Assembly: GCF_001624695.1 (NCBI RefSeq)
Contig: NZ_JSEP01000008.1
Coordinates: forward strand, 1-64,000
From: Labrenzia sp. OB1
Lineage (GTDB): Bacteria > Pseudomonadota > Alphaproteobacteria > Rhizobiales > Stappiaceae
Direction: 5' to 3'
DNA: 64,000 nt
Below, in pieces: positions 1-64,000 of this stretch. The translations under genes and the position numbers were made by a program. The first letter of the stretch is position 1. The number at the start of each line of letters is the position of its first letter. The notes beneath the pieces were generated by a model, which had not been told where the DNA came from, did no database searches, and saw nothing but the letters and a program-made list of their open reading frames with translations.

Positions 1-279
1 GCCCATGGCGTGGTCATCCTTGATCAGGCCGGATGGCACACGTCAAACAAGCTCGCCATCCCGGACAACATCACACTCTTGCCTTTGCCACCCCGATCTC
101 CCGAACTCAATCCTGTCGAAAACCTATGGCAGTACATGCGAGAAAACTGGCTCTCAAACCGGGTCTTCAAGGACTACGACCAGATCGTCGACCTGTGCTG
201 CCGGGCCTGGAACACGCTCATCGATCAGCCATGGAAAATCATGTCAATCGGAATGCGTGACTGGGCGCATCGGTCCTGA
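1..279 (+). CDS. IS630-family transposase, C-terminal part (cut by window start)
   Basis: The reading frame is open from the first base, so only about the last 92 residues are visible. They contain the end of an IS630/Tc1-type DDE catalytic domain: ILDQAGWH with the second catalytic Asp, then PPRSPELNPVENLWQYMREN with the final Glu. This family cuts and pastes DNA into TA-containing targets. The 5' part lies outside the window, so I cannot say whether the element is intact. The sequence just after the stop carries two copies of TTGGTATTA, likely the element's terminal repeat, and then the tail of a receiver-domain gene. Confidence 0.85.
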   Translation, partial: AHGVVILDQAGWHTSNKLAIPDNITLLPLPPRSPELNPVENLWQYMRENWLSNRVFKDYDQIVDLCCRAWNTLIDQPWKIMSIGMRDWAHRS

Positions 280-289
280 ATTTTGTCGT

Positions 290-330
290 TTGGTATTACC
301 TGGAAAGGTCTGCGTCCTTCATTGGTATTA
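290..330. repeat. Probable right end of the IS630 element (two TTGGTATTA copies)
   Basis: TTGGTATTA occurs at 290-298 and again at 322-330, just downstream of the transposase stop. One of them probably closes the element. The reverse complement, TAATACCAA, begins a palindromic element at 16438, which supports a terminal-repeat role. The exact boundary and the TA duplication need the left end, which is outside the window. Confidence 0.4.
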
Positions 331-473
331 ATGGCTTTCTAAAGAAGCCGTTTGCTGCTGATGATGTCGATACATTCATGCACGAGTTTCTGGAAATAGA
401 TAAACCGAAATTCGGCAAGGTTCGGGACATGTTTACATTTCTTTCCAGAGAAAGTAGCTCTCCCGAAATCTAG
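309..473 (+). pseudogene. Truncated response-regulator receiver domain (3' remnant)
   Basis: An open frame with no start codon of its own reads SASFIGINGFLKKPFAADD, then MHEFLE, and stops at 471-473. The block GFLKKPF followed by an acidic amphipathic helix is typical of beta-5/alpha-5 of CheY-like receivers, where the Lys before Pro is the conserved active-site lysine. The frame runs back into IS630 sequence, so the simplest reading is a receiver gene interrupted by the element. The 5' part, if it survives, would lie beyond the left edge. The remnant is short, so the family assignment is tentative. Confidence 0.5.
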
Positions 474-722
474 CGCAGACTGCTTTGCGCAACGGTGTCT
501 CATAGGAAAAAAATCGCTTTTGATCACATTGTCTCGTGGTGCCGATTTACGCGATCCGGCAAAGTCAGACGGTGTTAGATCGCAATTGTCTTGTGGTCAG
601 CAAGGTTTCTGCGGTGAAGGCCCTGCAACGCTATTTGCCGCTCCTGAGAGTTTCGCCTATCATTTGTCATAGAGGATTCCGCTGCTTCGGAATGTCATGA
701 CATTTGGGAGGAGAGTGTCGGC

Positions 723-1964
723 ATGTCAGTGACGCACGAGCCTTGGCTCGTCGCGCTATCGCTCTTGATGGCCTTTCAGGGAAGTTTCGTCGGGCTGAGC
801 CTTGTGGTTCAGATCCGGCAGGCGGTTGTGCGGCGCCGTCGGCTGCTTCTGGCCGGTGCCGCGCTGACGCTGGCGCTGGCGATCTGGTCGATGCACTTTG
901 TCGGCATGCTGGCGGCGCGGTTGCCCGTGGCGGTCGATTTTCTGGTTCTGCCGACCCTTCTGTCCTTTCTCGTCTGCGTGCTGGTTGTCGGCATAGCGGT
1001 CTTCGCGGCGAGCAACGGCCGCCTGACTTCTGTCCGTCTTGGCCTGTCTGCCTTTGTGATGGGAAGCGGCATTTGCACCATGCATTACCTTGGTATGTAT
1101 GCGCTGCATGAATCGCTCCTCATGAGGCATGACCCATCCTACATCCTCGCCAGTTTTTTGATTGCTTTCAATGCCGCCGGGCTTGCCATGTGGCTGCTTT
1201 TCGGGCTGGGACGGCGTCCGCCGATTGTTTTTTCCGCTGTGGTGCTGGCCCTTGCCATATCGGCCATGCATTACACCGCGATGGCTGGTCTGACTTTTGA
1301 TGTTTTGCAGCCGTCCACGGCATTGCGGGCGCCCTCCCTAAGCCCCGGCATGCTGGCGATTCTTGTCTCCTGCGTGGCGTTTCTCGTCTCAGGACTGTTT
1401 CTTCTGGCACTGGTGCCGGCACAGGAAACCGATGAAACGCATCGGCTGGAGAACGAGCCGGGGCAGCCGGAAATTGAGGCTTCAGGCGACGCTTTGGAAG
1501 CTACTGAAGCTGCCCCTTCCCTGCCCGCCAAATCTGCCGCCGGTTTGCAGTCAGCGGCAGTACCTGTGCGCACGACATCGCCATCGGCCAAGCGCATGCT
1601 GCCGATCGAGCGGGACGGTCAGAAGACGCAGATCAGCGTGTCCGATATCCACGTTATTCACGCCGATGCGCATTACACCAGAATATATGATGGCAACCGG
1701 GAGTTCTTCTGCCCGCTGTCGATCAGCGAAGCCGAACAGCAGCTCGACCCCAAGACCTTCAACAGGGTCCATCGCAGTCATATCGTCAATCTGCAGCACG
1801 TGGACAGCTTCAAGCGTGCAGGCGATGGAGGGGTGCTCATTCTTGCCGGCGAGAACGGACTGACGGTTCCTGTCAGCCGGTCCAGATGGGCGCGTGTCAG
1901 GACACGTCTGATGACGCTTGCGGAAAACGCCTCTCCCAAGGAACATGCTGCTGCAGCGCAATAG
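723..1964 (+). CDS. coxC: CoxC-like MHYT-LytTR transcriptional regulator
   Basis: This 413-residue protein has an N-terminal integral membrane MHYT domain with the repeated motifs MHF (57-59), MHY (120-122) and MHY (182-184) and about seven hydrophobic segments. A low-complexity linker (about 235-290) leads to a C-terminal LytTR DNA-binding domain (about 291-398). MHYT domains are proposed to sense diatomic gases through bound metal, and LytTR domains bind short direct repeats. CoxC and CoxH of Oligotropha carboxidovorans share this architecture and lie beside the CO dehydrogenase genes. A GGGAGGAG ribosome site sits about 9 bases before the ATG. It precedes coxM on the same strand, separated by 421 bp containing operator-like repeats, so it probably regulates the cox genes in response to CO. 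Confidence 0.85.
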   Translation: MSVTHEPWLVALSLLMAFQGSFVGLSLVVQIRQAVVRRRRLLLAGAALTLALAIWSMHFVGMLAARLPVAVDFLVLPTLLSFLVCVLVVGIAVFAASNGRLTSVRLGLSAFVMGSGICTMHYLGMYALHESLLMRHDPSYILASFLIAFNAAGLAMWLLFGLGRRPPIVFSAVVLALAISAMHYTAMAGLTFDVLQPSTALRAPSLSPGMLAILVSCVAFLVSGLFLLALVPAQETDETHRLENEPGQPEIEASGDALEATEAAPSLPAKSAAGLQSAAVPVRTTSPSAKRMLPIERDGQKTQISVSDIHVIHADAHYTRIYDGNREFFCPLSISEAEQQLDPKTFNRVHRSHIVNLQHVDSFKRAGDGGVLILAGENGLTVPVSRSRWARVRTRLMTLAENASPKEHAAAAQ

Positions 1965-2024
1965 ACAGCTTTTTTAGTTCGGGCAATCGGAACGCGCGTC
2001 GGATGGACGGCCGGTTTGACGCTG

Positions 2025-2036
2025 TTCGTGCGAAAT
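2025..2036. promoter_or_regulatory. Copy 1 of a TTCGTGCGAAAT repeat upstream of coxM
   Basis: The 12-mer TTCGTGCGAAAT is repeated exactly at 2168-2179. Its core TTCG-TG-CGAA is a dyad. It lies about 350 bp upstream of coxM and shortly after the stop of the regulator gene. It could be a regulator site, but there is no proof that CoxC binds it. Confidence 0.35.
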
Positions 2037-2165
2037 CGCATAAAGTACCTACACCATAAAGTGGTATTCTGCCGCGCTCATTTTTACCTGTAATTCGTTG
2101 ATTTGTTTATTCTTGCGGCGAATGAGCACAAAAACGATCGCAAAATACGGCAGTATAGCTACCGC

Positions 2166-2179
2166 ATTTCGTGCGAAAT
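2166..2179. promoter_or_regulatory. Copy 2, a perfect 6-2-6 dyad upstream of coxM
   Basis: ATTTCGTGCGAAAT is a perfect inverted repeat (ATTTCG, TG, CGAAAT) about 207 bp before the coxM start and contains the second exact copy of the 12-mer. Repetition plus symmetry suggests a protein-binding site. LytTR proteins usually prefer direct repeats, so the binder may be another factor. Confidence 0.4.
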
Positions 2180-2385
2180 ATCCCGCAATCCGTGTAATCG
2201 AGCATGCTGTTAGTGCATGGCGTCTTGAGTGTGCGCTGCACATCTCCGCACCCTTGGGTTCACGTGACAATCTGTCGCCTCTTCGGTGGCAGCGCAACGT
2301 CGGCCCTGGTACGCGAACCGGTTGAGTGGGCCGGCAGTCCGTTTTCGACCCTTCCTGCAAGGGGCGTTTGAGTGAGGAGAGAGAC

Positions 2386-3252
2386 GTGATCCCTGGTGAA
2401 TTCACCTATCACCGGCCATCGTCGGTGGCCGAAGCAGTCGCCATTCTGGCCAACCACGGAGACGAGGCGCGCCCGCTGTCAGGCGGACACAGCTTGATCC
2501 CGATGATGAAGCTTCGCATGGCAGCACCCGAACATCTTGTAGACCTTGGGGGCATTCCCACCCTGAAGGGCATTTCGGAAGATGGCGACACCATCTCCAT
2601 CGGTGCCATGACGACCCAGCATGATCTTATCGATTCCGGTCTTTTGAGCGCCAAACTGCCGATCATTGCTGAAACATCCCGGCTGATCGCGGATCCGCAG
2701 ATCCGTTACGTTGGCACCCTCGGCGGCAATGTCGCCAACGGTGATCCGGGCAACGACATGCCAGCCCTGATGCAGTGCCTTGATGCCTCCTACGTTCTGA
2801 CGGGCCCGGACGGTGAGCGGCAGGTCGCGGCGCGTGCATTCTATGAGGCCGCCTATTTCACCGCCCTTGCTCCTGAGGAAATTCTGACCTCGGTCCGAAT
2901 TCCGGTTCCCGCCGCGGGGCATGGCTACGCCTATGAAAAGCTGAAACGCAAGGTTGGCGATTATGCCACGGCTGCTGCGGCCATCGTGCTGACGATGAAC
3001 GGCGGAACTGTCGGCACGTGCTCTGTCGCACTTACCAATGTTGCCGACACGCCGCTGTTCGCAAGCGAAGCGGGACAGATCCTGACCGGTTCGACACTGG
3101 ATGCAGAGACGGTCAAACGCGCGGTCGCGGCTGCCGAAGCCATCACCCAGCCGGCCTCCGATGGCCGGGGACCCGCGGAATACCGCACCAAAATGGCCGG
3201 GATCATGGTGGAGCGCGCTCTTGCCCGCGCCGCTGAACGGGCCAGAAGCTGA
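2386..3252 (+). CDS. coxM: Aerobic CO dehydrogenase, medium (FAD) subunit
   Basis: CoxM is the flavoprotein subunit of the (CoxLMS)2 enzyme that oxidises CO with water to CO2 and passes electrons from the 2Fe-2S clusters through FAD towards the quinone pool. The GTG at 2386, with GAGGAGAG upstream, begins MIPGEFTYHRP and gives 288 residues, the same length as the O. carboxidovorans subunit. The frame can be extended upstream to 2326, but that stretch does not resemble the family. FAD-binding motifs of the family are visible: AGGHS-type SGGHSLIP (about 30-37) and TLGGNVANGDPGNDMPA (about 110-126). It is the first gene of coxMSLDEF. Confidence 0.95.
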   Translation: MIPGEFTYHRPSSVAEAVAILANHGDEARPLSGGHSLIPMMKLRMAAPEHLVDLGGIPTLKGISEDGDTISIGAMTTQHDLIDSGLLSAKLPIIAETSRLIADPQIRYVGTLGGNVANGDPGNDMPALMQCLDASYVLTGPDGERQVAARAFYEAAYFTALAPEEILTSVRIPVPAAGHGYAYEKLKRKVGDYATAAAAIVLTMNGGTVGTCSVALTNVADTPLFASEAGQILTGSTLDAETVKRAVAAAEAITQPASDGRGPAEYRTKMAGIMVERALARAAERARS

Positions 3253-3276
3253 GACCGGGACTGAGGGAGAGACAAG

Positions 3277-3786
3277 ATGAGCGATATTGAGCAGATCCCG
3301 GTCACGATGACCGTCAACGGCAAGAAGGTGCAGCGTTTCGTGGAACCGCGCACGCTTCTTATCCATTTTCTCAGGGAAGACCTGAACCTGACCGGTCCGC
3401 ATATCGGTTGCGAAACGTCTCATTGCGGTGCCTGCACCGTCGAGATGAACGGCATGTCGGTGAAGAGCTGCACTTTGTTCGCAGTTCAGGCGAATGATGC
3501 CGAGCTGACCACCATCGAAGGCATGGCCAATGCGGACGGCACACTGTCGGCGCTTCAGGAAGGGTTCCGCCAGATGCACGGGTTGCAATGCGGCTTCTGC
3601 ACACCGGGCATGATCACGCGCGCCCACACGCTTTTGCAGGAAAACCCGAACCCGACGGAAGACGAAATCCGTATGGGGATTTCGGGAAACCTGTGCCGCT
3701 GCACCGGCTACCAGAACATCGTCAAGGCCATCCAGTATGCCGCGGCCAAGCTCAACGGCACTGATTTTCAGGAGGCTGCAGAATGA
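3277..3786 (+). CDS. coxS: Aerobic CO dehydrogenase, small (2Fe-2S) subunit
   Basis: This 169-residue subunit carries the two [2Fe-2S] clusters that relay electrons from the Mo-Cu site in CoxL to FAD in CoxM. The plant-ferredoxin-like N-terminal domain has Cys45, Cys50, Cys53 and Cys65; the helical C-terminal domain has Cys105, Cys108, Cys140 and Cys142 in QCGFCTPGM and LCRCTGYQN. All eight ligands are present. The start has AGGGAGAG upstream. It lies 24 bp after coxM, and its stop overlaps the coxL start by 4 bp, as expected for co-translated subunits. Confidence 0.96.
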
Positions 3787-6203
3787 ACGACATGACCCCG
3801 ACACGGGAACAGCGCGAGGCCGCCCTTGAAGGCATGGGCTGCAAGCGCAAGCGCGTTGAAGACATCCGGTTCACCCAGGGCAAGGGCAACTATGTCGATG
3901 ACCTGAAACTTCCGGGCATGCTCTTCGGAGATTTCGTTCGCTCCCCCTATGCCCACGCCAAGGTCACCAGGATCGACGCGAGCGAAGCCCTGAAGCTGCC
4001 GGGTGTTATCGCGGTGCTCACTGCCGAGGACCTCAAGGGCGTCAACCTGGCCTGGATGCCGACGCTGGCCGGTGATGTGCAGATGGTTCTGGCTGACGGC
4101 AAGGTGCTCTACCAGAACCAGGAAGTGGCGTTTGTCGTCGCTGAGAACCGCTATATCGCCGACGACGCCATCCAGCTTGTCGAAGTCGAATACGAAGAGC
4201 TTCCCGTTCTGGTCGATCCCTTCAAGTCCATGGATGCCGATGCGCCGGTCCTTCGTCCCGATCTCGACGGCAAGACCGAGGGCGCGCACGGTCCGCGCAA
4301 GCACCACAATCACATCTTTACCTGGGAAGTCGGAGACAAGGACGAGACGTCCAGGGCTTTCGCCGAGGCGGATGTCACCATCAAGGAGATGATTTCCTAC
4401 CACCGTACGCATCCCTCCCCTCTGGAGACCTGCCAATGCGTTGCCTCCATGGACAAGGTCAATGGTGAGCTGACGGTCTGGGGAACTTTTCAGGCGCCGC
4501 ATGTGATCCGCACGGTGGCTTCCCTCCTGTCGACCATTCCGGAGCACAAGATCCACGTGATTGCGCCGGATATCGGCGGAGGGTTCGGCAACAAGGTGGG
4601 CGCCTATCCGGGCTATATCTGTTCCATCGTTGCCTCGATCGTCACCGGTGTGCCGATCAAATGGGTTGAGGACAGGATGGAGAACCTCTCCACCACCTCG
4701 TTCGCCCGCGATTATCACATGACTGCGCAAATTGCGGCGAAGAACGACGGTACGGTCACCGGTCTGAAGGTTCATGTTCTTGCCGATCATGGCGGATTCG
4801 ACGCCTGTGCCGATCCCTCCAAATGGCCGGCCGGGTTCTTCAACATCGTCACGGGGTCCTATGACTTTCCGGCGGCGCATCTGGAAGTCGACGGCGTCTA
4901 TACCAACAAGGCGCCCGGAGGCGTCGCCTACCGGTGTTCTTTCCGTGTGACGGAAGCTGCCTATTGCATCGAGCGGGCGATGGATATTCTGGCGCAGAAA
5001 TTGAGCATGGATCCGGCGGACCTGCGCATCAAGAATTTCGTCAAGCCGGAACAGTTTCCCTATCAGTCGGCGCTCGGCTGGGAATATGACAGCGGCGACT
5101 ACCACACCGCCATGCACAAGGCGATGGACACGATCGGCTACCGCGAACTGCGGGCCGAGCAAAAGGCCAAACAGGAAGCCTTCAGGCGTGGGGAAACCCG
5201 CGAAATCATGGGAATCGGAGTTTCCTTCTTCACCGAGATCGTCGGTGCCGGGCCTTCGAAGAACTGCGATATCCTTGGAGTGGCCATGTTCGACAGCGCG
5301 GAAATCCGCGTGCATCCGACCGGTTCTGTGATTTCGCGTATGGGCACCAAGTCCCAGGGCCAGGGGCACGAGACCACCTGGGCGCAGATCATTGCAACGG
5401 AGATCGGCATTCCGGCCGCGGACATCATGGTCGAGGAAGGCAATACGGACACGGCTCCTTACGGACTGGGTACCTACGGATCCCGTTCGACGCCTGTTGC
5501 CGGCGCCGCCATCGCCCTCGCCGCGCGCAAGATCCGGAACAAGGCGCAGATGATTGCCGCGCATATGCTGGAAGTGTCCGAATACGACCTGGATTGGGAC
5601 ATTGACGGTTTCCAGGTGAAGGGCAATCCGCAAGCGCGCAAATCCATGAAGGAGATTGCCTGGGCGGCCTATCACGCCCCGCCTCCCGGTATGGAACCGG
5701 GTCTGGAAGCGGTGAGTTACTACGATCCGCCAAACATGACCTATCCCTTCGGCGCCTACTTCTGCGTCATGGATATCGATGTCGATACCGGTGTCGCCAA
5801 AACCCGGCGTTTCTACGCGCTGGACGATTGCGGCACACGGATCAACCCGATGATCATCGAGGGACAGGTTCATGGCGGCCTGACCGAGGCATTCGCCATC
5901 GCGATGGGACAGGAAATCCGCTACGACGAGATCGGTAACGTGATGGGCGCGTCCTTCATGGATTTCTTTATCCCGACAGCGGTGGAAACACCGCATTGGG
6001 AAACCGATCACACCGTCACGCCAAGTCCGCATCATCCGATTGGGGCCAAGGGTGTGGGCGAAAGCCCGAATGTCGGCGGCGTTCCGGCCTTTTCCAACGC
6101 CGTGAACGATGCGTTCCAGTTCCTGGGCAGCACACATATCCAGATGCCGCATGACGCCTGGCGGATCTGGCAGGCTGCCAAGGATCTTGGTGCGCACGGC
6201 TGA
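3783..6203 (+). CDS. coxL: Aerobic CO dehydrogenase, large (Mo-Cu catalytic) subunit, form I
   Basis: CoxL (806 residues) holds the molybdopterin cytosine dinucleotide cofactor and the Mo-S-Cu centre that oxidises CO. The form I signature AYRCSFR is present, with the copper-ligand cysteine at residue 385, matching Cys388 of O. carboxidovorans with a three-residue shift. The catalytic glutamate in [13 protein letters not shown] is residue 760, matching Glu763 with the same shift. These residues separate true CO dehydrogenase from form II and from xanthine dehydrogenase relatives. The ATG overlaps the coxS stop (ATGA). I see no frameshift or internal stop, so the gene appears functional. Confidence 0.97.
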
Positions 6204-6251
6204 ATGAGGAGTGGCGGTCCACACCACACCACGCCACACCAAACTTACTTT

Positions 6252-6282
6252 CAGGAGAGGTTTCGTATCAGGACCTCTCCTG
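6252..6282 (+). other. Intercistronic stem-loop between coxL and coxD
   Basis: CAGGAGAGGT pairs with ACCTCTCCTG around a 12-base loop, giving a perfect 10-bp stem inside the 222-bp gap between coxL and coxD. No T-tract follows, so it looks less like a terminator than an RNA processing or stability element that would uncouple structural-subunit expression from the maturation genes. A stretch of CCACACC-type short repeats lies just upstream (about 6218-6240). Confidence 0.45.
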
Positions 6283-6425
6283 CCCCGTCCTCCCCTGGAT
6301 CCAGCATATCGGGGTGCCACCGCTCCGGAATGAAGGCAAACGGGTCAGATCCGGCGGAAACACTGCATGGATTGCCGGTTCAAGTCCGGGGATGATGAAG
6401 CGGGAGGTTGAAGAGAACGGGCCTT

Positions 6426-7307
6426 ATGACGAAGACCAGGGAACAATTGGCAAACGCTTTGGCGCAAACGGGTTATGTCGCCGATGAGGGACTGGCGACG
6501 ACCCTTCTTCTGAGCGAAATGCTGGATCGTCCGCTCTTGCTGGAAGGCGAGGCTGGCGTCGGCAAGACCGAGGTTGCCAAGGCACTGGCCAAGCTTGAAA
6601 ACACGGCACTTATCAGGCTTCAGTGCTACGAAGGGCTCGATCGCTCCGATGCCATCTATGAATGGAACTATCAGCGCCAGATTCTCGCAATCAAGGCGCG
6701 GGAAGGTTCCGGCGAGGATGCCGAAACCGTGGAAGAAGCGGTCTTTTCCGAAAAATATCTTCTCGAGCGCCCGCTGTTGGCCGCCATCCGGCAAGATCGG
6801 GCTCCAGTTCTTCTGATTGACGAGATCGACCGGGCGGATGAAGAGTTCGAAGCTTTTCTGCTGGAGATCCTGTCGGACTATCAGGTGTCGATACCGGAAC
6901 TCGGCACGGTTCCTGCGATCTCAATTCCACGCGTTGTGCTGACCTCCAACGGGACGCGTGAGCTGTCGGACGCTCTGCGCCGGCGCTGCCTTTATCATTA
7001 TGTCGACTATCCGACACCGGACCGGGAGGCACGGATCCTGTTGTCACGGGTCGACGGGCTTGACGCAGCGCTTGCCCTGCAGATTGCTGAACTCATGGGA
7101 AAGCTGCGCAAGGAGGATCTGGCGAAGGTGCCAGGTGTTGCCGAGACCATCGACTGGGCGGCCGCTCTTTTGGGGCTCGGCGCGAAAAACCTGCAGGACA
7201 GCCGCGAACTTGTCTTCGATGCGCTTGCCTGTGTCCTGAAGACCCGCGAAGACCGCGCCCGCGTTTCTCCCGAAGTTACAGACCGGCTTTTGGGAAAGGT
7301 GGCGTGA
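6426..7307 (+). CDS. coxD: CoxD, MoxR-type AAA+ ATPase for Mo-Cu cofactor assembly
   Basis: CoxD is an AAA+ ATPase needed to sulfurate and insert copper at the CO dehydrogenase active site in O. carboxidovorans. The 293-residue protein has Walker A GEAGVGKTE (about 42-50), Walker B LLIDEIDRADE, and the sensor/arginine region LTSNGTRELSDALRRRC. I chose the ATG at 6426 (MTKTREQLANAL) rather than a TTG 18 bases upstream because it matches the usual family N terminus. It is followed 4 bp later by coxE, a von Willebrand protein; MoxR/VWA pairs work together in metal insertion. Confidence 0.92.
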   Translation: MTKTREQLANALAQTGYVADEGLATTLLLSEMLDRPLLLEGEAGVGKTEVAKALAKLENTALIRLQCYEGLDRSDAIYEWNYQRQILAIKAREGSGEDAETVEEAVFSEKYLLERPLLAAIRQDRAPVLLIDEIDRADEEFEAFLLEILSDYQVSIPELGTVPAISIPRVVLTSNGTRELSDALRRRCLYHYVDYPTPDREARILLSRVDGLDAALALQIAELMGKLRKEDLAKVPGVAETIDWAAALLGLGAKNLQDSRELVFDALACVLKTREDRARVSPEVTDRLLGKVA

Positions 7308-7311
7308 CGCG

Positions 7312-8511
7312 ATGACCGCCCTGACCCTGGACACTGCCGAGGATATCGGTGCCGTACTGCGGTATCGGCTGGCCGGGTTTGTCCGTTCTCTGCGCGACAG
7401 CGGCTTCAAGGTGGGGCTGGCAGAGACGAATGATGCGCTTCGATTGCTCAATACACCGGTCATGAACCGTTCGGGCAGCTTGAAGGCTGCCTATCGCTCG
7501 TTGTTTTGCGGACGCCTGTCGGACTGGCAGCGTTTCGACGAGATTTTCGATGCCTACTGGACAGGGCGCGGTGTGAAGTCGGGGGTCAAGGTGACCGGGT
7601 CAAATACGCGCAAGGGCACAAAGACAATTCGCGAACTGGTTGATGCCCAGGGCAACCGTCAGGAGACGATTGCCGGGGATGTCGAGCGCCAGCCCGGTGA
7701 GGAGGATGAAGACACCGGCGAAACGCCGTCCGGCCGACGGGAAGGCGCGAGCATCGCCGAGAACCTGGGTCAGGTCGACATCCGCAACATTCACGATCCC
7801 GAGGCTCTGGAAAAAGCCCATGACCTTGCGGAAAAACTGGCCCGCGCGATGCGTGTTCGGCTGACCCGAAGGGACCGACAGAAACGAAAGGGACCCCGGC
7901 TCGATCTCCGCCGGACGATCCGTCATTCCATCGCCCATGGCGGCACGCCGATCGAGCTGATCCACAAGGGTCCGCGGTCCCGGCAGCTCAGGCTGGTTAT
8001 CCTGCTCGATGCCTCCGGATCCATGAACAACTACACCGGGGTCTTCACGCGCTTCGTGCACGGCATTCTGGACAATTTCCGTGAGGCGGAAGCTTTTCTG
8101 TTCCACACGCGTCTGGTGCATGTATCCTCCGCCCTGTCAGAGCGGGACGCGGCTCGGGCGCTCGACCGTATGGGGCTGATGGCTCAAGGCGTCGGAGGCG
8201 GAACGAAAATCGGCGAAGCCCTCGCGGATTTCAATCGCTTTCACGCGGCCCGGGTCATTCACTCACGAACCTGCGTAATGATCCTGTCCGACGGCTACGA
8301 CACGGGGGCGCCGGAAATCCTGGGGGAGGAAATGGCCCGGCTGAGACGCCGCTGCCGCCGGATTGCCTGGCTCAACCCGTTGATCGGCTGGGAAGGTTAC
8401 ACGCCGGCAACGGGCGGCATGCAGGCAGCGCTGCCGCATGTCGATCTCTTCGCCCCGGCACATAATCTCGACAGTCTCGCAGCTCTTGAACCTTATCTGG
8501 CGAAGCTTTGA
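7312..8511 (+). CDS. coxE: CoxE, VWA-domain partner of CoxD
   Basis: This 399-residue protein has a C-terminal von Willebrand A domain with a complete MIDAS metal site: DASGSMN (about 230-236), the Thr in GGGTKIGEA, and the Asp in LSDGYDTG. The N-terminal half is charged, with an acidic insert around 125-145. CoxE proteins pair with MoxR ATPase CoxD and are required for a functional copper-molybdenum site (family knowledge). It starts 4 bp after coxD and ends 3 bp before coxF, consistent with one transcript. Confidence 0.92.
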   Translation: MTALTLDTAEDIGAVLRYRLAGFVRSLRDSGFKVGLAETNDALRLLNTPVMNRSGSLKAAYRSLFCGRLSDWQRFDEIFDAYWTGRGVKSGVKVTGSNTRKGTKTIRELVDAQGNRQETIAGDVERQPGEEDEDTGETPSGRREGASIAENLGQVDIRNIHDPEALEKAHDLAEKLARAMRVRLTRRDRQKRKGPRLDLRRTIRHSIAHGGTPIELIHKGPRSRQLRLVILLDASGSMNNYTGVFTRFVHGILDNFREAEAFLFHTRLVHVSSALSERDAARALDRMGLMAQGVGGGTKIGEALADFNRFHAARVIHSRTCVMILSDGYDTGAPEILGEEMARLRRRCRRIAWLNPLIGWEGYTPATGGMQAALPHVDLFAPAHNLDSLAALEPYLAKL

Positions 8512-8514
8512 CCC

Positions 8515-9423
8515 ATGGGAGATGCTGAAATGAAACATGCCGCGCCCGTGACACCGTCCAGATCCGAACCTGTGTCCGGCGTCGATCTGTCGGAACTGAT
8601 GAGCCGTCTGCAATATGACAATGAACCCTTTGTGCTGGCCACGGTGGTGCGCACCATATCGGTCACCGCGGCGAAGGCAGGCGCGAAAGCCGTCATAAAC
8701 CGGGACGGCGCCATCGTCGCAGGCTGGATCGGCGGCGGATGCGCCAGGGGCGCTGTCCTGCGGGCCGCCAAGGCAGCCTTTGACGACAGGGAAACCAGAT
8801 TGATTTCCATCCAGCCGGGAGATCTGCTCGCCGAGCTCGGTGTCGAACCGGGCGATGAGCGTGAAGGTGTGCAGTTCGCCAGAAACATGTGTCCAAGTCA
8901 GGGGACCATGGACATCTTCATTGAACCCGTTCTGCCCCGCCCGGTTCTTGTTGTTTACGGGGCGAGTCCGGTCGCCGTCGCATTGGCGCAACAGGCGCGA
9001 ACCATAGGGTTCGACATTGCGGTTTGTGCTCTTCCGGAAGATCTCGATGCCTTTCCCGCCGGTATCGACAAGACCGGTGGCTTCGACAGCTTTAAGCCGG
9101 GCAATGCGGAGACATATGTCGTCGTTTCAACGCAGGGGCGCGGCGATCTGGCGGCGCTTGAAGAAACCTTCAAGTTGCCCGCGCGCCATATCGGCTTTGT
9201 GGGCAGCCGGCGGAAGCTGGAAACGCTCAAGGAAAAACTGAAGGACAAGGGGATAGCGCCCGAGGACCTTGATCGCGTCAAGGGACCAGCCGGTCTCGAT
9301 CTAGGGGCGATTACACCGGAAGAGATCGCTCTTTCAATTCTGGCCGAACTTCTGATGCTGCGAAGGAAAGACCAGCGCCTACACGATCTGGACAGTGAAG
9401 ATGCGCAGGTTGTTGAAACCTGA
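8515..9423 (+). CDS. coxF: CoxF, XdhC/CoxI-family maturation protein
   Basis: The 302-residue product has the XdhC/CoxI N-terminal module (LATVVRTISVTAAKAGAKAV, then GWIGGGCARGAVL) and a C-terminal Rossmann-type XdhC domain (GFVGSRRKLETLKEKL). Family members bind molybdenum cofactor and protect or sulfurate it before delivery to xanthine-dehydrogenase-type enzymes. Position directly after coxE identifies it as CoxF. The ATG at 8515 is used here; a second ATG at 8530 is possible. A separate xdhC paralogue for xanthine dehydrogenase lies at 25698-26708. Confidence 0.9.
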   Translation: MGDAEMKHAAPVTPSRSEPVSGVDLSELMSRLQYDNEPFVLATVVRTISVTAAKAGAKAVINRDGAIVAGWIGGGCARGAVLRAAKAAFDDRETRLISIQPGDLLAELGVEPGDEREGVQFARNMCPSQGTMDIFIEPVLPRPVLVVYGASPVAVALAQQARTIGFDIAVCALPEDLDAFPAGIDKTGGFDSFKPGNAETYVVVSTQGRGDLAALEETFKLPARHIGFVGSRRKLETLKEKLKDKGIAPEDLDRVKGPAGLDLGAITPEEIALSILAELLMLRRKDQRLHDLDSEDAQVVET

Positions 9424-9498
9424 AAAATGGCAATGAGACCGAACAGGTCGTAGGCTGGGGTGCCGATGGTGCCGCGCGGCCGATTTGGAGGACATGAT

Positions 9499-9684
9499 AT
9501 GGAACGTTCTGACATCTTGCGGGAAAACGCTTTGCAGGCTGCGGTCAGCGACCCGTCTCTGCTTCTTGCTCTTGGGACCGGTTCCGCGCTGACGGCATTC
9601 CTGCTGCTGGCGCATTCCTGTTGCCTGGGCCTCAGCGAAACGCATCTGGCCCCGCTGCTGCAGATCTGTTCCTTTGCAGCTTAG
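9499..9684 (+). CDS. Small predicted single-span membrane protein after coxF
   Basis: A 61-residue frame starts at ATG 9499 with GGAGG seven bases upstream; that start is more convincing than the upstream GTG/ATG choices. Residues about 19-44 are strongly hydrophobic (LLLALGTGSALTAFLLLAHS) and include a Cys-Cys pair; the ends are mildly charged. I do not recognise a family. Its place at the 3' end of the cox cluster, where coxG (a membrane-anchoring SRPBCC protein) often lies, makes a membrane-tethering role conceivable, but that is only inference from position. Confidence 0.5.
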   Translation: MERSDILRENALQAAVSDPSLLLALGTGSALTAFLLLAHSCCLGLSETHLAPLLQICSFAA

Positions 9685-9715
9685 CTGTTTTCAAGACCAC
9701 AAATGATTACCAGTG

Positions 9716-9738
9716 CCGACATGCCTCTGGGATGTCGG
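9716..9738 (+). terminator. Stem-loop after the cox cluster
   Basis: CCGACAT pairs with ATGTCGG across a 9-base loop, 32 bp after the last cox-side reading frame and well before the next promoter. There is no strong T-tract, so termination is uncertain. Confidence 0.35.
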
Positions 9739-9768
9739 ACGTCTGAGCCGGAACCGGTCGCGGAATAG

Positions 9769-9806
9769 GCATGACTGATCCTTGAACATATAGGGTCAGA
9801 ACATGC
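9769..9806. promoter_or_regulatory. Dyad about 125-165 bp upstream of the sigma-54 start, possible enhancer site
   Basis: GCATGACTGATCC and GGGTCAGAACATGC form a gapped inverted repeat around an AT-rich spacer. Sigma-54 promoters need an upstream activator site at about this distance. The sequence does not match the NtrC consensus closely, so the activator is unknown. Confidence 0.35.
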
Positions 9807-9904
9807 TGTTTTTTTAACCACGGCACTTACGGCTTCGCTAAAGTGACATTTCCTGACAGATCCATCTTATTGATCTAATTGCCGAAAATACTTCCCTCTA
9901 CGAA

Positions 9905-9921
9905 CTGGCATCGCACTTGCT
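9905..9921 (+). promoter_or_regulatory. Sigma-54 (RpoN) -24/-12 promoter of the guanidine operon
   Basis: CTGGCATCGCACTTGCT matches the -24/-12 consensus: GG at 9907-9908 and GC at 9919-9920 are separated by exactly 10 bases, with TTGC as the -12 element. The predicted start, about 12 bases after GC, is near 9932, where the riboswitch P1 stem begins. The independent agreement of promoter and RNA boundaries makes this convincing. Sigma-54 use points to nitrogen control. Confidence 0.75.
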
Positions 9922-9931
9922 TGATGACTCA

Positions 9932-10055
9932 CGTGCAGCGCGCCTAGGGATCCGGTCGGAAACGACGCAGGACCGAGAGGTGCAAGCCGGACGAGGGTGT
10001 AAGCCAACATAGTCCGGTAACACGGCGGGATAAAAACCCGGGAGACAACTGCACG
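9932..10055 (+). ncRNA. Guanidine-I riboswitch (ykkC class)
   Basis: The leader carries the guanidine-I conserved blocks in order: CTAGGGATCCGG (9944-9955), GGACCGAGAG (9970-9979), then ACACGGCGGGATAAAAACCC and GGGAGA (10020-10045). The ends CGTGCAG (9932-9938) and CTGCACG (10049-10055) pair as the closing P1 stem. This RNA class binds free guanidinium and usually turns expression on. It lies in the 5' leader of a seven-gene operon containing an ABC importer and a guanidine-hydrolase-type enzyme, which fits the ligand. Confidence 0.93.
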
Positions 10056-10155
10056 AGGTTTCGCGCGCGCGAACCTGCTCCCGGCCGTGCGCAAGAACCT
10101 GATGACGCAAGCCAGGCCGTTCCATGGCCGGGCTCATAACAGGAGTTGCGCCTAG
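10056..10155 (+). other. Riboswitch expression platform / leader to first gene
   Basis: After P1 there is a GC-rich hairpin (AGGTT...AACCT, 10056-10076), then CCCGGCC (10080-10086), which can pair with GGCCGGG (10126-10132). The AGGAG ribosome site is at 10141-10145. No T-tract follows, so control may act on translation or through Rho rather than by intrinsic termination. The alternative pairing with P1 was not modelled. Confidence 0.4.
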
Positions 10156-11226
10156 ATGCTGAAATCGATTGCCAAAGCTTCCCTCCTCGCCGCTGCGCTT
10201 TTGTCGCCGCTGTCATTGTCCGCAAGTCAGGCGGAAGAAAAGAAAGACTTCAAGGTCTGCTGGACGATCTATGCCGGCTGGATGCCCTGGGGATACATCT
10301 CCGAATCCGGAATCATGAAGAAATGGGCCGATAAATACGACATCACCGTCGAGATCACCCAGTTCAACGACTACATTGAATCCATAAATCAGTACACGGC
10401 TGGCGAATTCGACGCTTGCGCGATGACCAACATGGATGCCCTGTCAATTCCTTCCGGTGGCGGTGTCGATACGACCGTTTTGATCGCAGGCGATTATTCC
10501 AACGGCAATGACGGCCTGATCCTGAAGGATGGCGGCGACCTCGCATCCATCAAGGGACAGAACGTCAATCTCGTCGAACTGTCCGTCTCTCACTATTTTC
10601 TCGCCCGCGCGCTGGAAAGCGTCGGTTTGAGCGAGAAGGACATAACCGTGGTCAATACATCCGATGCGGACATGGTCGCGGTCTACGACACTGCGGACAT
10701 CACGGCGGTTGCGACCTGGAACCCGATGCTGTCGGAAATTCTCGCAACGAAAAAAGGCGAAATGGTCTATGACAGCTCGAAAATTCCGGGCGAAATCATC
10801 GACGCGATGATGGTCAACACGGAAACGCTGGCGGACAATCCTGCGCTCGGCAAGGCGCTTGCCGGTGCCTGGTTCGAGGGTCTCGCCCTGATGGCGTCGG
10901 ATACGCCGGAAGGCACTGCGGCGCTTGAGTCCATGGCAGCTGCCTCGGGTACCGACCTTGAAGGCTACAAGGCGCAGCTCGCGGCGACCGCTCTTTTCTA
11001 CCAGCCGGAGGATCTGCTTGCCTTCACCAGCGATGACAAGCTGAAGGAGACGATGAAGTTCGTCGCCACCTTCCTCTTCGATCACGGCATCCTGGGCGAA
11101 GGCGCTCAATCCGCGGAGTTCGTCGGCATCGAATTCGCCGACGGTTCGGTGTTCGGCGACAGCAGCAACGTGAAACTGCGTTTCAACAATTCCTTTGTCG
11201 AGATGGCAGCCAAGGGCGCGCTCTGA
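10156..11226 (+). CDS. ABC transporter substrate-binding protein (TauA/SsuA-like), guanidine operon
   Basis: A 356-residue periplasmic binding protein with a signal peptide (about 1-26, ending SASQA) and an NMT1/TauA-type fold: VCWTIYAGWMPWGYI near the N terminus and EFDACAMTNMDAL in the ligand cleft region. Sulfonate/nitrate-type importers of this family recur under ykkC control, and the Synechocystis guanidine hydrolase operon has similar ABC genes. The ligand is therefore probably guanidine or a substituted guanidine (inference). The ATG has AGGAG 10 bases upstream. The permease and ATPase come later in the operon, separated by two enzyme-like genes. Confidence 0.85.
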   Translation: MLKSIAKASLLAAALLSPLSLSASQAEEKKDFKVCWTIYAGWMPWGYISESGIMKKWADKYDITVEITQFNDYIESINQYTAGEFDACAMTNMDALSIPSGGGVDTTVLIAGDYSNGNDGLILKDGGDLASIKGQNVNLVELSVSHYFLARALESVGLSEKDITVVNTSDADMVAVYDTADITAVATWNPMLSEILATKKGEMVYDSSKIPGEIIDAMMVNTETLADNPALGKALAGAWFEGLALMASDTPEGTAALESMAAASGTDLEGYKAQLAATALFYQPEDLLAFTSDDKLKETMKFVATFLFDHGILGEGAQSAEFVGIEFADGSVFGDSSNVKLRFNNSFVEMAAKGAL

Positions 11227-11311
11227 TCGTGACAGTTGGGCGGCGCGGCTGGAATGGCCGCCGTGCCGCCGCTTCTTGTACTTCCTGAACCACAATCATA
11301 CGGGGTTCCTC

Positions 11312-12367
11312 ATGGCTTCCAGATCGCCTCTGGCCTTCACCGAACTTCCAGTCGTGGATGTTTCCGGACTTTATTCTTCAAACAGGCAGGACCGTCTTGC
11401 GGCCGCCATGGAACTCGGCAAGGCCGCGCAGGAGGTCGGGTTTCTCTATGTGACCGGGCACAGGGTTTCGCGGGATGTGCGCAGCGGTCTCATCGACCAG
11501 ACAAAAGAGTTCTTCGCGCTCTCTGAACAGGAGAAGATGGAGATCTACATCGGAAAGTCGGCGAACCATCGCGGTTATGTCCCCCCTGGCGAAGAAGTCA
11601 TGGCGGACGGCAAGGGCGACACGAAGGAGGCTCTCGACCTGGGACCGGAAATCCCGTCGGACCACGCGCTGGTGAAATCCGGCACTCCGTTCCTGGGGCC
11701 CAATCAGTGGCCGGCGCTTGACGGCTTCCAGTCCTCGGTCAGCACCTACTATGAAGCCGTTTTCGACCTTGGCCGCCATTTGTTGCATGGCTTCGCTCTG
11801 GCGCTTGGAGAAGAAGAGGACTTCTTCGACAAATACGTCACCTGCCCGCCGAGCCAGCTCCGGCTTCTCCATTATCCATACAATTCTCAAGCGAGCGACA
11901 GTCCTGGCATCGGGGCGCACACCGATTACGAGTGCTTCACGCTTCTTTTGCCGACCGCCCCCGGTCTGGAGGTCATGAACGGCGCGGGGGACTGGATCGA
12001 CGTTCCTCTCCTGCCCGACGCCTATGTCGTCAATATCGGCGACATGATGGAGGTCTGGACCAACGGTCGTTTCGTCGCCACGTCCCACCGGGTCCGCAAG
12101 GTCAAGGAAGAGCGCTATTCCTTCCCGCTGTTCTTCGCCTGCGACTACGACACCGTGGTGGAGCCCCTGCCCGCGTTCGTAGCGGAGAATGAAAAGCCCA
12201 ACTTCGGGCCGATCAAGGCGGGGGACCATCTTCTGGCGCAGACCATGCAGAGCTTTACCTATCTCATTGAAAAGCAGAAGCGCGGCGAAATCGGTTTGCC
12301 CGAAGGAGCGAAGGAATTGTCCTCGTTCGGACAGGAAGCCCGGCAGAAGGCCGATGCGGATGCTTGA
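11312..12367 (+). CDS. 2-oxoglutarate/Fe(II)-dependent oxygenase (isopenicillin-N-synthase-like)
   Basis: The 351-residue protein has the DIOX_N segment (about 10-110) and a double-stranded beta-helix core with the iron triad His203, Asp205 and His259 (GAHTDYE; ATSHRVR), plus the co-substrate-binding RYS at 268-270. This family includes ethylene-forming enzyme, which releases guanidine from arginine, and plant homoarginine hydroxylases that also yield guanidine. In an operon under a guanidine riboswitch with a guanidine hydrolase, it may hydroxylate a substituted guanidine beside the guanidino nitrogen so that free guanidine is released (inference). The start at 11312 follows an 85-bp gap and gives the expected N terminus. 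Confidence 0.85.
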   Translation: MASRSPLAFTELPVVDVSGLYSSNRQDRLAAAMELGKAAQEVGFLYVTGHRVSRDVRSGLIDQTKEFFALSEQEKMEIYIGKSANHRGYVPPGEEVMADGKGDTKEALDLGPEIPSDHALVKSGTPFLGPNQWPALDGFQSSVSTYYEAVFDLGRHLLHGFALALGEEEDFFDKYVTCPPSQLRLLHYPYNSQASDSPGIGAHTDYECFTLLLPTAPGLEVMNGAGDWIDVPLLPDAYVVNIGDMMEVWTNGRFVATSHRVRKVKEERYSFPLFFACDYDTVVEPLPAFVAENEKPNFGPIKAGDHLLAQTMQSFTYLIEKQKRGEIGLPEGAKELSSFGQEARQKADADA

Positions 12368-13061
12368 GCGCATGATGGAGTTGCCGCAGCACTGGCAGGG
12401 ATTGTGGCATCGCACCCTGTTGGAGCGGCGCGGAGCCGGCAGCCTGACGAACGACCGGCCGGCCGAGGTCTATTGGCTCCAGACGCCACTTTGGCATGCG
12501 GACCTGCGCATTCCCGACGACCGGCCGGATTTCTCCGGCGTGACTTCGCTCGACGGATGCAACGACGACCAGTTGGCCTTTATCGCCGGGCAGGAAGGCT
12601 TCTGCGGCGTTACCCGTGTGGAAGGCTCGATCTGTACGTGGTCCCGTCTGTTCGATCTCAATCCCGGAACCGCGCTCGATGTCGCCCGGATGCGTTTCGA
12701 GCACGAGGATTTCATTATCGAAACCGGCATTGTGGAAGATTACACAGAACACTGGAAACGGGTGCCCGGGTCCGAGCCGGCACCAGGCCTTCCGCCGGCG
12801 GATTGTGCCCTCATTGACGGCATCTTCCTGCAATCCGGCGATTGGGGTGTCCAGGTGAACCCCCGCGAAGGCGCACCGGACGGGATCGATCTTTATTGCG
12901 AAACGGCGGCCCGCGGCCGCGAACATCTCCTGTGGCAGGCCAGTCTGGCGATTTCACTTTGCGAGCGTACGCCAGCTGGCTGGATCACAAGGCTCTCAAC
13001 CCATCCATGGCGGGAAGGCCAGGCGCTCACTGTTGCAGAAAGCGAGACGACATGCGTCTGA
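12360..13061 (+). CDS. Uncharacterised protein of the guanidine operon (HRI1/lipocalin-like?)
   Basis: About 233 residues, start uncertain among ATGs at 12354, 12360, 12372 and 12375; all overlap or abut the oxygenase stop. It is Trp-rich, with no signal peptide or membrane segment. GLWHRTLLE, VYWLQTPLWHADLR, GFCGVTRVEGSICTW and IDGIFLQSGDWGVQV suggest an anti-parallel beta-barrel resembling HRI1-type proteins of unknown function, but this is recognition by eye. Its stop overlaps the permease start by 10 bp, tying it to the transporter operon. No catalytic motif is evident; a ligand-binding or accessory role with the oxygenase is possible. Confidence 0.6.
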   Translation: MLERMMELPQHWQGLWHRTLLERRGAGSLTNDRPAEVYWLQTPLWHADLRIPDDRPDFSGVTSLDGCNDDQLAFIAGQEGFCGVTRVEGSICTWSRLFDLNPGTALDVARMRFEHEDFIIETGIVEDYTEHWKRVPGSEPAPGLPPADCALIDGIFLQSGDWGVQVNPREGAPDGIDLYCETAARGREHLLWQASLAISLCERTPAGWITRLSTHPWREGQALTVAESETTCV

Positions 13062-13873
13062 TCAACCGCAAGCCGGGCCGTGCGACGGCATTGATGCTGG
13101 GCCTCCTGCCTTTTCTGGCCCTCATCATCGTCTATACCATCGCCAGTCAGGCCCGGCTCGCCGAGAACCCGTCAGACAGATTGCTGCCGTCGCTTCAGTC
13201 CATGGCCAATGCGATGGAGAAGATGGCGTTCGAGCCGGATCGACGAAATGGCGAGCTTCTGCTGTGGAAGGACACATTTGCCAGTCTGGCAAGGATCGGT
13301 GCAGGGCTGGGTATTTCAACTCTGCTTGCGCTTCTCATCGGCCTTGCCATGGGAACCCTGCCCTACGGCAAGGCGGCGTTGGCTCCCTTCGTCGGCGCGT
13401 TCTCCCTTATCCCTCCCATTACGATCCTGCCGATCCTGTTCATCATTCTCGGTCTCGGAGAAGCCGCCAAGATCGGCTTGATCGTGGTTGGAACCGTAGC
13501 GTGCATGATCCCCTACATCACCCAGGCGGCGTTCGACATACCGCGGGAAATGATCATCAAGGCCGAAACGCTGGGGGCGTCCAGTTGGCAGATCGTGACC
13601 CGGGTCATCGTTCCGGGAGTTCTGCCCACGGTGGTGATGGCCTTGCGGATCGGCCTTATTCCGGCGTGGATCTTCCTTGTTTCCGCCGAGGCCATCGCTT
13701 CGACGGAGGGCTTGGGGTACCGGATTTTCCTGGTCCGGCGTTACATGGCGATGGATATCATCCTGCCGTATGTCGCCTGGATAACGCTGCTTGCGTTCAT
13801 CATGGATTACCTGCTGCGTGTGTTCTCACGTGTCGCCTTCCGGTGGAAGCATCTTGAGGGGGACAGCCTGTGA
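13052..13873 (+). CDS. ABC transporter permease (TauC/SsuC-like), guanidine operon
   Basis: A 273-residue inner-membrane permease with about six hydrophobic spans and the EAA-type coupling loop AETLGASSWQIVTRVIVPG (about 173-191) that contacts the ATPase. It begins inside the end of the preceding gene and overlaps the ATPase gene by 4 bp. A long periplasmic segment after the first span (about 30-75) contains RLLPSLQSMANAM, typical of this permease group. It should form a homodimeric channel with the 10156 binding protein and the next gene's ATPase. Confidence 0.9.
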   Translation: MRLINRKPGRATALMLGLLPFLALIIVYTIASQARLAENPSDRLLPSLQSMANAMEKMAFEPDRRNGELLLWKDTFASLARIGAGLGISTLLALLIGLAMGTLPYGKAALAPFVGAFSLIPPITILPILFIILGLGEAAKIGLIVVGTVACMIPYITQAAFDIPREMIIKAETLGASSWQIVTRVIVPGVLPTVVMALRIGLIPAWIFLVSAEAIASTEGLGYRIFLVRRYMAMDIILPYVAWITLLAFIMDYLLRVFSRVAFRWKHLEGDSL

Positions 13874-14709
13874 GCACGGACGCGATCATCTCGGTAGACA
13901 GCGTGTTCAAGAATTATGGCGATGCCCGCATTCTGGAACGGGTCAATCTCGACGTGGCCCGGGGGACATTCTGCACCATTGTCGGCGCATCAGGCTGCGG
14001 AAAGTCCACCTTCCTGCGAATGCTGTTGTCTCAGGAACACCCGAGCCGGGGTAACATCCTCTTGGAAGGCCGCCCTCTCCCTCCGGAACCTACCCCCGAT
14101 CGTGGCATCGTATTTCAGCGCTATTCGGTTTTTCCGCATCTGACGGTCGCCGAGAACCTTGTGCTGGCTTCGGAATTCGAGGCAGCGCCGTTCACGGGTC
14201 GTTTGTTCGGTTCCCAGAGGAGAGAGGCGCTTGCCGAAACGGAAGCCCTTCTTGACCGGATCGGTTTGTCTCATGCCGCGAACCGGTACGCCGTGCAGCT
14301 TTCCGGCGGCATGCAACAACGTCTCGCCATTGCTCAGGCACTGGTCAAGAAACCCAGCATCCTGCTTCTCGATGAGCCCTTCGGCGCGCTCGATCCCGGT
14401 ATCAAGCTCGATATGCATGAACTTCTGCTCGGGCTCTGGGAAGAATTCGGCATGACGGTTTTCATGGTGACCCACGACATCCATGAAGCCTTCAAGCTGG
14501 GCACCCGCCTGCTCGTCTTCGACAAGGTTCGACACGACCTCCAGGCGCCCGAAGCCTATGGCGCCACTATTACCTACGATTTGCCACTTTCGGAACCGGA
14601 GAAGAGATCTGACCGGTTGCGTGATGAAATCGCGGGAACCATCCACGTCCCGAAGACTGCGCTCTCTTCGGGGTTTCAAACACCAAACCCTCATGAGGAA
14701 CGTTCATGA
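13870..14709 (+). CDS. ABC transporter ATPase (TauB/SsuB-like), guanidine operon
   Basis: A 279-residue nucleotide-binding protein with Walker A GASGCGKST (about 39-47), signature LSGGMQQR, Walker B ILLLDEPFGALD and H-loop MVTHDIHEA, all intact. It starts with GTG overlapping the permease stop and ends in a 4-bp overlap with the ureohydrolase gene. It should energise import for the binding protein at 10156. Confidence 0.92.
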   Translation: MSTDAIISVDSVFKNYGDARILERVNLDVARGTFCTIVGASGCGKSTFLRMLLSQEHPSRGNILLEGRPLPPEPTPDRGIVFQRYSVFPHLTVAENLVLASEFEAAPFTGRLFGSQRREALAETEALLDRIGLSHAANRYAVQLSGGMQQRLAIAQALVKKPSILLLDEPFGALDPGIKLDMHELLLGLWEEFGMTVFMVTHDIHEAFKLGTRLLVFDKVRHDLQAPEAYGATITYDLPLSEPEKRSDRLRDEIAGTIHVPKTALSSGFQTPNPHEERS

Positions 14710-15944
14710 CACTGTTTGATCGCAACGGCCCGATGACATGGCACAAAGCTGCCGGACCTGTTCGGCGTGAGCCGGCGGAACACCGTCATCATCCGGATTT
14801 CGACAAGCTTCAGTTGCGCGGCTGGAAGGCGGCGGAAAAGGAAGGCACCCTGCCCTCCGCAGCCTGGGAAAAGGAGAAGGCCTGGGCGCTGCGTATGGGG
14901 CTGACGGGTTCCGACTGTCTGACGGACAAGTCCATACCGACATTCGCACGTGGCGAGCTCCCCCACTACGCGGGCATCAACACGTTCCTCAAGGCGCCAT
15001 ACATCGAGGACGTCACCCAGGTTGGAGCTTATGATGCTGCTGTCATAGGTGTTCCCTTCGACGGCGGGACGACTTACCGCCCGGGAACGCGTTTCGGACC
15101 GCAGGGGCTCAGGAAGATCTCCGCGCTCTACACGCCCTACAATTACGAAATGGGCGTTGATCTGCGCGAACAGATGACCCTTTGCGATGTCGGCGACATC
15201 TTCACCATTCCCGCCAACATCGAAAAGACCTTCGATCAGATCACCCGCGCGGTTTCGCATGTCGCGTCGTCTGGGGCGCTGCCTATCATGATCGGCGGCG
15301 ATCACTCCATCGGCTTTCCCTGCGTGCGTGGCATCGCGCAATGCACCTCCAAACGTATCGGCATTGTGCATTTCGACAGGCATATCGACATCCAGGAAAA
15401 GGATCTCGACGAACGCATGCACACGACGCCGTGGTTCCATGCGACGGACCTTGTCAATGTCCCGGCGGTGAACCTGGTTCAGATCGGCATTGGCGGCTGG
15501 CAGGTGCCGCGCGAAGGTGTCGAGGTTGCCCGCGAACGCAACACCAATATCTTCACCATGCGCGACGTGGAGGAACTGGGACTTGCGGAAACCGCGGCCC
15601 GGGCGCTGGAACTGGCCTGGAAAGATGCGGATGCGGTCTATATTTCTTTCGATATCGACAGCGTCGATTGCGGGTTCGTTCCGGGAACCGGGTGGCCGGA
15701 ACCGGGTGGGTTCCTGCCACGCGAGGCTCTGGAACTCGTATCCCTGGTCGCCAAGGAAGGTATTTGCGGCCTGGAGGTGGTGGAAGTCTCTCCGCCTTAC
15801 GACTGTTCGGACATTACCGCGCTGCTTGCCACCCGTGTGATTGTGGATGTGCTCGGCACGCTGGTCTCTCACGGCAAGATGGGCGCGCACAAGCATATCA
15901 TCGACAAGCCAGTCTCGATTCCGGCCGGCCCGGAGGTGATGTGA
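14706..15944 (+). CDS. gdmH: Guanidine hydrolase-type ureohydrolase (GdmH-like)
   Basis: A 412-residue member of the arginase/agmatinase superfamily with an N-terminal extension of about 100 residues. All six dinuclear-metal ligands are present: His200 (GGDHS), Asp224/His226/Asp228 (FDRHID) and Asp316/Asp318 (SFDIDSVD). The usual DAH is DRH here, and QEKDLDERMHTTPW follows, features I associate with the cyanobacterial Ni-dependent guanidine hydrolase rather than agmatinase. That enzyme converts guanidine and water to urea and ammonia. The riboswitch, importer and neighbouring His-rich gene all fit. Agmatinase or guanidinobutyrase activity remains a less likely alternative. Start ATG overlaps the ATPase stop. 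Confidence 0.85.
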   Translation: MTLFDRNGPMTWHKAAGPVRREPAEHRHHPDFDKLQLRGWKAAEKEGTLPSAAWEKEKAWALRMGLTGSDCLTDKSIPTFARGELPHYAGINTFLKAPYIEDVTQVGAYDAAVIGVPFDGGTTYRPGTRFGPQGLRKISALYTPYNYEMGVDLREQMTLCDVGDIFTIPANIEKTFDQITRAVSHVASSGALPIMIGGDHSIGFPCVRGIAQCTSKRIGIVHFDRHIDIQEKDLDERMHTTPWFHATDLVNVPAVNLVQIGIGGWQVPREGVEVARERNTNIFTMRDVEELGLAETAARALELAWKDADAVYISFDIDSVDCGFVPGTGWPEPGGFLPREALELVSLVAKEGICGLEVVEVSPPYDCSDITALLATRVIVDVLGTLVSHGKMGAHKHIIDKPVSIPAGPEVM

Positions 15945-15948
15945 GATC

Positions 15949-16413
15949 ATGGGACACGACCATCACGCTCATCATCACCACCCGCATGATCACGCGCATC
16001 CGCACAGTCACAATCATGCCGGATCGGATCATCTGCATTCACATGTCCACGGGACCTCGGATGCGGAGGCGGCGGAAGAAATTCAGGCGCTCGCGGCAAG
16101 CTTTGTCGAAGGCTTCCGCTCGGCTGACGACAAGACAAGCTATTTGCGTCTTGCGGCTATTCCGTTTCACCGGCCTGGTGCGGATGGCCTGACCCAGCAT
16201 CTGGTCGATGCCAGTATCGTCAGCAACTGGCAGGTTGGAACGGCCTCGCCTGCCTTTGCGTCCAGGGAACTGGTCTACATGCCTTATCCTGGCGCCATGG
16301 TTCAGGCGCGCGAAAGCATGACATTTACTTATGTCTCTCTTACAGGGAGGGCGGATGTGGATCTCGTCGATATTCTGACAGAGCGTCTTGCACAGGGCGA
16401 CATTTCACAATGA
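15949..16413 (+). CDS. His-rich protein following guanidine hydrolase, possible nickel chaperone/store
   Basis: A 154-residue protein beginning 5 bp after the hydrolase stop. Residues 1-35 include 17 His in a His/Asp/Ala/Pro tract, of the kind found in HypB, SlyD and UreE-type nickel proteins. The remaining 120 residues form an acidic alpha/beta segment (SFVEGFRSADDKTSYLRL; VSNWQVGTASPAF) that I cannot assign to a family; no GTPase P-loop and no zinc-finger cysteines are present, so it is not HypA or HypB. Last gene of the operon. A metal-delivery or storage role for the Ni-type hydrolase is a reasonable inference, unproven. Confidence 0.75.
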   Translation: MGHDHHAHHHHPHDHAHPHSHNHAGSDHLHSHVHGTSDAEAAEEIQALAASFVEGFRSADDKTSYLRLAAIPFHRPGADGLTQHLVDASIVSNWQVGTASPAFASRELVYMPYPGAMVQARESMTFTYVSLTGRADVDLVDILTERLAQGDISQ

Positions 16414-16437
16414 GGCATGCGCCCTGCCCGACCGACC

Positions 16438-16484
16438 TAATACCAAGCCATCAAATAGGGTCTTATTTGTTGAGATTGGTATAA
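16438..16484. repeat. 47-bp imperfect palindrome with IS630-like ends (MITE remnant?)
   Basis: TAATACCAA at 16438-16446 faces TTGGTATAA at 16476-16484, with further symmetry inside (CAAATA against TATTTG). The outer 9-mer is the exact reverse complement of the TTGGTATTA found twice at the end of the IS630 gene at the window start. It sits between the guanidine operon and the convergent GGDEF-EAL gene, so it may also act as a transcription terminator. Confidence 0.5.
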
Positions 16485-16553
16485 TCGGATCTGATTGGGC
16501 GGGGCTGTGCCGCCCCCTACCATCTGGCAGGTTTCTCGTGGAGAGGGCCGGGT

Positions 16554-18506
16554 TCATGTGAGGGCTGCCACATTGAGAGGTGCTTCCAGGTCGCAGAAGA
16601 ACCGGCGGATTTCGAAGATCGGTTTCGGTTTGCTGTAAAAGTACCCCTGCCCGTAAAGACAACCGAGTGTTCTGAAAATTTCGACCTGTTCGCGTGTTTC
16701 CACACCCTCAATCAGAAGGGTCACATTCATCGTGTCCGCCAGCGATTTGATGACCTTGACGACCTTGCGCGCCTTGGCTGAATCGTCACAGGCGGTCACA
16801 AAGGACCGGTCGATCTTCAGTTCGTCCCACTTGAATTTGTTCAGGTAACTCAGCGCGGAATAGCCTGTTCCGAAGTCATCGAGGGAGATGGACACACCGA
16901 GGTCCTGAAGTCTTCTGAGAACGCCGGAGACAAAATCGACGTTCTGCATGAACACGCTTTCGGTGATTTCCAGTTTCAGCCTGTCCGGCCGGAGGCCCGT
17001 TTCCCGCAAAGTCGTCTTGACGAGTTGGACGATATCGTCGTTCATCAATTGGATCATCGACAGATTTACGGAAACGTGAATGTGGTCGGGCAGAAGCTGG
17101 ATGTCACGGCAGGCGGATCTCAGCATGAACCTGCCAAGTTCAATCACGTCGCCGCTGGCTTCCGCTATCGGGATGAATTCTTCAGGCGACACAAGGCCGA
17201 TATCGCTGTGGGTCCACCGGGCAAGCGCTTCCATTCCGATCGGCTCACCGGTGTCGAAATTGACCTGAAACTGGTAGTGCGGCTGGATCGTTGCATTGCG
17301 CAATGCGTTGGGGAGATGCCGTTCTATCTGCAACCTTCTTTCCAGTCGCGTCCGCATGGGCTCCGCGAATTGCATCACGGTCCCGCGTCCTGCCGCCTTT
17401 GCCTCCATCAGCGCGACATCCGCGTTCAGGACGACATAACCTGTTGCCTGCCTGCTGTCGGCCACGGCATAACCCATCGATGTGCCGGCAAGGATGCTGC
17501 CGATCGAGGTTTCCAGGGGCGTGCTGAACTGGCTTGAGAGCACACGGATCGTCGTCTCGATGTCTATGGCATCCCTGCGGGAGCGAAAGACGAGGATGAA
17601 TTCGTCACCGCCGACACGAGCTGCTAGGTTTCTGCCGGGAAACCTGGTTACGAAGTCTTTCAGTCGTTGAGACAACGCGACCAGAAGCGCGTCTCCGCCC
17701 GCATGTCCGAGTGTGTCGTTGATGCCCTTGAACCCATCGAGGTCGATCGCGACGGCAAGCAGAATTTCGTCGGAAGCCAGATGTGTCTTGGCTTTGGTCA
17801 TATATTCGTTCAGCAACGCCCGGTTCGGCAGCGCCGTCAGGGCATCATGCTTGGCCATGAAGGTCAGCCGCTTGGCGTCCCCGGCTATTGTGTCATTGGC
17901 GAGCGTCAGGACGCGGTTCTGGCGCATGACGACTGCAAGCAGAACCGTTGCGAGCATCAGGAGAGCCAGGACGATCCGTTTCTCTGTCATCAACCTGTCG
18001 TGGGAGGCCAGCCTCTCCTCGCTGAAACGCCGAATGCTGGTTTGATAGGATGTCCCTGCAATCGTCTCAATTTCTGACGCTATGTCGTCCAGTATCCTGT
18101 TCAAGTCTTCGGCCGGGGCGGTCTCGATGGACCGCATATATGGGTGAAGGTCTTCCAGATCGGCTGAGAGAGCCTCGAAGGCTGCACGCGATTCAGGGGA
18201 CTTCGCCAGAAATGCCTTGAAACTCCCGGAATTCCAAAGGTCTATCCGGCCCAGAAATATCTCGTATTTCAACAGCGTATCGTCCAGGTACGACGGATTG
18301 CCGGACTGGAGATATCTGGAAACACTTGTGGTGTATTTGTAAAACTCGTTGCGGCCGTTGGTCGCCGACCACACGGTATCGTATTCCAGCGACCTCACCT
18401 GTTCCCGTTCCAGGGGATCCGAGGCGTAAAAGTAGGTCCAGAACACGAAGAGCGCGATCAGGAACAAGCACAATACGGCCCAGTGCCAGGTCTGATTGCG
18501 CGGCAT
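16554..18506 (-). CDS. Membrane GGDEF-EAL cyclic-di-GMP protein
   Basis: About 650 residues: a membrane span near the N terminus, a periplasmic sensory region of about 160 residues, a second span (about 178-195), then GGDEF and EAL domains. GGDEF residues are intact (RVGGDEFIL) and EAL motifs are intact (GMEALARW, EITESVF, DDFGTGYSAL, LLIEGVET), so both synthesis and breakdown of c-di-GMP are possible. I chose the ATG at 18506 because GGAGG lies five bases before it; a GTG 15 bases upstream is an alternative. The gene follows by 11 bp a secreted sulfite-oxidase-fold protein on the same strand, a likely sensory partner. Confidence 0.92.
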   Translation of the reverse strand: MPRNQTWHWAVLCLFLIALFVFWTYFYASDPLEREQVRSLEYDTVWSATNGRNEFYKYTTSVSRYLQSGNPSYLDDTLLKYEIFLGRIDLWNSGSFKAFLAKSPESRAAFEALSADLEDLHPYMRSIETAPAEDLNRILDDIASEIETIAGTSYQTSIRRFSEERLASHDRLMTEKRIVLALLMLATVLLAVVMRQNRVLTLANDTIAGDAKRLTFMAKHDALTALPNRALLNEYMTKAKTHLASDEILLAVAIDLDGFKGINDTLGHAGGDALLVALSQRLKDFVTRFPGRNLAARVGGDEFILVFRSRRDAIDIETTIRVLSSQFSTPLETSIGSILAGTSMGYAVADSRQATGYVVLNADVALMEAKAAGRGTVMQFAEPMRTRLERRLQIERHLPNALRNATIQPHYQFQVNFDTGEPIGMEALARWTHSDIGLVSPEEFIPIAEASGDVIELGRFMLRSACRDIQLLPDHIHVSVNLSMIQLMNDDIVQLVKTTLRETGLRPDRLKLEITESVFMQNVDFVSGVLRRLQDLGVSISLDDFGTGYSALSYLNKFKWDELKIDRSFVTACDDSAKARKVVKVIKSLADTMNVTLLIEGVETREQVEIFRTLGCLYGQGYFYSKPKPIFEIRRFFCDLEAPLNVAALT

Positions 18507-18517
18507 TGCCCCCTCCC

Positions 18518-19006
18518 TCACTCGATCACGATGGATCTGACTTGCCAGACGGAACGGGAGTAGAAGATCTCGGTTTTCATTTCCGGATAGTCATCGAAGG
18601 GGTAGATGATGAACAAAGGCCCCTTGTCGCGGATGGACGGATATTGCCCATTCACCTTGTATGCCAGAAGAGGATTGCTCGATGTGAAGTCGGAAACCGG
18701 AATGACCGCCCGGTAGTCATTCAAGGCGGTGATTTCGGCGTTTTCGCCTTCCGCGCCAATCTGGTTCATCAGGTCGCTCAGCAGAACGCCTTCAAACGTT
18801 ACCTTGCCATCATGCCAGGGTGTCGAGGTCTCAATCCTGGAGTGTGGCAACGCCTCCAGCTGTCCGATTGAAAATTCCGCCGGATCACCGGTAGAAATCT
18901 TTCCTGAGACTGACAGGATCGTCTTGTCCTGATCCTGCGACATGGCGGCGGAGACAAGGTTGAACGGCATCAGAAAAAACAGAAAAACCGTAAGATTCCG
19001 GAACAC
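18518..19006 (-). CDS. Secreted protein of the molybdopterin-binding oxidoreductase fold, c-di-GMP partner
   Basis: A 162-residue protein with a signal peptide (about 1-21). The mature part resembles the oxidoreductase molybdopterin-binding domain (LSVSGKI, FSIGQLEALP, FEGVLLSDLMNQIG, YRAVIPVSDF, GPLFIIYPFD). It contains no cysteine at all, so it lacks the thiolate ligand of sulfite oxidase and probably does not hold an active molybdenum centre. It precedes the GGDEF-EAL gene by 11 bp; a ligand-sensing role for that membrane protein is likely (inference). Confidence 0.75.
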   Translation of the reverse strand: MFRNLTVFLFFLMPFNLVSAAMSQDQDKTILSVSGKISTGDPAEFSIGQLEALPHSRIETSTPWHDGKVTFEGVLLSDLMNQIGAEGENAEITALNDYRAVIPVSDFTSSNPLLAYKVNGQYPSIRDKGPLFIIYPFDDYPEMKTEIFYSRSVWQVRSIVIE

Positions 19007-19149
19007 TATTGACCCTCCCAGTCAATTGATTTTCCGTATTTTACGGTAGGCTATGAAGTGCGTAAATTGGAACTCTCCCCAATCTTAATTTTATCAATAA
19101 CCCTTCACGTTTAAATGGTAACTATTCTATTTAAGGTGAGACTAATATT

Positions 19150-19662
19150 TCAGTCTTTACTTATTCTGTCTTCAAGTCGAAATCGGGAAATACGCGCGAC
19201 CTGCGTCAGCGCGGTCTGCAGTTCATCCTCCGATGAATTCGAGACCCGGTCTTCGAATGCAGCCAGGATCATATGTTTGTTTGCTCCCTTGACCGCGAAT
19301 ATGAAGGGGAACCCGAACCTGGTCTTGTAGCGTGTATTGAGCTGCGTGAAACGCTCGAATTCTTCGCGAGACAGAGTGTTCAATCCCGCTCCCGCCTGCT
19401 CGCGTCTTGAATCTTCGGCAACCTCACCGGCGAGTGCAGCCTTGCCGGCCAGGTCTGGATGCGCGCGCACCAGAGCAATTTTCCGGTCTGCGGGTGCTGC
19501 ATTCATGGCTGTTTCGAACGCGGCTATCACAGCCTCCCGGTCGGCGAACGGCGCCTTTCTGAACGCGTCTTCGGCGACCCATGGAGAATGTTCCGCAACA
19601 TCGCCGAAAGCGGCCACGAAGTCCTTGAGGTCCATGTTGTTTATTCGGTCGATGGCAATCAT
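19150..19662 (-). CDS. uraD: OHCU decarboxylase
   Basis: UraD converts 2-oxo-4-hydroxy-4-carboxy-5-ureidoimidazoline to (S)-allantoin, the last step of urate breakdown. The 170-residue protein shows the family hallmarks HPDLAGKAALAGE (with the catalytic His), the SRREQAGAGL segment and RYKTRFGFPFIFAVKG near the C terminus. It is the last gene of the purine operon, starting 9 bp after puuD. A second ATG at 19635 (MDLKDF) could be the true start. Confidence 0.92.
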   Translation of the reverse strand: MIAIDRINNMDLKDFVAAFGDVAEHSPWVAEDAFRKAPFADREAVIAAFETAMNAAPADRKIALVRAHPDLAGKAALAGEVAEDSRREQAGAGLNTLSREEFERFTQLNTRYKTRFGFPFIFAVKGANKHMILAAFEDRVSNSSEDELQTALTQVARISRFRLEDRISKD

Positions 19663-19671
19663 GGCTGAGCG

Positions 19672-20853
19672 CTATTTCTGTTGACTGATCCAGGCCCCCA
19701 AAGTGGCCCGGTCTTCGGATGTCATTCCGGTTTCATTTCCAAGCGGCATGGCGTCGGACTGCACGGCCTGGGCCATGATGAGATCCGCGTAACGATGCAG
19801 GTTCGCGATCGTATCAAGTTCGATTTCCTTGGGAGCTTCGTCAAAGCCCTCATAGGTCGGATGGGCGGAATGACAGGTTGCGCAATGGGTCCGGGCTATT
19901 TGCAGCGCCGCCGTGTCGCTGACCGTTTGCGATCCGGAAAAGTCGCGCGGTGCTGTCATGACCATGGCGGCAATCGTCGCGACGGCGGCGATCGGAAGCG
20001 ACCACCAGAATTTCCCCAGCTCGTCACCAGCGTCATGCCGGTTGAAGAAATGACGCACCATTCCGCCGATGACGAGAACCAGCGCCACGAGAAGCCACGC
20101 ATGCGGATGTCCCGTCAGCATGGGATAGTGATTGGACACCATCATCAGAAGAACCGGCAGGGTCAGGTAGTTGTTGTGCACGGAACGCTGCTTGCCGATG
20201 GCACCAAGAGCAGGGTCCGGCGCTTCGCCCGCCATCAGACTCGCGGCGATCTTCTTCTGGTTGGGAATGATCACGCCGAAGACATTCACGGCCATGATGG
20301 TGCCGATGAAGGCCCCGATATGGATCAGTGCTCCACGTCCGGAAAAGACGTGGGTGAACATATAGGCGGCCCCGAGGATCAGGACGAAGACGCAAATCGA
20401 CAACAGCGGCGTATTCTTGCCGATGGGAGACTTGCAAAGCTTGTCATAGATGAGCCAGCCGGCGCCCAGAGACGCGATGGAAATTAGGATGGCCTCACTT
20501 GGCATGAGCCTCAAGACGCTCGGGTCGATCAGATAGGCCGTGGCATTGAAGTAATACTGGACGACAAGAAGCGCGAAACCGGTCACCCAGGTCAGATAGG
20601 CTTCCCATTTGTACCAGATCAGGTCATCGGGCAGTTCCTTTGGCGCGGTCATGTATTTCTCGACGTGATAGAAACCGCCGCCGTGGACTTCCCAGGCCGT
20701 GCCCAGGACGCCTTCCTTCATTCCTTCCCTTTTGCGCAGGGAGAGATCGAGTGCGATGAAATAGAAGGACGTGCCTATCCAGCCGATGCCGACAATGAGA
20801 TGAGCCCATCTGAAAAGCAGGTTCAGCCAGTCCATTGCAAAGGCAAGGGTCAT
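19672..20853 (-). CDS. puuD: PuuD-type membrane urate oxidase with cytochrome c domain
   Basis: A 393-residue protein with about eight membrane spans (about residues 5-310) followed by a C-terminal cytochrome c domain with the haem motif CATCH. This is the Agrobacterium PuuD architecture: urate is oxidised to 5-hydroxyisourate and electrons pass to the respiratory chain rather than directly to oxygen. RWAHLIVGIGWIGTSFYFI near the N terminus is characteristic. The start at 20853 is used; an internal ATG at 20835 (MDWLNLLF) matches the usual N terminus and may be real. It lies between the importer genes and uraD. Confidence 0.93.
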   Translation of the reverse strand: MTLAFAMDWLNLLFRWAHLIVGIGWIGTSFYFIALDLSLRKREGMKEGVLGTAWEVHGGGFYHVEKYMTAPKELPDDLIWYKWEAYLTWVTGFALLVVQYYFNATAYLIDPSVLRLMPSEAILISIASLGAGWLIYDKLCKSPIGKNTPLLSICVFVLILGAAYMFTHVFSGRGALIHIGAFIGTIMAVNVFGVIIPNQKKIAASLMAGEAPDPALGAIGKQRSVHNNYLTLPVLLMMVSNHYPMLTGHPHAWLLVALVLVIGGMVRHFFNRHDAGDELGKFWWSLPIAAVATIAAMVMTAPRDFSGSQTVSDTAALQIARTHCATCHSAHPTYEGFDEAPKEIELDTIANLHRYADLIMAQAVQSDAMPLGNETGMTSEDRATLGAWISQQK

Positions 20854-20888
20854 GGGTCGCGCGTCCGTCTTTAATGAGGTTCGGAGGT

Positions 20889-20916
20889 GCCGGTCCGGAA
20901 AAAAAACCGGACCGGC
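20889..20916 (-). other. Stem-loop between the purine importer and puuD
   Basis: GCCGGTCCGG and CCGGACCGGC form a perfect 10-bp stem around an eight-base A loop, 11 bp after the binding-protein stop (minus strand). No T-tract follows on either strand, so it may be an mRNA-stabilising structure that raises expression of the binding protein rather than a terminator. Confidence 0.5.
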
Positions 20917-20926
20917 GTGCTTGAGT

Positions 20927-21991
20927 TTACTGCGGCAGCTGGTCGTCTACACCCTGGACGTACCAGTTCATGCCCAGGATTGCTCCGTCATCGAGAGGGA
21001 CGCCGGTTTCAGCCGCGACCGATCCGTCCTGTTTGGTGATCGGGCCGGTGAAAGGCTCCCAACCGCCCTTGATCTTGGCTTCGGTGGCTTCCGCCATCTC
21101 GGCTACGTCTTCCGGCAGATTGGTGTAGGGCGCCATCACGACGTGACCTTCCGCCAGGCCGTCCCAGGTGCTTTCCGATTTCCAGGTTCCGTCGAGAACC
21201 TCCTGAACGCGCTCAACGTAGTAGGGAGCCCAGTCATCGATGATCGCGGTGTATTGAGCGTCCTTGGCGAAATTGATCATGTCGGAAGCCTGACCGAAGC
21301 CATGAACACCCCGCTCCTGAGCAACCTGCAGCGGTGCCGTGGAATCGGTGTGCTGGGTGATGATGTCGGCACCCTGGTCAACGAGCGCTTTGGCGGCATC
21401 CGCTTCCTTGCCCGGATCGAACCAGGTGTTGACCCAGACGACTTTTAGCTTGAAGTCCGGATTGACGGACTGTGCGCCAAGCAGGAAGGCGTTGATCCCG
21501 GCGACAACTTCCGGAATCGGGAAGGAAGCGATGTAGCCGGCAACACCGGTCTTGGACTGTTTTGCCGCGATCTGGCCGATGATGTAGCGGCCCTGGTGGA
21601 ACTTGGAATTGTAGGTCGCGACATTGTCGGCCGTCTTGTACCCGGTTGCGTGCTCGAATTTCACGTCCGGAAACTTCTTGGCGACCTTGATTGTCTGGTT
21701 CATGTAGCCGAAGGACGTCGTAAAGATGATGTTGCAGCCTTCGCGGGCGAAGCGTTCGATGGCGCGTTCGGCATCCGGACCTTCCGGAACGCTTTCCAGA
21801 TAGGCGGTCTCGACCTTGTCGCCAAATTCCGCTTCAACGGCAAGACGGCCCTGATCATGCTGGTAGGACCAGCCGAAGTCGCCGACCGGTCCGACATAGA
21901 TGAAGCAGGCCTTTACATCGGCAGCACTCGCCGCGGACCCTGCGGCCACCAGGGCGAAAGCGGCGACGGTTGCTTTCAAAAGAGATTTCAT
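20927..21991 (-). CDS. BMP-family substrate-binding protein, purine-type ABC importer
   Basis: A 354-residue periplasmic protein of the basic membrane protein/PnrA family, with a signal peptide (about 1-23, ending AASA) and family motifs VGPVGDFGWSYQHDQG and TTSFGYMNQ. PnrA/BmpA relatives bind nucleosides or purines. The start at 21991 is chosen because GAGGGG lies about 10 bases before it; the ATG at 22000 is too close to that site. Flanked by two permeases, a double ATPase, xdh genes and puuD, so xanthine, urate or a related purine is the likely ligand. Confidence 0.87.
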   Translation of the reverse strand: MKSLLKATVAAFALVAAGSAASAADVKACFIYVGPVGDFGWSYQHDQGRLAVEAEFGDKVETAYLESVPEGPDAERAIERFAREGCNIIFTTSFGYMNQTIKVAKKFPDVKFEHATGYKTADNVATYNSKFHQGRYIIGQIAAKQSKTGVAGYIASFPIPEVVAGINAFLLGAQSVNPDFKLKVVWVNTWFDPGKEADAAKALVDQGADIITQHTDSTAPLQVAQERGVHGFGQASDMINFAKDAQYTAIIDDWAPYYVERVQEVLDGTWKSESTWDGLAEGHVVMAPYTNLPEDVAEMAEATEAKIKGGWEPFTGPITKQDGSVAAETGVPLDDGAILGMNWYVQGVDDQLPQ

Positions 21992-22091
21992 TTGGTTCAT
22001 TCCCCTCTTGTTTGAACTTTCTGTTGCGATCAGGTGATGAGTCCGTTCCCGGATCGCAGCGGGATTTGGACGTGACCGGCTACCGGGAGGT

Positions 22092-23009
22092 TTACCGGTC
22101 TGGAACAAACGGCTTGCCAAGACAGGCCGGTGTGTTGACCAGCGTCAGCCTGCGGTTCGCCGAGATGAGCACAAGAACCAGGATCGTCGCAAGATACGGC
22201 AGACTGGAGAGCAATTGCGACGGGATATTCAACATCTCATGGGCCTGTGCATGAAGGTTGAGAACGCTGACAGCGCCGAACAGATAGGCACCGGCAACCA
22301 CGCGCAACGGCAGCCACGATGAAAATACCACCAGCGCAAGCGCAATCCAGCCCCTGCCCGCGGTCATGTTTTCCACCCATTGCGGTGTATAGGCAAGCGA
22401 CATGTAGGCTCCGGCAAGACCGGCGCATGCGCCCCCGAAAAGCACCGCCATGAAGCGCACCTTGATCACGGAATAACCGAGCGCGTGCGCCGAGGCGTGA
22501 TTGTCGCCGACCGCGCGCAGGACCAGCCCGATACGGGTCCGGAACAACGTATAGGCAACACCGGCAACCAACGCGAAACCGAGATAGACGATTGCGTCCT
22601 GCTGAAAGAAGACCGGACCGATGAACGGTATGTCCGACAGGCCCGGAATGTAGAGGCTGGGAATTTTCAACCCGGGCACACCGATGAAAGCCTCTCCGAT
22701 CAGGCCGGAAAATCCGACGCCGAGGATGGTCAGGGCCAGGCCGGTTGCCACCTGATTGGCCACCAGGGACAGGACAAGGAAACCAAACAGCACCGACATC
22801 GCCATTCCTGCAGCTATTGCCGCGACCACGCCGAGTGCGCCGGATCCCGTCTGGTTGGCAACCGCGAAACCGACAACGGCGCCCATGATCATCATGCCCT
22901 CAACGCCAAGGTTCAGTACGCCGGAGCGTTCAACGACCAGTTCACCGACGGCTGCGATCAGCAGAGGCGTTGCCGCCGTAATGACAGTGAGTAGAACAGC
23001 TTCAAACAT
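22092..23009 (-). CDS. BMP-type ABC importer permease 2
   Basis: A 305-residue branched-chain/BMP-family permease with about eight hydrophobic segments and the family stretch NLGVEGMMIMGAVVGF near the N terminus, as in nucleoside importers (NupQ/YufQ type). The start at 23009 has GGGGAGA upstream and overlaps the previous permease gene by 8 bp. Pairs with the permease at 23002-24090. Confidence 0.88.
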   Translation of the reverse strand: MFEAVLLTVITAATPLLIAAVGELVVERSGVLNLGVEGMMIMGAVVGFAVANQTGSGALGVVAAIAAGMAMSVLFGFLVLSLVANQVATGLALTILGVGFSGLIGEAFIGVPGLKIPSLYIPGLSDIPFIGPVFFQQDAIVYLGFALVAGVAYTLFRTRIGLVLRAVGDNHASAHALGYSVIKVRFMAVLFGGACAGLAGAYMSLAYTPQWVENMTAGRGWIALALVVFSSWLPLRVVAGAYLFGAVSVLNLHAQAHEMLNIPSQLLSSLPYLATILVLVLISANRRLTLVNTPACLGKPFVPDR

Positions 23010-24090
23010 GGGATGTCTCCCCTGCTGGCGCATGATGCGAGACCAACCGGATGCGGTAGAGGATGAGGGTGTCGCAGGCGAGAACGAAGAACAGCAGCAA
23101 TCCCTGGATCACGCTTGCGATCTTGTTGGATACTCCCATGGCGGATTGCACGCCCTCGCCGCCGATATAGGAAAGGGCCAGCACAAAGCCCGCGATAATG
23201 ATGCCGATCGGATTCAACCGCCCCAGAAAGGCGACAATAATTGCCGTGAAGCCGTAGCCCGGCGATATGGTCGGAAGGAGCTGGTTGAGACCGCCGGACA
23301 CCTCCATGGTTCCGGCAAGGCCCGCAAGACCACCCGCAAGGGCAAAGGAAAACAACGTCAGGCGCTTTGCCGAGAAACCGGCGAAGCTGCCGGCGCGGGG
23401 GCTTTCACCCATGACCCTGATTTCGAAGCCCTTGAGGGTTTTCGCAAGCACGACCGCCAGAATAAGCGCAATGACGATGGTGATCGGCGTCGACAGGCTC
23501 ATTGTGCCGCCGAAGACGTCCGGCATGGTCGCGGCGTCTGAAAACATCCGCGATTCCGGAAAATTGTAGCCATCGGGATCGCGCCAGGGCCCGCGCACGA
23601 GATAATCCAACATCAGGCTTGCCACATAGACCAGCATCAGGCTCGTCAGGATCTCGTTCGTGTTGAACCAGTTCTTGAGCACGGCCGGGATCAGAGCCCA
23701 GAGAGCGCCGCCCAAGGCACCGAACACCAGCATGAGCGGCAGCGTTGCACCGGATTCGAAATCGGGAAGCAGGATCGGTAGAGCGGACCCGAAAAGGGCT
23801 CCGACGATAAACTGCCCCTCCGCGCCGATGTTCCAGTTGTTTGAAAGATAACAAACGGCCAATCCGCAACCGATCAGCACCAGGGGCGTCGCCTTGGCAA
23901 TTGTTGCCTGCAGGGACCATTGTTGCGTGAGGGGTTCGACAAAAAACTTGTAGAGTCCTTCAAGCGGATTGTGACCGGAAACGGCGAAGATAATCGCTGC
24001 TGCCAGGGCAGTCAGGCCGATGGCGATTATCGGCGAAAGCATCGCCATCTTGTGGCTGCGTTCTTTTCTCTTGACCAGTTCCAGGCGCAT
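23002..24090 (-). CDS. BMP-type ABC importer permease 1
   Basis: A 362-residue permease of the same superfamily (NupP/YufP type) with about nine hydrophobic segments, IGAEGQFIVGALFGSA, and a conserved central region FEIRVMGESPRAGSFAGFS that precedes the coupling helices. Its ATG overlaps the ATPase stop (ATGA), and its 3' end overlaps the next permease. The charged N terminus (VKRKERSHK) is probably cytoplasmic. Confidence 0.88.
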   Translation of the reverse strand: MRLELVKRKERSHKMAMLSPIIAIGLTALAAAIIFAVSGHNPLEGLYKFFVEPLTQQWSLQATIAKATPLVLIGCGLAVCYLSNNWNIGAEGQFIVGALFGSALPILLPDFESGATLPLMLVFGALGGALWALIPAVLKNWFNTNEILTSLMLVYVASLMLDYLVRGPWRDPDGYNFPESRMFSDAATMPDVFGGTMSLSTPITIVIALILAVVLAKTLKGFEIRVMGESPRAGSFAGFSAKRLTLFSFALAGGLAGLAGTMEVSGGLNQLLPTISPGYGFTAIIVAFLGRLNPIGIIIAGFVLALSYIGGEGVQSAMGVSNKIASVIQGLLLFFVLACDTLILYRIRLVSHHAPAGETSHV

Positions 24091-25673
24091 CAGGCCACCT
24101 CCCCCTGCGCTTCGGCGCCGCCGGCCATGAGAAGGCCGACACGCTCCCGATTCATATCCGCCGCAGGTTCGGCGGCAGACAGGTAACCTCTTGATATCAC
24201 GGCGATCCGGTCGGCAATTTCGAAAATTTCATCGAGATCCTGACTGATCACCAGAACGGCGGAGCCTGATCTGGCAAGATCGATCAACGCCTGGCGGATC
24301 AGGGCGGCTGCACCCGCGTCGACCCCCCAGGTCGGCTGATTGACCACAAGCACTCCTGGCTGGCGGTCCAGTTCCCGGCCGACGACGAATTTTTGAAGGT
24401 TGCCACCCGACAGGGAGCGTGCCTCCGGATCGTCATGGGACATGCGCACATCGAATTCCTGTTTGATGTGTTTCTCCAGCGCATTGGCCCGGGCAGTAGA
24501 CACGAAGCCGCTACCGGTGAGCTTGTCGCCGGTGGCGTGGCGGGTCAGTACGATATTCTGAGACAGTTTCAGGCCCGGCACGGCTCCATGGCCCAGACGT
24601 TCCTCTGGCACGAAAGCCGCCTTCTGTCTGCGCCGCCAGGTGATGCTTCTGGAGCCGCAGGACTTTCCGTCGATGCGCACCATCTCCTGCGATACAGGCA
24701 TTTCGCCGGATATGGCGTCGAAGAGTTCTCCCTGTCCGTTTCCGGCAACGCCTGCGATCGCCACGACTTCGCCCGCATGGAGTCCAAGCGATATGCTGTT
24801 CAGCGCGGTTGCGAACGGGGTAGCCGCTTTTGCGGAGAGGTTGCTCAGTTCAAGCCGGATCTCGCCAACCTGCGGCTTCTGGGCACCGGCACTGACGCTC
24901 GCCACATCGGCTCCGACCATCATGCTTGCCAGGGTCGCCGGGGTCTCATTCGCCGGATTGCATTCGCTCACGACCTTGCCGTGCCGAAGTATGGTTGCGT
25001 GATGGCAGATCCGCTGGACCTCTTCCAGCCTGTGACTGATGTAAAGGACAGCACAGCCTTCGCTTGCCAGGCGCTGCAACGTCAAAAACAGGAGGTCCGC
25101 TTCCTGGGGTGTGAGAACGGAGGTCGGTTCGTCCATGATGATGAGCTGCGGTTCCTGGAGGAGACAGCGGACAATCTCGATGCGCTGACGGATACCCACC
25201 GGCAAATCCGCGACGATATCGGTTGGATTGAGCGGCAGGCCGTAGTCAACCGAAACGGATTCAATCCGCGTTGCAAGCTCCGTCATCTTGCCCGGGTTCG
25301 GCAGGGCAAGAGCGATGTTTTCGACAACGGTCAGTGCCTCGAACAGCGAGAAATGCTGAAAGACCATACCGATGCCGAGTTCGCGTGCCGCGGCGGGATT
25401 GCCGATGCTGACCTTTTGTCCCTGCCACAGGATTTCACCACCATCCGGTTCCAGGGAGCCGTAGAACATCTTGACCAGTGTGGATTTGCCCGCGCCGTTC
25501 TCGCCCAGGAGGGCGTGGATCTCACCCTTGTTTATGACAAGATCCACCTTGTCGTTGGCAAGAATGTCGCCGAAGCGCTTGGTCAGTCCTCTAGCGTCCA
25601 GCAGCACGTCCATACCGGATCTCGTTTGCTGAACCATGTGAGTGTCTGCCTCTGAAAGGATTGTTTCTGACAC
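24090..25673 (-). CDS. BMP-type ABC importer double ATPase
   Basis: About 527 residues with two ABC cassettes, as in sugar and nucleoside importers. Cassette 1 has Walker A GENGAGKST and Walker B LIIMDEPTS; cassette 2 has a degenerate P-loop (GVAGNGQGEL), an intact signature LSGGNLQKF, and Walker B with Asn-Gln in place of Asp-Glu (VVNQPTWGVD), which is common in the second half of this family. The GTG at 25673 and the ATG at 25637 are both credible starts. It lies 24 bp after xdhC, so importer and enzyme genes appear co-transcribed. Confidence 0.9.
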   Translation of the reverse strand: MSETILSEADTHMVQQTRSGMDVLLDARGLTKRFGDILANDKVDLVINKGEIHALLGENGAGKSTLVKMFYGSLEPDGGEILWQGQKVSIGNPAAARELGIGMVFQHFSLFEALTVVENIALALPNPGKMTELATRIESVSVDYGLPLNPTDIVADLPVGIRQRIEIVRCLLQEPQLIIMDEPTSVLTPQEADLLFLTLQRLASEGCAVLYISHRLEEVQRICHHATILRHGKVVSECNPANETPATLASMMVGADVASVSAGAQKPQVGEIRLELSNLSAKAATPFATALNSISLGLHAGEVVAIAGVAGNGQGELFDAISGEMPVSQEMVRIDGKSCGSRSITWRRRQKAAFVPEERLGHGAVPGLKLSQNIVLTRHATGDKLTGSGFVSTARANALEKHIKQEFDVRMSHDDPEARSLSGGNLQKFVVGRELDRQPGVLVVNQPTWGVDAGAAALIRQALIDLARSGSAVLVISQDLDEIFEIADRIAVISRGYLSAAEPAADMNRERVGLLMAGGAEAQGEVA

Positions 25674-25697
25674 GCCGTCCCCCGAGCGTCTGCCGCT

Positions 25698-26708
25698 TTA
25701 TTGACCATATGGTATATTTTGTGCAAGCCCCTTGCCTGCTGCGGCTTGTTGATGACCGGCCTCGTCCCGTTCAAGGAATTCGACGGCTATACCGGCGGCA
25801 ATCGCAGCCGGATGTTTTGATTTTATTGCCGAAACTCCGACCGGACAGACCATTTTAGAGATAAGTGAGACGTCCATTCCTCTCGATTTCAAACGCCTCC
25901 GAAACCTTGCGCGCTTGGTTTTTGAGCCAATGACACCGCAATAGGCGAACCTTTGCTGAAGCAAGGCGCGTGCCATGATTTCCTCATCAAGCGCGTGGGA
26001 ATGGGTCATTGCCAGCACAAAGGCCTCGTCGGGAGCCTGTTCCAGAAGGGATGCGGGTTCGGGAACGCAGATTTTTTTGACATTGGCCGGTACCGGGCCG
26101 GGAAACTGTTCCGCCCGGCTGTCGATCCAGGAAACGGAAAAAGGCAAGGGCGCGAGCGCCAGCACAAGTGCCTTGCCGACATGGCCGGCTCCAAAAAGAA
26201 AAATTGGGCGAAGGTTCGCTCCGAAGCGTTCTGTCAGCACACGCGTGCCGTTTTCCGGATCGGTATCAATGTTGAAGGCGTCACCCGGAACTGTCTCGAC
26301 AATCCGCCGGTTCAGCGAGCCTGCGGGCTCGAGACCGGACACGGTCGCAAATGGTGTTTCTTCCGCTTCCCTGGCGGCCAGAAGCTCCACTGTTTCCAGA
26401 GCGTCCGGCGTGAACACTTCAACTGCGAGTTCCGCGCGTCCACCGCAGCATTGTCCAAGATCTGGTCCCAGGGAAACCGAGTGCAGATCAAAAGAGGCTT
26501 TTCCGGAGCCCGCTGCCCTGGCAGCGCGCCGGATAGCCTCGAATTCCAGGGTTCCACCGCCGATCGTCCCGTAAAAAGTGGATTGGGGGCCGACGACCAT
26601 GCGTGCGCCCGCCTCCCGGGGAGTTGAGCCTTCGGCCCGGGCAACCGTGACGAGGGCACACGCCTTGCCGTGCCTCAGGTTATCCGCGATGTGCGCCCAG
26701 ATCCTCAC
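25698..26708 (-). CDS. xdhC: Xanthine dehydrogenase accessory protein XdhC
   Basis: XdhC binds molybdenum cofactor, promotes its sulfuration and inserts it into XdhB. The 336-residue protein has the N-terminal module with EGSTPREAGARM and GTIGGGTLEFEA, a Cys-Cys pair near residue 100 (LGQCCGGRAE), and a C-terminal Rossmann domain (FLFGAGHVGKAL; YCGVIGSKTKRARF). Its start overlaps the xdhB stop by 4 bp. It is distinct in sequence from the CoxF paralogue at 8515. Confidence 0.93.
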   Translation of the reverse strand: MRIWAHIADNLRHGKACALVTVARAEGSTPREAGARMVVGPQSTFYGTIGGGTLEFEAIRRAARAAGSGKASFDLHSVSLGPDLGQCCGGRAELAVEVFTPDALETVELLAAREAEETPFATVSGLEPAGSLNRRIVETVPGDAFNIDTDPENGTRVLTERFGANLRPIFLFGAGHVGKALVLALAPLPFSVSWIDSRAEQFPGPVPANVKKICVPEPASLLEQAPDEAFVLAMTHSHALDEEIMARALLQQRFAYCGVIGSKTKRARFRRRLKSRGMDVSLISKMVCPVGVSAIKSKHPAAIAAGIAVEFLERDEAGHQQAAAGKGLAQNIPYGQ

Positions 26709-29044
26709 TGCGTCGCTTTCCTCCTGCGCATGTCCTGAACCGCTTTCATGATCGCTTCAGGCGTCGCGGGTGCATCCAGCGAAGGCACCTCACCGGGATT
26801 GAGACTGGCGACAGCGTCATTGATGGCGCAGAAGACGGAATTTGCAAGCATGACCGGCGGCTCGCCGACCGCCTTTGAGCGGTAGACGGTCGCTTGCGGA
26901 TTTCCCTCGCCCTCATAGAGATCGACCCTGAAGTCTTCAGGCACATCGGACGCCGTCGGAATCTTGTAGGTTGACGGGGCATGGGTGCGCAGACGCCCCT
27001 TGTCGTCCCAGACCAGTTCCTCCGTCGTCAGCCAGCCCATCCCTTGAACGAAACCGCCTTCTATCTGTCCAAGATCGATGGCGGGATTGAGTGAGTGGCC
27101 GACATCGTGAAGGATATCAACCCGGTCCACGCTCATCTCGCCGGTCATCGTATCGATGGTGACTTCTGCGCAGGCGCCACCAAAGGCAAAATAAAAGAAT
27201 GGCCTGCCGGTAACGCTTTCCCTGTCCCAGGTAATCCCCGGTGTGGCGTAGTATCCGGCATGCGACAACTGAATGCGCGCGACAAAGGCCTGTTTGGCGA
27301 TTTCCGCGAGGGAGAATGCCTGTTCGCCGACGAGCACCTTGTTGTCGCCAAAATGGATCGCCTCGGGTCCGCACTGGTACTGTTCACCGATATAGGCAAT
27401 CAGCCGGTCCTTGATCTCTCGCGCAGCCTTGCGGGCAGCCATGGCGTTGAGGTCGGTGCCCGAGGAGGCAGCCGTCGGCGCGGTATTGGGAACTTTAGAC
27501 GTGTTGGTGGCCGTGATCCGCACCTTGTCGAGCGTTACGCCGAATTCCTCGGCGACGACCTGGGCGACCTTCTGGTTGAGCCCCTGCCCCATTTCCGTGC
27601 CGCCGTGGTTCAGATGAACCGAGCCATCCGTATAAAGATGCACAAGGGCGCCAGCCTGGTTGAGTTGTTTCAGGGTGAAGGAAATGCCAAATTTCACCGG
27701 CGTTAGGGCAAGGCCCTTCTTGAGGACAGCGTTTTCGGAGTTGAACCTTGCAACCTCTTCACGGCGGTTCCAATAGTCCGAGCTTTCCTCAATTTTTTCA
27801 ACAAGATCGAGCATCACCTCATGCTCTTCCACCGGCATGCCGTATGGGGTGAGATTGTGCTCGGCGTCGTAAAAATTCAGTTTGCGGATTTCGAGCGGAT
27901 CCCTGCCCGTCTTGATGGCGATGGCATCGATCATCCGTTCCGCCGCCAACATGCCCTGCGGTCCGCCGAAGCCCCTGAAGGCGGTGTTGGAACAGGTGTC
28001 GGTGCGCAATCGGCGCGACCGGATGAGGGCGTCCGGGTAAAAATAGCTCGAGTCGGCATGAAACATCGTGCGGTCGTTGACGCCGAGCGAAAGATCGGCG
28101 GAATATCCGCAGCGCGCCAGAAACTGGATGTCCACGGCCCGGATCTTGCCCGAACCGTCGTGTCCGACCTTCCATTCGACTTTGAAATCGTGCCGCTTGC
28201 CGGTCATGATCATGTCGTCGTCGCGATCAAGGCGCAACTTGCAGGCTCTGCCGGTCTTTTGTGCGGCCAGCGCCGCAAGAGCGGCCCATTGATTGGCCTG
28301 GGACTCCTTGCCGCCGAAGCCGCCGCCCATGCGGCGCACTTCCGCGGTGACGGCTGCATCCGGCACGCCGAGAACCTTGGCAACGGTGTGCTGGATTTCC
28401 GTCGGGTGCTGGGTGGAGGAATAGACAAGCATGCCGCCATCTTCCTGCGGCAGGGCCATGGCGACCTGGCCTTCGAGATAAAAATGCTCCTGCCCGCCGA
28501 TATACATGGTTCCGGAGAGCACCGCCTCTGACGCGGGCATGCCGGTTTCCGGCGAGCCTCGGCGGAACTGATAGTCCGGCATGACCGTGGTGTCCGCATC
28601 CACCGCATCGTCCGGGGTCAGGATCGGCGTGCTCGGTGTTATCTCGATTTTCGCATTGAGCGCCGCCTTGCGTGCGGCTTCGCGAGTCTCAGCGACGACA
28701 GCGAACACCACCTGGCCATTGAACAGGATTTCCTTCTCGGCCAGGACCGGATCGTCACCGAATGCGGAAGAACAGTCGTTTATCCCACGTATGTCAGCGG
28801 CGGTCAGCACTTCAACGACCCCCGGAGCCGACCTGACATCCTCCAGATCGATGGCGTGAACACTGCCGCGCACGGCATCTTTCGCCCATCCCGGAACCAC
28901 ATGCAGGGTGCCAACCGGCTCAACCATGTCGTCGATATATTCGGCTGTGCCGCGGACATGTTTTTCCGCGCTGTCATGCGGCAAGGACTTGCGGACCTGC
29001 TTCAAGGGCCCTGTCAGATCGAGGTGTTCAAGCGGCGCGGTCAT
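26705..29044 (-). CDS. xdhB: Xanthine dehydrogenase, molybdenum-binding subunit
   Basis: The 779-residue subunit catalyses hydroxylation of hypoxanthine/xanthine to urate. Features visible: EVRRMGGGFGGKES for cofactor contact, the substrate arginine loop NTAFRGFGGPQGM (where CoxL has AYRCSFR), HGGTEMGQGL, and the catalytic Glu in SKAVGEPPVML. Start ATG 29044 gives MTAPLEHL and overlaps xdhA by 17 bp; the longer frame to 29071 is not supported. Family knowledge plus the neighbouring urate-degrading genes favour xanthine as substrate. Confidence 0.95.
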   Translation of the reverse strand: MTAPLEHLDLTGPLKQVRKSLPHDSAEKHVRGTAEYIDDMVEPVGTLHVVPGWAKDAVRGSVHAIDLEDVRSAPGVVEVLTAADIRGINDCSSAFGDDPVLAEKEILFNGQVVFAVVAETREAARKAALNAKIEITPSTPILTPDDAVDADTTVMPDYQFRRGSPETGMPASEAVLSGTMYIGGQEHFYLEGQVAMALPQEDGGMLVYSSTQHPTEIQHTVAKVLGVPDAAVTAEVRRMGGGFGGKESQANQWAALAALAAQKTGRACKLRLDRDDDMIMTGKRHDFKVEWKVGHDGSGKIRAVDIQFLARCGYSADLSLGVNDRTMFHADSSYFYPDALIRSRRLRTDTCSNTAFRGFGGPQGMLAAERMIDAIAIKTGRDPLEIRKLNFYDAEHNLTPYGMPVEEHEVMLDLVEKIEESSDYWNRREEVARFNSENAVLKKGLALTPVKFGISFTLKQLNQAGALVHLYTDGSVHLNHGGTEMGQGLNQKVAQVVAEEFGVTLDKVRITATNTSKVPNTAPTAASSGTDLNAMAARKAAREIKDRLIAYIGEQYQCGPEAIHFGDNKVLVGEQAFSLAEIAKQAFVARIQLSHAGYYATPGITWDRESVTGRPFFYFAFGGACAEVTIDTMTGEMSVDRVDILHDVGHSLNPAIDLGQIEGGFVQGMGWLTTEELVWDDKGRLRTHAPSTYKIPTASDVPEDFRVDLYEGEGNPQATVYRSKAVGEPPVMLANSVFCAINDAVASLNPGEVPSLDAPATPEAIMKAVQDMRRRKATQ

Positions 29045-30509
29045 TGTCGGCCTCCCGCTGTGCCAGCACACGGATATCTTCCGGCGCCGTTCCGCTGATT
29101 TCCATCAAGGCCTTGGCCAAAAGAGCCCTTGCGGTTTCCATGCGGTATTCCGCGCTGGCCCGCATGTCGCTCAAGGGCGTGAAATCGGTCAGCAGCGCCT
29201 GCATGCCTTCGCCCCATGTCGATGGATCGTCCACAAGAGCGCCGGTCAATGCAGCTTCCGCACCTGCCGCCCGTTTGGGTATGCCCGCCATGCCTCCATA
29301 GGCGATACGCGCTTCGCGGATCACGCCGTTTTCCAGGGTGAAACGGAAAGCGCCCATGACCGAGGAGATATCCTGATCGAACCGCTTGGTGATCTTGTAG
29401 CAACGGAATGTCTGATTGCCGGACAGGCGCGGCACGAACAGGCCGGTGACGAATTCCCCCGGCTTGCGGTCCTGCTTGCCGTAGTCGATGAAGAACTCCT
29501 CCAGCGGCAGCGCGCGGGATCCATCGATTGTCTGCAGCTCCAGCGTGGTTCCAAGGGCAATCAGCGCCGGAGGCGTATCGCCGATCGGCGAGCCGTTGGC
29601 GATGTTTCCACCCACCGTTCCGGACGCGCGAACCTGCTTGGAGCCGATGCGTTTCCAGAGTTCGCCAAGATCGGCCGACAGGTCGGTCATGGCTTCCTCG
29701 CTTGCCTGGTAGGTTGCGGTCGCGCCGATCAGCACACCCGAAGGGCTGTTCTCTACCCGGTCGAGACCTTCGATGCGGCCAAGCCAGATCGTTCTCGACA
29801 GGTCGCGCAGTTGCTTGGTGATCCAGAGACCGACATCGGTCGCGCCGGCCACCAGCGTAGCGTCGGGATGCTGGGCGTATAGAGAGGCAAGGCCGTCCAG
29901 AGTCGATGGAGAGGCAAAAAAACGCTCGCTGTCGCCGATGAAGACGTCCCGGCTGTCCGCAAGCGCCTGAAGTCTTTCACGCGTTTCGTTGGCGCGCCAC
30001 GAAAAAGCGTCGTCGGCCGCATCGAAACAGGCGTCCAGAGCCGCCTCCACGATGGGGCGATATCCGGTGCAGCGGCAAAGGTTGCCTGCCAGCCACTCGT
30101 TTACGGTCTTCCGGGACTTCTGCTGGCCTTCCGAATGATACAGCGTAAAGAGGGTCATGATGAACCCTGGTGTACAGAAACCGCATTGCGAGCCATGGCA
30201 GGCAACCATCGCGGCTTGAACCGGGTGCAGCTTGTCATCTGCGGTCAGGTCCTCGACGGTCACCAGCTCGGCACCGTCGATCATGCCCAGAAGCTGAATG
30301 CAGCTGTTCACGGGCTGGTAGACCGGTTTTCCATCCACAAGACGGCCCAGTGCCACTGTGCAGGCGCCGCAGTCACCTTCCCCGCATCCTTCCTTGGTTC
30401 CCGTCTCACGGCGGCGGAGCCTCAGGTAGTCGAGAACGGTATCGGTCGGGCCGACATCGTCCAGTTCGACGATCTCGCCACCTTTCAGGAAGCGTATGGT
30501 TTCGCGCAT
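29028..30509 (-). CDS. xdhA: Xanthine dehydrogenase, Fe-S/FAD subunit
   Basis: A 493-residue fusion of the two [2Fe-2S] domains and the FAD domain. Cluster ligands are Cys42, Cys47, Cys50 and Cys70, then Cys109, Cys112, Cys145 and Cys147 ([18 protein letters not shown]). The FAD domain (about 190-480) has the GGNIANGSPIGD-type motif. This subunit passes electrons from the molybdenum site to NAD+. It begins 3 bp after the hiuH stop, so hiuH-xdhABC is one transcript. Confidence 0.95.
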   Translation of the reverse strand: MRETIRFLKGGEIVELDDVGPTDTVLDYLRLRRRETGTKEGCGEGDCGACTVALGRLVDGKPVYQPVNSCIQLLGMIDGAELVTVEDLTADDKLHPVQAAMVACHGSQCGFCTPGFIMTLFTLYHSEGQQKSRKTVNEWLAGNLCRCTGYRPIVEAALDACFDAADDAFSWRANETRERLQALADSRDVFIGDSERFFASPSTLDGLASLYAQHPDATLVAGATDVGLWITKQLRDLSRTIWLGRIEGLDRVENSPSGVLIGATATYQASEEAMTDLSADLGELWKRIGSKQVRASGTVGGNIANGSPIGDTPPALIALGTTLELQTIDGSRALPLEEFFIDYGKQDRKPGEFVTGLFVPRLSGNQTFRCYKITKRFDQDISSVMGAFRFTLENGVIREARIAYGGMAGIPKRAAGAEAALTGALVDDPSTWGEGMQALLTDFTPLSDMRASAEYRMETARALLAKALMEISGTAPEDIRVLAQREADNDRAA

Positions 30510-30512
30510 TTT

Positions 30513-30863
30513 TCAGCTCCCCCGGTAAGTTGAATAGCTGAAGGGAGACAGTAGCAACGGCACGTGATAATGGCCGTGAGCCTCCGCGACGCCAAACCGG
30601 ATCGGAATAACGTCCAAAAACAACGGGTCGGGCAAATTCTGGCAGGTCTTGCGCAGATAGTCGCCGGCAAAAAAGCGCAATTCGTAAGTGCCGGTCGCGA
30701 ATGCGCTGCCTTCAAGCATCGGGCCGTCGACTCTGCCGTCGTCGTTGGTTTCGTGAGTTGAAATCAGTTCAGGCGCGGCACCCTGGGCCCAGAGTTCTAT
30801 TTTCAGACCTCTGGCCGGTTTGCCGAGTGCGGTGTCCAGAACGTGCGTCGTCAAACGCCCCAT
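30513..30863 (-). CDS. hiuH: 5-hydroxyisourate hydrolase
   Basis: HiuH is the transthyretin-like enzyme that hydrolyses 5-hydroxyisourate, the product of PuuD, to OHCU. The 116-residue protein starts with [14 protein letters not shown] and ends with the diagnostic YRGS, both containing catalytic residues. No signal peptide, so cytoplasmic. I chose ATG 30863, preceded by GAGGGAG, over the ATG 30 bases upstream. First gene of the purine operon; a dyad candidate operator lies about 100 bp upstream. Confidence 0.94.
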
Positions 30864-30957
30864 ATGGTTTTCTCCCTCGCGCGGCCAGAGCATCCAGCAT
30901 TCAATCGAACGCAGTGACGATGCTCTATTTCCCTAGAAACGATCAACTTCCGGATGC

Positions 30958-30975
30958 CCAACCGATATCGATTGG
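30958..30975. promoter_or_regulatory. Dyad upstream of the purine operon
   Basis: CCAACCGATATCGATTGG is an 18-bp inverted repeat with a single mismatched pair, about 95 bp upstream of the hiuH start and between hiuH and the lysR gene. It is a candidate operator for hiuH-xdhABC. The upstream LysR-type protein or a MarR-type urate sensor could bind it; the sequence alone cannot decide. Confidence 0.4.
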
Positions 30976-31017
30976 AGGTTGCTCGTTAGAGTGCCACGAA
31001 ACTGTCGTAAAAAATGT

Positions 31018-31030
31018 GCCTTAAAAAGGC
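31018..31030 (-). terminator. Short terminator-like hairpin after the lysR gene
   Basis: Read on the minus strand, GCCTT-TTT-AAGGC is followed by ACATTTTTTAC, that is, a short stem with a T-run, 38 bp after the lysR stop. The stem is only 5 bp, so strength is doubtful. It would separate lysR from hiuH transcription. Confidence 0.4.
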
Positions 31031-31067
31031 GCGGATCCAAAGCGCTCATTTGAGATCTTGTTGATGC

Positions 31068-32018
31068 CTATTTGGCAGCAAGTGATGGAAGATGGTCCTT
31101 CAAGGAGTACACAGCATGATCAAAGAACATGCCCGGAGCCAAAGCCAACGCGCGCAGCGACGAGGTAACCACACACAAACGGTCTTCCTGAAGCGGGGCA
31201 TCCGACAAGGGTTTAAACACCAGTGTGCCGGCCTCCAGGTCATCCTCGCAGCCGATAAGCGTCTGAAAGCCGATCACATCCTCTTCCCTGGCCAGAGCTC
31301 GCATCAGGCGCAGGGAATTGGCTTCCACATAAGTTCGCGAGGCGCCCAGTATCCGGGCACGCACCACATCGATGCGGGTGCGCAGGGAGAGCCCCTCCGC
31401 CGGAAGGGCGACGGGATATTTCAGACAATCCTGGAGGCTGAGCAGCTTTTCTCCTGCCAGCGGGTGAGCGGGAGACATCAGCGCGCCGATGACGAGATCA
31501 TGGTGAAAGGCGGTTGTCAGAGATGAGGTTTCGGGCGGATCAAATGTGAATCCGACATCCGCCTCGGCTGCCCCCACCATGCGGGCCGCTTCCCTGGAAG
31601 AGGACACTGCGACGTTGACGTGAATGCCCGGATAGCTTTTCCGGAAGCTGCTTATGATAGCCGGCAACAGCTTTTCCGCGACGCTTTCCACCGAGGCAAT
31701 CGATACCGTGCCCCGGCGCAGGCCTTTCAGGGCATCGAGTTCGGCCACGGTTCCATCGAAGTCGGAATAGGTCCGCCTGATGTGGGCAAGCAGAAGTTCG
31801 CCGGCCTGAGACAGCCGCAGCCTGCGAGCCACCCGGTCGAAGAGTTGCAGGCCAAGAGCCTCCTCAAGCCAAAGGATCTGCCGGTTGACGGCTGAGGAAG
31901 CGACATTCAGTTCGCGCGAGGCAGCCCGGATCGAACCGGCCTCCGCCGCGGCCAAAAAGTACCGCATGGCGGGGGTGTAGAGATTTCGCGAGAGATCCTG
32001 GGACCGGCCGGAACGCAT
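31068..32018 (-). CDS. LysR-family transcriptional regulator
   Basis: A 316-residue protein with an N-terminal winged helix-turn-helix (about 13-72: MRYFLAAAEAGSIRAASRELN and FDRVARRLRLSQAG) and a periplasmic-binding-protein-like effector domain (about 95-300). It lies directly upstream of the purine operon on the same strand, with no other gene between. Control of hiuH-xdh by purine-pathway metabolites is likely from position (inference); LysR proteins usually bind T-N11-A dyads. Confidence 0.88.
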   Translation of the reverse strand: MRSGRSQDLSRNLYTPAMRYFLAAAEAGSIRAASRELNVASSAVNRQILWLEEALGLQLFDRVARRLRLSQAGELLLAHIRRTYSDFDGTVAELDALKGLRRGTVSIASVESVAEKLLPAIISSFRKSYPGIHVNVAVSSSREAARMVGAAEADVGFTFDPPETSSLTTAFHHDLVIGALMSPAHPLAGEKLLSLQDCLKYPVALPAEGLSLRTRIDVVRARILGASRTYVEANSLRLMRALAREEDVIGFQTLIGCEDDLEAGTLVFKPLSDAPLQEDRLCVVTSSLRALALAPGMFFDHAVYSLKDHLPSLAAK

Positions 32019-32033
32019 CTTGCCTCGTTCGCT

Positions 32034-33011
32034 TTAGGGGATCAGGACCGTGGTGCCGGTTGTCTTCCGGCTCTCCAGGTCCTGATGCGCCTGACCCGCG
32101 TCGGCGAGCCTGTATTCCTGATTGATCCCGATCCGGACAATGCCTTTTTCAACGACTTCGAACAGTTCTCCCGCCGTGCGCTCCAGATCTTCCCGACTGG
32201 CGATATAGTTGAAAAGGGTCGGCCGGGTTGCGTAGAGCGACCCTTTTTGCGCCAGCAGCGCCAGATTGAAATCGGTGATCGGACCGGAAGCCTGGCCAAA
32301 ACTGACCCAGAGACCGCGTTGTTTCAAGCAATCGAGCGAGCCCGGATAGGTGTCTTTTCCAACGGAATCGTAAACGACGTCACACCCTTTGCCGCTGGTG
32401 ATCTCCTTCACCCGTTCGGCGAAGTTTTCCGTCCGGTAATTGATCATATGCTGGTAGCCATGGGCCCTGGCGAGTTCAATCTTTTCGTCCGATCCCGCCG
32501 TCCCGATGACGGTCGCGCCCAGATGCGCCGCCCATTGACCGGCGATAAGACCGACGCCGCCGGCGGCGGCATGGAACAGAAGCGTCGTCTGCGGGCCAAC
32601 CTTGAAGGTCTGTCTGAGAAGATACTGGGCGGTCATGCCCTTCAGCATCATGCCGGCCGCAGTCTTGTCGTCGATCGCATCGGGGACGATCACAAGCCGG
32701 TCGGCTGGAACGACGCGTTCCTGGGCGTATGCACCCAACGGACCGGCATAGGCCACCCTGTCACCTGGCTTCAGGTGTGTGACGCCTTCTCCGACAGTCC
32801 GCACGATCCCTGCCGCTTCATTGCCGGGGCTGAACGGCGTTCCATTCGGTGCGGGATAGAGGCCTGTGCGGAAATAGACGTCGATGAAGTTCAGACCGAC
32901 GGCGGTCTGGCGGATGCGTGCTTCGCCGGGCCCGGGCTCTCCGACGTCGATCTGTTCCCAGCGCATCGCTTCCGGACCACCGGTTTCGTGTATTCGGATT
33001 GCGTGAACCAT
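32034..33011 (-). CDS. qor: NADPH:quinone oxidoreductase (zeta-crystallin-like)
   Basis: A 325-residue MDR-family zinc-independent oxidoreductase. It shows the family N terminus (IRIHETGGPEAMRWEQI), the segment NFIDVYFRTGLYP, and the nucleotide-binding loop AAAGGVGLIAGQWA (about 150-163). QOR1-type enzymes reduce quinones with NADPH. Zinc-binding cysteines of alcohol dehydrogenases are absent. It lies 15 bp upstream of the lysR start on the same strand, so they may be co-transcribed. Confidence 0.88.
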   Translation of the reverse strand: MVHAIRIHETGGPEAMRWEQIDVGEPGPGEARIRQTAVGLNFIDVYFRTGLYPAPNGTPFSPGNEAAGIVRTVGEGVTHLKPGDRVAYAGPLGAYAQERVVPADRLVIVPDAIDDKTAAGMMLKGMTAQYLLRQTFKVGPQTTLLFHAAAGGVGLIAGQWAAHLGATVIGTAGSDEKIELARAHGYQHMINYRTENFAERVKEITSGKGCDVVYDSVGKDTYPGSLDCLKQRGLWVSFGQASGPITDFNLALLAQKGSLYATRPTLFNYIASREDLERTAGELFEVVEKGIVRIGINQEYRLADAGQAHQDLESRKTTGTTVLIP

Positions 33012-33037
33012 TTAATCCTCCGCGGCAGTGGCTGCCG

Positions 33038-33766
33038 TTAGCTGTTGTCGGTCTTGCGACGATTTCGTTTGGCAAGAACATTAATGATTTCAACGCCTGC
33101 CGAAAAGGCCATGGCGAAATAGATGTAACCGCGCGGGATGTGAAACCCCAGACCGTCCGCGACCAGCGCGACGCCGATAAGAAGCAGGAAAGACAGGGCC
33201 AGCATCTTCGTGGTCGGATGCTTCTGGATGAACGAGGCTACCGGTCCCGAGGCTATGAACATCACGATCATTGCCAGAACGACAGCGGCGACCATGACCT
33301 CGATGTGCTCGGCCATGCCGATCGCGGTGATGATGGAATCGACGGAAAAGACAAGATCGATGACGATGATCTGGGCGATGACCGCCGCAAAACTCATCTT
33401 GATGTCACGCGGAGCCCCCTCCTCGCCTTCCCCCTCGATCCCGTTGTGAATCTCGTGCGTGGCCTTGAAGAGCAGGAACAGGCCACCGGCGATCAGGATC
33501 GCGTCCCTCCAGGAAAAGGTATGGTCGCCGAGACTGAAGAACGGCGCCGTCAGCCCGACCAGCCACGTCAGGACGGACAACAGGGCGATGCGGAACACCA
33601 GCGCCAGAGCAAGACCGATCTGCCGGGCACGATGCGCCATCGCTGCCGGAAGGCGTGAAACGATTACAGAGATGAAGACGATGTTGTCGATGCCGAGCAC
33701 GATTTCCATGACCGTCAGGGTCACGAGACTTGCCCAGATCTGAGGATCCGTTACCCAGGCCAGCAT
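33038..33766 (-). CDS. TerC-family integral membrane protein
   Basis: A 242-residue protein with about seven membrane spans and the acidic membrane motifs of the TerC/YoaE family: MEIVLGIDNIVFI (about 21-33) and VIDLVFSVDSIITAIGM (about 137-153). TerC proteins are linked to metal (Mn2+) efflux and loading of exported proteins. A charged cytoplasmic loop (about 108-122) separates the two halves. No tellurite-resistance neighbours are present, so the exact role is open. Confidence 0.88.
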   Translation of the reverse strand: MLAWVTDPQIWASLVTLTVMEIVLGIDNIVFISVIVSRLPAAMAHRARQIGLALALVFRIALLSVLTWLVGLTAPFFSLGDHTFSWRDAILIAGGLFLLFKATHEIHNGIEGEGEEGAPRDIKMSFAAVIAQIIVIDLVFSVDSIITAIGMAEHIEVMVAAVVLAMIVMFIASGPVASFIQKHPTTKMLALSFLLLIGVALVADGLGFHIPRGYIYFAMAFSAGVEIINVLAKRNRRKTDNS

Positions 33767-33802
33767 GGCTACCTCTGTTTTGTGTGCTATTTCGGCAGAA
33801 AA

Positions 33803-34519
33803 TCAGTCAACCCGGTCGAGCAGTTGCTGTACTGCGGAAACCGAGAACAGATACAGGCTCGCGGCAGTAAATATCAGCGCATAAACACCGTCGAGTGACA
33901 TGTCGTTCAAGATTGCCAGGGCAGCAAGGCCCATCCAGAGCAAAGTGACCGGCAAGGTCAGCACGCGCCAGCGGCGCACGCGGACCGGATGCACGAAACG
34001 GACGGGCGCAAAGGTCAGCGCACAGCACAGGAGCACGAATGCGATGGTGAAGCCTTCGGAAGGCGACAGCACCATCAGACCGAAAACCGCCATATTCCAG
34101 CCGGCCGGAAAGCCCTTGAAGGAACCGTCCGGTGTTTTCATGCCGTTGTCGGCAAAATAGAGCGCGCCCGTGAAGACGACGAGCCCGCCGCAAATCCAGT
34201 TCCAGGGCTGCGACAGCATAAGGCTCCAGGACAGCGCGAATGCCGGCAGGAACACATAGGTCGCATAATCGATGACAAAATCGAGAGAGGCTCCCGACCA
34301 GCGGGGCAGTCGTTCGGCGATATTGTAGCGCCGGGCGAGTGGGCCATCTATCCCGTCGACAAAAAAGGCCAGACCAAGCCAGGCGAACATTTCCGACCAC
34401 CGCCCCTGAGCACCCGCAAGAAGGGCCACCAGGGCAATCGGCGCGCCTGAAGCGGTCAGAATATGGATCAGGAACAGGACCGGTTCCGGAGCCTCTTTGC
34501 CTGGCGTAATATCTGTCAC
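33803..34519 (-). CDS. pcs: Phosphatidylcholine synthase
   Basis: Pcs condenses choline with CDP-diacylglycerol to make phosphatidylcholine in one step, in the inner membrane. The 238-residue protein has about eight hydrophobic segments and the CDP-alcohol phosphotransferase motif DGIDGPLARRYN followed by GASLDFVIDY, with all the Asp residues. Length and the motif LYFADNGMKTPDGSFKGFPA fit Rhizobiales Pcs. Its presence supports an alphaproteobacterial host with a phosphatidylcholine-containing membrane. Confidence 0.92.
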   Translation of the reverse strand: MTDITPGKEAPEPVLFLIHILTASGAPIALVALLAGAQGRWSEMFAWLGLAFFVDGIDGPLARRYNIAERLPRWSGASLDFVIDYATYVFLPAFALSWSLMLSQPWNWICGGLVVFTGALYFADNGMKTPDGSFKGFPAGWNMAVFGLMVLSPSEGFTIAFVLLCCALTFAPVRFVHPVRVRRWRVLTLPVTLLWMGLAALAILNDMSLDGVYALIFTAASLYLFSVSAVQQLLDRVD

Positions 34520-34713
34520 GGGGTTTCCCTATTTATAGGCCAGAGCAAGGTTCAGTCTTAAACAGCGCCTGGATTGATTAATTCATTCCCCGCCCAGCGA
34601 ATTCACAGGTGCTGGGACAATCATCTATTGCAATCGTATGACAGTGTGAACCGAAAAAACAGTCCTGCTCCGCTTTCGGGCTGAAACACGTGTAAAAACT
34701 TCCCGGACGACGG

Positions 34714-35640
34714 TCAGGCAGGCGCGGCGGCCAGCAGCACCGTTGATGCCAGAAACCCTGCCCAGAGGATCAGGAAAACACCGATTGCAGCCGGAAAGAA
34801 CCGGCTGGGAAAGGTTTTCTCCAGCACCATGATGCCGCCAAGCAAGGCGATCCAGACGATGTTCATGATGCCGACGGCGAACATCACTGTCATGACCGCC
34901 CAACAACAGCCAAGACATGCCAGCCCCTGGATCATGCCTTCCCTGAATCCGGAGAGTAATTGTCCAGGTTCCCAGCCGCCAATCCAGCGCGGATACCAGC
35001 ATCTGCGCAGGCAGGCCTGCTTGGCGGGAGTGAACTGGTATATGCCGGCCACGAAGAGAACCGATGTCGTCAAGGCGAGGCTCACCGGCGCCATCATCTC
35101 GGAAAGGGCGCCGAGAGAAAAAAGCAGCCATTGCGCGAATGTCGCCACAAGTGCATAGGCAATCCAGACGAGCAGATAGCCCAATGCAGCAGACATAACA
35201 GGAAGGGCCGAAGTGCTGTCCTTGCGGCCACTAGCGGACAATCGGGTCGAATAGGACCGCAGCATGGGCACAGCCGTCGGCAACATCATCGCCACGGCCA
35301 TCATGGACCACATCAGAAATATCTTGCCGAGGGCGGCAAGGGTCATCTCCGTTCCCGGCATGCCGAAAGTCGCGCCTGCGGGAAGGCAAAGGACAGCAAG
35401 AGCTGCCCGGGCTTCCGGAGACAGATCCCTGAAAATATTGAATCTGTTGAGAACGCCCATGCCCGGACCGGCCTGGCTCATATCCATGACCGGAACCATG
35501 TCGGCGACCATCGCGACCAGATAAGTCCAGCCGCAGATGGACAATACCGCAACAAACGCCAAGACCAGCGGCCATGCCCGGCCCCCGGCCTCCATGTCTG
35601 CCTGGCTTTTGTCGTTCTGCGGACTGGAAACATGTGTCAT
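34714..35640 (-). CDS. DUF2182 integral membrane protein
   Basis: About 308 residues with seven or so membrane spans. It matches the DUF2182 (predicted metal-binding membrane protein) pattern: FLMWSMMAVAMMLPTAVPML (about 140-160), KQACLRRC (about 216-223), and GLACLGCCWAVMTVMFAVG. Met, Cys and His-rich spans suggest metal contact, but function is unknown. The ATG at 35640 gives MTHVSSPQ; the upstream TTG at 35679 is unlikely. Transcribed divergently from the monooxygenase at 35863. Confidence 0.82.
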   Translation of the reverse strand: MTHVSSPQNDKSQADMEAGGRAWPLVLAFVAVLSICGWTYLVAMVADMVPVMDMSQAGPGMGVLNRFNIFRDLSPEARAALAVLCLPAGATFGMPGTEMTLAALGKIFLMWSMMAVAMMLPTAVPMLRSYSTRLSASGRKDSTSALPVMSAALGYLLVWIAYALVATFAQWLLFSLGALSEMMAPVSLALTTSVLFVAGIYQFTPAKQACLRRCWYPRWIGGWEPGQLLSGFREGMIQGLACLGCCWAVMTVMFAVGIMNIVWIALLGGIMVLEKTFPSRFFPAAIGVFLILWAGFLASTVLLAAAPA

Positions 35641-35862
35641 GTCGGGAAGAGTTTCACTGTTCCGGATTGATCCTGTCAATCGAGTAACCGTATTGGCCTC
35701 TTCGGAAATTGATATTTGTCATCATGTGACGGTGACACACATAGAAGCGTACGGACCTGGCCTGCGGATGCGTGCTTTGGTCCCGTTGCAAAAGCGATGC
35801 AAAAGGACAATCACTTGCGGGCAGATGAACTGGCAGTTAGACGCGTTGATCCGGTTGGAACC

Positions 35863-37065
35863 ATGGCAAAGACAAAACAGGCAAGAATGTTCGACATAGC
35901 AGTTGTGGGTGGCGGTCCATCGGGCCGTATCGCGGCCCTGAGGTTTGCCAAGAGCGGGTTCTCCACCGCCCTGGTGGCAACGAACGGTGGCATGCCGGAT
36001 GGCCGGACAACGGCTTTGTGGCAGAAATCCATCTCGCTTCTTGAGGAAATAGGTGTCTGGCCGCAAATACGCGAAAACGCCGCACAGCTTCGGAAGATGC
36101 GGATGATCGATGACACGGGCCGTCTGATACGGGCCCCGGAAGTCATTTTCGACAGTGCGGAACTGGAGCTGGAAGAGTTTGGTTTCAATATGTTGAACAG
36201 CAATCTTAATGCTGTTCTTGAGGAACACTGCGCCACAGCCAAGAACATCACTCTCGTCGACAGCACCGTGACCAAAGTAGACTTTCTACCGCAAAGCGCT
36301 GTTCTGCATGCCGAGACCGGCGAGGTCATCGAGGCGCGTCTCGTTGTCGCCGCTGACGGCCGTAATTCGCTGGTCCGCAAAGCGGCGGACATCGATGTCA
36401 GGCATTGGTCCTATCCGCAGGCCGCCCTTGTGCTCAATCTGGAACACAGCCTGCCCCATCACGGAATCTCGACTGAATTTCACACGCCAACTGGTCCTTT
36501 CACGCTTGTTCCCCTGCCCGGCCGTCAGTCTTCATTGGTGTGCGTAGAAAGCGTCGATGGTGCGGAGCGTTTGCTTGAAATGAAAGACGCCCTGATCGAA
36601 ATGGAGCTGGAACGGCGCGCGCATTCCATCCTTGGCAGCTTCAAACTTGTCTCGCAGGTGCAGAGCTTTCCGCTGTCGGGCCTCTCCGCGACGCGTCTAG
36701 TTGGCGACCGGGTGGCGCTCATCGGCGAAAGCGCACATGTCTTTCCGCCAATCGGTGCGCAGGGTCTGAACCTGTCGCTCCGCGATATCGCCGATCTGGA
36801 CAAGGTGCTTTCCAGGGCTGCCGCACGGCAGCAGGACGTTGGCGGTCAGGATGTACTGAAATCCTACGAGGCAAATCGCAAGAGCGATGTCCGAACCAGA
36901 ACACAGGCAGTGGACCTTCTCAACCGGTCACTGCTCACCGGCCTGTTGCCTGTGCAGCTTGCGCGCGGCGCCGGGATGTATCTGGCCGGAAAGGTCGGTC
37001 CCTTCCGCAGACTGCTGATGCGCGAAGGCATGGCGCCAGGCAGCGGTTTCACCCTCAGCAGATAA
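35863..37065 (+). CDS. UbiH/COQ6-family FAD-dependent monooxygenase
   Basis: A 400-residue flavoprotein hydroxylase with the Rossmann FAD motif VVGGGPSGRIAAL (about 13-25), the DG motif VAADGRNSLVR, and the GD motif GDRVALIGESAHVFPP followed by GAQGLNLSLRDIADL, which is typical of ubiquinone-ring hydroxylases (UbiH, UbiF, UbiL). The frame extends upstream to 35716, but that stretch is not family-like, so I start at 35863. No other ubi gene is adjacent, so a ubiquinone role is probable rather than certain. Confidence 0.82.
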   Translation: MAKTKQARMFDIAVVGGGPSGRIAALRFAKSGFSTALVATNGGMPDGRTTALWQKSISLLEEIGVWPQIRENAAQLRKMRMIDDTGRLIRAPEVIFDSAELELEEFGFNMLNSNLNAVLEEHCATAKNITLVDSTVTKVDFLPQSAVLHAETGEVIEARLVVAADGRNSLVRKAADIDVRHWSYPQAALVLNLEHSLPHHGISTEFHTPTGPFTLVPLPGRQSSLVCVESVDGAERLLEMKDALIEMELERRAHSILGSFKLVSQVQSFPLSGLSATRLVGDRVALIGESAHVFPPIGAQGLNLSLRDIADLDKVLSRAAARQQDVGGQDVLKSYEANRKSDVRTRTQAVDLLNRSLLTGLLPVQLARGAGMYLAGKVGPFRRLLMREGMAPGSGFTLSR

Positions 37066-37088
37066 ATCCGCGGCTCATACAGGCAGTA

Positions 37089-37505
37089 TCATGACCTCAC
37101 GGCTCTGCGTTTTCTGGAATGGTAAGTGAGCGCCATGGTGATCATCTGACGCAATTCGTTTTCAGGAACCGGGTCGCCGAGTCTGAAGTGGACACTGCGG
37201 TCTCCCCCAAAGCGAAGATGCGGAAACAGGGCCCGCCACTCCGACACAAGCGAGGACTGACAGTTCACATAGAGCGCATAATCGCCATTTTGCGATGTGT
37301 CCCGATCGATGCGGATCGTGGTGCCTGTTTTGGGACCGGTCGTCAGAAAGCTCGGTTGTCCCCATTTCAGGGTCTCTTCAAGCACGCCGATCTCCGCGTT
37401 CTGCCGGGCGGTGTCCCGGATCAACTGGCGCAACTTCAACAAGGCGTTTTTCAACGCTTCAGGGTAGCTGTGCAGGACGGATTGAACATCGGTGCGGGAA
37501 GTCAT
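37089..37505 (-). CDS. DUF1801 (YdhG-like) protein
   Basis: A 138-residue soluble protein. The pattern LHSYPEALKNALLKLRQLI, ETLKWGQPSF and TTIRIDR is that of DUF1801/YdhG, proteins of unknown function with a fold related to frataxin-like iron-binding proteins. The ATG at 37505 gives a typical N terminus; the longer frame to 37661 overlaps the region upstream of the next gene. It converges with the UbiH-like gene. Confidence 0.75.
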   Translation of the reverse strand: MTSRTDVQSVLHSYPEALKNALLKLRQLIRDTARQNAEIGVLEETLKWGQPSFLTTGPKTGTTIRIDRDTSQNGDYALYVNCQSSLVSEWRALFPHLRFGGDRSVHFRLGDPVPENELRQMITMALTYHSRKRRAVRS

Positions 37506-37554
37506 GCGCGGCGATCCTGAAATGTACCTGTCTGAGAGTTCCCAATCATATCCC

Positions 37555-38508
37555 TCAACGCAGAGGCAGGAAACCACTGGTAAGCGCCCAGATAAACGCG
37601 GTGACCGTGACGATGGATACCGCCGTGCCGAACAGCACGAAACTCGACGCGCGTTGCACATAGACCCCGTATTGCTGCGCTATGACGAAGACATTCGTGG
37701 CAGGAGGCAGACAGGCCATGAGTACGGCGGTCGCAACCCAGTTGGGATCGAAACCGCCAAGCCAGCTCAACAACAGGAATATCAGGATCGGGTGCAGGAC
37801 AAGCTTGACCGACAGAACAAGCGGCATTTCCAGCGGAATATGTCCGACCGGCCGCAGGGCTATGCTAACGCCCATGGCGAACAGCGCACAGGGTGCGGCG
37901 GCGCTGCTGAGATATCTGAGCATGGTGTCTATGGCCACAGGTGGCTGGAATTTCAGAGCGGCGGCGAGAACCCCGGCGATGGTTGCCAGGATGAAGGGGT
38001 GCGTGAAGATCTTGAACAGGATCTTCTTGAGCGTGACGAAAAGAGATTCGTCCTCTGTGCCCGCGAGCGCCATCAGCAAGGGAGCCAGGATGAACATCAG
38101 CGCATTGTCGAACGCGAGGATCAATGCGGTCGGTACTGTTGCCTGTTCTCCAAGGACCGCAAGCGTCAGGCCCGGGCCCATGTAGCCGACATTGGAATAG
38201 GCGCCGGCGATACCCAGAATTGTGGATTCGGCGATGCTGCCTCTTGTCGCCACAACCCCGATGCAGAAGGAAATTGCGAAGACGATGTATGTTGTGAACG
38301 TCGTTGCGCTGATGAAGGACAGGTTGGCCAGTTCTTCAAACGGCGTTTCGGACAGCAGCCGGAAGAACAAGGCCGGCAGAGCAAGATAGACCACAAAGAA
38401 ATTCATCCAGCTCAGGCCTGCTTCCGGCAAATTCCGGATTTTTCCCGCTGCGAATCCCAAAAGGATCAACCCGAAAAACGGCAAGGCCAGTGTGATGACG
38501 TTCTGCAT
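37555..38508 (-). CDS. AEC-family (auxin efflux carrier) transporter
   Basis: A 317-residue membrane protein with about ten hydrophobic segments in two inverted halves. FVVYLALPALFFRLL and the C-terminal AVLMACLPPATNVFVIAQQYGVY are typical of the AEC/MleP family of organic-anion permeases. Start at ATG 38508 (MQNVITLALPFF) with GGGAAG upstream; the frame to 38520 is less likely. Substrate cannot be read from sequence; family members carry malate or malonate. Confidence 0.87.
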   Translation of the reverse strand: MQNVITLALPFFGLILLGFAAGKIRNLPEAGLSWMNFFVVYLALPALFFRLLSETPFEELANLSFISATTFTTYIVFAISFCIGVVATRGSIAESTILGIAGAYSNVGYMGPGLTLAVLGEQATVPTALILAFDNALMFILAPLLMALAGTEDESLFVTLKKILFKIFTHPFILATIAGVLAAALKFQPPVAIDTMLRYLSSAAAPCALFAMGVSIALRPVGHIPLEMPLVLSVKLVLHPILIFLLLSWLGGFDPNWVATAVLMACLPPATNVFVIAQQYGVYVQRASSFVLFGTAVSIVTVTAFIWALTSGFLPLR

Positions 38509-38738
38509 TCTACTTCCCAAGACAAGGTAGGGTAACTCGTGTGAGCGGGTCTGTGTCCGTTATGGTGCTTGCTTCTTACGTCCTGCTTGGCTATGGGACG
38601 CTTTGCCGGCGGATTGGCGTAGCGATCCGCATTCCAATCAGGTCTGCGGCCGCATCGCAAGTGCGCTTTCCGGCGCACATGGTTGGAGTGAGCCTTTTCG
38701 TCGACGAATGGCGCAGAAGATGAAAGCACCTGTTCCTG

Positions 38739-39710
38739 ATGTCACGGAAGAAACGACAGAAAAACGCACCAAGGCTCACCGCCTTCCAGAATTGGGTGGA
38801 AGGTGTCGCGCTCAAGGCCGCGATCTGGCTGTTCCGTCTCATTCCGGTTGACGTCGCCTCCGGCGTCATGGGATTCCTGTGGCGAAAGCTGGCGCCCTTC
38901 AATGCACGGCACAAAAGGGCACTGGGGCATCTCGAAGACGCCCTGCCCGACTTGAGCGCCGAGGAACGGGAAGCCATCGTTCGGGGGATGTGGGAGAACC
39001 TTGGCCGCGTTACCGCCGAAACCTTTCACATCGACAAACTACTGCGTCAGCCACACCGTTTCGAAGCCGATGCCGACGAGATCACCTCGCAAGTCCTCAA
39101 TGGCGACCGTGCCTGCCTGTTTGTCTCCTTCCATAGTGGCAACTGGGAACTCGTCGTCCAGCCGGCGGTCGAAAAAGGAATAGCGATCACCGGGGTTTAC
39201 CAGGCTCTGCGCAACCCGAAGGCCGACGCGGAGCTCAGTGCGCTCAGGCAGGACCTCTACAAAGGCGGATTGCTGTCCAAGGGACACCGTACAGCGCGAA
39301 AAATACTCACCACTTTGAAAAATGGCGGCGTTGTCGCGATGATGGCGGATCTGCGGGAAACACGAGGAATTCAGGTACCGTTTTTTGGCCGTATGGCCTA
39401 TGCCACGCCTGTCCCCGCCTCGCTGGCAAGATCCTGCGATGTTCCGATTGTCGTGGGCCGCGTCATTCGCAAAAAGGGTGTGAATTTCCGGATCGAAGGC
39501 CGGGCCATTTCCTTTCCGGTGACAGAAGACCGTCAGGCCGATATCGAAGCGACAACGAGGCAAATTCACGCTATTTTTGAAAGCTGGATCCGGGAATATC
39601 CGGAACAGTGGATGTGGATTCACAAGAAGTGGGCGCCTCCCGGCAAGTCTTCCGCCCAGAAACAGGCCAGGCGCGCTGCCGCCGCCAAGGTCGCCAATTC
39701 CGGGAATTAG
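38739..39710 (+). CDS. LpxL/HtrB-family lysophospholipid/lauroyl acyltransferase
   Basis: A 323-residue inner-membrane acyltransferase related to late lipid A acyltransferases. HSGNWEL (about 131-137) supplies the His-X4-Glu catalytic motif; MADLRETRGIQVPFFGR and WMWIHKKW complete the family pattern. A basic, Ala-rich tail follows (about 300-323). The ATG at 38739 has a poor ribosome site; a frame +1 ATG at 38720 (MKAPVPDVTEE) overlaps it and could indicate a missed frameshift or another start. It likely acylates lipid A or a lipid precursor. Confidence 0.83.
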   Translation: MSRKKRQKNAPRLTAFQNWVEGVALKAAIWLFRLIPVDVASGVMGFLWRKLAPFNARHKRALGHLEDALPDLSAEEREAIVRGMWENLGRVTAETFHIDKLLRQPHRFEADADEITSQVLNGDRACLFVSFHSGNWELVVQPAVEKGIAITGVYQALRNPKADAELSALRQDLYKGGLLSKGHRTARKILTTLKNGGVVAMMADLRETRGIQVPFFGRMAYATPVPASLARSCDVPIVVGRVIRKKGVNFRIEGRAISFPVTEDRQADIEATTRQIHAIFESWIREYPEQWMWIHKKWAPPGKSSAQKQARRAAAAKVANSGN

Positions 39711-39815
39711 CGGTCTGCTTCAAAGGAAGAAACCGCGCTTTCGCCTTTCGGTGCATAGTTGCGGCGCAGCATAAGCGCTATAGATCTTTTTTGTTCAGCG
39801 GAGGATCGCGGATTC

Positions 39816-40856
39816 ATGAAGACCCCAGGTGCGTTTTACAAGCCGCTTGCCATCGGTGCACCGGCACCTTTCCGGGAACCGCCCGTTTCCCTGGAACGCA
39901 TGATCCATTTCGTACCGCCGCACATTGAAAAGATGCGCGCGAAGGTGCCTGAACTCATCCACAAGGTCGATGTGATTCTCGGCAATCTCGAAGACGCCAT
40001 CCCCGCGGATGCCAAGACAGAAGCCCGCGCAGGCTTTATTCAGATGGTCAGAGACAATGAATTCGGTGAAACCGGTCTCTGGACCCGGGTGAATTGTCTC
40101 AACAGTCCCTGGTTCCTCGACGATCTTATGGAAATCGTGCCGGCCGTCGGCGACAAGCTCGATGTCATCATGCTGCCCAAGGTCGAGGGCGTATGGGACA
40201 TTCATTATCTCGATCAGCTGCTGGCCCAGTTGGAGGCCCGGGCGGGTCTTTCCAGGCCGATCATGATCCATGCGATTCTGGAGACTGCCGAAGGCGTCAA
40301 GAATGTAGAACAGATTGCGGCGGCAAGCCCTAGGATGCATGGTATGAGCCTCGGGCCTGCCGACCTTGCCGCTTCCAGGGGCATGAAGACGACCCGTGTC
40401 GGCGGAGGGCACCCCGATTACGCAGTGCTGTCGGATGCCGATGGAACGGGCGCGCGGGCGGCTTATCAGCAGGATCTTTGGCACTATACCGTCGGCAAGA
40501 TGGTCGATGCATGCCTGTCCTGTGGGCTGAAACCCTTTTATGGTCCTTTCGGGGACTTTTCTGACCCTGAAGCCTGCGAAAGTCAGTTCCGCAACGCCTT
40601 CCTGATGGGATGCCTGGGTGCGTGGTCGTTGCACCCGACCCAGATCGACATTGCAAAGAAGGTTTTCTCTCCGGACCCGGTCGAAGTTGCATTTGCCGCC
40701 AAGATCCTTGCAGCCATGCCGGACGGTACGGGGGCAGTCATGATCGACGGAAAAATGCAGGACGATGCAACCTGGAAGCAAGCAAAGGTGATTGTTGATC
40801 TCGCCAAACTCGTTGCTTCCAAGGATACGGGGCTTGCTGCCGTTTACGGTCTTTAG
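39816..40856 (+). CDS. HpcH/HpaI-CitE family CoA-ester lyase (malyl-CoA-lyase-like)
   Basis: A 346-residue TIM-barrel lyase. [19 protein letters not shown] matches the Mg-binding DLEDAV region of CitE/malyl-CoA lyase, and [36 protein letters not shown] and GPFGDFSD continue the pattern. Enzymes of this group cleave malyl-CoA or citramalyl-CoA to acetyl-CoA and a 2-oxoacid. It stands alone here, with no ethylmalonyl-CoA or serine-cycle genes, so the exact substrate is open. GAGGAT precedes the ATG by about 9 bases. Confidence 0.83.
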
Positions 40857-40958
40857 AAAATCTCAAGGCCAGGTGTGTAAAGTTTAATGTTGCAACGCTT
40901 GCAAGCTTGTCGTTGACAGGCTATCCCGGCATTGCATGCAGCAGGCGGACGAGTAACC

Positions 40959-41282
40959 ATGCGAACGGCAAAATTCAGAATTGGCCAGGTCGTCCGGCAC
41001 CGGATTTACCCTTTCCGGGGTGTGATTTTCGATGTCGACCCGACTTTCAGCAATACGGAAGAGTGGTGGAACGCGATCCCTGAAGACGTGCGCCCTCTTC
41101 GCGACCAGCCTTTCTACCATCTTCTCGCCGAAAACGAGGAGACGGAATATGTTGCCTATGTCAGCGAACAGAATCTGGAACCGGACATAACCGGCGAACC
41201 GGTGCGTCATCCTCAGGTCGAGGAAATTTTCGAAGAACAGACCGATGGTTCGTATCTGCCGCGCAGCGTCGAAATTCATTAA
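40959..41282 (+). CDS. hspQ: Heat shock protein HspQ
   Basis: A 107-residue protein with the YccV-like/HspQ pattern: KFRIGQVVRHRIYPFRGVIFDVDP, then EEWWNAIP and LRDQPFYHLL. HspQ is a small heat-shock factor that in enteric bacteria promotes Lon-dependent degradation. Start at ATG 40959; the frame could run to 40932, but the alternative begins outside the family pattern. No heat-shock promoter was identified upstream. Confidence 0.9.
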   Translation: MRTAKFRIGQVVRHRIYPFRGVIFDVDPTFSNTEEWWNAIPEDVRPLRDQPFYHLLAENEETEYVAYVSEQNLEPDITGEPVRHPQVEEIFEEQTDGSYLPRSVEIH

Positions 41283-41318
41283 AGAACCAAGCGCGAGATA
41301 AGCTGGCGCGATATTTGA

Positions 41319-41342
41319 ACGCCGCGGAGGAGCCCGCGGCGT
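41319..41342. terminator. GC-rich stem-loop between hspQ and the convergent SH3b-MliC gene
   Basis: ACGCCGCGG pairs with CCGCGGCGT around a 6-base loop, 37 bp after the hspQ stop and 20 bp after the end of the convergent gene. A T-tract is missing, so it is a probable but weak bidirectional terminator. Confidence 0.45.
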
Positions 41343-41361
41343 CGTCAGGATTGGCTGCAGC

Positions 41362-42255
41362 CTACTGCAAATGGCAGACGTCTGTTCCACCGGGTGTCGT
41401 GATAGAGACGGAATCGCCCTTTGAATGAAGACTATAGCGGCCGTCGCTGTAGAGAGATCCGGAACCAGAAGGAACCTGCTCAAGCCGGATTTTTTCCGGA
41501 CTGTCGTAGCCGAACAGAATATATCCATCGCCTTCGTTGTAATAGGTCACATCAAGCGGAAGTCCCTCCGGGCAGGTGTACCGAACATGGATGACGTCAG
41601 AGGACGTTTGTGGGGCGACGTCGGCGATTGCATTTGTAATGGCATACAATGGCGTTTTTCCCTGATTGCCGATCCCGTACATGACCTGCTTCCGATGAAG
41701 ATCAAGCTGCAATGAAACACTGCGCGACGCATCAAATAGATAAACCGACCACTCGTCCCTGTTCTGCTCCTGAAAAAGGAAGGCAACCCGGCCCTGGGTA
41801 TTCAGTTCCTCCCACTGGCCTCCGCCAGCCTGTGAAAAGCTGCCGTTCGAATGGAAGACCTGGGAGACATTGTAACCGTTGACCGGTATCTGTGCATTCG
41901 GCTTCGCCGGACTGTTAACAGCGGGCTGTCGAGGCGCACACACCTTGTAAATGGTCGGATAGGGCGTTTGCGAGCAGAGAAGCCCGCCCCACTGAAAGCC
42001 GGTCTGCCCGTTGCCATAGCGGATCTGGAACCATTCGTAGCCATTCATCATCACGCCTGTCGCGTTGAGGATGAGAAAACTATCGCGCTCGTACAGACTG
42101 CCTACCTGCTGGTACTGCATGCCCGGACCGCTTCGAACCTTGCCGCCGAACGACTGGCCTTGCTGCGGAAAATCGACATCCGGCGAAGCAAGGATTGGCC
42201 GTACTGGCAACAAGAACATTGCCAACACGACAAAGACTGAAAAACGTTTCATCAA
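41362..42255 (-). CDS. Secreted SH3b + MliC-like domain protein
   Basis: A 297-residue exported protein: signal peptide (about 1-23), a bacterial SH3 domain (about 36-95: RSGPGMQYQQVGSLYERD, GYEWFQIRYGNGQTGF), a linker, and a C-terminal domain (about 225-296) whose VRYTCPEGLPLDVTYYNEGD and final Cys resemble membrane-bound lysozyme inhibitor MliC. SH3b domains bind cell-wall material and MliC inhibits C-type lysozyme, so a host-defence or wall-protection role is plausible (inference). The two ATGs at the start are equivalent. Confidence 0.75.
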   Translation of the reverse strand: MMKRFSVFVVLAMFLLPVRPILASPDVDFPQQGQSFGGKVRSGPGMQYQQVGSLYERDSFLILNATGVMMNGYEWFQIRYGNGQTGFQWGGLLCSQTPYPTIYKVCAPRQPAVNSPAKPNAQIPVNGYNVSQVFHSNGSFSQAGGGQWEELNTQGRVAFLFQEQNRDEWSVYLFDASRSVSLQLDLHRKQVMYGIGNQGKTPLYAITNAIADVAPQTSSDVIHVRYTCPEGLPLDVTYYNEGDGYILFGYDSPEKIRLEQVPSGSGSLYSDGRYSLHSKGDSVSITTPGGTDVCHLQ

Positions 42256-42560
42256 ATTTCCTGTTTGTAACGCGCTATAGGAACTGGAAAAAAGATACTA
42301 GTACAGAGGGCGTGACAACTGATTTGTTAGACGTCCAATTCTGTTGAAATTTGTTTTCTTGTATCCGGGCAAAAAGTTGTGCTCCCGCCCGCACACAAAA
42401 ATAAAGGCCGGAACGCCTGGTTCCGACCTTTATTGTTTTGCAGCCGTGCAGGCCGTCTTTCATTTGTTAACTCGAGCGTTGAGCAACCGCATGCCCGCGG
42501 GGGAGCAAAACAGCCGGCGCTGTCGTGGAACGATGCGCAAGCCGTTCTTCACCTCACAGT
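42256..42560. other. Intergenic region, terminator and no gene
   Basis: This 305-bp region holds the IalB-gene terminator (42403-42431) and otherwise AT-rich sequence that must contain the promoter of the SH3b-MliC gene. I see no convincing open reading frame. Confidence 0.5.
42403..42431 (-). terminator. Intrinsic terminator of the IalB-family gene
   Basis: On the minus strand AAAGGTCGGAAC pairs with GTTCCGGCCTTT (one G-U pair) around a short loop and is followed by ATTTTTG. It lies about 130 bp after the IalB-type stop. On the plus strand the same stem has a mismatch, so the minus direction is favoured. Confidence 0.65.
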
Positions 42561-43172
42561 TTACTGGCTCGGCTTCTGAGCGTCGATCAGCTTCTGACGG
42601 GCTTCATCCGCACGCTTTTGAAGTTCGCTTTGCAGTTCTTCCTGGCGCTTTTGCAGGTCAGCCAGGTTCATGGGCTCGCCGTCATAGACGCTGGTGAAAC
42701 CGATCAGCGTCATCTTGAAGACGATTTCCTTGGCCTGCTGATTGTAGGGAGCCACCCGCATTTCTCCACCCTGCTTCATCACGCTGATGAAGCTGTCGTC
42801 AATGGCCAGCTCCGCGTAGCACGCATTGGGCGCACAAATGCTGTATTTGGCCTGTACCGGTTTGCCGTCATCAATCTGGATGCGCAGTCCCGGCTGGAGC
42901 AAAACACCGGTCGGTACAGCTACAAGCAGCTTCTTGCGCGCCTCGCCTTCCGTCTCCTGGATGGCGATGTTGCTCAGGAACTGGCCTGTGTTGGTGCGCA
43001 GTTCAATCGATATGAAGCAGATTTCTTTCTGCGTATTCGGATTGGTGTTACACGCTTTCGTCCAAGGGCTCTTTTCTTCTTGGGCGATTGCGGGAGCACC
43101 TGCAAAAGAAGATAGGGCAAGGAATGCACCCGCTGCACATCCGAACAATCCTCTTTTCAAAACACTCTTCAT
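42561..43172 (-). CDS. Invasion-associated locus B (IalB) family protein
   Basis: A 203-residue exported protein: signal peptide (about 1-30, ending AIAQ), then the IalB core with CNTNPNTQKEICFI, LRIQIDDGKPVQAKYSIC and CYAELAIDD, whose cysteines are positioned as in the family. The C terminus (about 168-203) is a charged helix, LQKRQEELQSELQKRADEAR, able to form a coiled coil. Start ATG 43172 has GAGGA seven bases upstream. IalB proteins occur widely in alphaproteobacteria, pathogenic or not; function is unclear. Confidence 0.87.
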   Translation of the reverse strand: MKSVLKRGLFGCAAGAFLALSSFAGAPAIAQEEKSPWTKACNTNPNTQKEICFISIELRTNTGQFLSNIAIQETEGEARKKLLVAVPTGVLLQPGLRIQIDDGKPVQAKYSICAPNACYAELAIDDSFISVMKQGGEMRVAPYNQQAKEIVFKMTLIGFTSVYDGEPMNLADLQKRQEELQSELQKRADEARQKLIDAQKPSQ

Positions 43173-43438
43173 CGAAACGTCCTCAATCGTGCGTGTGCGA
43201 AAACTTTCGCGTTGTTCTGAGGCATTCCGGACCCAACCGCAAGGCCCGAGAGATAATTCAAACCGTGAAAACATGGTAAGGCAGCTAATTTGGGCAAGAG
43301 GGTGACCGATTTGCAACGCAGGTGAAATCAGCGATTCAAAGCTGAATATCTTGCTGAATATCTCTTGCACCAGGCGCGTCCTTTCCAACCCTGTGATAGT
43401 CTGAAAGATGAGAATCAACAGAATCTCGGACGGTGGTC

Positions 43439-45310
43439 ATGCGTTTCTTCATAGTTACCGAGTATCTTTGCCAATACTGTAACATCCGGCCGCTTGCCAT
43501 GATGTCGGCGCTTCTTTGCGCGGCAATTGGTTTGCTTCCCGCATTTGCGGCAGATGAAGACGTGCCCTGGACCCATGCCATTTCAATGCATGGATCCCCT
43601 GCCCTCGGTCCTGACGAGCCGTTTCCTTACACCAACACGGACGCGCCGAAAGGCGGATCGATCACACTCGGTGTGCAAGGAACCTTCGACAGTCTGAATT
43701 CCTTCATTGTTCAGGGCGGCTGGACTTCGGCGCGTGGAATGCGCGAGCGGGAGATGGGCAACAACATCCTTGAAAGCCTGATGGTACGGTCCCACGCGGA
43801 GCCCTTTTCGCTTTACGGCCTCCTGGCCCAACGGGTGCGCATGCCCGACAGCCGAGAATGGATCGAGTTCGAGCTCAATCCGGATGCGAAGTTCTCCGAT
43901 GGCTCTCCGGTGACCGTTGACGACGTGATCTTCTCACTAGATGTCATTCGTGATAAGGGCCGTCCGCCTTACCGGAACTGGTATGCGGCCATTGTCGACA
44001 AGCAGATAACCGGCCCCAACCGGCTGAAGCTGATATTCGAAAATGGCGATAACAGGGAATTGCCATTGCTGATCTCACTGGCGCCTATCTATTCCAGCAA
44101 ACACACCGACGCCGAGACTTTCGACAAGTCATCCCTGAACCCGCCGGTCGGCTCCGGTCCCTATACCTTCAAGACAATCGAGCCCGGCCGGGTCGTCGTC
44201 TACGAGAAAAATCCCGATTACTGGGCGAAGGACCTCCCTGTCAAAGCCGGTTTCGATAATTTCGACAAAATCCGCATCGAGTATTTTCGCGATGAAACCA
44301 CACTGCAGGAGGCCTTCAAAAAGGGGCTTGTTCAGGCGTTGCAATTTCGCGATCCGGCTCGCTGGGCGACAGGGTTCAATTTTCCCGCCGCCGAGAATGG
44401 CGACGTCGTGAAACTCGAGGTGCCGTTCGGTGTCCCTGCTGCCACGCAAGGCATCGCGTTCAACACACGGCGAAAACAGCTGAGCGACCCGAACGTGCGC
44501 AAGGCGCTTCGCATGCTTTTCGATTTCGAATGGGTCAATCGAAATCTCTATCACGGACTTTATACACGCACGGCCGGGTATTGGGACAATTCGGAGCTGT
44601 CGTCGGTCGGCCGTCCAGCCAGTGCGCGCGAAAAAGAGCTGCTTGCGCCCTTTCCCGATGCTGTCGATCCGGACGTCATGGCCGGAACCTGGCGCCCGGC
44701 CGATGCGGACGGGTCCGGGCGGGACAGAAAAGTAATGCGAGCAGCATTGGCTGAATTCAGCAAGGCTGGATATGGCCTGAAAGACCGGAAGCTCGTTCAC
44801 GAAGAAACCGGTGAGCCGCTGACATTTGAAATCCTCGCCAAAAACGAGGACGAGGAGAAACTTGCGCTCACCTATATCCGCACTCTGGAACTTCTCGGTA
44901 TCGACGCGAATGTCCGCAGTGTCGACCCTTCCCAATTCGAAGACCGCAGAACGAAGCGCGATTTCGATATGGTCTTCAACACATGGACCGCGTCCCTTTC
45001 TCCTGGGGCGGAGCAGTATGGACGCTGGTCTTCAACTGCGGCGGATGCCGAAGGGTCCTTCAACTTCGTAGGGGCGAAGGATCCTGCAATCGATGCACTC
45101 ATCGACGCAATTGTCGGAGCCCGCAGCCGCGAGGAGTTCGTGGACGCAGTCCGTGCCTTCGACCGTGTGCTGATTTCCGGTGCTTATGCCGTTCCCCTGT
45201 ATCACGTATCGGATGATTGGGTTGCATACTGGAACCAGGTTTCACCGACCCGGACGCATTCCCTCTACGGACACGAATATGACACGTGGTGGTCTTCCAC
45301 GGCACGTTAA
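43439..45310 (+). CDS. Extracellular solute-binding protein family 5 (YejA-like)
   Basis: A 623-residue periplasmic oligopeptide/microcin-type binding protein with a signal peptide after about residue 38 (SALLCAAIGLLPAFAA). Family 5 markers: YTNTDAPKGGSITLG, ELNPDAKFSDGSPVTVDDVIFSL, PVGSGPYTFKT, and the C-terminal YHVSDDWVAYW. The length and WTHAISMHGSPAL fit YejA. The permease and ATPase genes (yejBEF) are not adjacent; the next gene is an AMP-binding-like protein 24 bp downstream, so the operon partner is unusual. Start at 43439, preceded by an in-frame GTG at 43433. Confidence 0.87.
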   Translation: MRFFIVTEYLCQYCNIRPLAMMSALLCAAIGLLPAFAADEDVPWTHAISMHGSPALGPDEPFPYTNTDAPKGGSITLGVQGTFDSLNSFIVQGGWTSARGMREREMGNNILESLMVRSHAEPFSLYGLLAQRVRMPDSREWIEFELNPDAKFSDGSPVTVDDVIFSLDVIRDKGRPPYRNWYAAIVDKQITGPNRLKLIFENGDNRELPLLISLAPIYSSKHTDAETFDKSSLNPPVGSGPYTFKTIEPGRVVVYEKNPDYWAKDLPVKAGFDNFDKIRIEYFRDETTLQEAFKKGLVQALQFRDPARWATGFNFPAAENGDVVKLEVPFGVPAATQGIAFNTRRKQLSDPNVRKALRMLFDFEWVNRNLYHGLYTRTAGYWDNSELSSVGRPASAREKELLAPFPDAVDPDVMAGTWRPADADGSGRDRKVMRAALAEFSKAGYGLKDRKLVHEETGEPLTFEILAKNEDEEKLALTYIRTLELLGIDANVRSVDPSQFEDRRTKRDFDMVFNTWTASLSPGAEQYGRWSSTAADAEGSFNFVGAKDPAIDALIDAIVGARSREEFVDAVRAFDRVLISGAYAVPLYHVSDDWVAYWNQVSPTRTHSLYGHEYDTWWSSTAR

Positions 45311-45334
45311 TCGGACCAATGGACGAAAGAAAAA

Positions 45335-46969
45335 ATGAAAGTCACCCAAGAAAGTCTTTCCAAAGAGCATCATGACAGCGGAGCCTGGTCCGATTTGCCG
45401 CTGGACGAACTCTTTCGGCAAACTGCGGCCGAACACCCGACTCGCCTCGCGATTGCGGATGCACCGGACCGGGAAGTCTGGACCGGCGGTGCTCCCCGCC
45501 AGGTTACCTATGAAGAAGCGGATCGTGAAATCGATCGCCTCGCGGCCTTCTACAGGACAGTGGGTCTCGCCACGGACCATGTCATCGGGGTGCAGGCGCC
45601 CAACACCGTGGATGCCGTGATCGCAATTCTCGCAGCATTTCGTGCGGATCTGATCATTTCCCCCCTCCCCCTCCACTGGCGCCAGAAAAACGTGCTTGCA
45701 GCGCTCAATTCCATCGGCGCGAAGGGATTTATCGCTGCAGATCGCGTCGAGACGAGAGACGTCGGCGTCGCAGCGCGGGACGTGGCGGGGGATCTGTTTT
45801 CGCTTCGCTTTGTCTTTGGCCTCGGCAAGAACATTCCCGATGGACTTATCGAACTCGGGCCGATGCTTGCGGAAATGGGAGACGGGCTCGAATTCAAGCC
45901 AAGCGAACGCCCCGACCCCGCCGATCACACGGCAACAATCTGCTGGAGCCGGAGCGGCGAGGAGAATGTTCCTGTCAGCCGTTGCCACAATCACTGGATC
46001 TCGGCTGCGCAGATGATCGTCGAAGAGGCGCATATCGGCGAAGCGAGCAGCATTCTGCTGCCCTATTCGCTCAGCGGTCTGACAGGACTGGGAGGTGGAC
46101 TGGTCCCCTGGCTGCGAACCGGCGGTACACTGCATCTGCACCATCCGACATCTCTGGCAAATCTGGCCGCGCATGCCAACGATGTGAAGGCGGACGTGGT
46201 CATGACGCCCGGTCCGCTCGCGCAGACGCTCGATCGGAAGCTGAGCGACCACGAAACCACAATTCTGGCTGCCTGGAACATTGCCGCGCCACGTCCGACA
46301 ACCTTCGTTGCCCGCAGAAGACTGGTCGATCTGCATATTGCCGATGAATTTGCCCTCATGGCCAAGGCGCGCGGACCTTCCGCCAAGATGAAAGCGATGG
46401 CGCTGGGAAAGCACTGCGGGCCGAACGGGTGTGAAAGCGGGCCAGCCCTTCTGGAAATTTCAGTTGCCGACGCCACGGAGGGCCTCGGTCCGTCTCTTCT
46501 TGTCAAGGGGCCCATGGTTCCAGAGGTCGGCTGGCACACCATCAATGGCGAAAACCTCAAGGTCCACCGGGACACCGCTGGTTTCCTGAACACCAATATC
46601 GGGGTGGACCTTGTTGAAGGTGGAATTTCCGGGTTCGGCATTCCCGGACGATATGCGTTGGGAACCGGCAACCTCGAAGCGGTTGATCTGATCTACGCCG
46701 ACTATGAGGGAGTGAAGGAAGCTGCTGCCTTCATTGTCGCAGACTCGATCCTTGGCGCCAGAATGTATGCGGCCCTGGTTCCCGAGCAAGGTCAGGTCCC
46801 GGATGCCGGTGCTTTCTTTGCTTATCTCGATGCGGAAGGAGTTGACCTTGCCAAGATCCCTCATCGTGTGCTGATTTTACAATCGTTGCCACGGAATGCG
46901 GATGGGACAGTCTCCCGTGAGCGATTGACGATGCGCACACAGCGGTTGCCTGCTTCCGCTGTGGCATAG
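45335..46969 (+). CDS. Degenerate AMP-binding (ANL superfamily) protein
   Basis: A 544-residue protein with the overall pattern of acyl-CoA synthetases (N-terminal region, ADRVETRD, PLLxGGG-like segments), but key motifs are altered. Where the family has the P-loop TSGTTGxPKG there is WSRSGEENVPVSRC (about 204-217), and the C-terminal catalytic Lys of PRTxxGKIxR is replaced in LPRNADGTVSRERL (about 522-535). It is therefore unlikely to be a normal acyl-adenylating enzyme and may have another role. It lies 24 bp after the binding-protein gene and 13 bp before a receiver-like gene. Confidence 0.7.
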   Translation: MKVTQESLSKEHHDSGAWSDLPLDELFRQTAAEHPTRLAIADAPDREVWTGGAPRQVTYEEADREIDRLAAFYRTVGLATDHVIGVQAPNTVDAVIAILAAFRADLIISPLPLHWRQKNVLAALNSIGAKGFIAADRVETRDVGVAARDVAGDLFSLRFVFGLGKNIPDGLIELGPMLAEMGDGLEFKPSERPDPADHTATICWSRSGEENVPVSRCHNHWISAAQMIVEEAHIGEASSILLPYSLSGLTGLGGGLVPWLRTGGTLHLHHPTSLANLAAHANDVKADVVMTPGPLAQTLDRKLSDHETTILAAWNIAAPRPTTFVARRRLVDLHIADEFALMAKARGPSAKMKAMALGKHCGPNGCESGPALLEISVADATEGLGPSLLVKGPMVPEVGWHTINGENLKVHRDTAGFLNTNIGVDLVEGGISGFGIPGRYALGTGNLEAVDLIYADYEGVKEAAAFIVADSILGARMYAALVPEQGQVPDAGAFFAYLDAEGVDLAKIPHRVLILQSLPRNADGTVSRERLTMRTQRLPASAVA

Positions 46970-46982
46970 GTGGGGAACCGGA

Positions 46983-48164
46983 ATGGATGTTGAAACCTCG
47001 CTTTCCTGGCGTGGACCATATTGGTATGCGGGGCGGCGCCCGAAACGAAACGGCAATGGCGACGAACCGGAAGATCTGGATGTTGCTCTTGTAAACATGT
47101 TCGAACGGGGTGGCCGTCTTCCAACTGCCTTGCCGGCCGCGATTGTCGTCGATGTGACCTGCCTTGAAGACGGTCAGGTGGACCCGTTTTTTGATTGGCT
47201 GAAAGCACAGATGCAGACCCTTGACAGCGAGGTTCCGTTTTATGTGCTCACCGGGAGCGACAGTACGTTGCCGGAAGGATTGCGTGCCACGGCCATAATC
47301 GACCGGATCGTTCCGGACGACATTCTTTTGATGCTGATCTGCATTCATCAGCGCGCGCTTCTGCGTTCTGAAGAGGCCCAGCTTCGCCGCCGGATTTTTG
47401 GCCGGATTCCCGGTTTTGGTACTGCCCCCCATCATTCAGGGTCGAGCAGCCTTCTTGTTGTCGGTTTGAGTGGACGGTTTCTGGAGTGGCAGGACGCAAG
47501 CGACCAAAAGGTCGAAGTCGTCGGTGCCTTTGACGGAAACATGGCCGTGGAATTCATGTCGAAACGGGCATTCGATGCCGTCGTGGTCGATGCTGCGTTT
47601 GAGGATGCTATCGACTATATGCAGCAGATCCGCAGGGATTCCCGCTTTGCGGGGCTTCCAGTGCTGGCTGTCTGCGAGAGGGAGGAAGATCTGGTGCAGT
47701 TGTTCCGCAACGGGGCATCAGATGTTCTGGTTGGCGAGAACCGCAAGGAAACCCTCTCCCGCCGCCTGACCTCCGCCATCAGATTCGGCAAGCGCCGTCG
47801 TCTGGCGGATAGAATCCTGGCGGAAAGCCACTTGTGGCTCCGGCAACGGCTCCACGAAGGTGGTCTCGGTGTGAAGGATTACACCGCCTATCTTGAGGCC
47901 TGCAGCAACGCACTTGCTGTTCGGGGTCTGGACCTTTGGGAAATGCGTCTTGAACCTGAAAATTTTGGTCTTTCCATCAACTCCTCGCAGGAGCTTGCGG
48001 AATTCAACGCCACCTTGCTGTCAATTGCCGACGCGACAAGCCGCGACGAGGACCTTGTCTGCCTGGTGCGCGATTTCGGACCGGTGGCAGTACTCAAAAA
48101 CGAGGCGGGGATAGGCCGGCTGCAGAAAAGGATCAATGCGATCCTCGCTCATACGGTGCTCTAG
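46983..48164 (+). CDS. Degenerate receiver/GGDEF-like protein
   Basis: A 393-residue soluble protein. A receiver-like fold is visible at about 155-265 (LLVVGLSGRFLEWQ; DAVVVDAAFEDA; GLPVLAVCEREEDLVQLFRNGASDVLVGE), with the phospho-acceptor Asp possibly at VVVDA. The C terminus ends EDLVCLVRDFGPVAVL, RLQKRINAILAHT, which aligns by eye with the end of a GGDEF domain but lacks the GGDEF motif, so synthesis of c-di-GMP is not expected. The N-terminal 150 residues also look like an incomplete receiver. It follows the degenerate AMP-binding gene by 13 bp, suggesting a shared role. Confidence 0.6.
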   Translation: MDVETSLSWRGPYWYAGRRPKRNGNGDEPEDLDVALVNMFERGGRLPTALPAAIVVDVTCLEDGQVDPFFDWLKAQMQTLDSEVPFYVLTGSDSTLPEGLRATAIIDRIVPDDILLMLICIHQRALLRSEEAQLRRRIFGRIPGFGTAPHHSGSSSLLVVGLSGRFLEWQDASDQKVEVVGAFDGNMAVEFMSKRAFDAVVVDAAFEDAIDYMQQIRRDSRFAGLPVLAVCEREEDLVQLFRNGASDVLVGENRKETLSRRLTSAIRFGKRRRLADRILAESHLWLRQRLHEGGLGVKDYTAYLEACSNALAVRGLDLWEMRLEPENFGLSINSSQELAEFNATLLSIADATSRDEDLVCLVRDFGPVAVLKNEAGIGRLQKRINAILAHTVL

Positions 48165-48402
48165 GGTAACGCGATACGCGTTCAGTCGGTTCGGAAATTG
48201 GTGTCGCCGGGATGGGAGATTGCAGGAAACAACCTGGCTCTCCTATGCCGGGTTACCACCCGCAGGTACAATATTATGGAGATGTGCCCCAGGTGCCTTG
48301 CCCTGATTTTGCCCCGATATTTGGATTGAATCGATCTTTCATGTAATTGTGCGTGAAATGCGATGCAGATGCATAAGCGCCAACTCAGACCCGGGATTGT
48401 GA

Positions 48403-49077
48403 ATGACCGAATTTCCTCCTTTGACCGTGGACGTTGTTTCCGACGTCATGTGCCCGTGGTGCTATATCGGCAAGAGACGCTTGGAAACGGCCCTGAGATC
48501 GGTTCCTCAATTGAATGTGACAGTCCGTTGGCATCCCTTCCAGTTGGACGCGTCTCTGCCCAAAACGGGTAAGGACAGGCAGAAGTATCTCAGCGACAAG
48601 TTCGGCGGCATTGAAAAGGCGGATAGTTTCTACCGCCAGATCAAGGCAGCGGGTCTGGAAGAAGGGATCGATTTCGCCTTCGACGACATCAGACTTTCGC
48701 CGAATACGCTTGATTGCCACCGCCTGATCCTGTGGTCGCGCGCCGACGACCTTCAGGACGAAGTCGTCGAGCGGCTGTTCGATGCCTATTTCCTGAAAGG
48801 CGAGGATCTGACAAAATCCGAGACGCTGGTGCGGATTTCTGAGGAGGCCGGCATGCAATCCGACCTTGTGGAACAGCTTTTGGAAACGGATACCGACCTC
48901 GACAAGGCCGAGGCGGAAATCGCAAATGCTCAGGCGGCCGGCATCACCGGAGTTCCGTGTTTCATCATCGATGGACGTTTCGTTCTTGCGGGTGCGGAAA
49001 AGGCAGAGACGATTGCTGCCGCACTGCTGCACGCGGAAGAAACCCGCACAGATCAGGATTCGCAATCGGCAGTCTGA
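48403..49077 (+). CDS. DsbA-family oxidoreductase, FrnE-like
   Basis: A 224-residue cytoplasmic thioredoxin-fold protein with the active-site pair in MCPWCYIGK (about 17-25) and the cis-Pro segment GITGVPCFIIDG (about 181-192). FrnE-type proteins are 2-hydroxychromene isomerase/DsbA relatives; one, DrFrnE, is a disulfide isomerase linked to oxidative stress. No signal peptide. A 238-bp gap without a recognisable gene separates it from the upstream gene. Confidence 0.88.
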   Translation: MTEFPPLTVDVVSDVMCPWCYIGKRRLETALRSVPQLNVTVRWHPFQLDASLPKTGKDRQKYLSDKFGGIEKADSFYRQIKAAGLEEGIDFAFDDIRLSPNTLDCHRLILWSRADDLQDEVVERLFDAYFLKGEDLTKSETLVRISEEAGMQSDLVEQLLETDTDLDKAEAEIANAQAAGITGVPCFIIDGRFVLAGAEKAETIAAALLHAEETRTDQDSQSAV

Positions 49078-49102
49078 GTTGCTGAAACTCTGCGGCACAA
49101 AA

Positions 49103-49127
49103 AAAGCCCCGGACAATCCGGGGCTTT
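49103..49127. terminator. Bidirectional terminator between frnE and eno
   Basis: AAAGCCCCGGA and TCCGGGGCTTT form a perfect 11-bp stem around a 3-base loop, with an A-run before and a T-rich end after. It lies between convergent genes and should serve both. Confidence 0.85.
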
Positions 49128-49152
49128 CGTCGTTTTCAATTGCCTCGAGCCT

Positions 49153-50439
<1,287 letters not shown>

Positions 50440-50556
50440 CTATCGCATGTACCTGAACTGACAATCTGCCGGACGGTGACCCGGCGCTTTCCGTATCCGC
50501 CGGAGCGGCTGCATAACATGAAAAAGCCGCCCAACCGCACGGCCTCAAAAAAGCTA

Positions 50557-51402
50557 TCAGATCGCAACATCCGTAGCCTTCGTAACTTCATCGAGCGCCT
50601 TCAACCGCTTCAGCAGCGCTTCAAGGTCTTTAAGGGGAACCATGTTCGGGCCGTCCGACGGTGCATTGTCCGGGTCTGGATGGGTCTCGATAAACAGACC
50701 GGCGACACCAACCGCAATCGCGGCGCGCGCGAGCACGGGCACCATGGTGCGATCACCGCCGGTGGATGCCCCCTGCCCGCCGGGCTGCTGAACGGAATGG
50801 GTCGCGTCAAAGACGACCGGCGCGCCCGTCGCAGCCATGATCGGCAGGGACCGCATGTCGCTGACGAGCGTATTGTAACCAAAACTGGCGCCGCGTTCTG
50901 TCAGAAGAACATTCGAGTTTCCCGACTCGGTCACTTTGGCCAGAACGTTCTTCATGTCCCAAGGGGCAAGGAACTGGCCTTTCTTTACGTTAACGACTTT
51001 TCCGGTGTTCGCGGCTGCGATCAGAAGGTCCGTCTGACGGCAGAGAAACGCCGGGATCTGCAGAATATCGACCACTTCGCCGACCGGGGCGCATTGTTCC
51101 GGTGCATGGACATCGGTCAGAACGGGCATGTCGTAGGTTTCGCTGATTTCGGCGAATATGGGCATCGCCTCCTTCATACCCAGACCGCGCTTGCCCGACA
51201 AGGACGTCCGGTTTGCCTTGTCGTAAGACGTCTTGAATACGGTGCTGATGCCGAGCCTGCCGGTGATTTCCTTGATGGCGGCCGCACATTCCAGTGCGTG
51301 TTCGCGGCTTTCCATCTGGCATGGACCCGCTATGAGGCTGAACGCCGCTTCATTGTCAAATATCACATTTCCAACGGAAACAACGCGGTTCGCCTGGGTC
51401 AT
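50557..51402 (-). CDS. kdsA: 3-deoxy-D-manno-octulosonate 8-phosphate synthase
   Basis: KdsA condenses phosphoenolpyruvate with arabinose 5-phosphate to make KDO8P for lipopolysaccharide core. The 281-residue protein shows [53 protein letters not shown] and [11 protein letters not shown], as expected. Enolase downstream makes its substrate PEP, so the order kdsA-eno is metabolically sensible. A palindromic candidate operator lies about 140 bp upstream of the start. Confidence 0.97.
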
Positions 51403-51839
51403 TTTTCACCAATGTTTTCAGTACGGATTTCGTCCGGACAACAGCCTTTCAGCATGCGACCGGGTGCCTGAATGAAGTTGCGTGTTCCATAGCGTTCTTT
51501 TCGCCTGCCCGCAACATCCCGCCTGCGTTCGCCGCAAAACAGTTAAATCGATTTAAAAACGGGCTTGCCACATTTTTACTCCTGACCATTGTTTTGCCAT
51601 CGGTTTGATGATTTTATTGCGTTGCACACATGTATTGTCGGCAAAATCGAAGTCTGTCGCCGGACTTATTTTATATGGCTTTTTAAGCAGTCTTGTTTTG
51701 CGGGTAATATTTTTTGAGTGAGCAAATTGCCTGTCGGCCGCCGCAATCCGGATGCATGTATGTAAATTCATGATACGGGTCTGCAATTTAAGGCCAATCG
51801 GGTATAGAAGCCGTTAGGTTCGAATTTGGAAGGCGTCAC
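51403..51839. other. Intergenic region between divergent kdsA and galU
   Basis: This 437-bp region has no convincing gene. It is AT-rich between about 51540 and 51780, with a perfect 14-bp palindrome at 51543-51556, and must contain the promoters of kdsA-eno (minus) and galU (plus). Confidence 0.55.
51543..51556. promoter_or_regulatory. Perfect 14-bp palindrome upstream of kdsA-eno
   Basis: TTAAATCGATTTAA is fully symmetrical with a central CG, as in LacI-family operators. It resembles the type of site described for alphaproteobacterial central-carbon regulators such as PckR, but I cannot check that here. It lies 141 bp upstream of kdsA and 284 bp upstream of galU, so either promoter could be affected. 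Confidence 0.45.
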
Positions 51840-52733
51840 ATGAACAAACCCATCCGCAAGGCAGTGTTGCCTGTTGCTGGTCTCGGCACCCGGTTCCTGC
51901 CGGCGACGAAAGCAGTTCCGAAGGAAATGCTGACGATTGTCGACCGTCCGATCATTCAATACGTTGTCGATGAAGCGCGCGCCGGCGGCATAGAGCACAT
52001 CGTTTTCGTGACCGGCCGCAACAAGCAAGTGATCGAAGACCACTTCGATATCGCTTATGAACTCGAAGACACCTTGAGGACGCGGAACAAGACTGCCGCG
52101 CTGGAACTCCTGGAAAAACATCGTCCGCAGCCCGGATCCACGAGTTTTACCCGTCAACAGGCACCGCTCGGTCTCGGGCACGCCATCTGGTGCGCCCGGG
52201 ATATTATCGGTGATGAGCCGTTTGCCATTCTTCTTCCGGATGTGATTATCAAGTCACAGGTCAGCTGCCTGAAACAGATGGTGGACTTGTATGAACACAC
52301 CGGCGGCAACATAATTGCCGTAGAAGAAGTTCCCGAAGATCAGACGCACAACTACGGCATTGTCGAGCTTTCCGACCGGATCGCGGCAAACGCCAGCCGG
52401 ATTTCAAATATGGTCGAAAAACCGGCACCCGGAACGGCTCCATCCAATCTGATGATCACCGGCCGGTACATTCTTCAGCCGGAAATTTTCGACCTTCTGT
52501 CCAGCCAGGACACGGGAGCCGGTGGAGAGATCCAGCTAACGGACAGCATGCTCTCCATGATGAAGGGGCAGCACTTCGCGTCGCTCAAATTCGAGGGACG
52601 CAGCTACGACTGCGGCAACAAAGCAGGGTTCCTGAGTGCCAATATCGCCTTTGGCATGGATGATCCGAAACTGGCCGAGCAGCTCGTTCCGTTTATGGAA
52701 GAGATGATCAAACAGCCACTCGCCGCCGAATAA
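51840..52733 (+). CDS. galU: UTP-glucose-1-phosphate uridylyltransferase
   Basis: GalU makes UDP-glucose, the donor for polysaccharides and lipopolysaccharide. The 297-residue protein has the nucleotidyltransferase signature PVAGLGTRFLPATKAVPKEML (glycine-rich loop and catalytic Lys), LGLGHAIWCA and GAGGEIQLTDS. It is followed by a strong terminator and then a UDP-sugar dehydrogenase gene on the same strand. Confidence 0.97.
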   Translation: MNKPIRKAVLPVAGLGTRFLPATKAVPKEMLTIVDRPIIQYVVDEARAGGIEHIVFVTGRNKQVIEDHFDIAYELEDTLRTRNKTAALELLEKHRPQPGSTSFTRQQAPLGLGHAIWCARDIIGDEPFAILLPDVIIKSQVSCLKQMVDLYEHTGGNIIAVEEVPEDQTHNYGIVELSDRIAANASRISNMVEKPAPGTAPSNLMITGRYILQPEIFDLLSSQDTGAGGEIQLTDSMLSMMKGQHFASLKFEGRSYDCGNKAGFLSANIAFGMDDPKLAEQLVPFMEEMIKQPLAAE

Positions 52734-52781
52734 GCGCTTCTCCAGCGCCTGAACCCTTGAAATCAGCCTGTAGAACCGATT

Positions 52782-52826
52782 AGGAGTGGGCCGGATCCTG
52801 TGCAGCGATCCGGCCCACTCCTTTTC
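52782..52826 (+). terminator. Intrinsic terminator after galU
   Basis: AGGAGTGGGCCGGATC pairs perfectly with GATCCGGCCCACTCCT (16 bp) around a 9-base loop and is followed by TTTTC. It lies between galU and the dehydrogenase gene; the AGGAAG of the next ribosome site follows at once, so readthrough may be regulated by this structure. Confidence 0.85.
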
Positions 52827-52836
52827 AGGAAGTTTC

Positions 52837-54141
52837 ATGTCCGCAACCTCTCTTCTGTCCAAAAAGATTGCCGTGCTCGGTCTAGGTTATGTCGGACTGC
52901 CCGTGGCGACTGCCTTTGCGGCCAAGGGCTTCGACGTGCTTGGGTTCGACATCAAGGCGGACCGGCTGAAGGAGCTGGAAGACGGGCACGACAGCACGGA
53001 TTCGGTAACTTGCGACGACCTTTCCCACGCGACGCTCGCTTTTTCCGCAAACGAGGAAGATCTCAAGGACAGGGATATTCTGATCGTCGCGGTTCCCACG
53101 CCCGTCGATCAGGCAAAACGCCCTGATCTGACGCCCTTCAGAAACGCGGCAGCCATTGCCGGCCGCAACCTGAAACAGGGTGCTATCGTCGTTTTTGAAT
53201 CGACCGTTTTTCCCGGCGCTACGGAAGATATCGCGGTTCCGATCCTGGAACAGCAGTCGGGCCTGACACTCGGCCAGGGATTTGAGGTCGGCTATTCTCC
53301 CGAACGTATCAATCCGGGCGACAACCAGCGCGGATTTTCGGACATCACCAAGATCGTTTCCGCATCGTCCGGAATAGCAGACCGCACACTATGCGATCTC
53401 TATGGCGCGGTCGTAACGGCGGGCATACATCTCGCGCCCTCGATCAAGGTCGCGGAAGCGGCAAAAGTGATTGAAAACACCCAGCGGGACCTCAATATCG
53501 CCTTGATGAATGAACTGGCGATGTTGTTCCACCAGATGGGTATCGATACCCGTGATGTGCTTGAGGGTGCCGGCACGAAATGGAATTTCCTCCCCTTTCA
53601 ACCTGGCCTGGTCGGTGGACATTGTATCGGCGTTGACCCGTATTACCTTACACACAAGGCCAATGAAATCGGGATGACCCCGCAGGTAATTCTGGCCGGG
53701 CGCGGCACCAATGAAGCAATGCCGGCCTTTGTTGCGGGCAAGATCATTCAGGAATGCGTCAAGTTGGGTCTGCCGGTACAGGCAAAGATCGTGGTTCTGG
53801 GCCTTACCTACAAGGCGGATGTGCCCGACACCCGCAATTCCAAAGTGGTGGATCTGATCAATGAACTGCGGAAGTTCGGTGCCGAGGTTCTGGTGCACGA
53901 TCCGTTGGCGGATCCCGACGATGTGTCGAGCGAATATGGAATCATTCTTTCCGGTCCGGAGGCTCTGACAGGTGCCGATGCTGTTGTCCTGGCGGTTCCG
54001 CATCGGCAATTCTTACAGGATGAACCAGTCTGGCGGTATCTGACAGGGATGCTGAAAAACGGAGCCGGTCTTGTTGCCGACATTCCCGCGCTTCTGGACC
54101 GCACTTCCGTGCCCGAGGGGGTCCGGCTCTGGAGGCTTTGA
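52837..54141 (+). CDS. Nucleotide-sugar dehydrogenase (WbpA/TviB type)
   Basis: A 434-residue UDP-sugar dehydrogenase that oxidises a C6 hydroxyl to a carboxylate in two NAD-dependent steps. Motifs: Rossmann IAVLGLGYVGLPVA (about 12-25), ESTVFPGAT, the EVGYSPERINPGD that marks the UDP-N-acetyl-mannosamine/galactosamine branch, catalytic Cys in LVGGHCIGVDPYYL, and TYKADVPDTRNSK. A glucose-specific Ugd is less likely. Start 52837 has AGGAAG upstream. The product would be a uronic acid for polysaccharide or O-antigen. Confidence 0.9.
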   Translation: MSATSLLSKKIAVLGLGYVGLPVATAFAAKGFDVLGFDIKADRLKELEDGHDSTDSVTCDDLSHATLAFSANEEDLKDRDILIVAVPTPVDQAKRPDLTPFRNAAAIAGRNLKQGAIVVFESTVFPGATEDIAVPILEQQSGLTLGQGFEVGYSPERINPGDNQRGFSDITKIVSASSGIADRTLCDLYGAVVTAGIHLAPSIKVAEAAKVIENTQRDLNIALMNELAMLFHQMGIDTRDVLEGAGTKWNFLPFQPGLVGGHCIGVDPYYLTHKANEIGMTPQVILAGRGTNEAMPAFVAGKIIQECVKLGLPVQAKIVVLGLTYKADVPDTRNSKVVDLINELRKFGAEVLVHDPLADPDDVSSEYGIILSGPEALTGADAVVLAVPHRQFLQDEPVWRYLTGMLKNGAGLVADIPALLDRTSVPEGVRLWRL

Positions 54142-54324
54142 GTTTACTGGGTAATTTCGACCCTAAGCCTCAAAGATCTGCCGAGTTATCAGTTTCCACT
54201 GAGTTTTCCCATGAATACTTTCAATCTTTCGAGTGGTCGATTTGGGGGATTATTGCGAAATCGGAAAACCGGAAATTAAATTCGCCCGTATAGTGTTGGT
54301 GTTTCGAGAAAGGAGATACCGATC

Positions 54325-54759
54325 ATGGCTCAGGCTCATTTCCGGAAGTTGGCTGCCGCGGCAGCCGTAAGCACGTTTTTGCTGAGCGGTGCAGCGAACA
54401 GTGAAGACAGGCTCGATAGTGGCGCATTTCAGGAAATCATTAAAAATCAGATGAATGCCTTCGCGACGGACGATGCCGGAGCGGCGTTCTCCTTTGCAGC
54501 CAATTCTCTGAAGCAGCGGTTCCAGACCCCGGAATTCTTCATGGAGATGGTCCGGCAAGGCTACCAGCCGGTCTATAATCCGCAAAGCGTTACCTTCGGG
54601 CGATCCATGATGACCAAGATCGGACCGACACAGGAAGTTTATGTGACGGGACCCAAGGGCAAAAACTGGCTGGCGCTTTACAGCTTCGAGGAGCAGTCCG
54701 ATGGGTCGTGGCGAATTTCCGGCTGTTACCTGACTAAATCCGACGGTTTTTCTGCCTGA
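54325..54759 (+). CDS. DUF4864 exported protein
   Basis: A 144-residue protein with a signal peptide (about 1-26, ending ANSE) and the DUF4864 pattern: QMNAFATDDAGAAFSFA (about 42-58), FQTPEFFMEMVRQGYQPVYNP (about 70-90), then a final WRISGCYL. Function unknown; the family occurs in alphaproteobacteria. GAAAGGAGA precedes the ATG. It converges with tgt, 12 bp apart. Confidence 0.8.
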   Translation: MAQAHFRKLAAAAAVSTFLLSGAANSEDRLDSGAFQEIIKNQMNAFATDDAGAAFSFAANSLKQRFQTPEFFMEMVRQGYQPVYNPQSVTFGRSMMTKIGPTQEVYVTGPKGKNWLALYSFEEQSDGSWRISGCYLTKSDGFSA

Positions 54760-54771
54760 ACCGATTGCGGA

Positions 54772-55923
54772 TCAGAGAGCCGGAATATCGCCCCGGGCCC
54801 AGTCTTCTTTCGTCCGGGCATAGAAATCCTCGAAGCTTCCAGCCTCGATGGCGTCGCGCATGCCCTGCATGAGCTGTTGATAGTAGGCGATGTTGTTCCA
54901 GGTCAGCAGCATGCCGGCAAGCCCCTCGCCTGCCCGTACAAGATGATGCAGGTAGGCGCGGCTGTAGATGCTGGCCGCGGGGCAGGTGTTTTCCTCGTCC
55001 AGAGGACGCGGATCGTCCTGGTGACGGGCATTTTTCATGTTCACCTTGCCAAATCTGGTATAGGCAAGCCCATGTCGGCCGGCACGGGTCGGCATGACAC
55101 AGTCGAACTGGTCGATACCCCGCTTCACGCTTTCCAGCAGATCGTCGGGAGTTCCCACGCCCATCAGATACCGCGGCTTGTCCACCGGCATGACCGGCGT
55201 CGTGATGTCCAGCATCGCGAGCATCACGTCCTGAGGTTCTCCGACTGCGAGACCGCCAACCGAATAGCCTTCAAACGGCATTTTGCCGAGTTCCTGCGCA
55301 GAGCGGATACGCAAATCGGGCTGATCACCGCCCTGGACAATGCCGTAGAGCCCTTGCCCCTTGCCGGGTCCGCCCATCCGTTCGAACTGCGTTCTGGACC
55401 GCTCGGCCCATCGCAGCGACAGTTCCATGGCGCGCTGGACCTCTTCCTTCGGACTGGGCAGGCGTATGCATTCGTCGAGCTGCATCTGGATGTCCGATCC
55501 GAGCAATCCCTGAATTTCGACAGACCGTTCCGGCGTCAGATGGTGTTTGCTGCCGTCAATATGGCTTTGGAAGCGGACGCCGTCCTCGTCCAGTTTGCGC
55601 AACTGGGCCAGAGACATCACCTGAAACCCGCCGCTGTCGGTCAGGATGGTGTGCGGCCAGTTCATGAAAGTGTGCAAACCTCCCAGGTTTGCCACCCGTT
55701 CCGCGGTCGGCCGCAGCATCAGGTGATAGGTGTTGCCGAGAACCACATCCGCGCCCGTCTCACGCACCTGACTCGGATACATTGCCTTCACGGTGGCCTG
55801 AGTTCCCACCGGCATGAAAGCGGGGGTGCGAACGGTGCCATGGGGCGTGGTGATTTCTCCGCGCCGGGCGTCCCCGTCCGTGGTGATCAGGCTGAAACTG
55901 AAAGTCTTTTCGTTTTCGGACAT
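54772..55923 (-). CDS. tgt: Queuine/preQ1 tRNA-guanine transglycosylase
   Basis: Tgt replaces guanine 34 in GUN-anticodon tRNAs with preQ1, the first tRNA-bound step of queuosine synthesis. The 383-residue protein has [25 protein letters not shown] (with catalytic Asp), [11 protein letters not shown] and the zinc-binding cysteine region [17 protein letters not shown]. Start at ATG 55923 ([10 protein letters not shown]). Coupled to queA 11 bp upstream. Confidence 0.96.
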
Positions 55924-55934
55924 AGCGGAGTTTC

Positions 55935-57008
55935 CTAAAGCGCGCTGTCGTGCGGAAACAGCAGGGAGGCGTCTCCGTAGCTGTAGAACCTGTATTCCTC
56001 GGCGATGGCATGGGCGTAGGCGGCACGCATGTTTTCCAGGCCGCAAAATGCCGATACCAGCATGAAGAGGGTCGAGCGCGGCAGATGAAAATTTGTCATC
56101 AGGGCATCGATAACCCTGAAACGGTATCCGGGGGTGATGAAGATCGATGTCTCTCCGGAAAATGCTGCGATCGAGCCGGTTTCCTGCGCTGCGCTTTCAA
56201 GAATGCGCAGCGATGTCGTCCCTATGCTGACGACCCTGTTGCCACGTTTTTTGACTGCGGCAAGCGCAAGCGCCGTCGTCTCTGACACCTCGCCCCATTC
56301 CGCGTGCATCTTGTGATCCTGCGTGTCGTCAGCCTTTACCGGCAGAAACGTTCCTGCTCCCACATGCAGCGTAACCCGGTGTTGCTCGATGCCCCTCTCT
56401 TCAAGCGCCTTCAGGAGCTGTGGCGTGAAATGCAAACCTGCAGTCGGGGCAGCCACCGCCCCATCTTTTTCGGCGTAAATCGTCTGATAGTCCTGCCGGT
56501 CCTGCATGTCTTCGGCGCGCTTGTGGGCGATATAGGGAGGCAGGGGAATATGTCCGACCACGGCGATCGCCGCATCGAGTTCCAGTCCCGCGCGATCAAA
56601 AGCAAGCAGAACTTCCCCGCCGTCGGCTTTCTCCGCGACCCTTGCCGTCAGAACGGTGTCTTCGTTTTCGAAAACGAGGGTATCTTCTGTCTGGAGTTTT
56701 TTGGCCGGGCGCACGAAAGCCCGCCAACTGCCAGGATCTGTGCGCAGATGCAGGGTCACGCTGATGCCGGCGACGACTTCGCCGCGCAGGCGCTTGCCTT
56801 CGAGCTGGGCGGGAATAACCCGTGTGTCATTGAAAACCAGCGCGTCTCCCGGGTTGAGGAGCGCCGGCAGATCGCGCACCCCGCCGTCAGTCAGAAGTTC
56901 TTGGCTACCGGGGCGCACGACAAGCATGCGCGCAGCGTCACGCGGCCGGGCGGGCCGGAGCGCGATCCGTTCATTGGGGAGGTCAAAATCGAACTGTTCG
57001 ACGCGCAT
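55935..57008 (-). CDS. queA: S-adenosylmethionine:tRNA ribosyltransferase-isomerase
   Basis: QueA adds the cyclopentene-epoxide group from SAM to preQ1 in tRNA, the step after Tgt. The 357-residue protein shows [61 protein letters not shown] and [12 protein letters not shown], all typical. Start ATG 57008 is used; the GTG-like extension to 57023 is not needed. Operon queA-tgt on the minus strand. Confidence 0.96.
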
Positions 57009-57144
57009 TGCGCTTCTGCTCAAGCCGTATATTCGTGAGGTGGGCGGGCTTCAATCGGAAAGAATGTCTTCCGGATCACCGCATTCAAGTGTCAGCGGCT
57101 CATAAAGGGCGATCAGGTCAAGGTCAACCGGCGCGGACAGGAAG

Positions 57145-57178
57145 GCAAAAAAACAGCGCGGATATCGAATCCGCGCTG
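57145..57178 (-). terminator. Intrinsic terminator of the cyclophilin genes
   Basis: On the minus strand CAGCGCGGAT pairs with ATCCGCGCTG around a 5-base loop and runs into seven T residues. It lies about 40 bp after the ppi stop at 57216, so it ends the coaD-ppi-ppi transcript before queA. Confidence 0.85.
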
Positions 57179-57215
57179 CATGCTCCGGCCATCGCCGGAT
57201 CTTCCGTTTTCGATA

Positions 57216-57689
57216 TCAGGCAGCGTCAGCGGCAACCTTCACAGAAACGATGTTGTCGGGATCTGCGACCGGCTCGCCGCGCTTGATCTTGTCGACATTG
57301 TCCATTCCCTCGATCACCTGACCCCAAACGGTATACTGACCGTCAAGCCAGGGAGCTTCGTTGAAGCAGATGAAGAACTGGCTGTCGCCTGAATTCGGAT
57401 CCGAGGACCTCGCCATGGAACAGGTGCCGCGGGTGTGTTTTTCCTTGCTGAATTCGGCTTTCAGTTTCTGGCCGGAACCGCCGGTGCCAACGCCCTGCGG
57501 GCAACCGGTCTGTGCCATGAACCCGTCGATCACCCGGTGAAAGACGATCCCATCATAAAAGCCATCGCGGACGAGTTCCTTGATGCGCGCTACATGGGCC
57601 GGCGCGAGGTCCGGTTTCATTTCAATGACGATCTGCCCCTGGCTGGTATCCATGAGCAAAGTGTTTTCCGCATCCTTGATGTCGGCCAT
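57216..57689 (-). CDS. ppiB: Cytoplasmic peptidyl-prolyl cis-trans isomerase (cyclophilin)
   Basis: A 157-residue cyclophilin with no signal peptide. Active-site region IVFHRVIDGFMAQTGCPQG and FICFNEAPWLDGQYTVWG are intact; the catalytic Arg lies in FHRVI. It catalyses proline isomerisation in folding proteins. Start ATG 57689 replaces the longer frame to 57716. It follows a secreted paralogue by 47 bp. Confidence 0.93.
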   Translation of the reverse strand: MADIKDAENTLLMDTSQGQIVIEMKPDLAPAHVARIKELVRDGFYDGIVFHRVIDGFMAQTGCPQGVGTGGSGQKLKAEFSKEKHTRGTCSMARSSDPNSGDSQFFICFNEAPWLDGQYTVWGQVIEGMDNVDKIKRGEPVADPDNIVSVKVAADAA

Positions 57690-57736
57690 ATTCAGTCTCC
57701 TTGAATTCTCAAACAACAGGCTTGTTTCAGCCGGTT

Positions 57737-58276
57737 TTATTGCGCGTCAGCGGCAACCTGCATCTTGACGATCTTGTCGGGATTCGCGGGCGGTTCGCCT
57801 TTTGCAATCATGTCGACATATTCCATGCCCTCAGTGATTTCTCCGAACACTGTGTACTGGCCGTTCAGCCAATCGCCATCAGAGAACATGATGAAAAACT
57901 GCGAATTGGCGCTGTCCGGGCTGGCCGCCCGTGCCATGCCGAGTGTACCGCGCTTGAAAGACGCCTGGCTGAATTCGGCCTTCAGGTCCGGTTCCTTTGA
58001 GCCGCCCATGCCCGTTCCGGTGGGATCGCCGGTCTGCGCCATGAAACCATCGATCACGCGGTGGAAGACGATTCCGTCATAAAACCCTTCACGGGTGAGT
58101 TTCTTGATCCGTTCCACATGGTTGGGGGCCAGATCCGGCCGCAACTGAATGACAACCCGGCCATCCTTGAGATCGAGATAAAGCGTATTTTCCAGATCGG
58201 TTCCCTGCGCGCCCGCCGCGACGGGCAAGATGATCAGGGACGCCAGAACGGCAATCAGTCTAAAAAGGCGTGACAC
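57737..58276 (-). CDS. Periplasmic peptidyl-prolyl cis-trans isomerase (cyclophilin)
   Basis: A 179-residue cyclophilin with a signal peptide (about 1-23, ending AGAQG), then the same core as its neighbour: IVFHRVIDGFMAQTGDPTG, RAASPDSANSQFFIMF. It should act in the periplasm. The two tandem genes are clear paralogues that differ by the secretion signal. Operon order coaD-ppi(secreted)-ppiB on the minus strand. Confidence 0.93.
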   Translation of the reverse strand: MSRLFRLIAVLASLIILPVAAGAQGTDLENTLYLDLKDGRVVIQLRPDLAPNHVERIKKLTREGFYDGIVFHRVIDGFMAQTGDPTGTGMGGSKEPDLKAEFSQASFKRGTLGMARAASPDSANSQFFIMFSDGDWLNGQYTVFGEITEGMEYVDMIAKGEPPANPDKIVKMQVAADAQ

Positions 58277-58316
58277 TGGTTACTCCTACGATTCAGGTCA
58301 GAAATTCGGTTTCCTG

Positions 58317-58823
58317 TCAGGCACCGGCGGTTGCCCGGCGGCGCAAGGGTTCCGTGACCGGTTCAGGCACGAACGCGGAAATTTCTCCGCCCATCCTTGC
58401 GATTTGACGCACCAAGGTGGCCGTGATGTGGCGGACGTTGGGAGATGCGGGCAGGAATACCGTCTTGATATCCGGTTCAAGCGTTCCGTTCATTCCGGCC
58501 ATCTGCATTTCGTAATCGAGATCCGTCCCGTCCCTGAGGCCACGAACGAGATAAGCCGCGCCCTGCATGCGGGCGGTCTCGATAACAAGATTTGAAAACG
58601 AAATAACTTCGATCCGGGAAGCCTCTTGCGGGCTGTATTCCGCCGCTGCGGAAGCATGGATCAGATCCACCCGTTCCTCGAAGGAAAACAGCGGCGACTT
58701 GCCCGGATGAATGCCTATAGCCACCACGACCTTGTCAGCCAAGGCAAGCGCCTGGCGCAGAATGTCCATGTGGCCGTTGGTAACCGGGTCAAAGGACCCG
58801 GGATAGAGAGCGATACGATTCAT
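58317..58823 (-). CDS. coaD: Phosphopantetheine adenylyltransferase
   Basis: CoaD adenylates 4'-phosphopantetheine in the fourth step of coenzyme A synthesis. The 168-residue protein has the nucleotidyltransferase motif [15 protein letters not shown] (about 6-20), [16 protein letters not shown] and the ISFS-type loop [18 protein letters not shown]. Length is normal. First gene of a minus-strand operon with the two cyclophilins; a CRP-type palindrome lies about 80 bp upstream. Confidence 0.95.
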
Positions 58824-58902
58824 GGCCCCTTCCTTACTCCGCCTTCCGCAAGCTCACAAGGAAAAGCCGGTTGGAAACGGCCATTTCCCAACAACTGACA
58901 TT

Positions 58903-58920
58903 ATGTGACGGCCGTCACAT
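58903..58920. promoter_or_regulatory. Perfect CRP-type palindrome (TGTGA-N6-TCACA)
   Basis: ATGTGACGGCCGTCACAT is an 18-bp perfect inverted repeat containing the canonical cAMP-CRP core TGTGA-N6-TCACA. It lies 67 bp before the plus-strand gene at 58988 and 79 bp before coaD, so it could control either. Alphaproteobacterial Crp/Clr-type regulators use related sites. Confidence 0.65.
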
Positions 58921-58987
58921 CGGGCTTTCCATCAATAGGCCAGAGTGGCGTCATCGAAATCAGATGGCGTGAGCAGGAGCCAATACA

Positions 58988-59404
58988 ATGAAAGGCTACG
59001 ATACAATCGATCCGAGCGGAAACCGGAGTGGGTTCCAACCGTTTTCAATCGCGGTCAATGCAACCGACCCTTCCGCCCATCTCAAGGTGGCTATGGTTTT
59101 CGTCCTGGCACTGCTGACGATGATAGCTGCCGGGCTGATCACCATGCATCCGGGCAACGCATCCCAGGCGGAGGGACTGAACAGCCACGCAACACAGGGA
59201 CTGTCGGCAACCAAGTCGGATCGTGTTGCCAGTGGTTCCGTCGAAACGAGCTGCAAATCGCAAACCTGGGGCGCATGGAGCGAAGATTGCGCTTCCGCTT
59301 TGAGTGGAGCCGGCAAGGTTCGCAACGTGTCCTTCGTGACTGTTGAAAAACAGGCGCCGACGGTGAATGAAACGATCCTCGCGCGGTATCCGGCAGCGAA
59401 CTGA
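58988..59404 (+). CDS. Hypothetical single-span membrane protein
   Basis: A 138-residue protein of no family I recognise. It has one hydrophobic segment (about 33-53, VAMVFVLALLTMIAAGLITM), so the C-terminal part (about 54-138) is probably periplasmic. That part contains two cysteines (CKSQTWGAWSEDCA) about 12 residues apart, able to form a disulfide. A CRP-type palindrome lies 67 bp upstream, so expression may respond to cAMP. Confidence 0.65.
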   Translation: MKGYDTIDPSGNRSGFQPFSIAVNATDPSAHLKVAMVFVLALLTMIAAGLITMHPGNASQAEGLNSHATQGLSATKSDRVASGSVETSCKSQTWGAWSEDCASALSGAGKVRNVSFVTVEKQAPTVNETILARYPAAN

Positions 59405-59430
59405 CGGCACTTCTATTTACCCTAACGGCA

Positions 59431-59461
59431 AACAGCGGCTCAGGTTCACCTGGCCGCTGTT
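59431..59461. terminator. Bidirectional terminator-like hairpin between the hypothetical gene and gyrA
   Basis: AACAGCGGC pairs with GCCGCTGTT, with a second inner stem CAGGT/ACCTG, giving 9+5 bp around a 2-base loop. It lies between convergent genes (27 and 31 bp from their ends). A T-tract is weak (GTCGTTTC). Confidence 0.6.
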
Positions 59462-59491
59462 GTCGTTTCAGTATGGGGAAGTTATCGAAGA

Positions 59492-62317
59492 TCAGCTTTC
59501 CGGAGCTTCGCCCTCTTCCCCTTTCGGGTTTTCGCCTGCATCGGAAGTGCCTTCCGCTTCAGAGGCTTCGCCACCTTCCGGTGTTACCACACCGTCTTCG
59601 TCGAGATCGTCTTCTTCATCGACCTCGGACAGGCCCTCGACCGCGACGACCTTTTCGCCTTCCGCCGTCTTGAATACGATGACGCCTTGTGTGGCGCGGC
59701 CGGCGATGCGGATGCCATGGACAGGACACCTGATCAACTGACCGCCATCGGTGACCAGCATGATCTGATCGCTGTCCTCAACCGGGAAGGAGGCAACAAG
59801 TCCGCCGTTGCGGTCGTTCACAGCCATGGCCGTGATGCCCTTCCCGCCCCGGCCCGTCACCCGGTATTCGAAGGATGACGTGCGCTTGCCGTAGCCGTTT
59901 TCGGAGATGGTGAGGATCACCTGTTCCGCCGCACTCATTTGCGCATAGCGCTCCTGAGGCAGGTCCCCGGCGACCACGCCTTCTTCATCCGATCCGGTCA
60001 CACCGTCATCGGCCTCGCCGCGCATCGCTCTGGAGAGCTTCAGATAGGCGGCCCGTTCCTCTGCGTCGACATCGATATGGTGCAGGATCTGCATTGAGAT
60101 GACATTGTCTTCATCAGCCAGCCTGATACCGCGCACACCGACCGAGTTCCGTCCTGCAAAGACGCGGACATCGGTGGCCGGAAAGCGGATGCACTGACCA
60201 AAGTTGGTTGTCAGCATGACATCGGAATGCTCGGAGCAGGTATCCACGCCGACAATGCCGTCGCCATCTTCCAGTTTCATGGCAATCTTGCCGTTCCGGT
60301 TGATGTTCACGAAGTCGGACAGCTTGTTCCGCCGCACCGTGCCGCGCACGGTCGCGAACATCACATCCAGATTGGCCCAGGTGTCCTCATCTTCGGGAAG
60401 CGGAAGAATGGAGGTGATCTGTTCACCCTGCTCCAGCGGCAGCATATTGATCAGGGCCTTGCCGCGTGAGGTCGGGCCGCCAAGAGGCAGGCGCCAGACC
60501 TTCATCTTGTAGCAGATGCCGCGAGAGGAGAAGAACAGTACGGGCGTATGGGTGTTGGCCACGAAGAGACGGGTAACGAAATCCTCGTCCTTGGTCGCCA
60601 TTCCCGACCGGCCCTTGCCGCCGCGCCTCTGGGCACGATAGGTCGCAAGCGGAACCCGCTTGATGTAACCGCCATGGGAGAAGGTCACGACCATGTCTTC
60701 GCGCTGGATCAGATCCTCTTCGTCGAAATCCGGGCCGCCCTCAATGATCTCGGTTCGGCGCGGCGTCGCGAATTCTTCCTTGATCTCCAGCATCTCGTTG
60801 CGGACGATTTCCTGGATGCGGGCCCGGGAACTGAGAATGTCGAGAAAGTCGGAAATTTCCGCACCGATCTTGTTCAGTTCTTCCTCGATTTCGTCGCGAC
60901 CCATCGCCGTGAGGCGCTGCAGACGCAGTTCGAGGATGGCGCGAGCCTGTTCTTCGGAAAGTTTATAGGTACCGTCTTCCCGGACCATGTGGCGCGGATC
61001 GTCGATCAACAGGATCAGGGCCTCAACATCCCGGGCGGGCCAGTTGCGCTCCATCAGCTGAGACCGGGCGGTCGCCGGATCGGGCGCGCTGCGGATCAGC
61101 TTGATCACTTCGTCGATATTGGCGACAGCAATACCCAGACCAACCAAAATGTGGGCCCGGTCGCGCGACTTCTTCAAAAGGAACCGCGTCCGGCGCTGAA
61201 TGACCTCCTCGCGGAACGATACGAATGCCCTCAGCATGTAGGACAGGTTCATCTGTTCCGGCTTACCGCTGTTCAGCGCTACAATGTTGGCCCCGAAGGA
61301 CGTCTGCAACTGGCTGAAGCGGTAAAGCTGGTTCAGGATGACATCCGGCACCGCATCGCGCTTGAGCTCGATCACCACCCGCATGCCGGAACGGTCGCTC
61401 TCGTCGCGGATATCGGAGATACCCTCGACGCGTTTGTCGCGCACCAGTTCGGCGATCTTCTCGATCATGCTGGATTTGTTGACCTGATACGGGATTTCCG
61501 TGACGATCAGCGCGGTCCGGTCCTTGCGGACTTCCTCGACGTCGACCTTGGCACGCATCATGATCGATCCGCGGCCGGTTTCATAAGCGCTGCGTATGCC
61601 GGACCGGCCCAGGATCATGCCACCTGTCGGAAAATCCGGACCCGGAACAATCTCCAGCAGTTCCTCCAGGGTCATGGCCGGATTTTCCATGATCGCGATG
61701 GCTGCGTCGATCACTTCGCCAAGATTGTGCGGAGGAATATTGGTTGCCATGCCGACGGCGATACCGCCGGCGCCATTCACCAGAAGATTGGGAAATTTGG
61801 AGGGCAGAACGACGGGTTCGCTCTCGGAGTTATCGTAGTTCTCCTGAAAGTCGACCGTGTCCTTGTCGATATCGTCCAGAAGCCTGTGCGCAACCTTTTG
61901 CAGACGGCACTCGGTGTAGCGCATGGCTGCCGCCGGATCGCCGTCGACCGAACCGAAGTTCCCCTGTCCGTCAATCAGCGGCAGACGCAGCGAGAAGGTC
62001 TGCGCCATGCGGACCAGGGCATCATAAATCGCGCTGTCACCGTGCGGGTGGTATTTACCCATGACGTCACCGACCACACGGGCCGATTTCCGGTAAGGCT
62101 TGTTCCACTCGTAGCCGTTTTCATGCATCGAATAGAGGATGCGCCGGTGAACCGGTTTCAGGCCGTCGCGCACATCCGGAAGCGCGCGGGAAACGATTAC
62201 GCTCATGGCGTAATCGAGGTAGCTGCGCTTCATTTCATCGACGATGGAAATCGGTTTGATATCGGACGGGAGACCGTCGGAGGGGGTGCTGTTGTCCTGG
62301 TCAGCCAAGGAAGACAC
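59492..62317 (-). CDS. gyrA: DNA gyrase subunit A
   Basis: GyrA (941 residues) is the DNA-cleaving subunit of gyrase. Catalytic Tyr is in the family's [10 protein letters not shown] segment. The quinolone-resistance region reads [15 protein letters not shown], with Ser and Asp at the positions equal to E. coli 83 and 87, that is, wild-type. The C-terminal beta-pinwheel has a GyrA box (QRRGGKG, about 570). An acidic tail (about 900-941, rich in Glu, Asp and Gly) follows. Start gives [11 protein letters not shown]. Confidence 0.97.
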
Positions 62318-62535
62318 TCATTTCATTGTTATTGCTTGCTCTTTTATATCCGATTCAACGTGCCGCTCCAAATTTGGAGCGCTTTTCCGCCCAACTTATA
62401 AGTCTTTTGAATCAATGCCCTACAAGGAGTATGCACAGGACGTGAAAATGTTTTTTGCCGCGTGGGTCGCTGCGCTCTGAAAACCCCTATAGAAAAGCAA
62501 GAATCGCGCCTGAAAACCGGCCTTGGGGATACGAA

Positions 62536-63174
62536 ATGCTCGACTATTTCATCAATGCCTTCGCAACGCTTTTCGTCACCATAGACCCGGTCGGGCTTGC
62601 GCCGATGTTCCTGGCCGTCACGGCTGGAATGAACCGCGCCGACAGGCAGCGTGTCGCAATCCGGGCGGTCTTGACTGCGGCTGCAATTCTTCTGGTCTTT
62701 TACGCCACCGGTCAGACGGTTCTTACTGTTCTGGGGATCTCCGTCACCGCGTTCCGGGTGTCCGGGGGCATTCTGCTGTTCCTGATTGCGATCGAAATGA
62801 TTTTTGGCAAACGGCAGGAACGCAAGGCAGAGACAGCCGAAAAGGCGGTGGAAACCACGGATGCGCATCGCCGCACGATCAATGAATTGGCGATCTTTCC
62901 GCTCGCCATCCCGCTGATTTCCGGTCCGGCGGCGATTTCAGCGATCATTCTTCTGTCCGGCGAAGCCCCCGATACACTTGCCTATGCGGGCCTGGGCGGC
63001 GTCATCGCTGTCATTCTTGCCAGTTGCCTCGGTGCGTTCCTGCTGGCCGACAAGATCGAGCGGCTGCTGGGCGATACGGCTCAGCTGGTGATTACACGGC
63101 TTCTCGGGGTTCTCCTGGCCGCGCTTTCCGTCCAGTTTGTCGCCGACGGGGTCCTGGCGTTCATGGCCCGGTGA
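62536..63174 (+). CDS. MarC-family integral membrane protein
   Basis: A 212-residue protein with about six membrane spans; FVTIDPVGLAPMFLAVTAG at residues about 13-31 and FPLAIPLISGPAAISAIIL are diagnostic of MarC/YchE. Despite the name, a drug-resistance role is not supported; function is unknown. A cytoplasmic basic loop (about 95-113) carries RQERKAETAEK. ATG 62536 gives MLDYFINAFATL. It diverges from gyrA. Confidence 0.9.
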   Translation: MLDYFINAFATLFVTIDPVGLAPMFLAVTAGMNRADRQRVAIRAVLTAAAILLVFYATGQTVLTVLGISVTAFRVSGGILLFLIAIEMIFGKRQERKAETAEKAVETTDAHRRTINELAIFPLAIPLISGPAAISAIILLSGEAPDTLAYAGLGGVIAVILASCLGAFLLADKIERLLGDTAQLVITRLLGVLLAALSVQFVADGVLAFMAR

Positions 63175-63179
63175 CCAAA

Positions 63180-63205
63180 AGGCACCGCTCCGCCTCCAGG
63201 TGCCT
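63180..63205. terminator. Short hairpin between marC and the convergent hypothetical gene
   Basis: AGGCACC pairs with GGTGCCT around a 12-base loop, 6 bp after the marC stop and 20 bp before the convergent gene end. No T-tract; weak. Confidence 0.4.
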
Positions 63206-63224
63206 CCGAACAAGGGCCGTGCGC

Positions 63225-63593
63225 TTAGCGCAGCTTTAGCCTGAATTCCTGAGGAGACACACCGTGAACGCTATCGCGTGCCCGGATGATCACTTCGTCC
63301 AGACCTTCGGGCACTTGCACGCCTGACAGGGAGCGCGTGAAGGGTTGTTCGTCGACATGGGGGTGCAGGAGCACCCGTTCTCCCAATATGTCGCCGTCGG
63401 GAGTAACCACCTGCCACAGATCGGCATAGTGATCCCAGCCGGTGTCTGCATGTCTGAGGGTAACCGAGACGGTCCAGCCACTCCCCGACTTGTTTGCAGT
63501 CGCAGCGACAATTTCCACCTCGTCGGCGAAAGCCGGCAACCAGCTGAAAACGATCACCGGAAGCGCGAAAGTCAAAATGGCCTTGCGATACAT
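63225..63593 (-). CDS. Hypothetical exported protein
   Basis: A 122-residue protein with a clear signal peptide (about 1-23, ending AFA). The mature part is a beta-rich domain (SGWTVSVTLRHADTGWDHYADLWQVV; FTRSLSGVQVPEGLDEVIIRA) that I cannot assign with confidence. No cysteine in the mature part. It converges with marC and is divergent from the CDF gene at 63733, so it may be transcribed alone. Confidence 0.7.
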   Translation of the reverse strand: MYRKAILTFALPVIVFSWLPAFADEVEIVAATANKSGSGWTVSVTLRHADTGWDHYADLWQVVTPDGDILGERVLLHPHVDEQPFTRSLSGVQVPEGLDEVIIRARDSVHGVSPQEFRLKLR

Positions 63594-63732
63594 CTGAATT
63601 TCTTCCCCGATTTGTTGGCCTGCTGTGTGCCTGAGGAGTTTGCGAAGGATACCTGCTTGATCAAAGTCACGAATGCGTCATAGGCTTCGGCGCAACAGTT
63701 GCAATGAAACATTCAATTCTCGGGAGACGTTA

Positions 63733-64000
63733 ATGGCCGGACATGGGTCTAAGAAGGTGATCTACGCAGCACTTGTCGGCAATTCCCTGATTGCCGTCAC
63801 CAAATTCGCGGCGGCCGCCTATACCGGTTCGTCCGCGATGCTGTCGGAAGGCATTCACTCCCTTGTCGATACCGGCAACCAGGGACTGCTGCTCTACGGC
63901 TTGAAGAAATCGAAGCAACCCGCGGACCAGAGACATCCCTTCGGCTATGGAGCAGAGCTGTATTTCTGGTCTTTCGTCGTTGCAATCCTGATCTTTGCCG
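63733..64000 (+). CDS. Cation diffusion facilitator (CDF) transporter, N-terminal part (cut by window end)
   Basis: About 89 residues are visible. They show a CDF N terminus: a first span ([20 protein letters not shown]), [22 protein letters not shown] with the Asp of the metal site in HSLVDT, and [14 protein letters not shown], the conserved loop before the third span. CDF proteins export Zn2+, Mn2+ or related metals. GGGAGA precedes the ATG by 6 bases. Confidence 0.87.

Follow-up and report, generated by a model that had tools for sequence, protein, structure and literature searches.

The analysis of this 64 kb window, by which we mean the whole stretch of DNA analysed, points to an operon with which this marine bacterium quite probably scavenges nitrogen from methylguanidine and guanidine (Table 1). 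Its seven genes run in the same direction (10156-16413), with four of the six junctions overlapping and the other two measuring 85 bases, the largest intergenic gap, and 4 bases. In the proposed scheme, the ABC importer would take up methylguanidine and/or guanidine, MgdH and MgdL would convert methylguanidine to guanidine and formaldehyde, as their homologues in Vreelandella boliviensis suggest, and GdmH would hydrolyse guanidine to urea and ammonia, a reaction shown for two relatives. The His-rich protein would provide or store nickel for GdmH, and urease, encoded elsewhere in the genome, would process the urea as the last step. A recently described methylguanidine demethylation module thus appears to feed the hydrolase route instead of guanidine carboxylase, and because of this joining a single operon would encode the whole path from methylguanidine to urea. 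Methylguanidine can form abiotically from creatinine (PMC12508155).

A preliminary description had already read this region as a guanidine operon under sigma-54 and riboswitch control, leading from a substituted guanidine to urea. This reading is supported, with the -24/-12 element preceding the riboswitch at the same position in all 33 gdmH loci of the host's family. The seven tightly packed genes and their boundaries also agree with the recomputed ones within a few bases. Among the seven, Pfam and NCBIfam profiles find neither guanidine carboxylase and carboxyguanidine hydrolase genes nor HypA/HypB-type nickel accessory genes. The model matched by the substrate-binding protein, TIGR03427, carries the title 'putative urea ABC transporter substrate-binding protein'.

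Table 1. Positions of the predicted control elements and genes in the window
Feature	Position	Strand	Basis or remark
Candidate enhancer-binding site TGCTGTTTTTTTAACCA	9804..9820	+	De novo palindrome; the -24 element lies ~100 bases downstream
Sigma-54 -24/-12 promoter TGGCA-N6-TTGC	9906..9920	+	Pattern match, conserved core
Predicted transcription start	9932..9933	+	Inferred from the -12 position; adjoins or coincides with first base of aptamer outer helix
Guanidine-I riboswitch aptamer	9933..10046	+	RF00442, 68.6 bits, E 4.4e-10
Leader/expression platform	10047..10155	+	CTCCCGG complementary to aptamer CCGGGAG; without U-run terminator
ABC importer substrate-binding protein, 356 aa	10156..11226	+	TIGR03427, 533.6 bits, cut-off 333.9
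MgdH homologue, predicted 2OG/Fe(II) methylguanidine hydroxylase, 351 aa	11312..12367	+	DIOX_N, 2OG-FeII_Oxy
MgdL homologue, predicted N-(hydroxymethyl)guanidine lyase	12354..13061	+	Start 12354 or 12360
ABC importer permease, 273 aa	13052..13873	+	PF00528
ABC importer ATPase, 279 aa	13870..14709	+	PF00005; GTG start
Predicted GdmH, guanidine hydrolase, 412 aa	14706..15944	+	Ureohydrolase (arginase) family
His-rich protein, candidate nickel-delivery protein, 154 aa	15949..16413	+	Without Pfam or NCBIfam family

The guanidine hydrolase and its His-rich neighbour

The hydrolase is predicted to be of the GdmH type and resembles GdmH more closely than any other ureohydrolase. It scores 541 and 527 bits against PDB chains 7esr/7oi1 and 9fek, and the next ureohydrolase follows at 178 bits. 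We take 7esr/7oi1 to be the GdmH of Synechocystis and 9fek to be the Nitrospira enzyme; their table titles read 'probable' and 'putative agmatinase 2'. Urease alpha is above cut-off in the host's own genome and in all 33 gdmH genomes of the family, and the host's urease genes lie outside the operon.

The last gene encodes a His-rich protein with only sub-threshold matches to Pfam and NCBIfam families and no significant match to PDB sequences or PDB folds. The preliminary description had called for a neighbourhood search with this gene and the hydrolase, and the two are adjacent in all 48 alphaproteobacterial loci compared (33/33 from the host's family, 10/10 from the class, 2/2 named and 3/3 plasmid loci). 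The genome's HypA is encoded on a contig other than the operon's, and 8 of the 33 gdmH genomes have no HypA. We therefore regard the protein as a candidate for nickel delivery in place of HypA/HypB, and as a candidate answer to how GdmH acquires its metal in genomes that lack HypA. How the comammox GdmH is loaded with nickel has been called unclear (PMC11410670).

There is, however, close to an even chance that the protein stores or senses metals in general and is not a nickel chaperone for GdmH. It has no significant homology or solved fold, 4 of 16 members show sub-threshold similarity to the zinc-uptake protein ZrgA, for which the His tract alone might suffice, and 25 of the 33 gdmH genomes retain a HypA gene. 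A Rubrobacter gdmH locus contains no match to the protein, and comammox gdmH is reported, in the part of the source available, to occur without nickel chaperones (PMC11410670). Against this stand the invariable adjacency to gdmH, the genomes that lack HypA, and a HupE-like gene that comes next in Chthonobacter, a Mesorhizobium MAG and S. fredii NGR234. In addition, the metformin and dimethylguanidine hydrolases are described as needing co-encoded HypA/HypB (PMC11399263).

The methylguanidine module

The oxygenase is most likely a methylguanidine hydroxylase, being 61% identical to MgdH of V. boliviensis LC1 over residues 9-346 (L107). H203, D205 and H259, which by the HxD...H motif we take to be the iron triad, are invariant in the four aligned oxygenases, as are long active-site blocks. 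The earlier proposal that this enzyme frees guanidine from an alkyl-guanidine holds up in its general form, but the identity to MgdH makes methylguanidine the most likely substrate, and homoarginine was rejected as the leading one.

The next protein, formerly left as unknown, can now be assigned as an MgdL homologue and, by homology, as a putative N-(hydroxymethyl)guanidine lyase. Its identity to V. boliviensis MgdL is modest, at 72 of 214 aligned residues, and D49/R51 of that protein align with D50/R52 here. The MgdL used in this comparison is the gene in the LC1 contig (L107), identified by its published Asp49 and Arg51 and not by accession. The Asp-x-Arg pair is kept in 20 of 20 aligned rows including distant relatives, so the pair alone does not prove MgdL activity. 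The protein is modelled as a beta-barrel (pLDDT 79.2, pTM 0.81), whose fold matches are lipocalin-like and designed barrels, none at E <= 0.001.

The comparison drew on 74 named loci that contain an MgdH relative. Within the fetched stretch, guanidine carboxylase occurs in 37 of them and gdmH in 4; an MgdL-like gene is found in 54 and missing in 20. In two genomes of the host genus the operon includes MgdH but has no MgdL next to it, and viral contigs and plasmids gave no MgdL match. An MgdH tree of 66 rows was built from the window and 65 of the 74 loci, after nine divergent or split loci (L162-L168, L170, L173) had been taken out manually. L147 and L154 form long branches on this tree, and GdmH-linked MgdH requires at least two changes. 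The mgd module was therefore probably acquired by gdmH operons on more than one occasion, or else exchanged.

It is unlikely that the oxygenase and the MgdL-like protein belong to these superfamilies only in a broad sense and act on another guanidino compound, such as dimethylguanidine, homoarginine or a larger N-alkylguanidine. Among PDB sequences the oxygenase best matches an ethylene/succinate-forming-type enzyme, the MgdL identity is low, and 33 of the 74 relatives have neither gca nor gdmH nearby; yet the MgdH identity extends over nearly the full length, 41 of the 74 relatives do lie near gca or gdmH, and most have an MgdL-like gene close by. Of the compounds tested, methylguanidine and N,N-dimethylguanidine were the only substrates of V. 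boliviensis MgdH (PMC12508155), a range that leaves room for the latter and otherwise argues for methylguanidine.

Sigma-54 promoter, riboswitch and candidate activator

The promoter sequence CTGGCATCGCACTTGCT at 9905-9921 is the sole match to YTGGCAYN5TTGCW in the window, where 0.06 would be expected; the 6.0-Mb genome contains five matches, and the reversed control pattern yields one. Taking GC to occupy -13/-12, we presume that +1 falls at 9932. This bears out the earlier claim that the predicted start coincides with the beginning of the riboswitch, as the aptamer match starts at 9933. Within the host's family, TGGCA and TTGC are invariant in all 33 loci and the flanking bases are poorly conserved, while the distance between TGG and CTAGGG is 38 in 26 loci, 39 in six and 40 in one. 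Of the 18 riboswitch loci examined elsewhere in Alphaproteobacteria, 13 also have the promoter paired with the riboswitch, before both gdmH and gca operons. It is very unlikely that the site is fortuitous and that another promoter drives the operon with the riboswitch as sole control: four further perfect matches occur elsewhere in the genome, the site is missing in 5 of the 18 outside loci (including S. fredii NGR234) and in all 14 Halomonas/Vreelandella loci, but the core is invariant at a nearly fixed distance while its flanks have drifted, the site recurs in other alphaproteobacterial families, and a consensus scan of 9700-10400 found no sigma-70-like promoter. Transcription from the sigma-54 promoter is thus what we infer.

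The covariance-model search proposed earlier returned a guanidine-I match over the full model (1-107), above the gathering score of 63 and the only above-threshold Rfam match in the window, which has no Gd-II match. At E <= 5, the region 9880-10170 gave one other match, a Glutamine-II fragment of 12.9 bits on the opposite strand. In the host's family, 27 of 33 loci exceed the Rfam threshold and all 33 keep the CTAGGG core. Related ykkC subtypes bind ppGpp or PRPP; only Guanidine-I matched credibly, and the neighbouring genes are also guanidine-related. Covariance score and gene context together make the aptamer a predicted guanidine sensor. An intrinsic terminator 3' of the aptamer was considered and rejected, as none was found and none of the 33 leaders has a T run longer than four bases. 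Folding of 31 leaders (all but L061 and L071) gave alternative pairings and no clear on/off states.

A sigma-54 promoter needs an enhancer-binding activator. The palindromic motif TGCCTaTTTTTTAgtCA was found de novo in 25 non-redundant host-family upstream regions with a log-likelihood of 100.7, against 22-29 in five shuffled sets that kept single-base content only and used fewer search starts; its conservation suggests an enhancer site. NtrC is the likely, though unproven, activator, and one protein of the genome exceeds the NtrC-model cut-off, at 715.7 bits. For the enteric NtrC box, whose consensus we take to be TGCACCN4TGGTGCA, the best match mostly does no better than shuffled sequence across the 33 upstream regions, nor is it above shuffles upstream of the operon in the window; the strongest single case (L067) was equalled by 10 of 200 shuffles. 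Outside the host family, TGCY-N9-RGCA occurs in 11 of 12 promoter-bearing loci (2.3 expected), a count made after the fact because the form was picked from the same loci. As a control, a similar palindrome occurs in 7 of 18 promoter-less loci, namely 4/4 alphaproteobacterial and 3/14 Halomonas/Vreelandella, and with all four of the former having one the test does not discriminate. The glnK-amtB palindrome matches at 7 of 8 positions, which chance yields in about one fifth of 110-base stretches.

Transcription would thus start at the sigma-54 promoter, activated most likely by NtrC under nitrogen limitation. Since the predicted transcript begins directly with the aptamer, the arrangement would form an AND gate of nitrogen need and guanidine, the operon being on only with guanidine present and, probably, nitrogen short. 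For the Gd-I of V. boliviensis, guanidine was a ligand but methylguanidine was not (PMC12508155); methylguanidine would therefore induce only after basal turnover by MgdH/MgdL, or alongside free guanidine. With the aptamer at +1 and the pairing conserved in several families, this is a clean test case for such logic. We propose only tentatively, and at clearly less than an even chance, the two-part generalization that in Alphaproteobacteria a guanidine-I aptamer fused to a sigma-54 (NtrC-type) start is an AND gate common to gdmH and gca operons, and that gdmH operons hold a new nickel metallochaperone family, with a His-rich tail and an undescribed alpha/beta domain, replacing HypA/HypB.

Comparison with known systems

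The preliminary description knew of no described system with this gene set and dual control. This no longer holds for MgdH/MgdL in a Gd-I operon, published in October 2025 for V. boliviensis, but it stands for the combination found here, as that operon contains guanidine carboxylase and the available text mentions no sigma-54 promoter (PMC12508155). Both operons have a leading Gd-I riboswitch, an ABC importer and MgdH beside MgdL. In V. boliviensis, however, guanidine passes to the carboxylase, carboxyguanidine hydrolase and allophanate hydrolase, in place of GdmH, and the operon has an internal Gd-II, which the window lacks (PMC12508155); the His-rich gene is a further feature of the operon described here. 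The 120 bases preceding the Gd-I core of V. boliviensis show no sigma-54 site, the best GG/GC candidate scoring 9/12 at -86.

The gdmH operon of Synechocystis sp. PCC 6803 likewise combines a Gd-I riboswitch, an ABC importer and GdmH, but it has two nickel-loading accessory proteins where the His-rich protein is found here, and the available account mentions no MgdH/MgdL (PMC12186494). A further comparable arrangement is that of Chthonobacter albigriseus (L096/L154), with the identical order of Gd-I, substrate-binding protein, MgdH, MgdL, permease, ATPase, gdmH and His-rich gene, plus an extra HupE-like gene. Its Gd-I scores 86.6 bits, its -24/-12-like site matches at 10/12, and its identities to the window are 31% for MgdL, 60% for MgdH and about 74% for gdmH. 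Finally, a predicted NtrC regulon of Rhizobiales and Rhodobacterales includes the 'urea' ABC transporters uctABC together with atzF, and the accessible text mentions no riboswitch or guanidine link (PMC5343134). These predicted NtrC targets possibly include what are now guanidine operons.

Operon content and the proposed demethylation module

The preliminary description had proposed a seven-gene operon behind a ykkC-type, guanidine-I riboswitch, and seven co-directed genes do lie 3' of a full-length aptamer, which the Rfam covariance-model search of the window scores at 68.6 bits against a gathering threshold of 63. The binding protein passed TIGR03427 ('putative urea ABC transporter substrate-binding protein') with 533.6 bits. 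Among PDB chains, the hydrolase matches 7esr/7oi1 (541 bits) and 9fek (527 bits), labelled 'probable' and 'putative agmatinase 2' in the PDB table, which we take to be Synechocystis GdmH and the Nitrospira enzyme, respectively; the next ureohydrolase reaches 178. The oxygenase has the Pfam domains DIOX_N and 2OG-FeII_Oxy, and the third and last genes have no family in Pfam or NCBIfam.

Sinn et al. 2025 (PMC12508155) showed methylguanidine hydroxylation by MgdH of V. boliviensis and cleavage of N-(hydroxymethyl)guanidine by its neighbour MgdL, for which D49 and R51 are required; their model of MgdL is a beta-barrel. A scan of GTDB genomes finds the window oxygenase 61% identical to the V. boliviensis LC1 gene (locus L107). 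The window's third protein shares 72 of 214 aligned residues with the product of the gene 3' of LC1 MgdH, whose positions 49 and 51 hold the published Asp and Arg; these align on D50 and R52 of the window protein. This Asp-x-Arg pair is present in all 20 aligned rows and therefore marks the family, not the activity. The window homologue is also modelled as a beta-barrel (pTM 0.81), and its best PDB fold matches, all with E above 0.001, are barrels of lipocalin-like or designed type.

Guanidine hydrolase (gdmH) is found in 33 of 87 genomes of the window's family, Stappiaceae (E <= 1e-100). All 33 loci carry the binding protein, permease, ATPase and His-rich genes; MgdH occurs at four and MgdL at two. 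The demethylation module therefore lies between binding protein and permease of an operon from which it is absent in most relatives. The organism is a near relative of Roseibium, the nearest named locus by MgdH being 'Uncultured Roseibium' (96%). Among 74 named MgdH-relative loci, judged on the stretch fetched for each, guanidine carboxylase (gca) accompanies 37, including Halomonas/Vreelandella, Mycolicibacterium, Rhodococcus and some Hyphomicrobium and Acinetobacter, while gdmH accompanies four and neither gene 33; an MgdL-like gene is present at 54. The four with gdmH are uncultured Roseibium, Roseibium aggregatum (L101; MgdL-like gene not seen), a Mesorhizobium MAG whose MgdH lies 1.7 kb past the operon (MgdL-like gene not seen) and Chthonobacter albigriseus, which has the same gene order as the window's operon and a Guanidine-I score of 86.6 bits. 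Placing the gdmH-linked MgdH genes on the 66-row MgdH tree requires no fewer than two changes.

In R. aggregatum and the family loci L065 (genome G032) and L066 (G071), MgdH stands in the gdmH operon with MgdL not adjacent, and MgdH identity in this group is 69-70%. At such loci the hemiaminal may break down spontaneously, or a different lyase may act on it. Relatives of the family (L072-L078) encode distant MgdL-like proteins with Asp-x-Arg in 11-kb stretches from which gdmH is absent, and in L075 this protein adjoins an MgdH-like oxygenase of 40%; these proteins possibly serve a different demethylation. L094 and L095 have an MgdL-like gene near a Guanidine-I riboswitch, MgdH and gdmH being undetected in the fetched stretch. 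In L156 and L159, Guanidine-II riboswitches lie about 1 kb and about 50 bases, respectively, 5' of an MgdL-MgdH pair, a unit separate from the gca operon. In the window itself, the purine-catabolism block is a second nitrogen-salvage block beside the guanidine operon.

Coordinates of features in the window, its genome (G000) and two comparison loci
Feature	Location	Coordinates
CoxL-like molybdenum hydroxylase, AAA, VWA CoxE-like and XdhC/CoxI-like genes, upstream of operon	window	3783-9423
-24/-12 element CTGGCATCGCACTTGCT	window	9905-9921
Predicted transcription start	window	9932
Guanidine-I aptamer	window	9933-10046
Seven-gene operon	window	10156-16413
Purine catabolism: OHCU decarboxylase, xanthine dehydrogenase XdhA/XdhB/XdhC, BMP-type ABC transporter	window, minus strand	19150-30509
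Other perfect -24/-12 matches	G000	C2:137761; C11:64073; C26:28627; C36:6355
Guanidine-II riboswitch	L156	7445-7492
Guanidine-II riboswitch	L159	8277-8324

Predicted sigma-54 promoter, leader and candidate activator

The -24/-12 element of the sigma-54 promoter proposed 5' of the riboswitch has no second copy in the window, where 0.06 are expected, and is one of five perfect sites in the 6.0-Mb genome. By the usual -12 rule, transcription would start one base 5' of the aptamer. By eye, the other matches on contigs C2 and C26 stand before genes for a BMP-type binding protein and for ABC permeases of amino-acid type, and palindromes of the TGCC type lie 5' of the C26 and C11 matches. TGGCA and TTGC do not vary across the 33 family loci (window, L040-L071); they stand 38-40 bases 5' of the aptamer core CTAGGG, with little information at neighbouring positions. 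The scan imposed only GG and GC and took the best site per region. Twelve of 12 consensus positions match in two loci, 11 in 13, 10 in 17 and nine in one. Guanidine-I exceeds the Rfam threshold in 27 of the 33; the others (L048, L057, L058, L063, L069, L070) fall below it, yet have the CTAGGG core.

Outside the family, 13 of 18 alphaproteobacterial Guanidine-I loci have a site (at least 10 of 12 with GG and GC), namely 12 of 16 plus one of L094/L095; none was found in S. fredii NGR234, strain SC52, Limimaricola, L188 or L095. The 12 include both gdmH and gca operons, and random 55-mers from the same loci reach their scores at rates of 0.2-0.9%. L185, which gave no Rfam match, was positioned through its CTAGGGTTCCGG core alone. 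Left out of the count were L187, which starts at a contig end, L184 and L193, in which Guanidine-I was not seen although in each a 10-of-12 site lies upstream of the binding protein, and the closely related Hyphomicrobium loci L124, L130 and L135, which also have the site. Across the 14 core-bearing Halomonas/Vreelandella loci, no site of at least 10 occurs within 120 bases upstream, and none was found at the Rubrobacter locus.

In the leader 3' of the aptamer, T runs never exceed four bases (33/33 loci), and in the window a scan of the leader's strand found nothing resembling a terminator. CTCCCGG, the complement of CCGGGAG in the aptamer, is widely conserved, and GCGCAC beside the start codon complements an upstream GTGCGC in most leaders, read by eye, a complementarity weakened in the window's own. 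Leader folding gave no clear switch.

A motif search of 25 non-redundant family upstream regions found the palindrome TGCCTaTTTTTTAgtCA 102-144 bases 5' of the -24 element, with a log-likelihood of 100.7, whereas five shuffled sets gave 22-29; these preserved base content only and used 15 starts instead of 40, so a T-rich tract explains part of the gap. The form TGCY-N9-RGCA (at least 7 of 8, 40-150 bases upstream), chosen post hoc, occurs in 11 of the 12 outside promoter-bearing loci (2.3 expected), and also in 4/4 alphaproteobacterial loci without the promoter versus 3/14 Halomonas/Vreelandella loci. A classical NtrC target is glnK-amtB, which in the window's genome has TGCCTTAAAAGTGGCCA about 100 bases 5' of TGGCACGGTCCTTGAT, the latter lacking the C of TTGC; a single site of this kind does not reach significance by itself. 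One protein of this genome exceeds the NtrC model cut-off, and in an excerpt of PMC5343134 uctABC and atzF of Rhizobiales are predicted NtrC targets. On this basis NtrC is a likely, if putative, activator of the operon.

The His-rich protein and comparison with known systems

The preliminary description had placed the His-rich gene next to the hydrolase, and it follows gdmH in all 48 alphaproteobacterial loci compared (33/33 in the family, 10/10 in the class, two named and three plasmid loci, Limimaricola, SC52 and S. fredii NGR234); at the Rubrobacter locus the protein was not detected. It consists of an N-terminal His tract and a conserved domain of about 100 residues, whose core is confidently predicted (mean pLDDT 73.9 overall); the model has no significant fold match in PDB. 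A HupE-like gene follows it in Chthonobacter, the Mesorhizobium MAG and NGR234. Of the 87 family genomes, 37 encode HypA, which is missing from eight of the 33 with gdmH. All 33 gdmH genomes, the window's own included, encode urease alpha. The simplest reading of the His-rich protein is a candidate nickel role.

According to excerpts of the respective reports, metformin and dimethylguanidine hydrolases depend on co-encoded HypA/HypB (PMC11399263), Synechocystis gdmH is accompanied by two nickel accessory genes (PMC12186494) and comammox gdmH comes without chaperones (PMC11410670). Among the matches listed from titles and abstract openings of the open-licence PMC literature, neither the Guanidine-I/sigma-54 pairing nor the window's gene set is described, and the word guanidine is absent from excerpts of two sigma-54 papers (PMC12316311, PMC12403871). 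The operon consists of known enzymes in a combination and control scheme that we did not find described, together with one orphan protein that merits experimental work.
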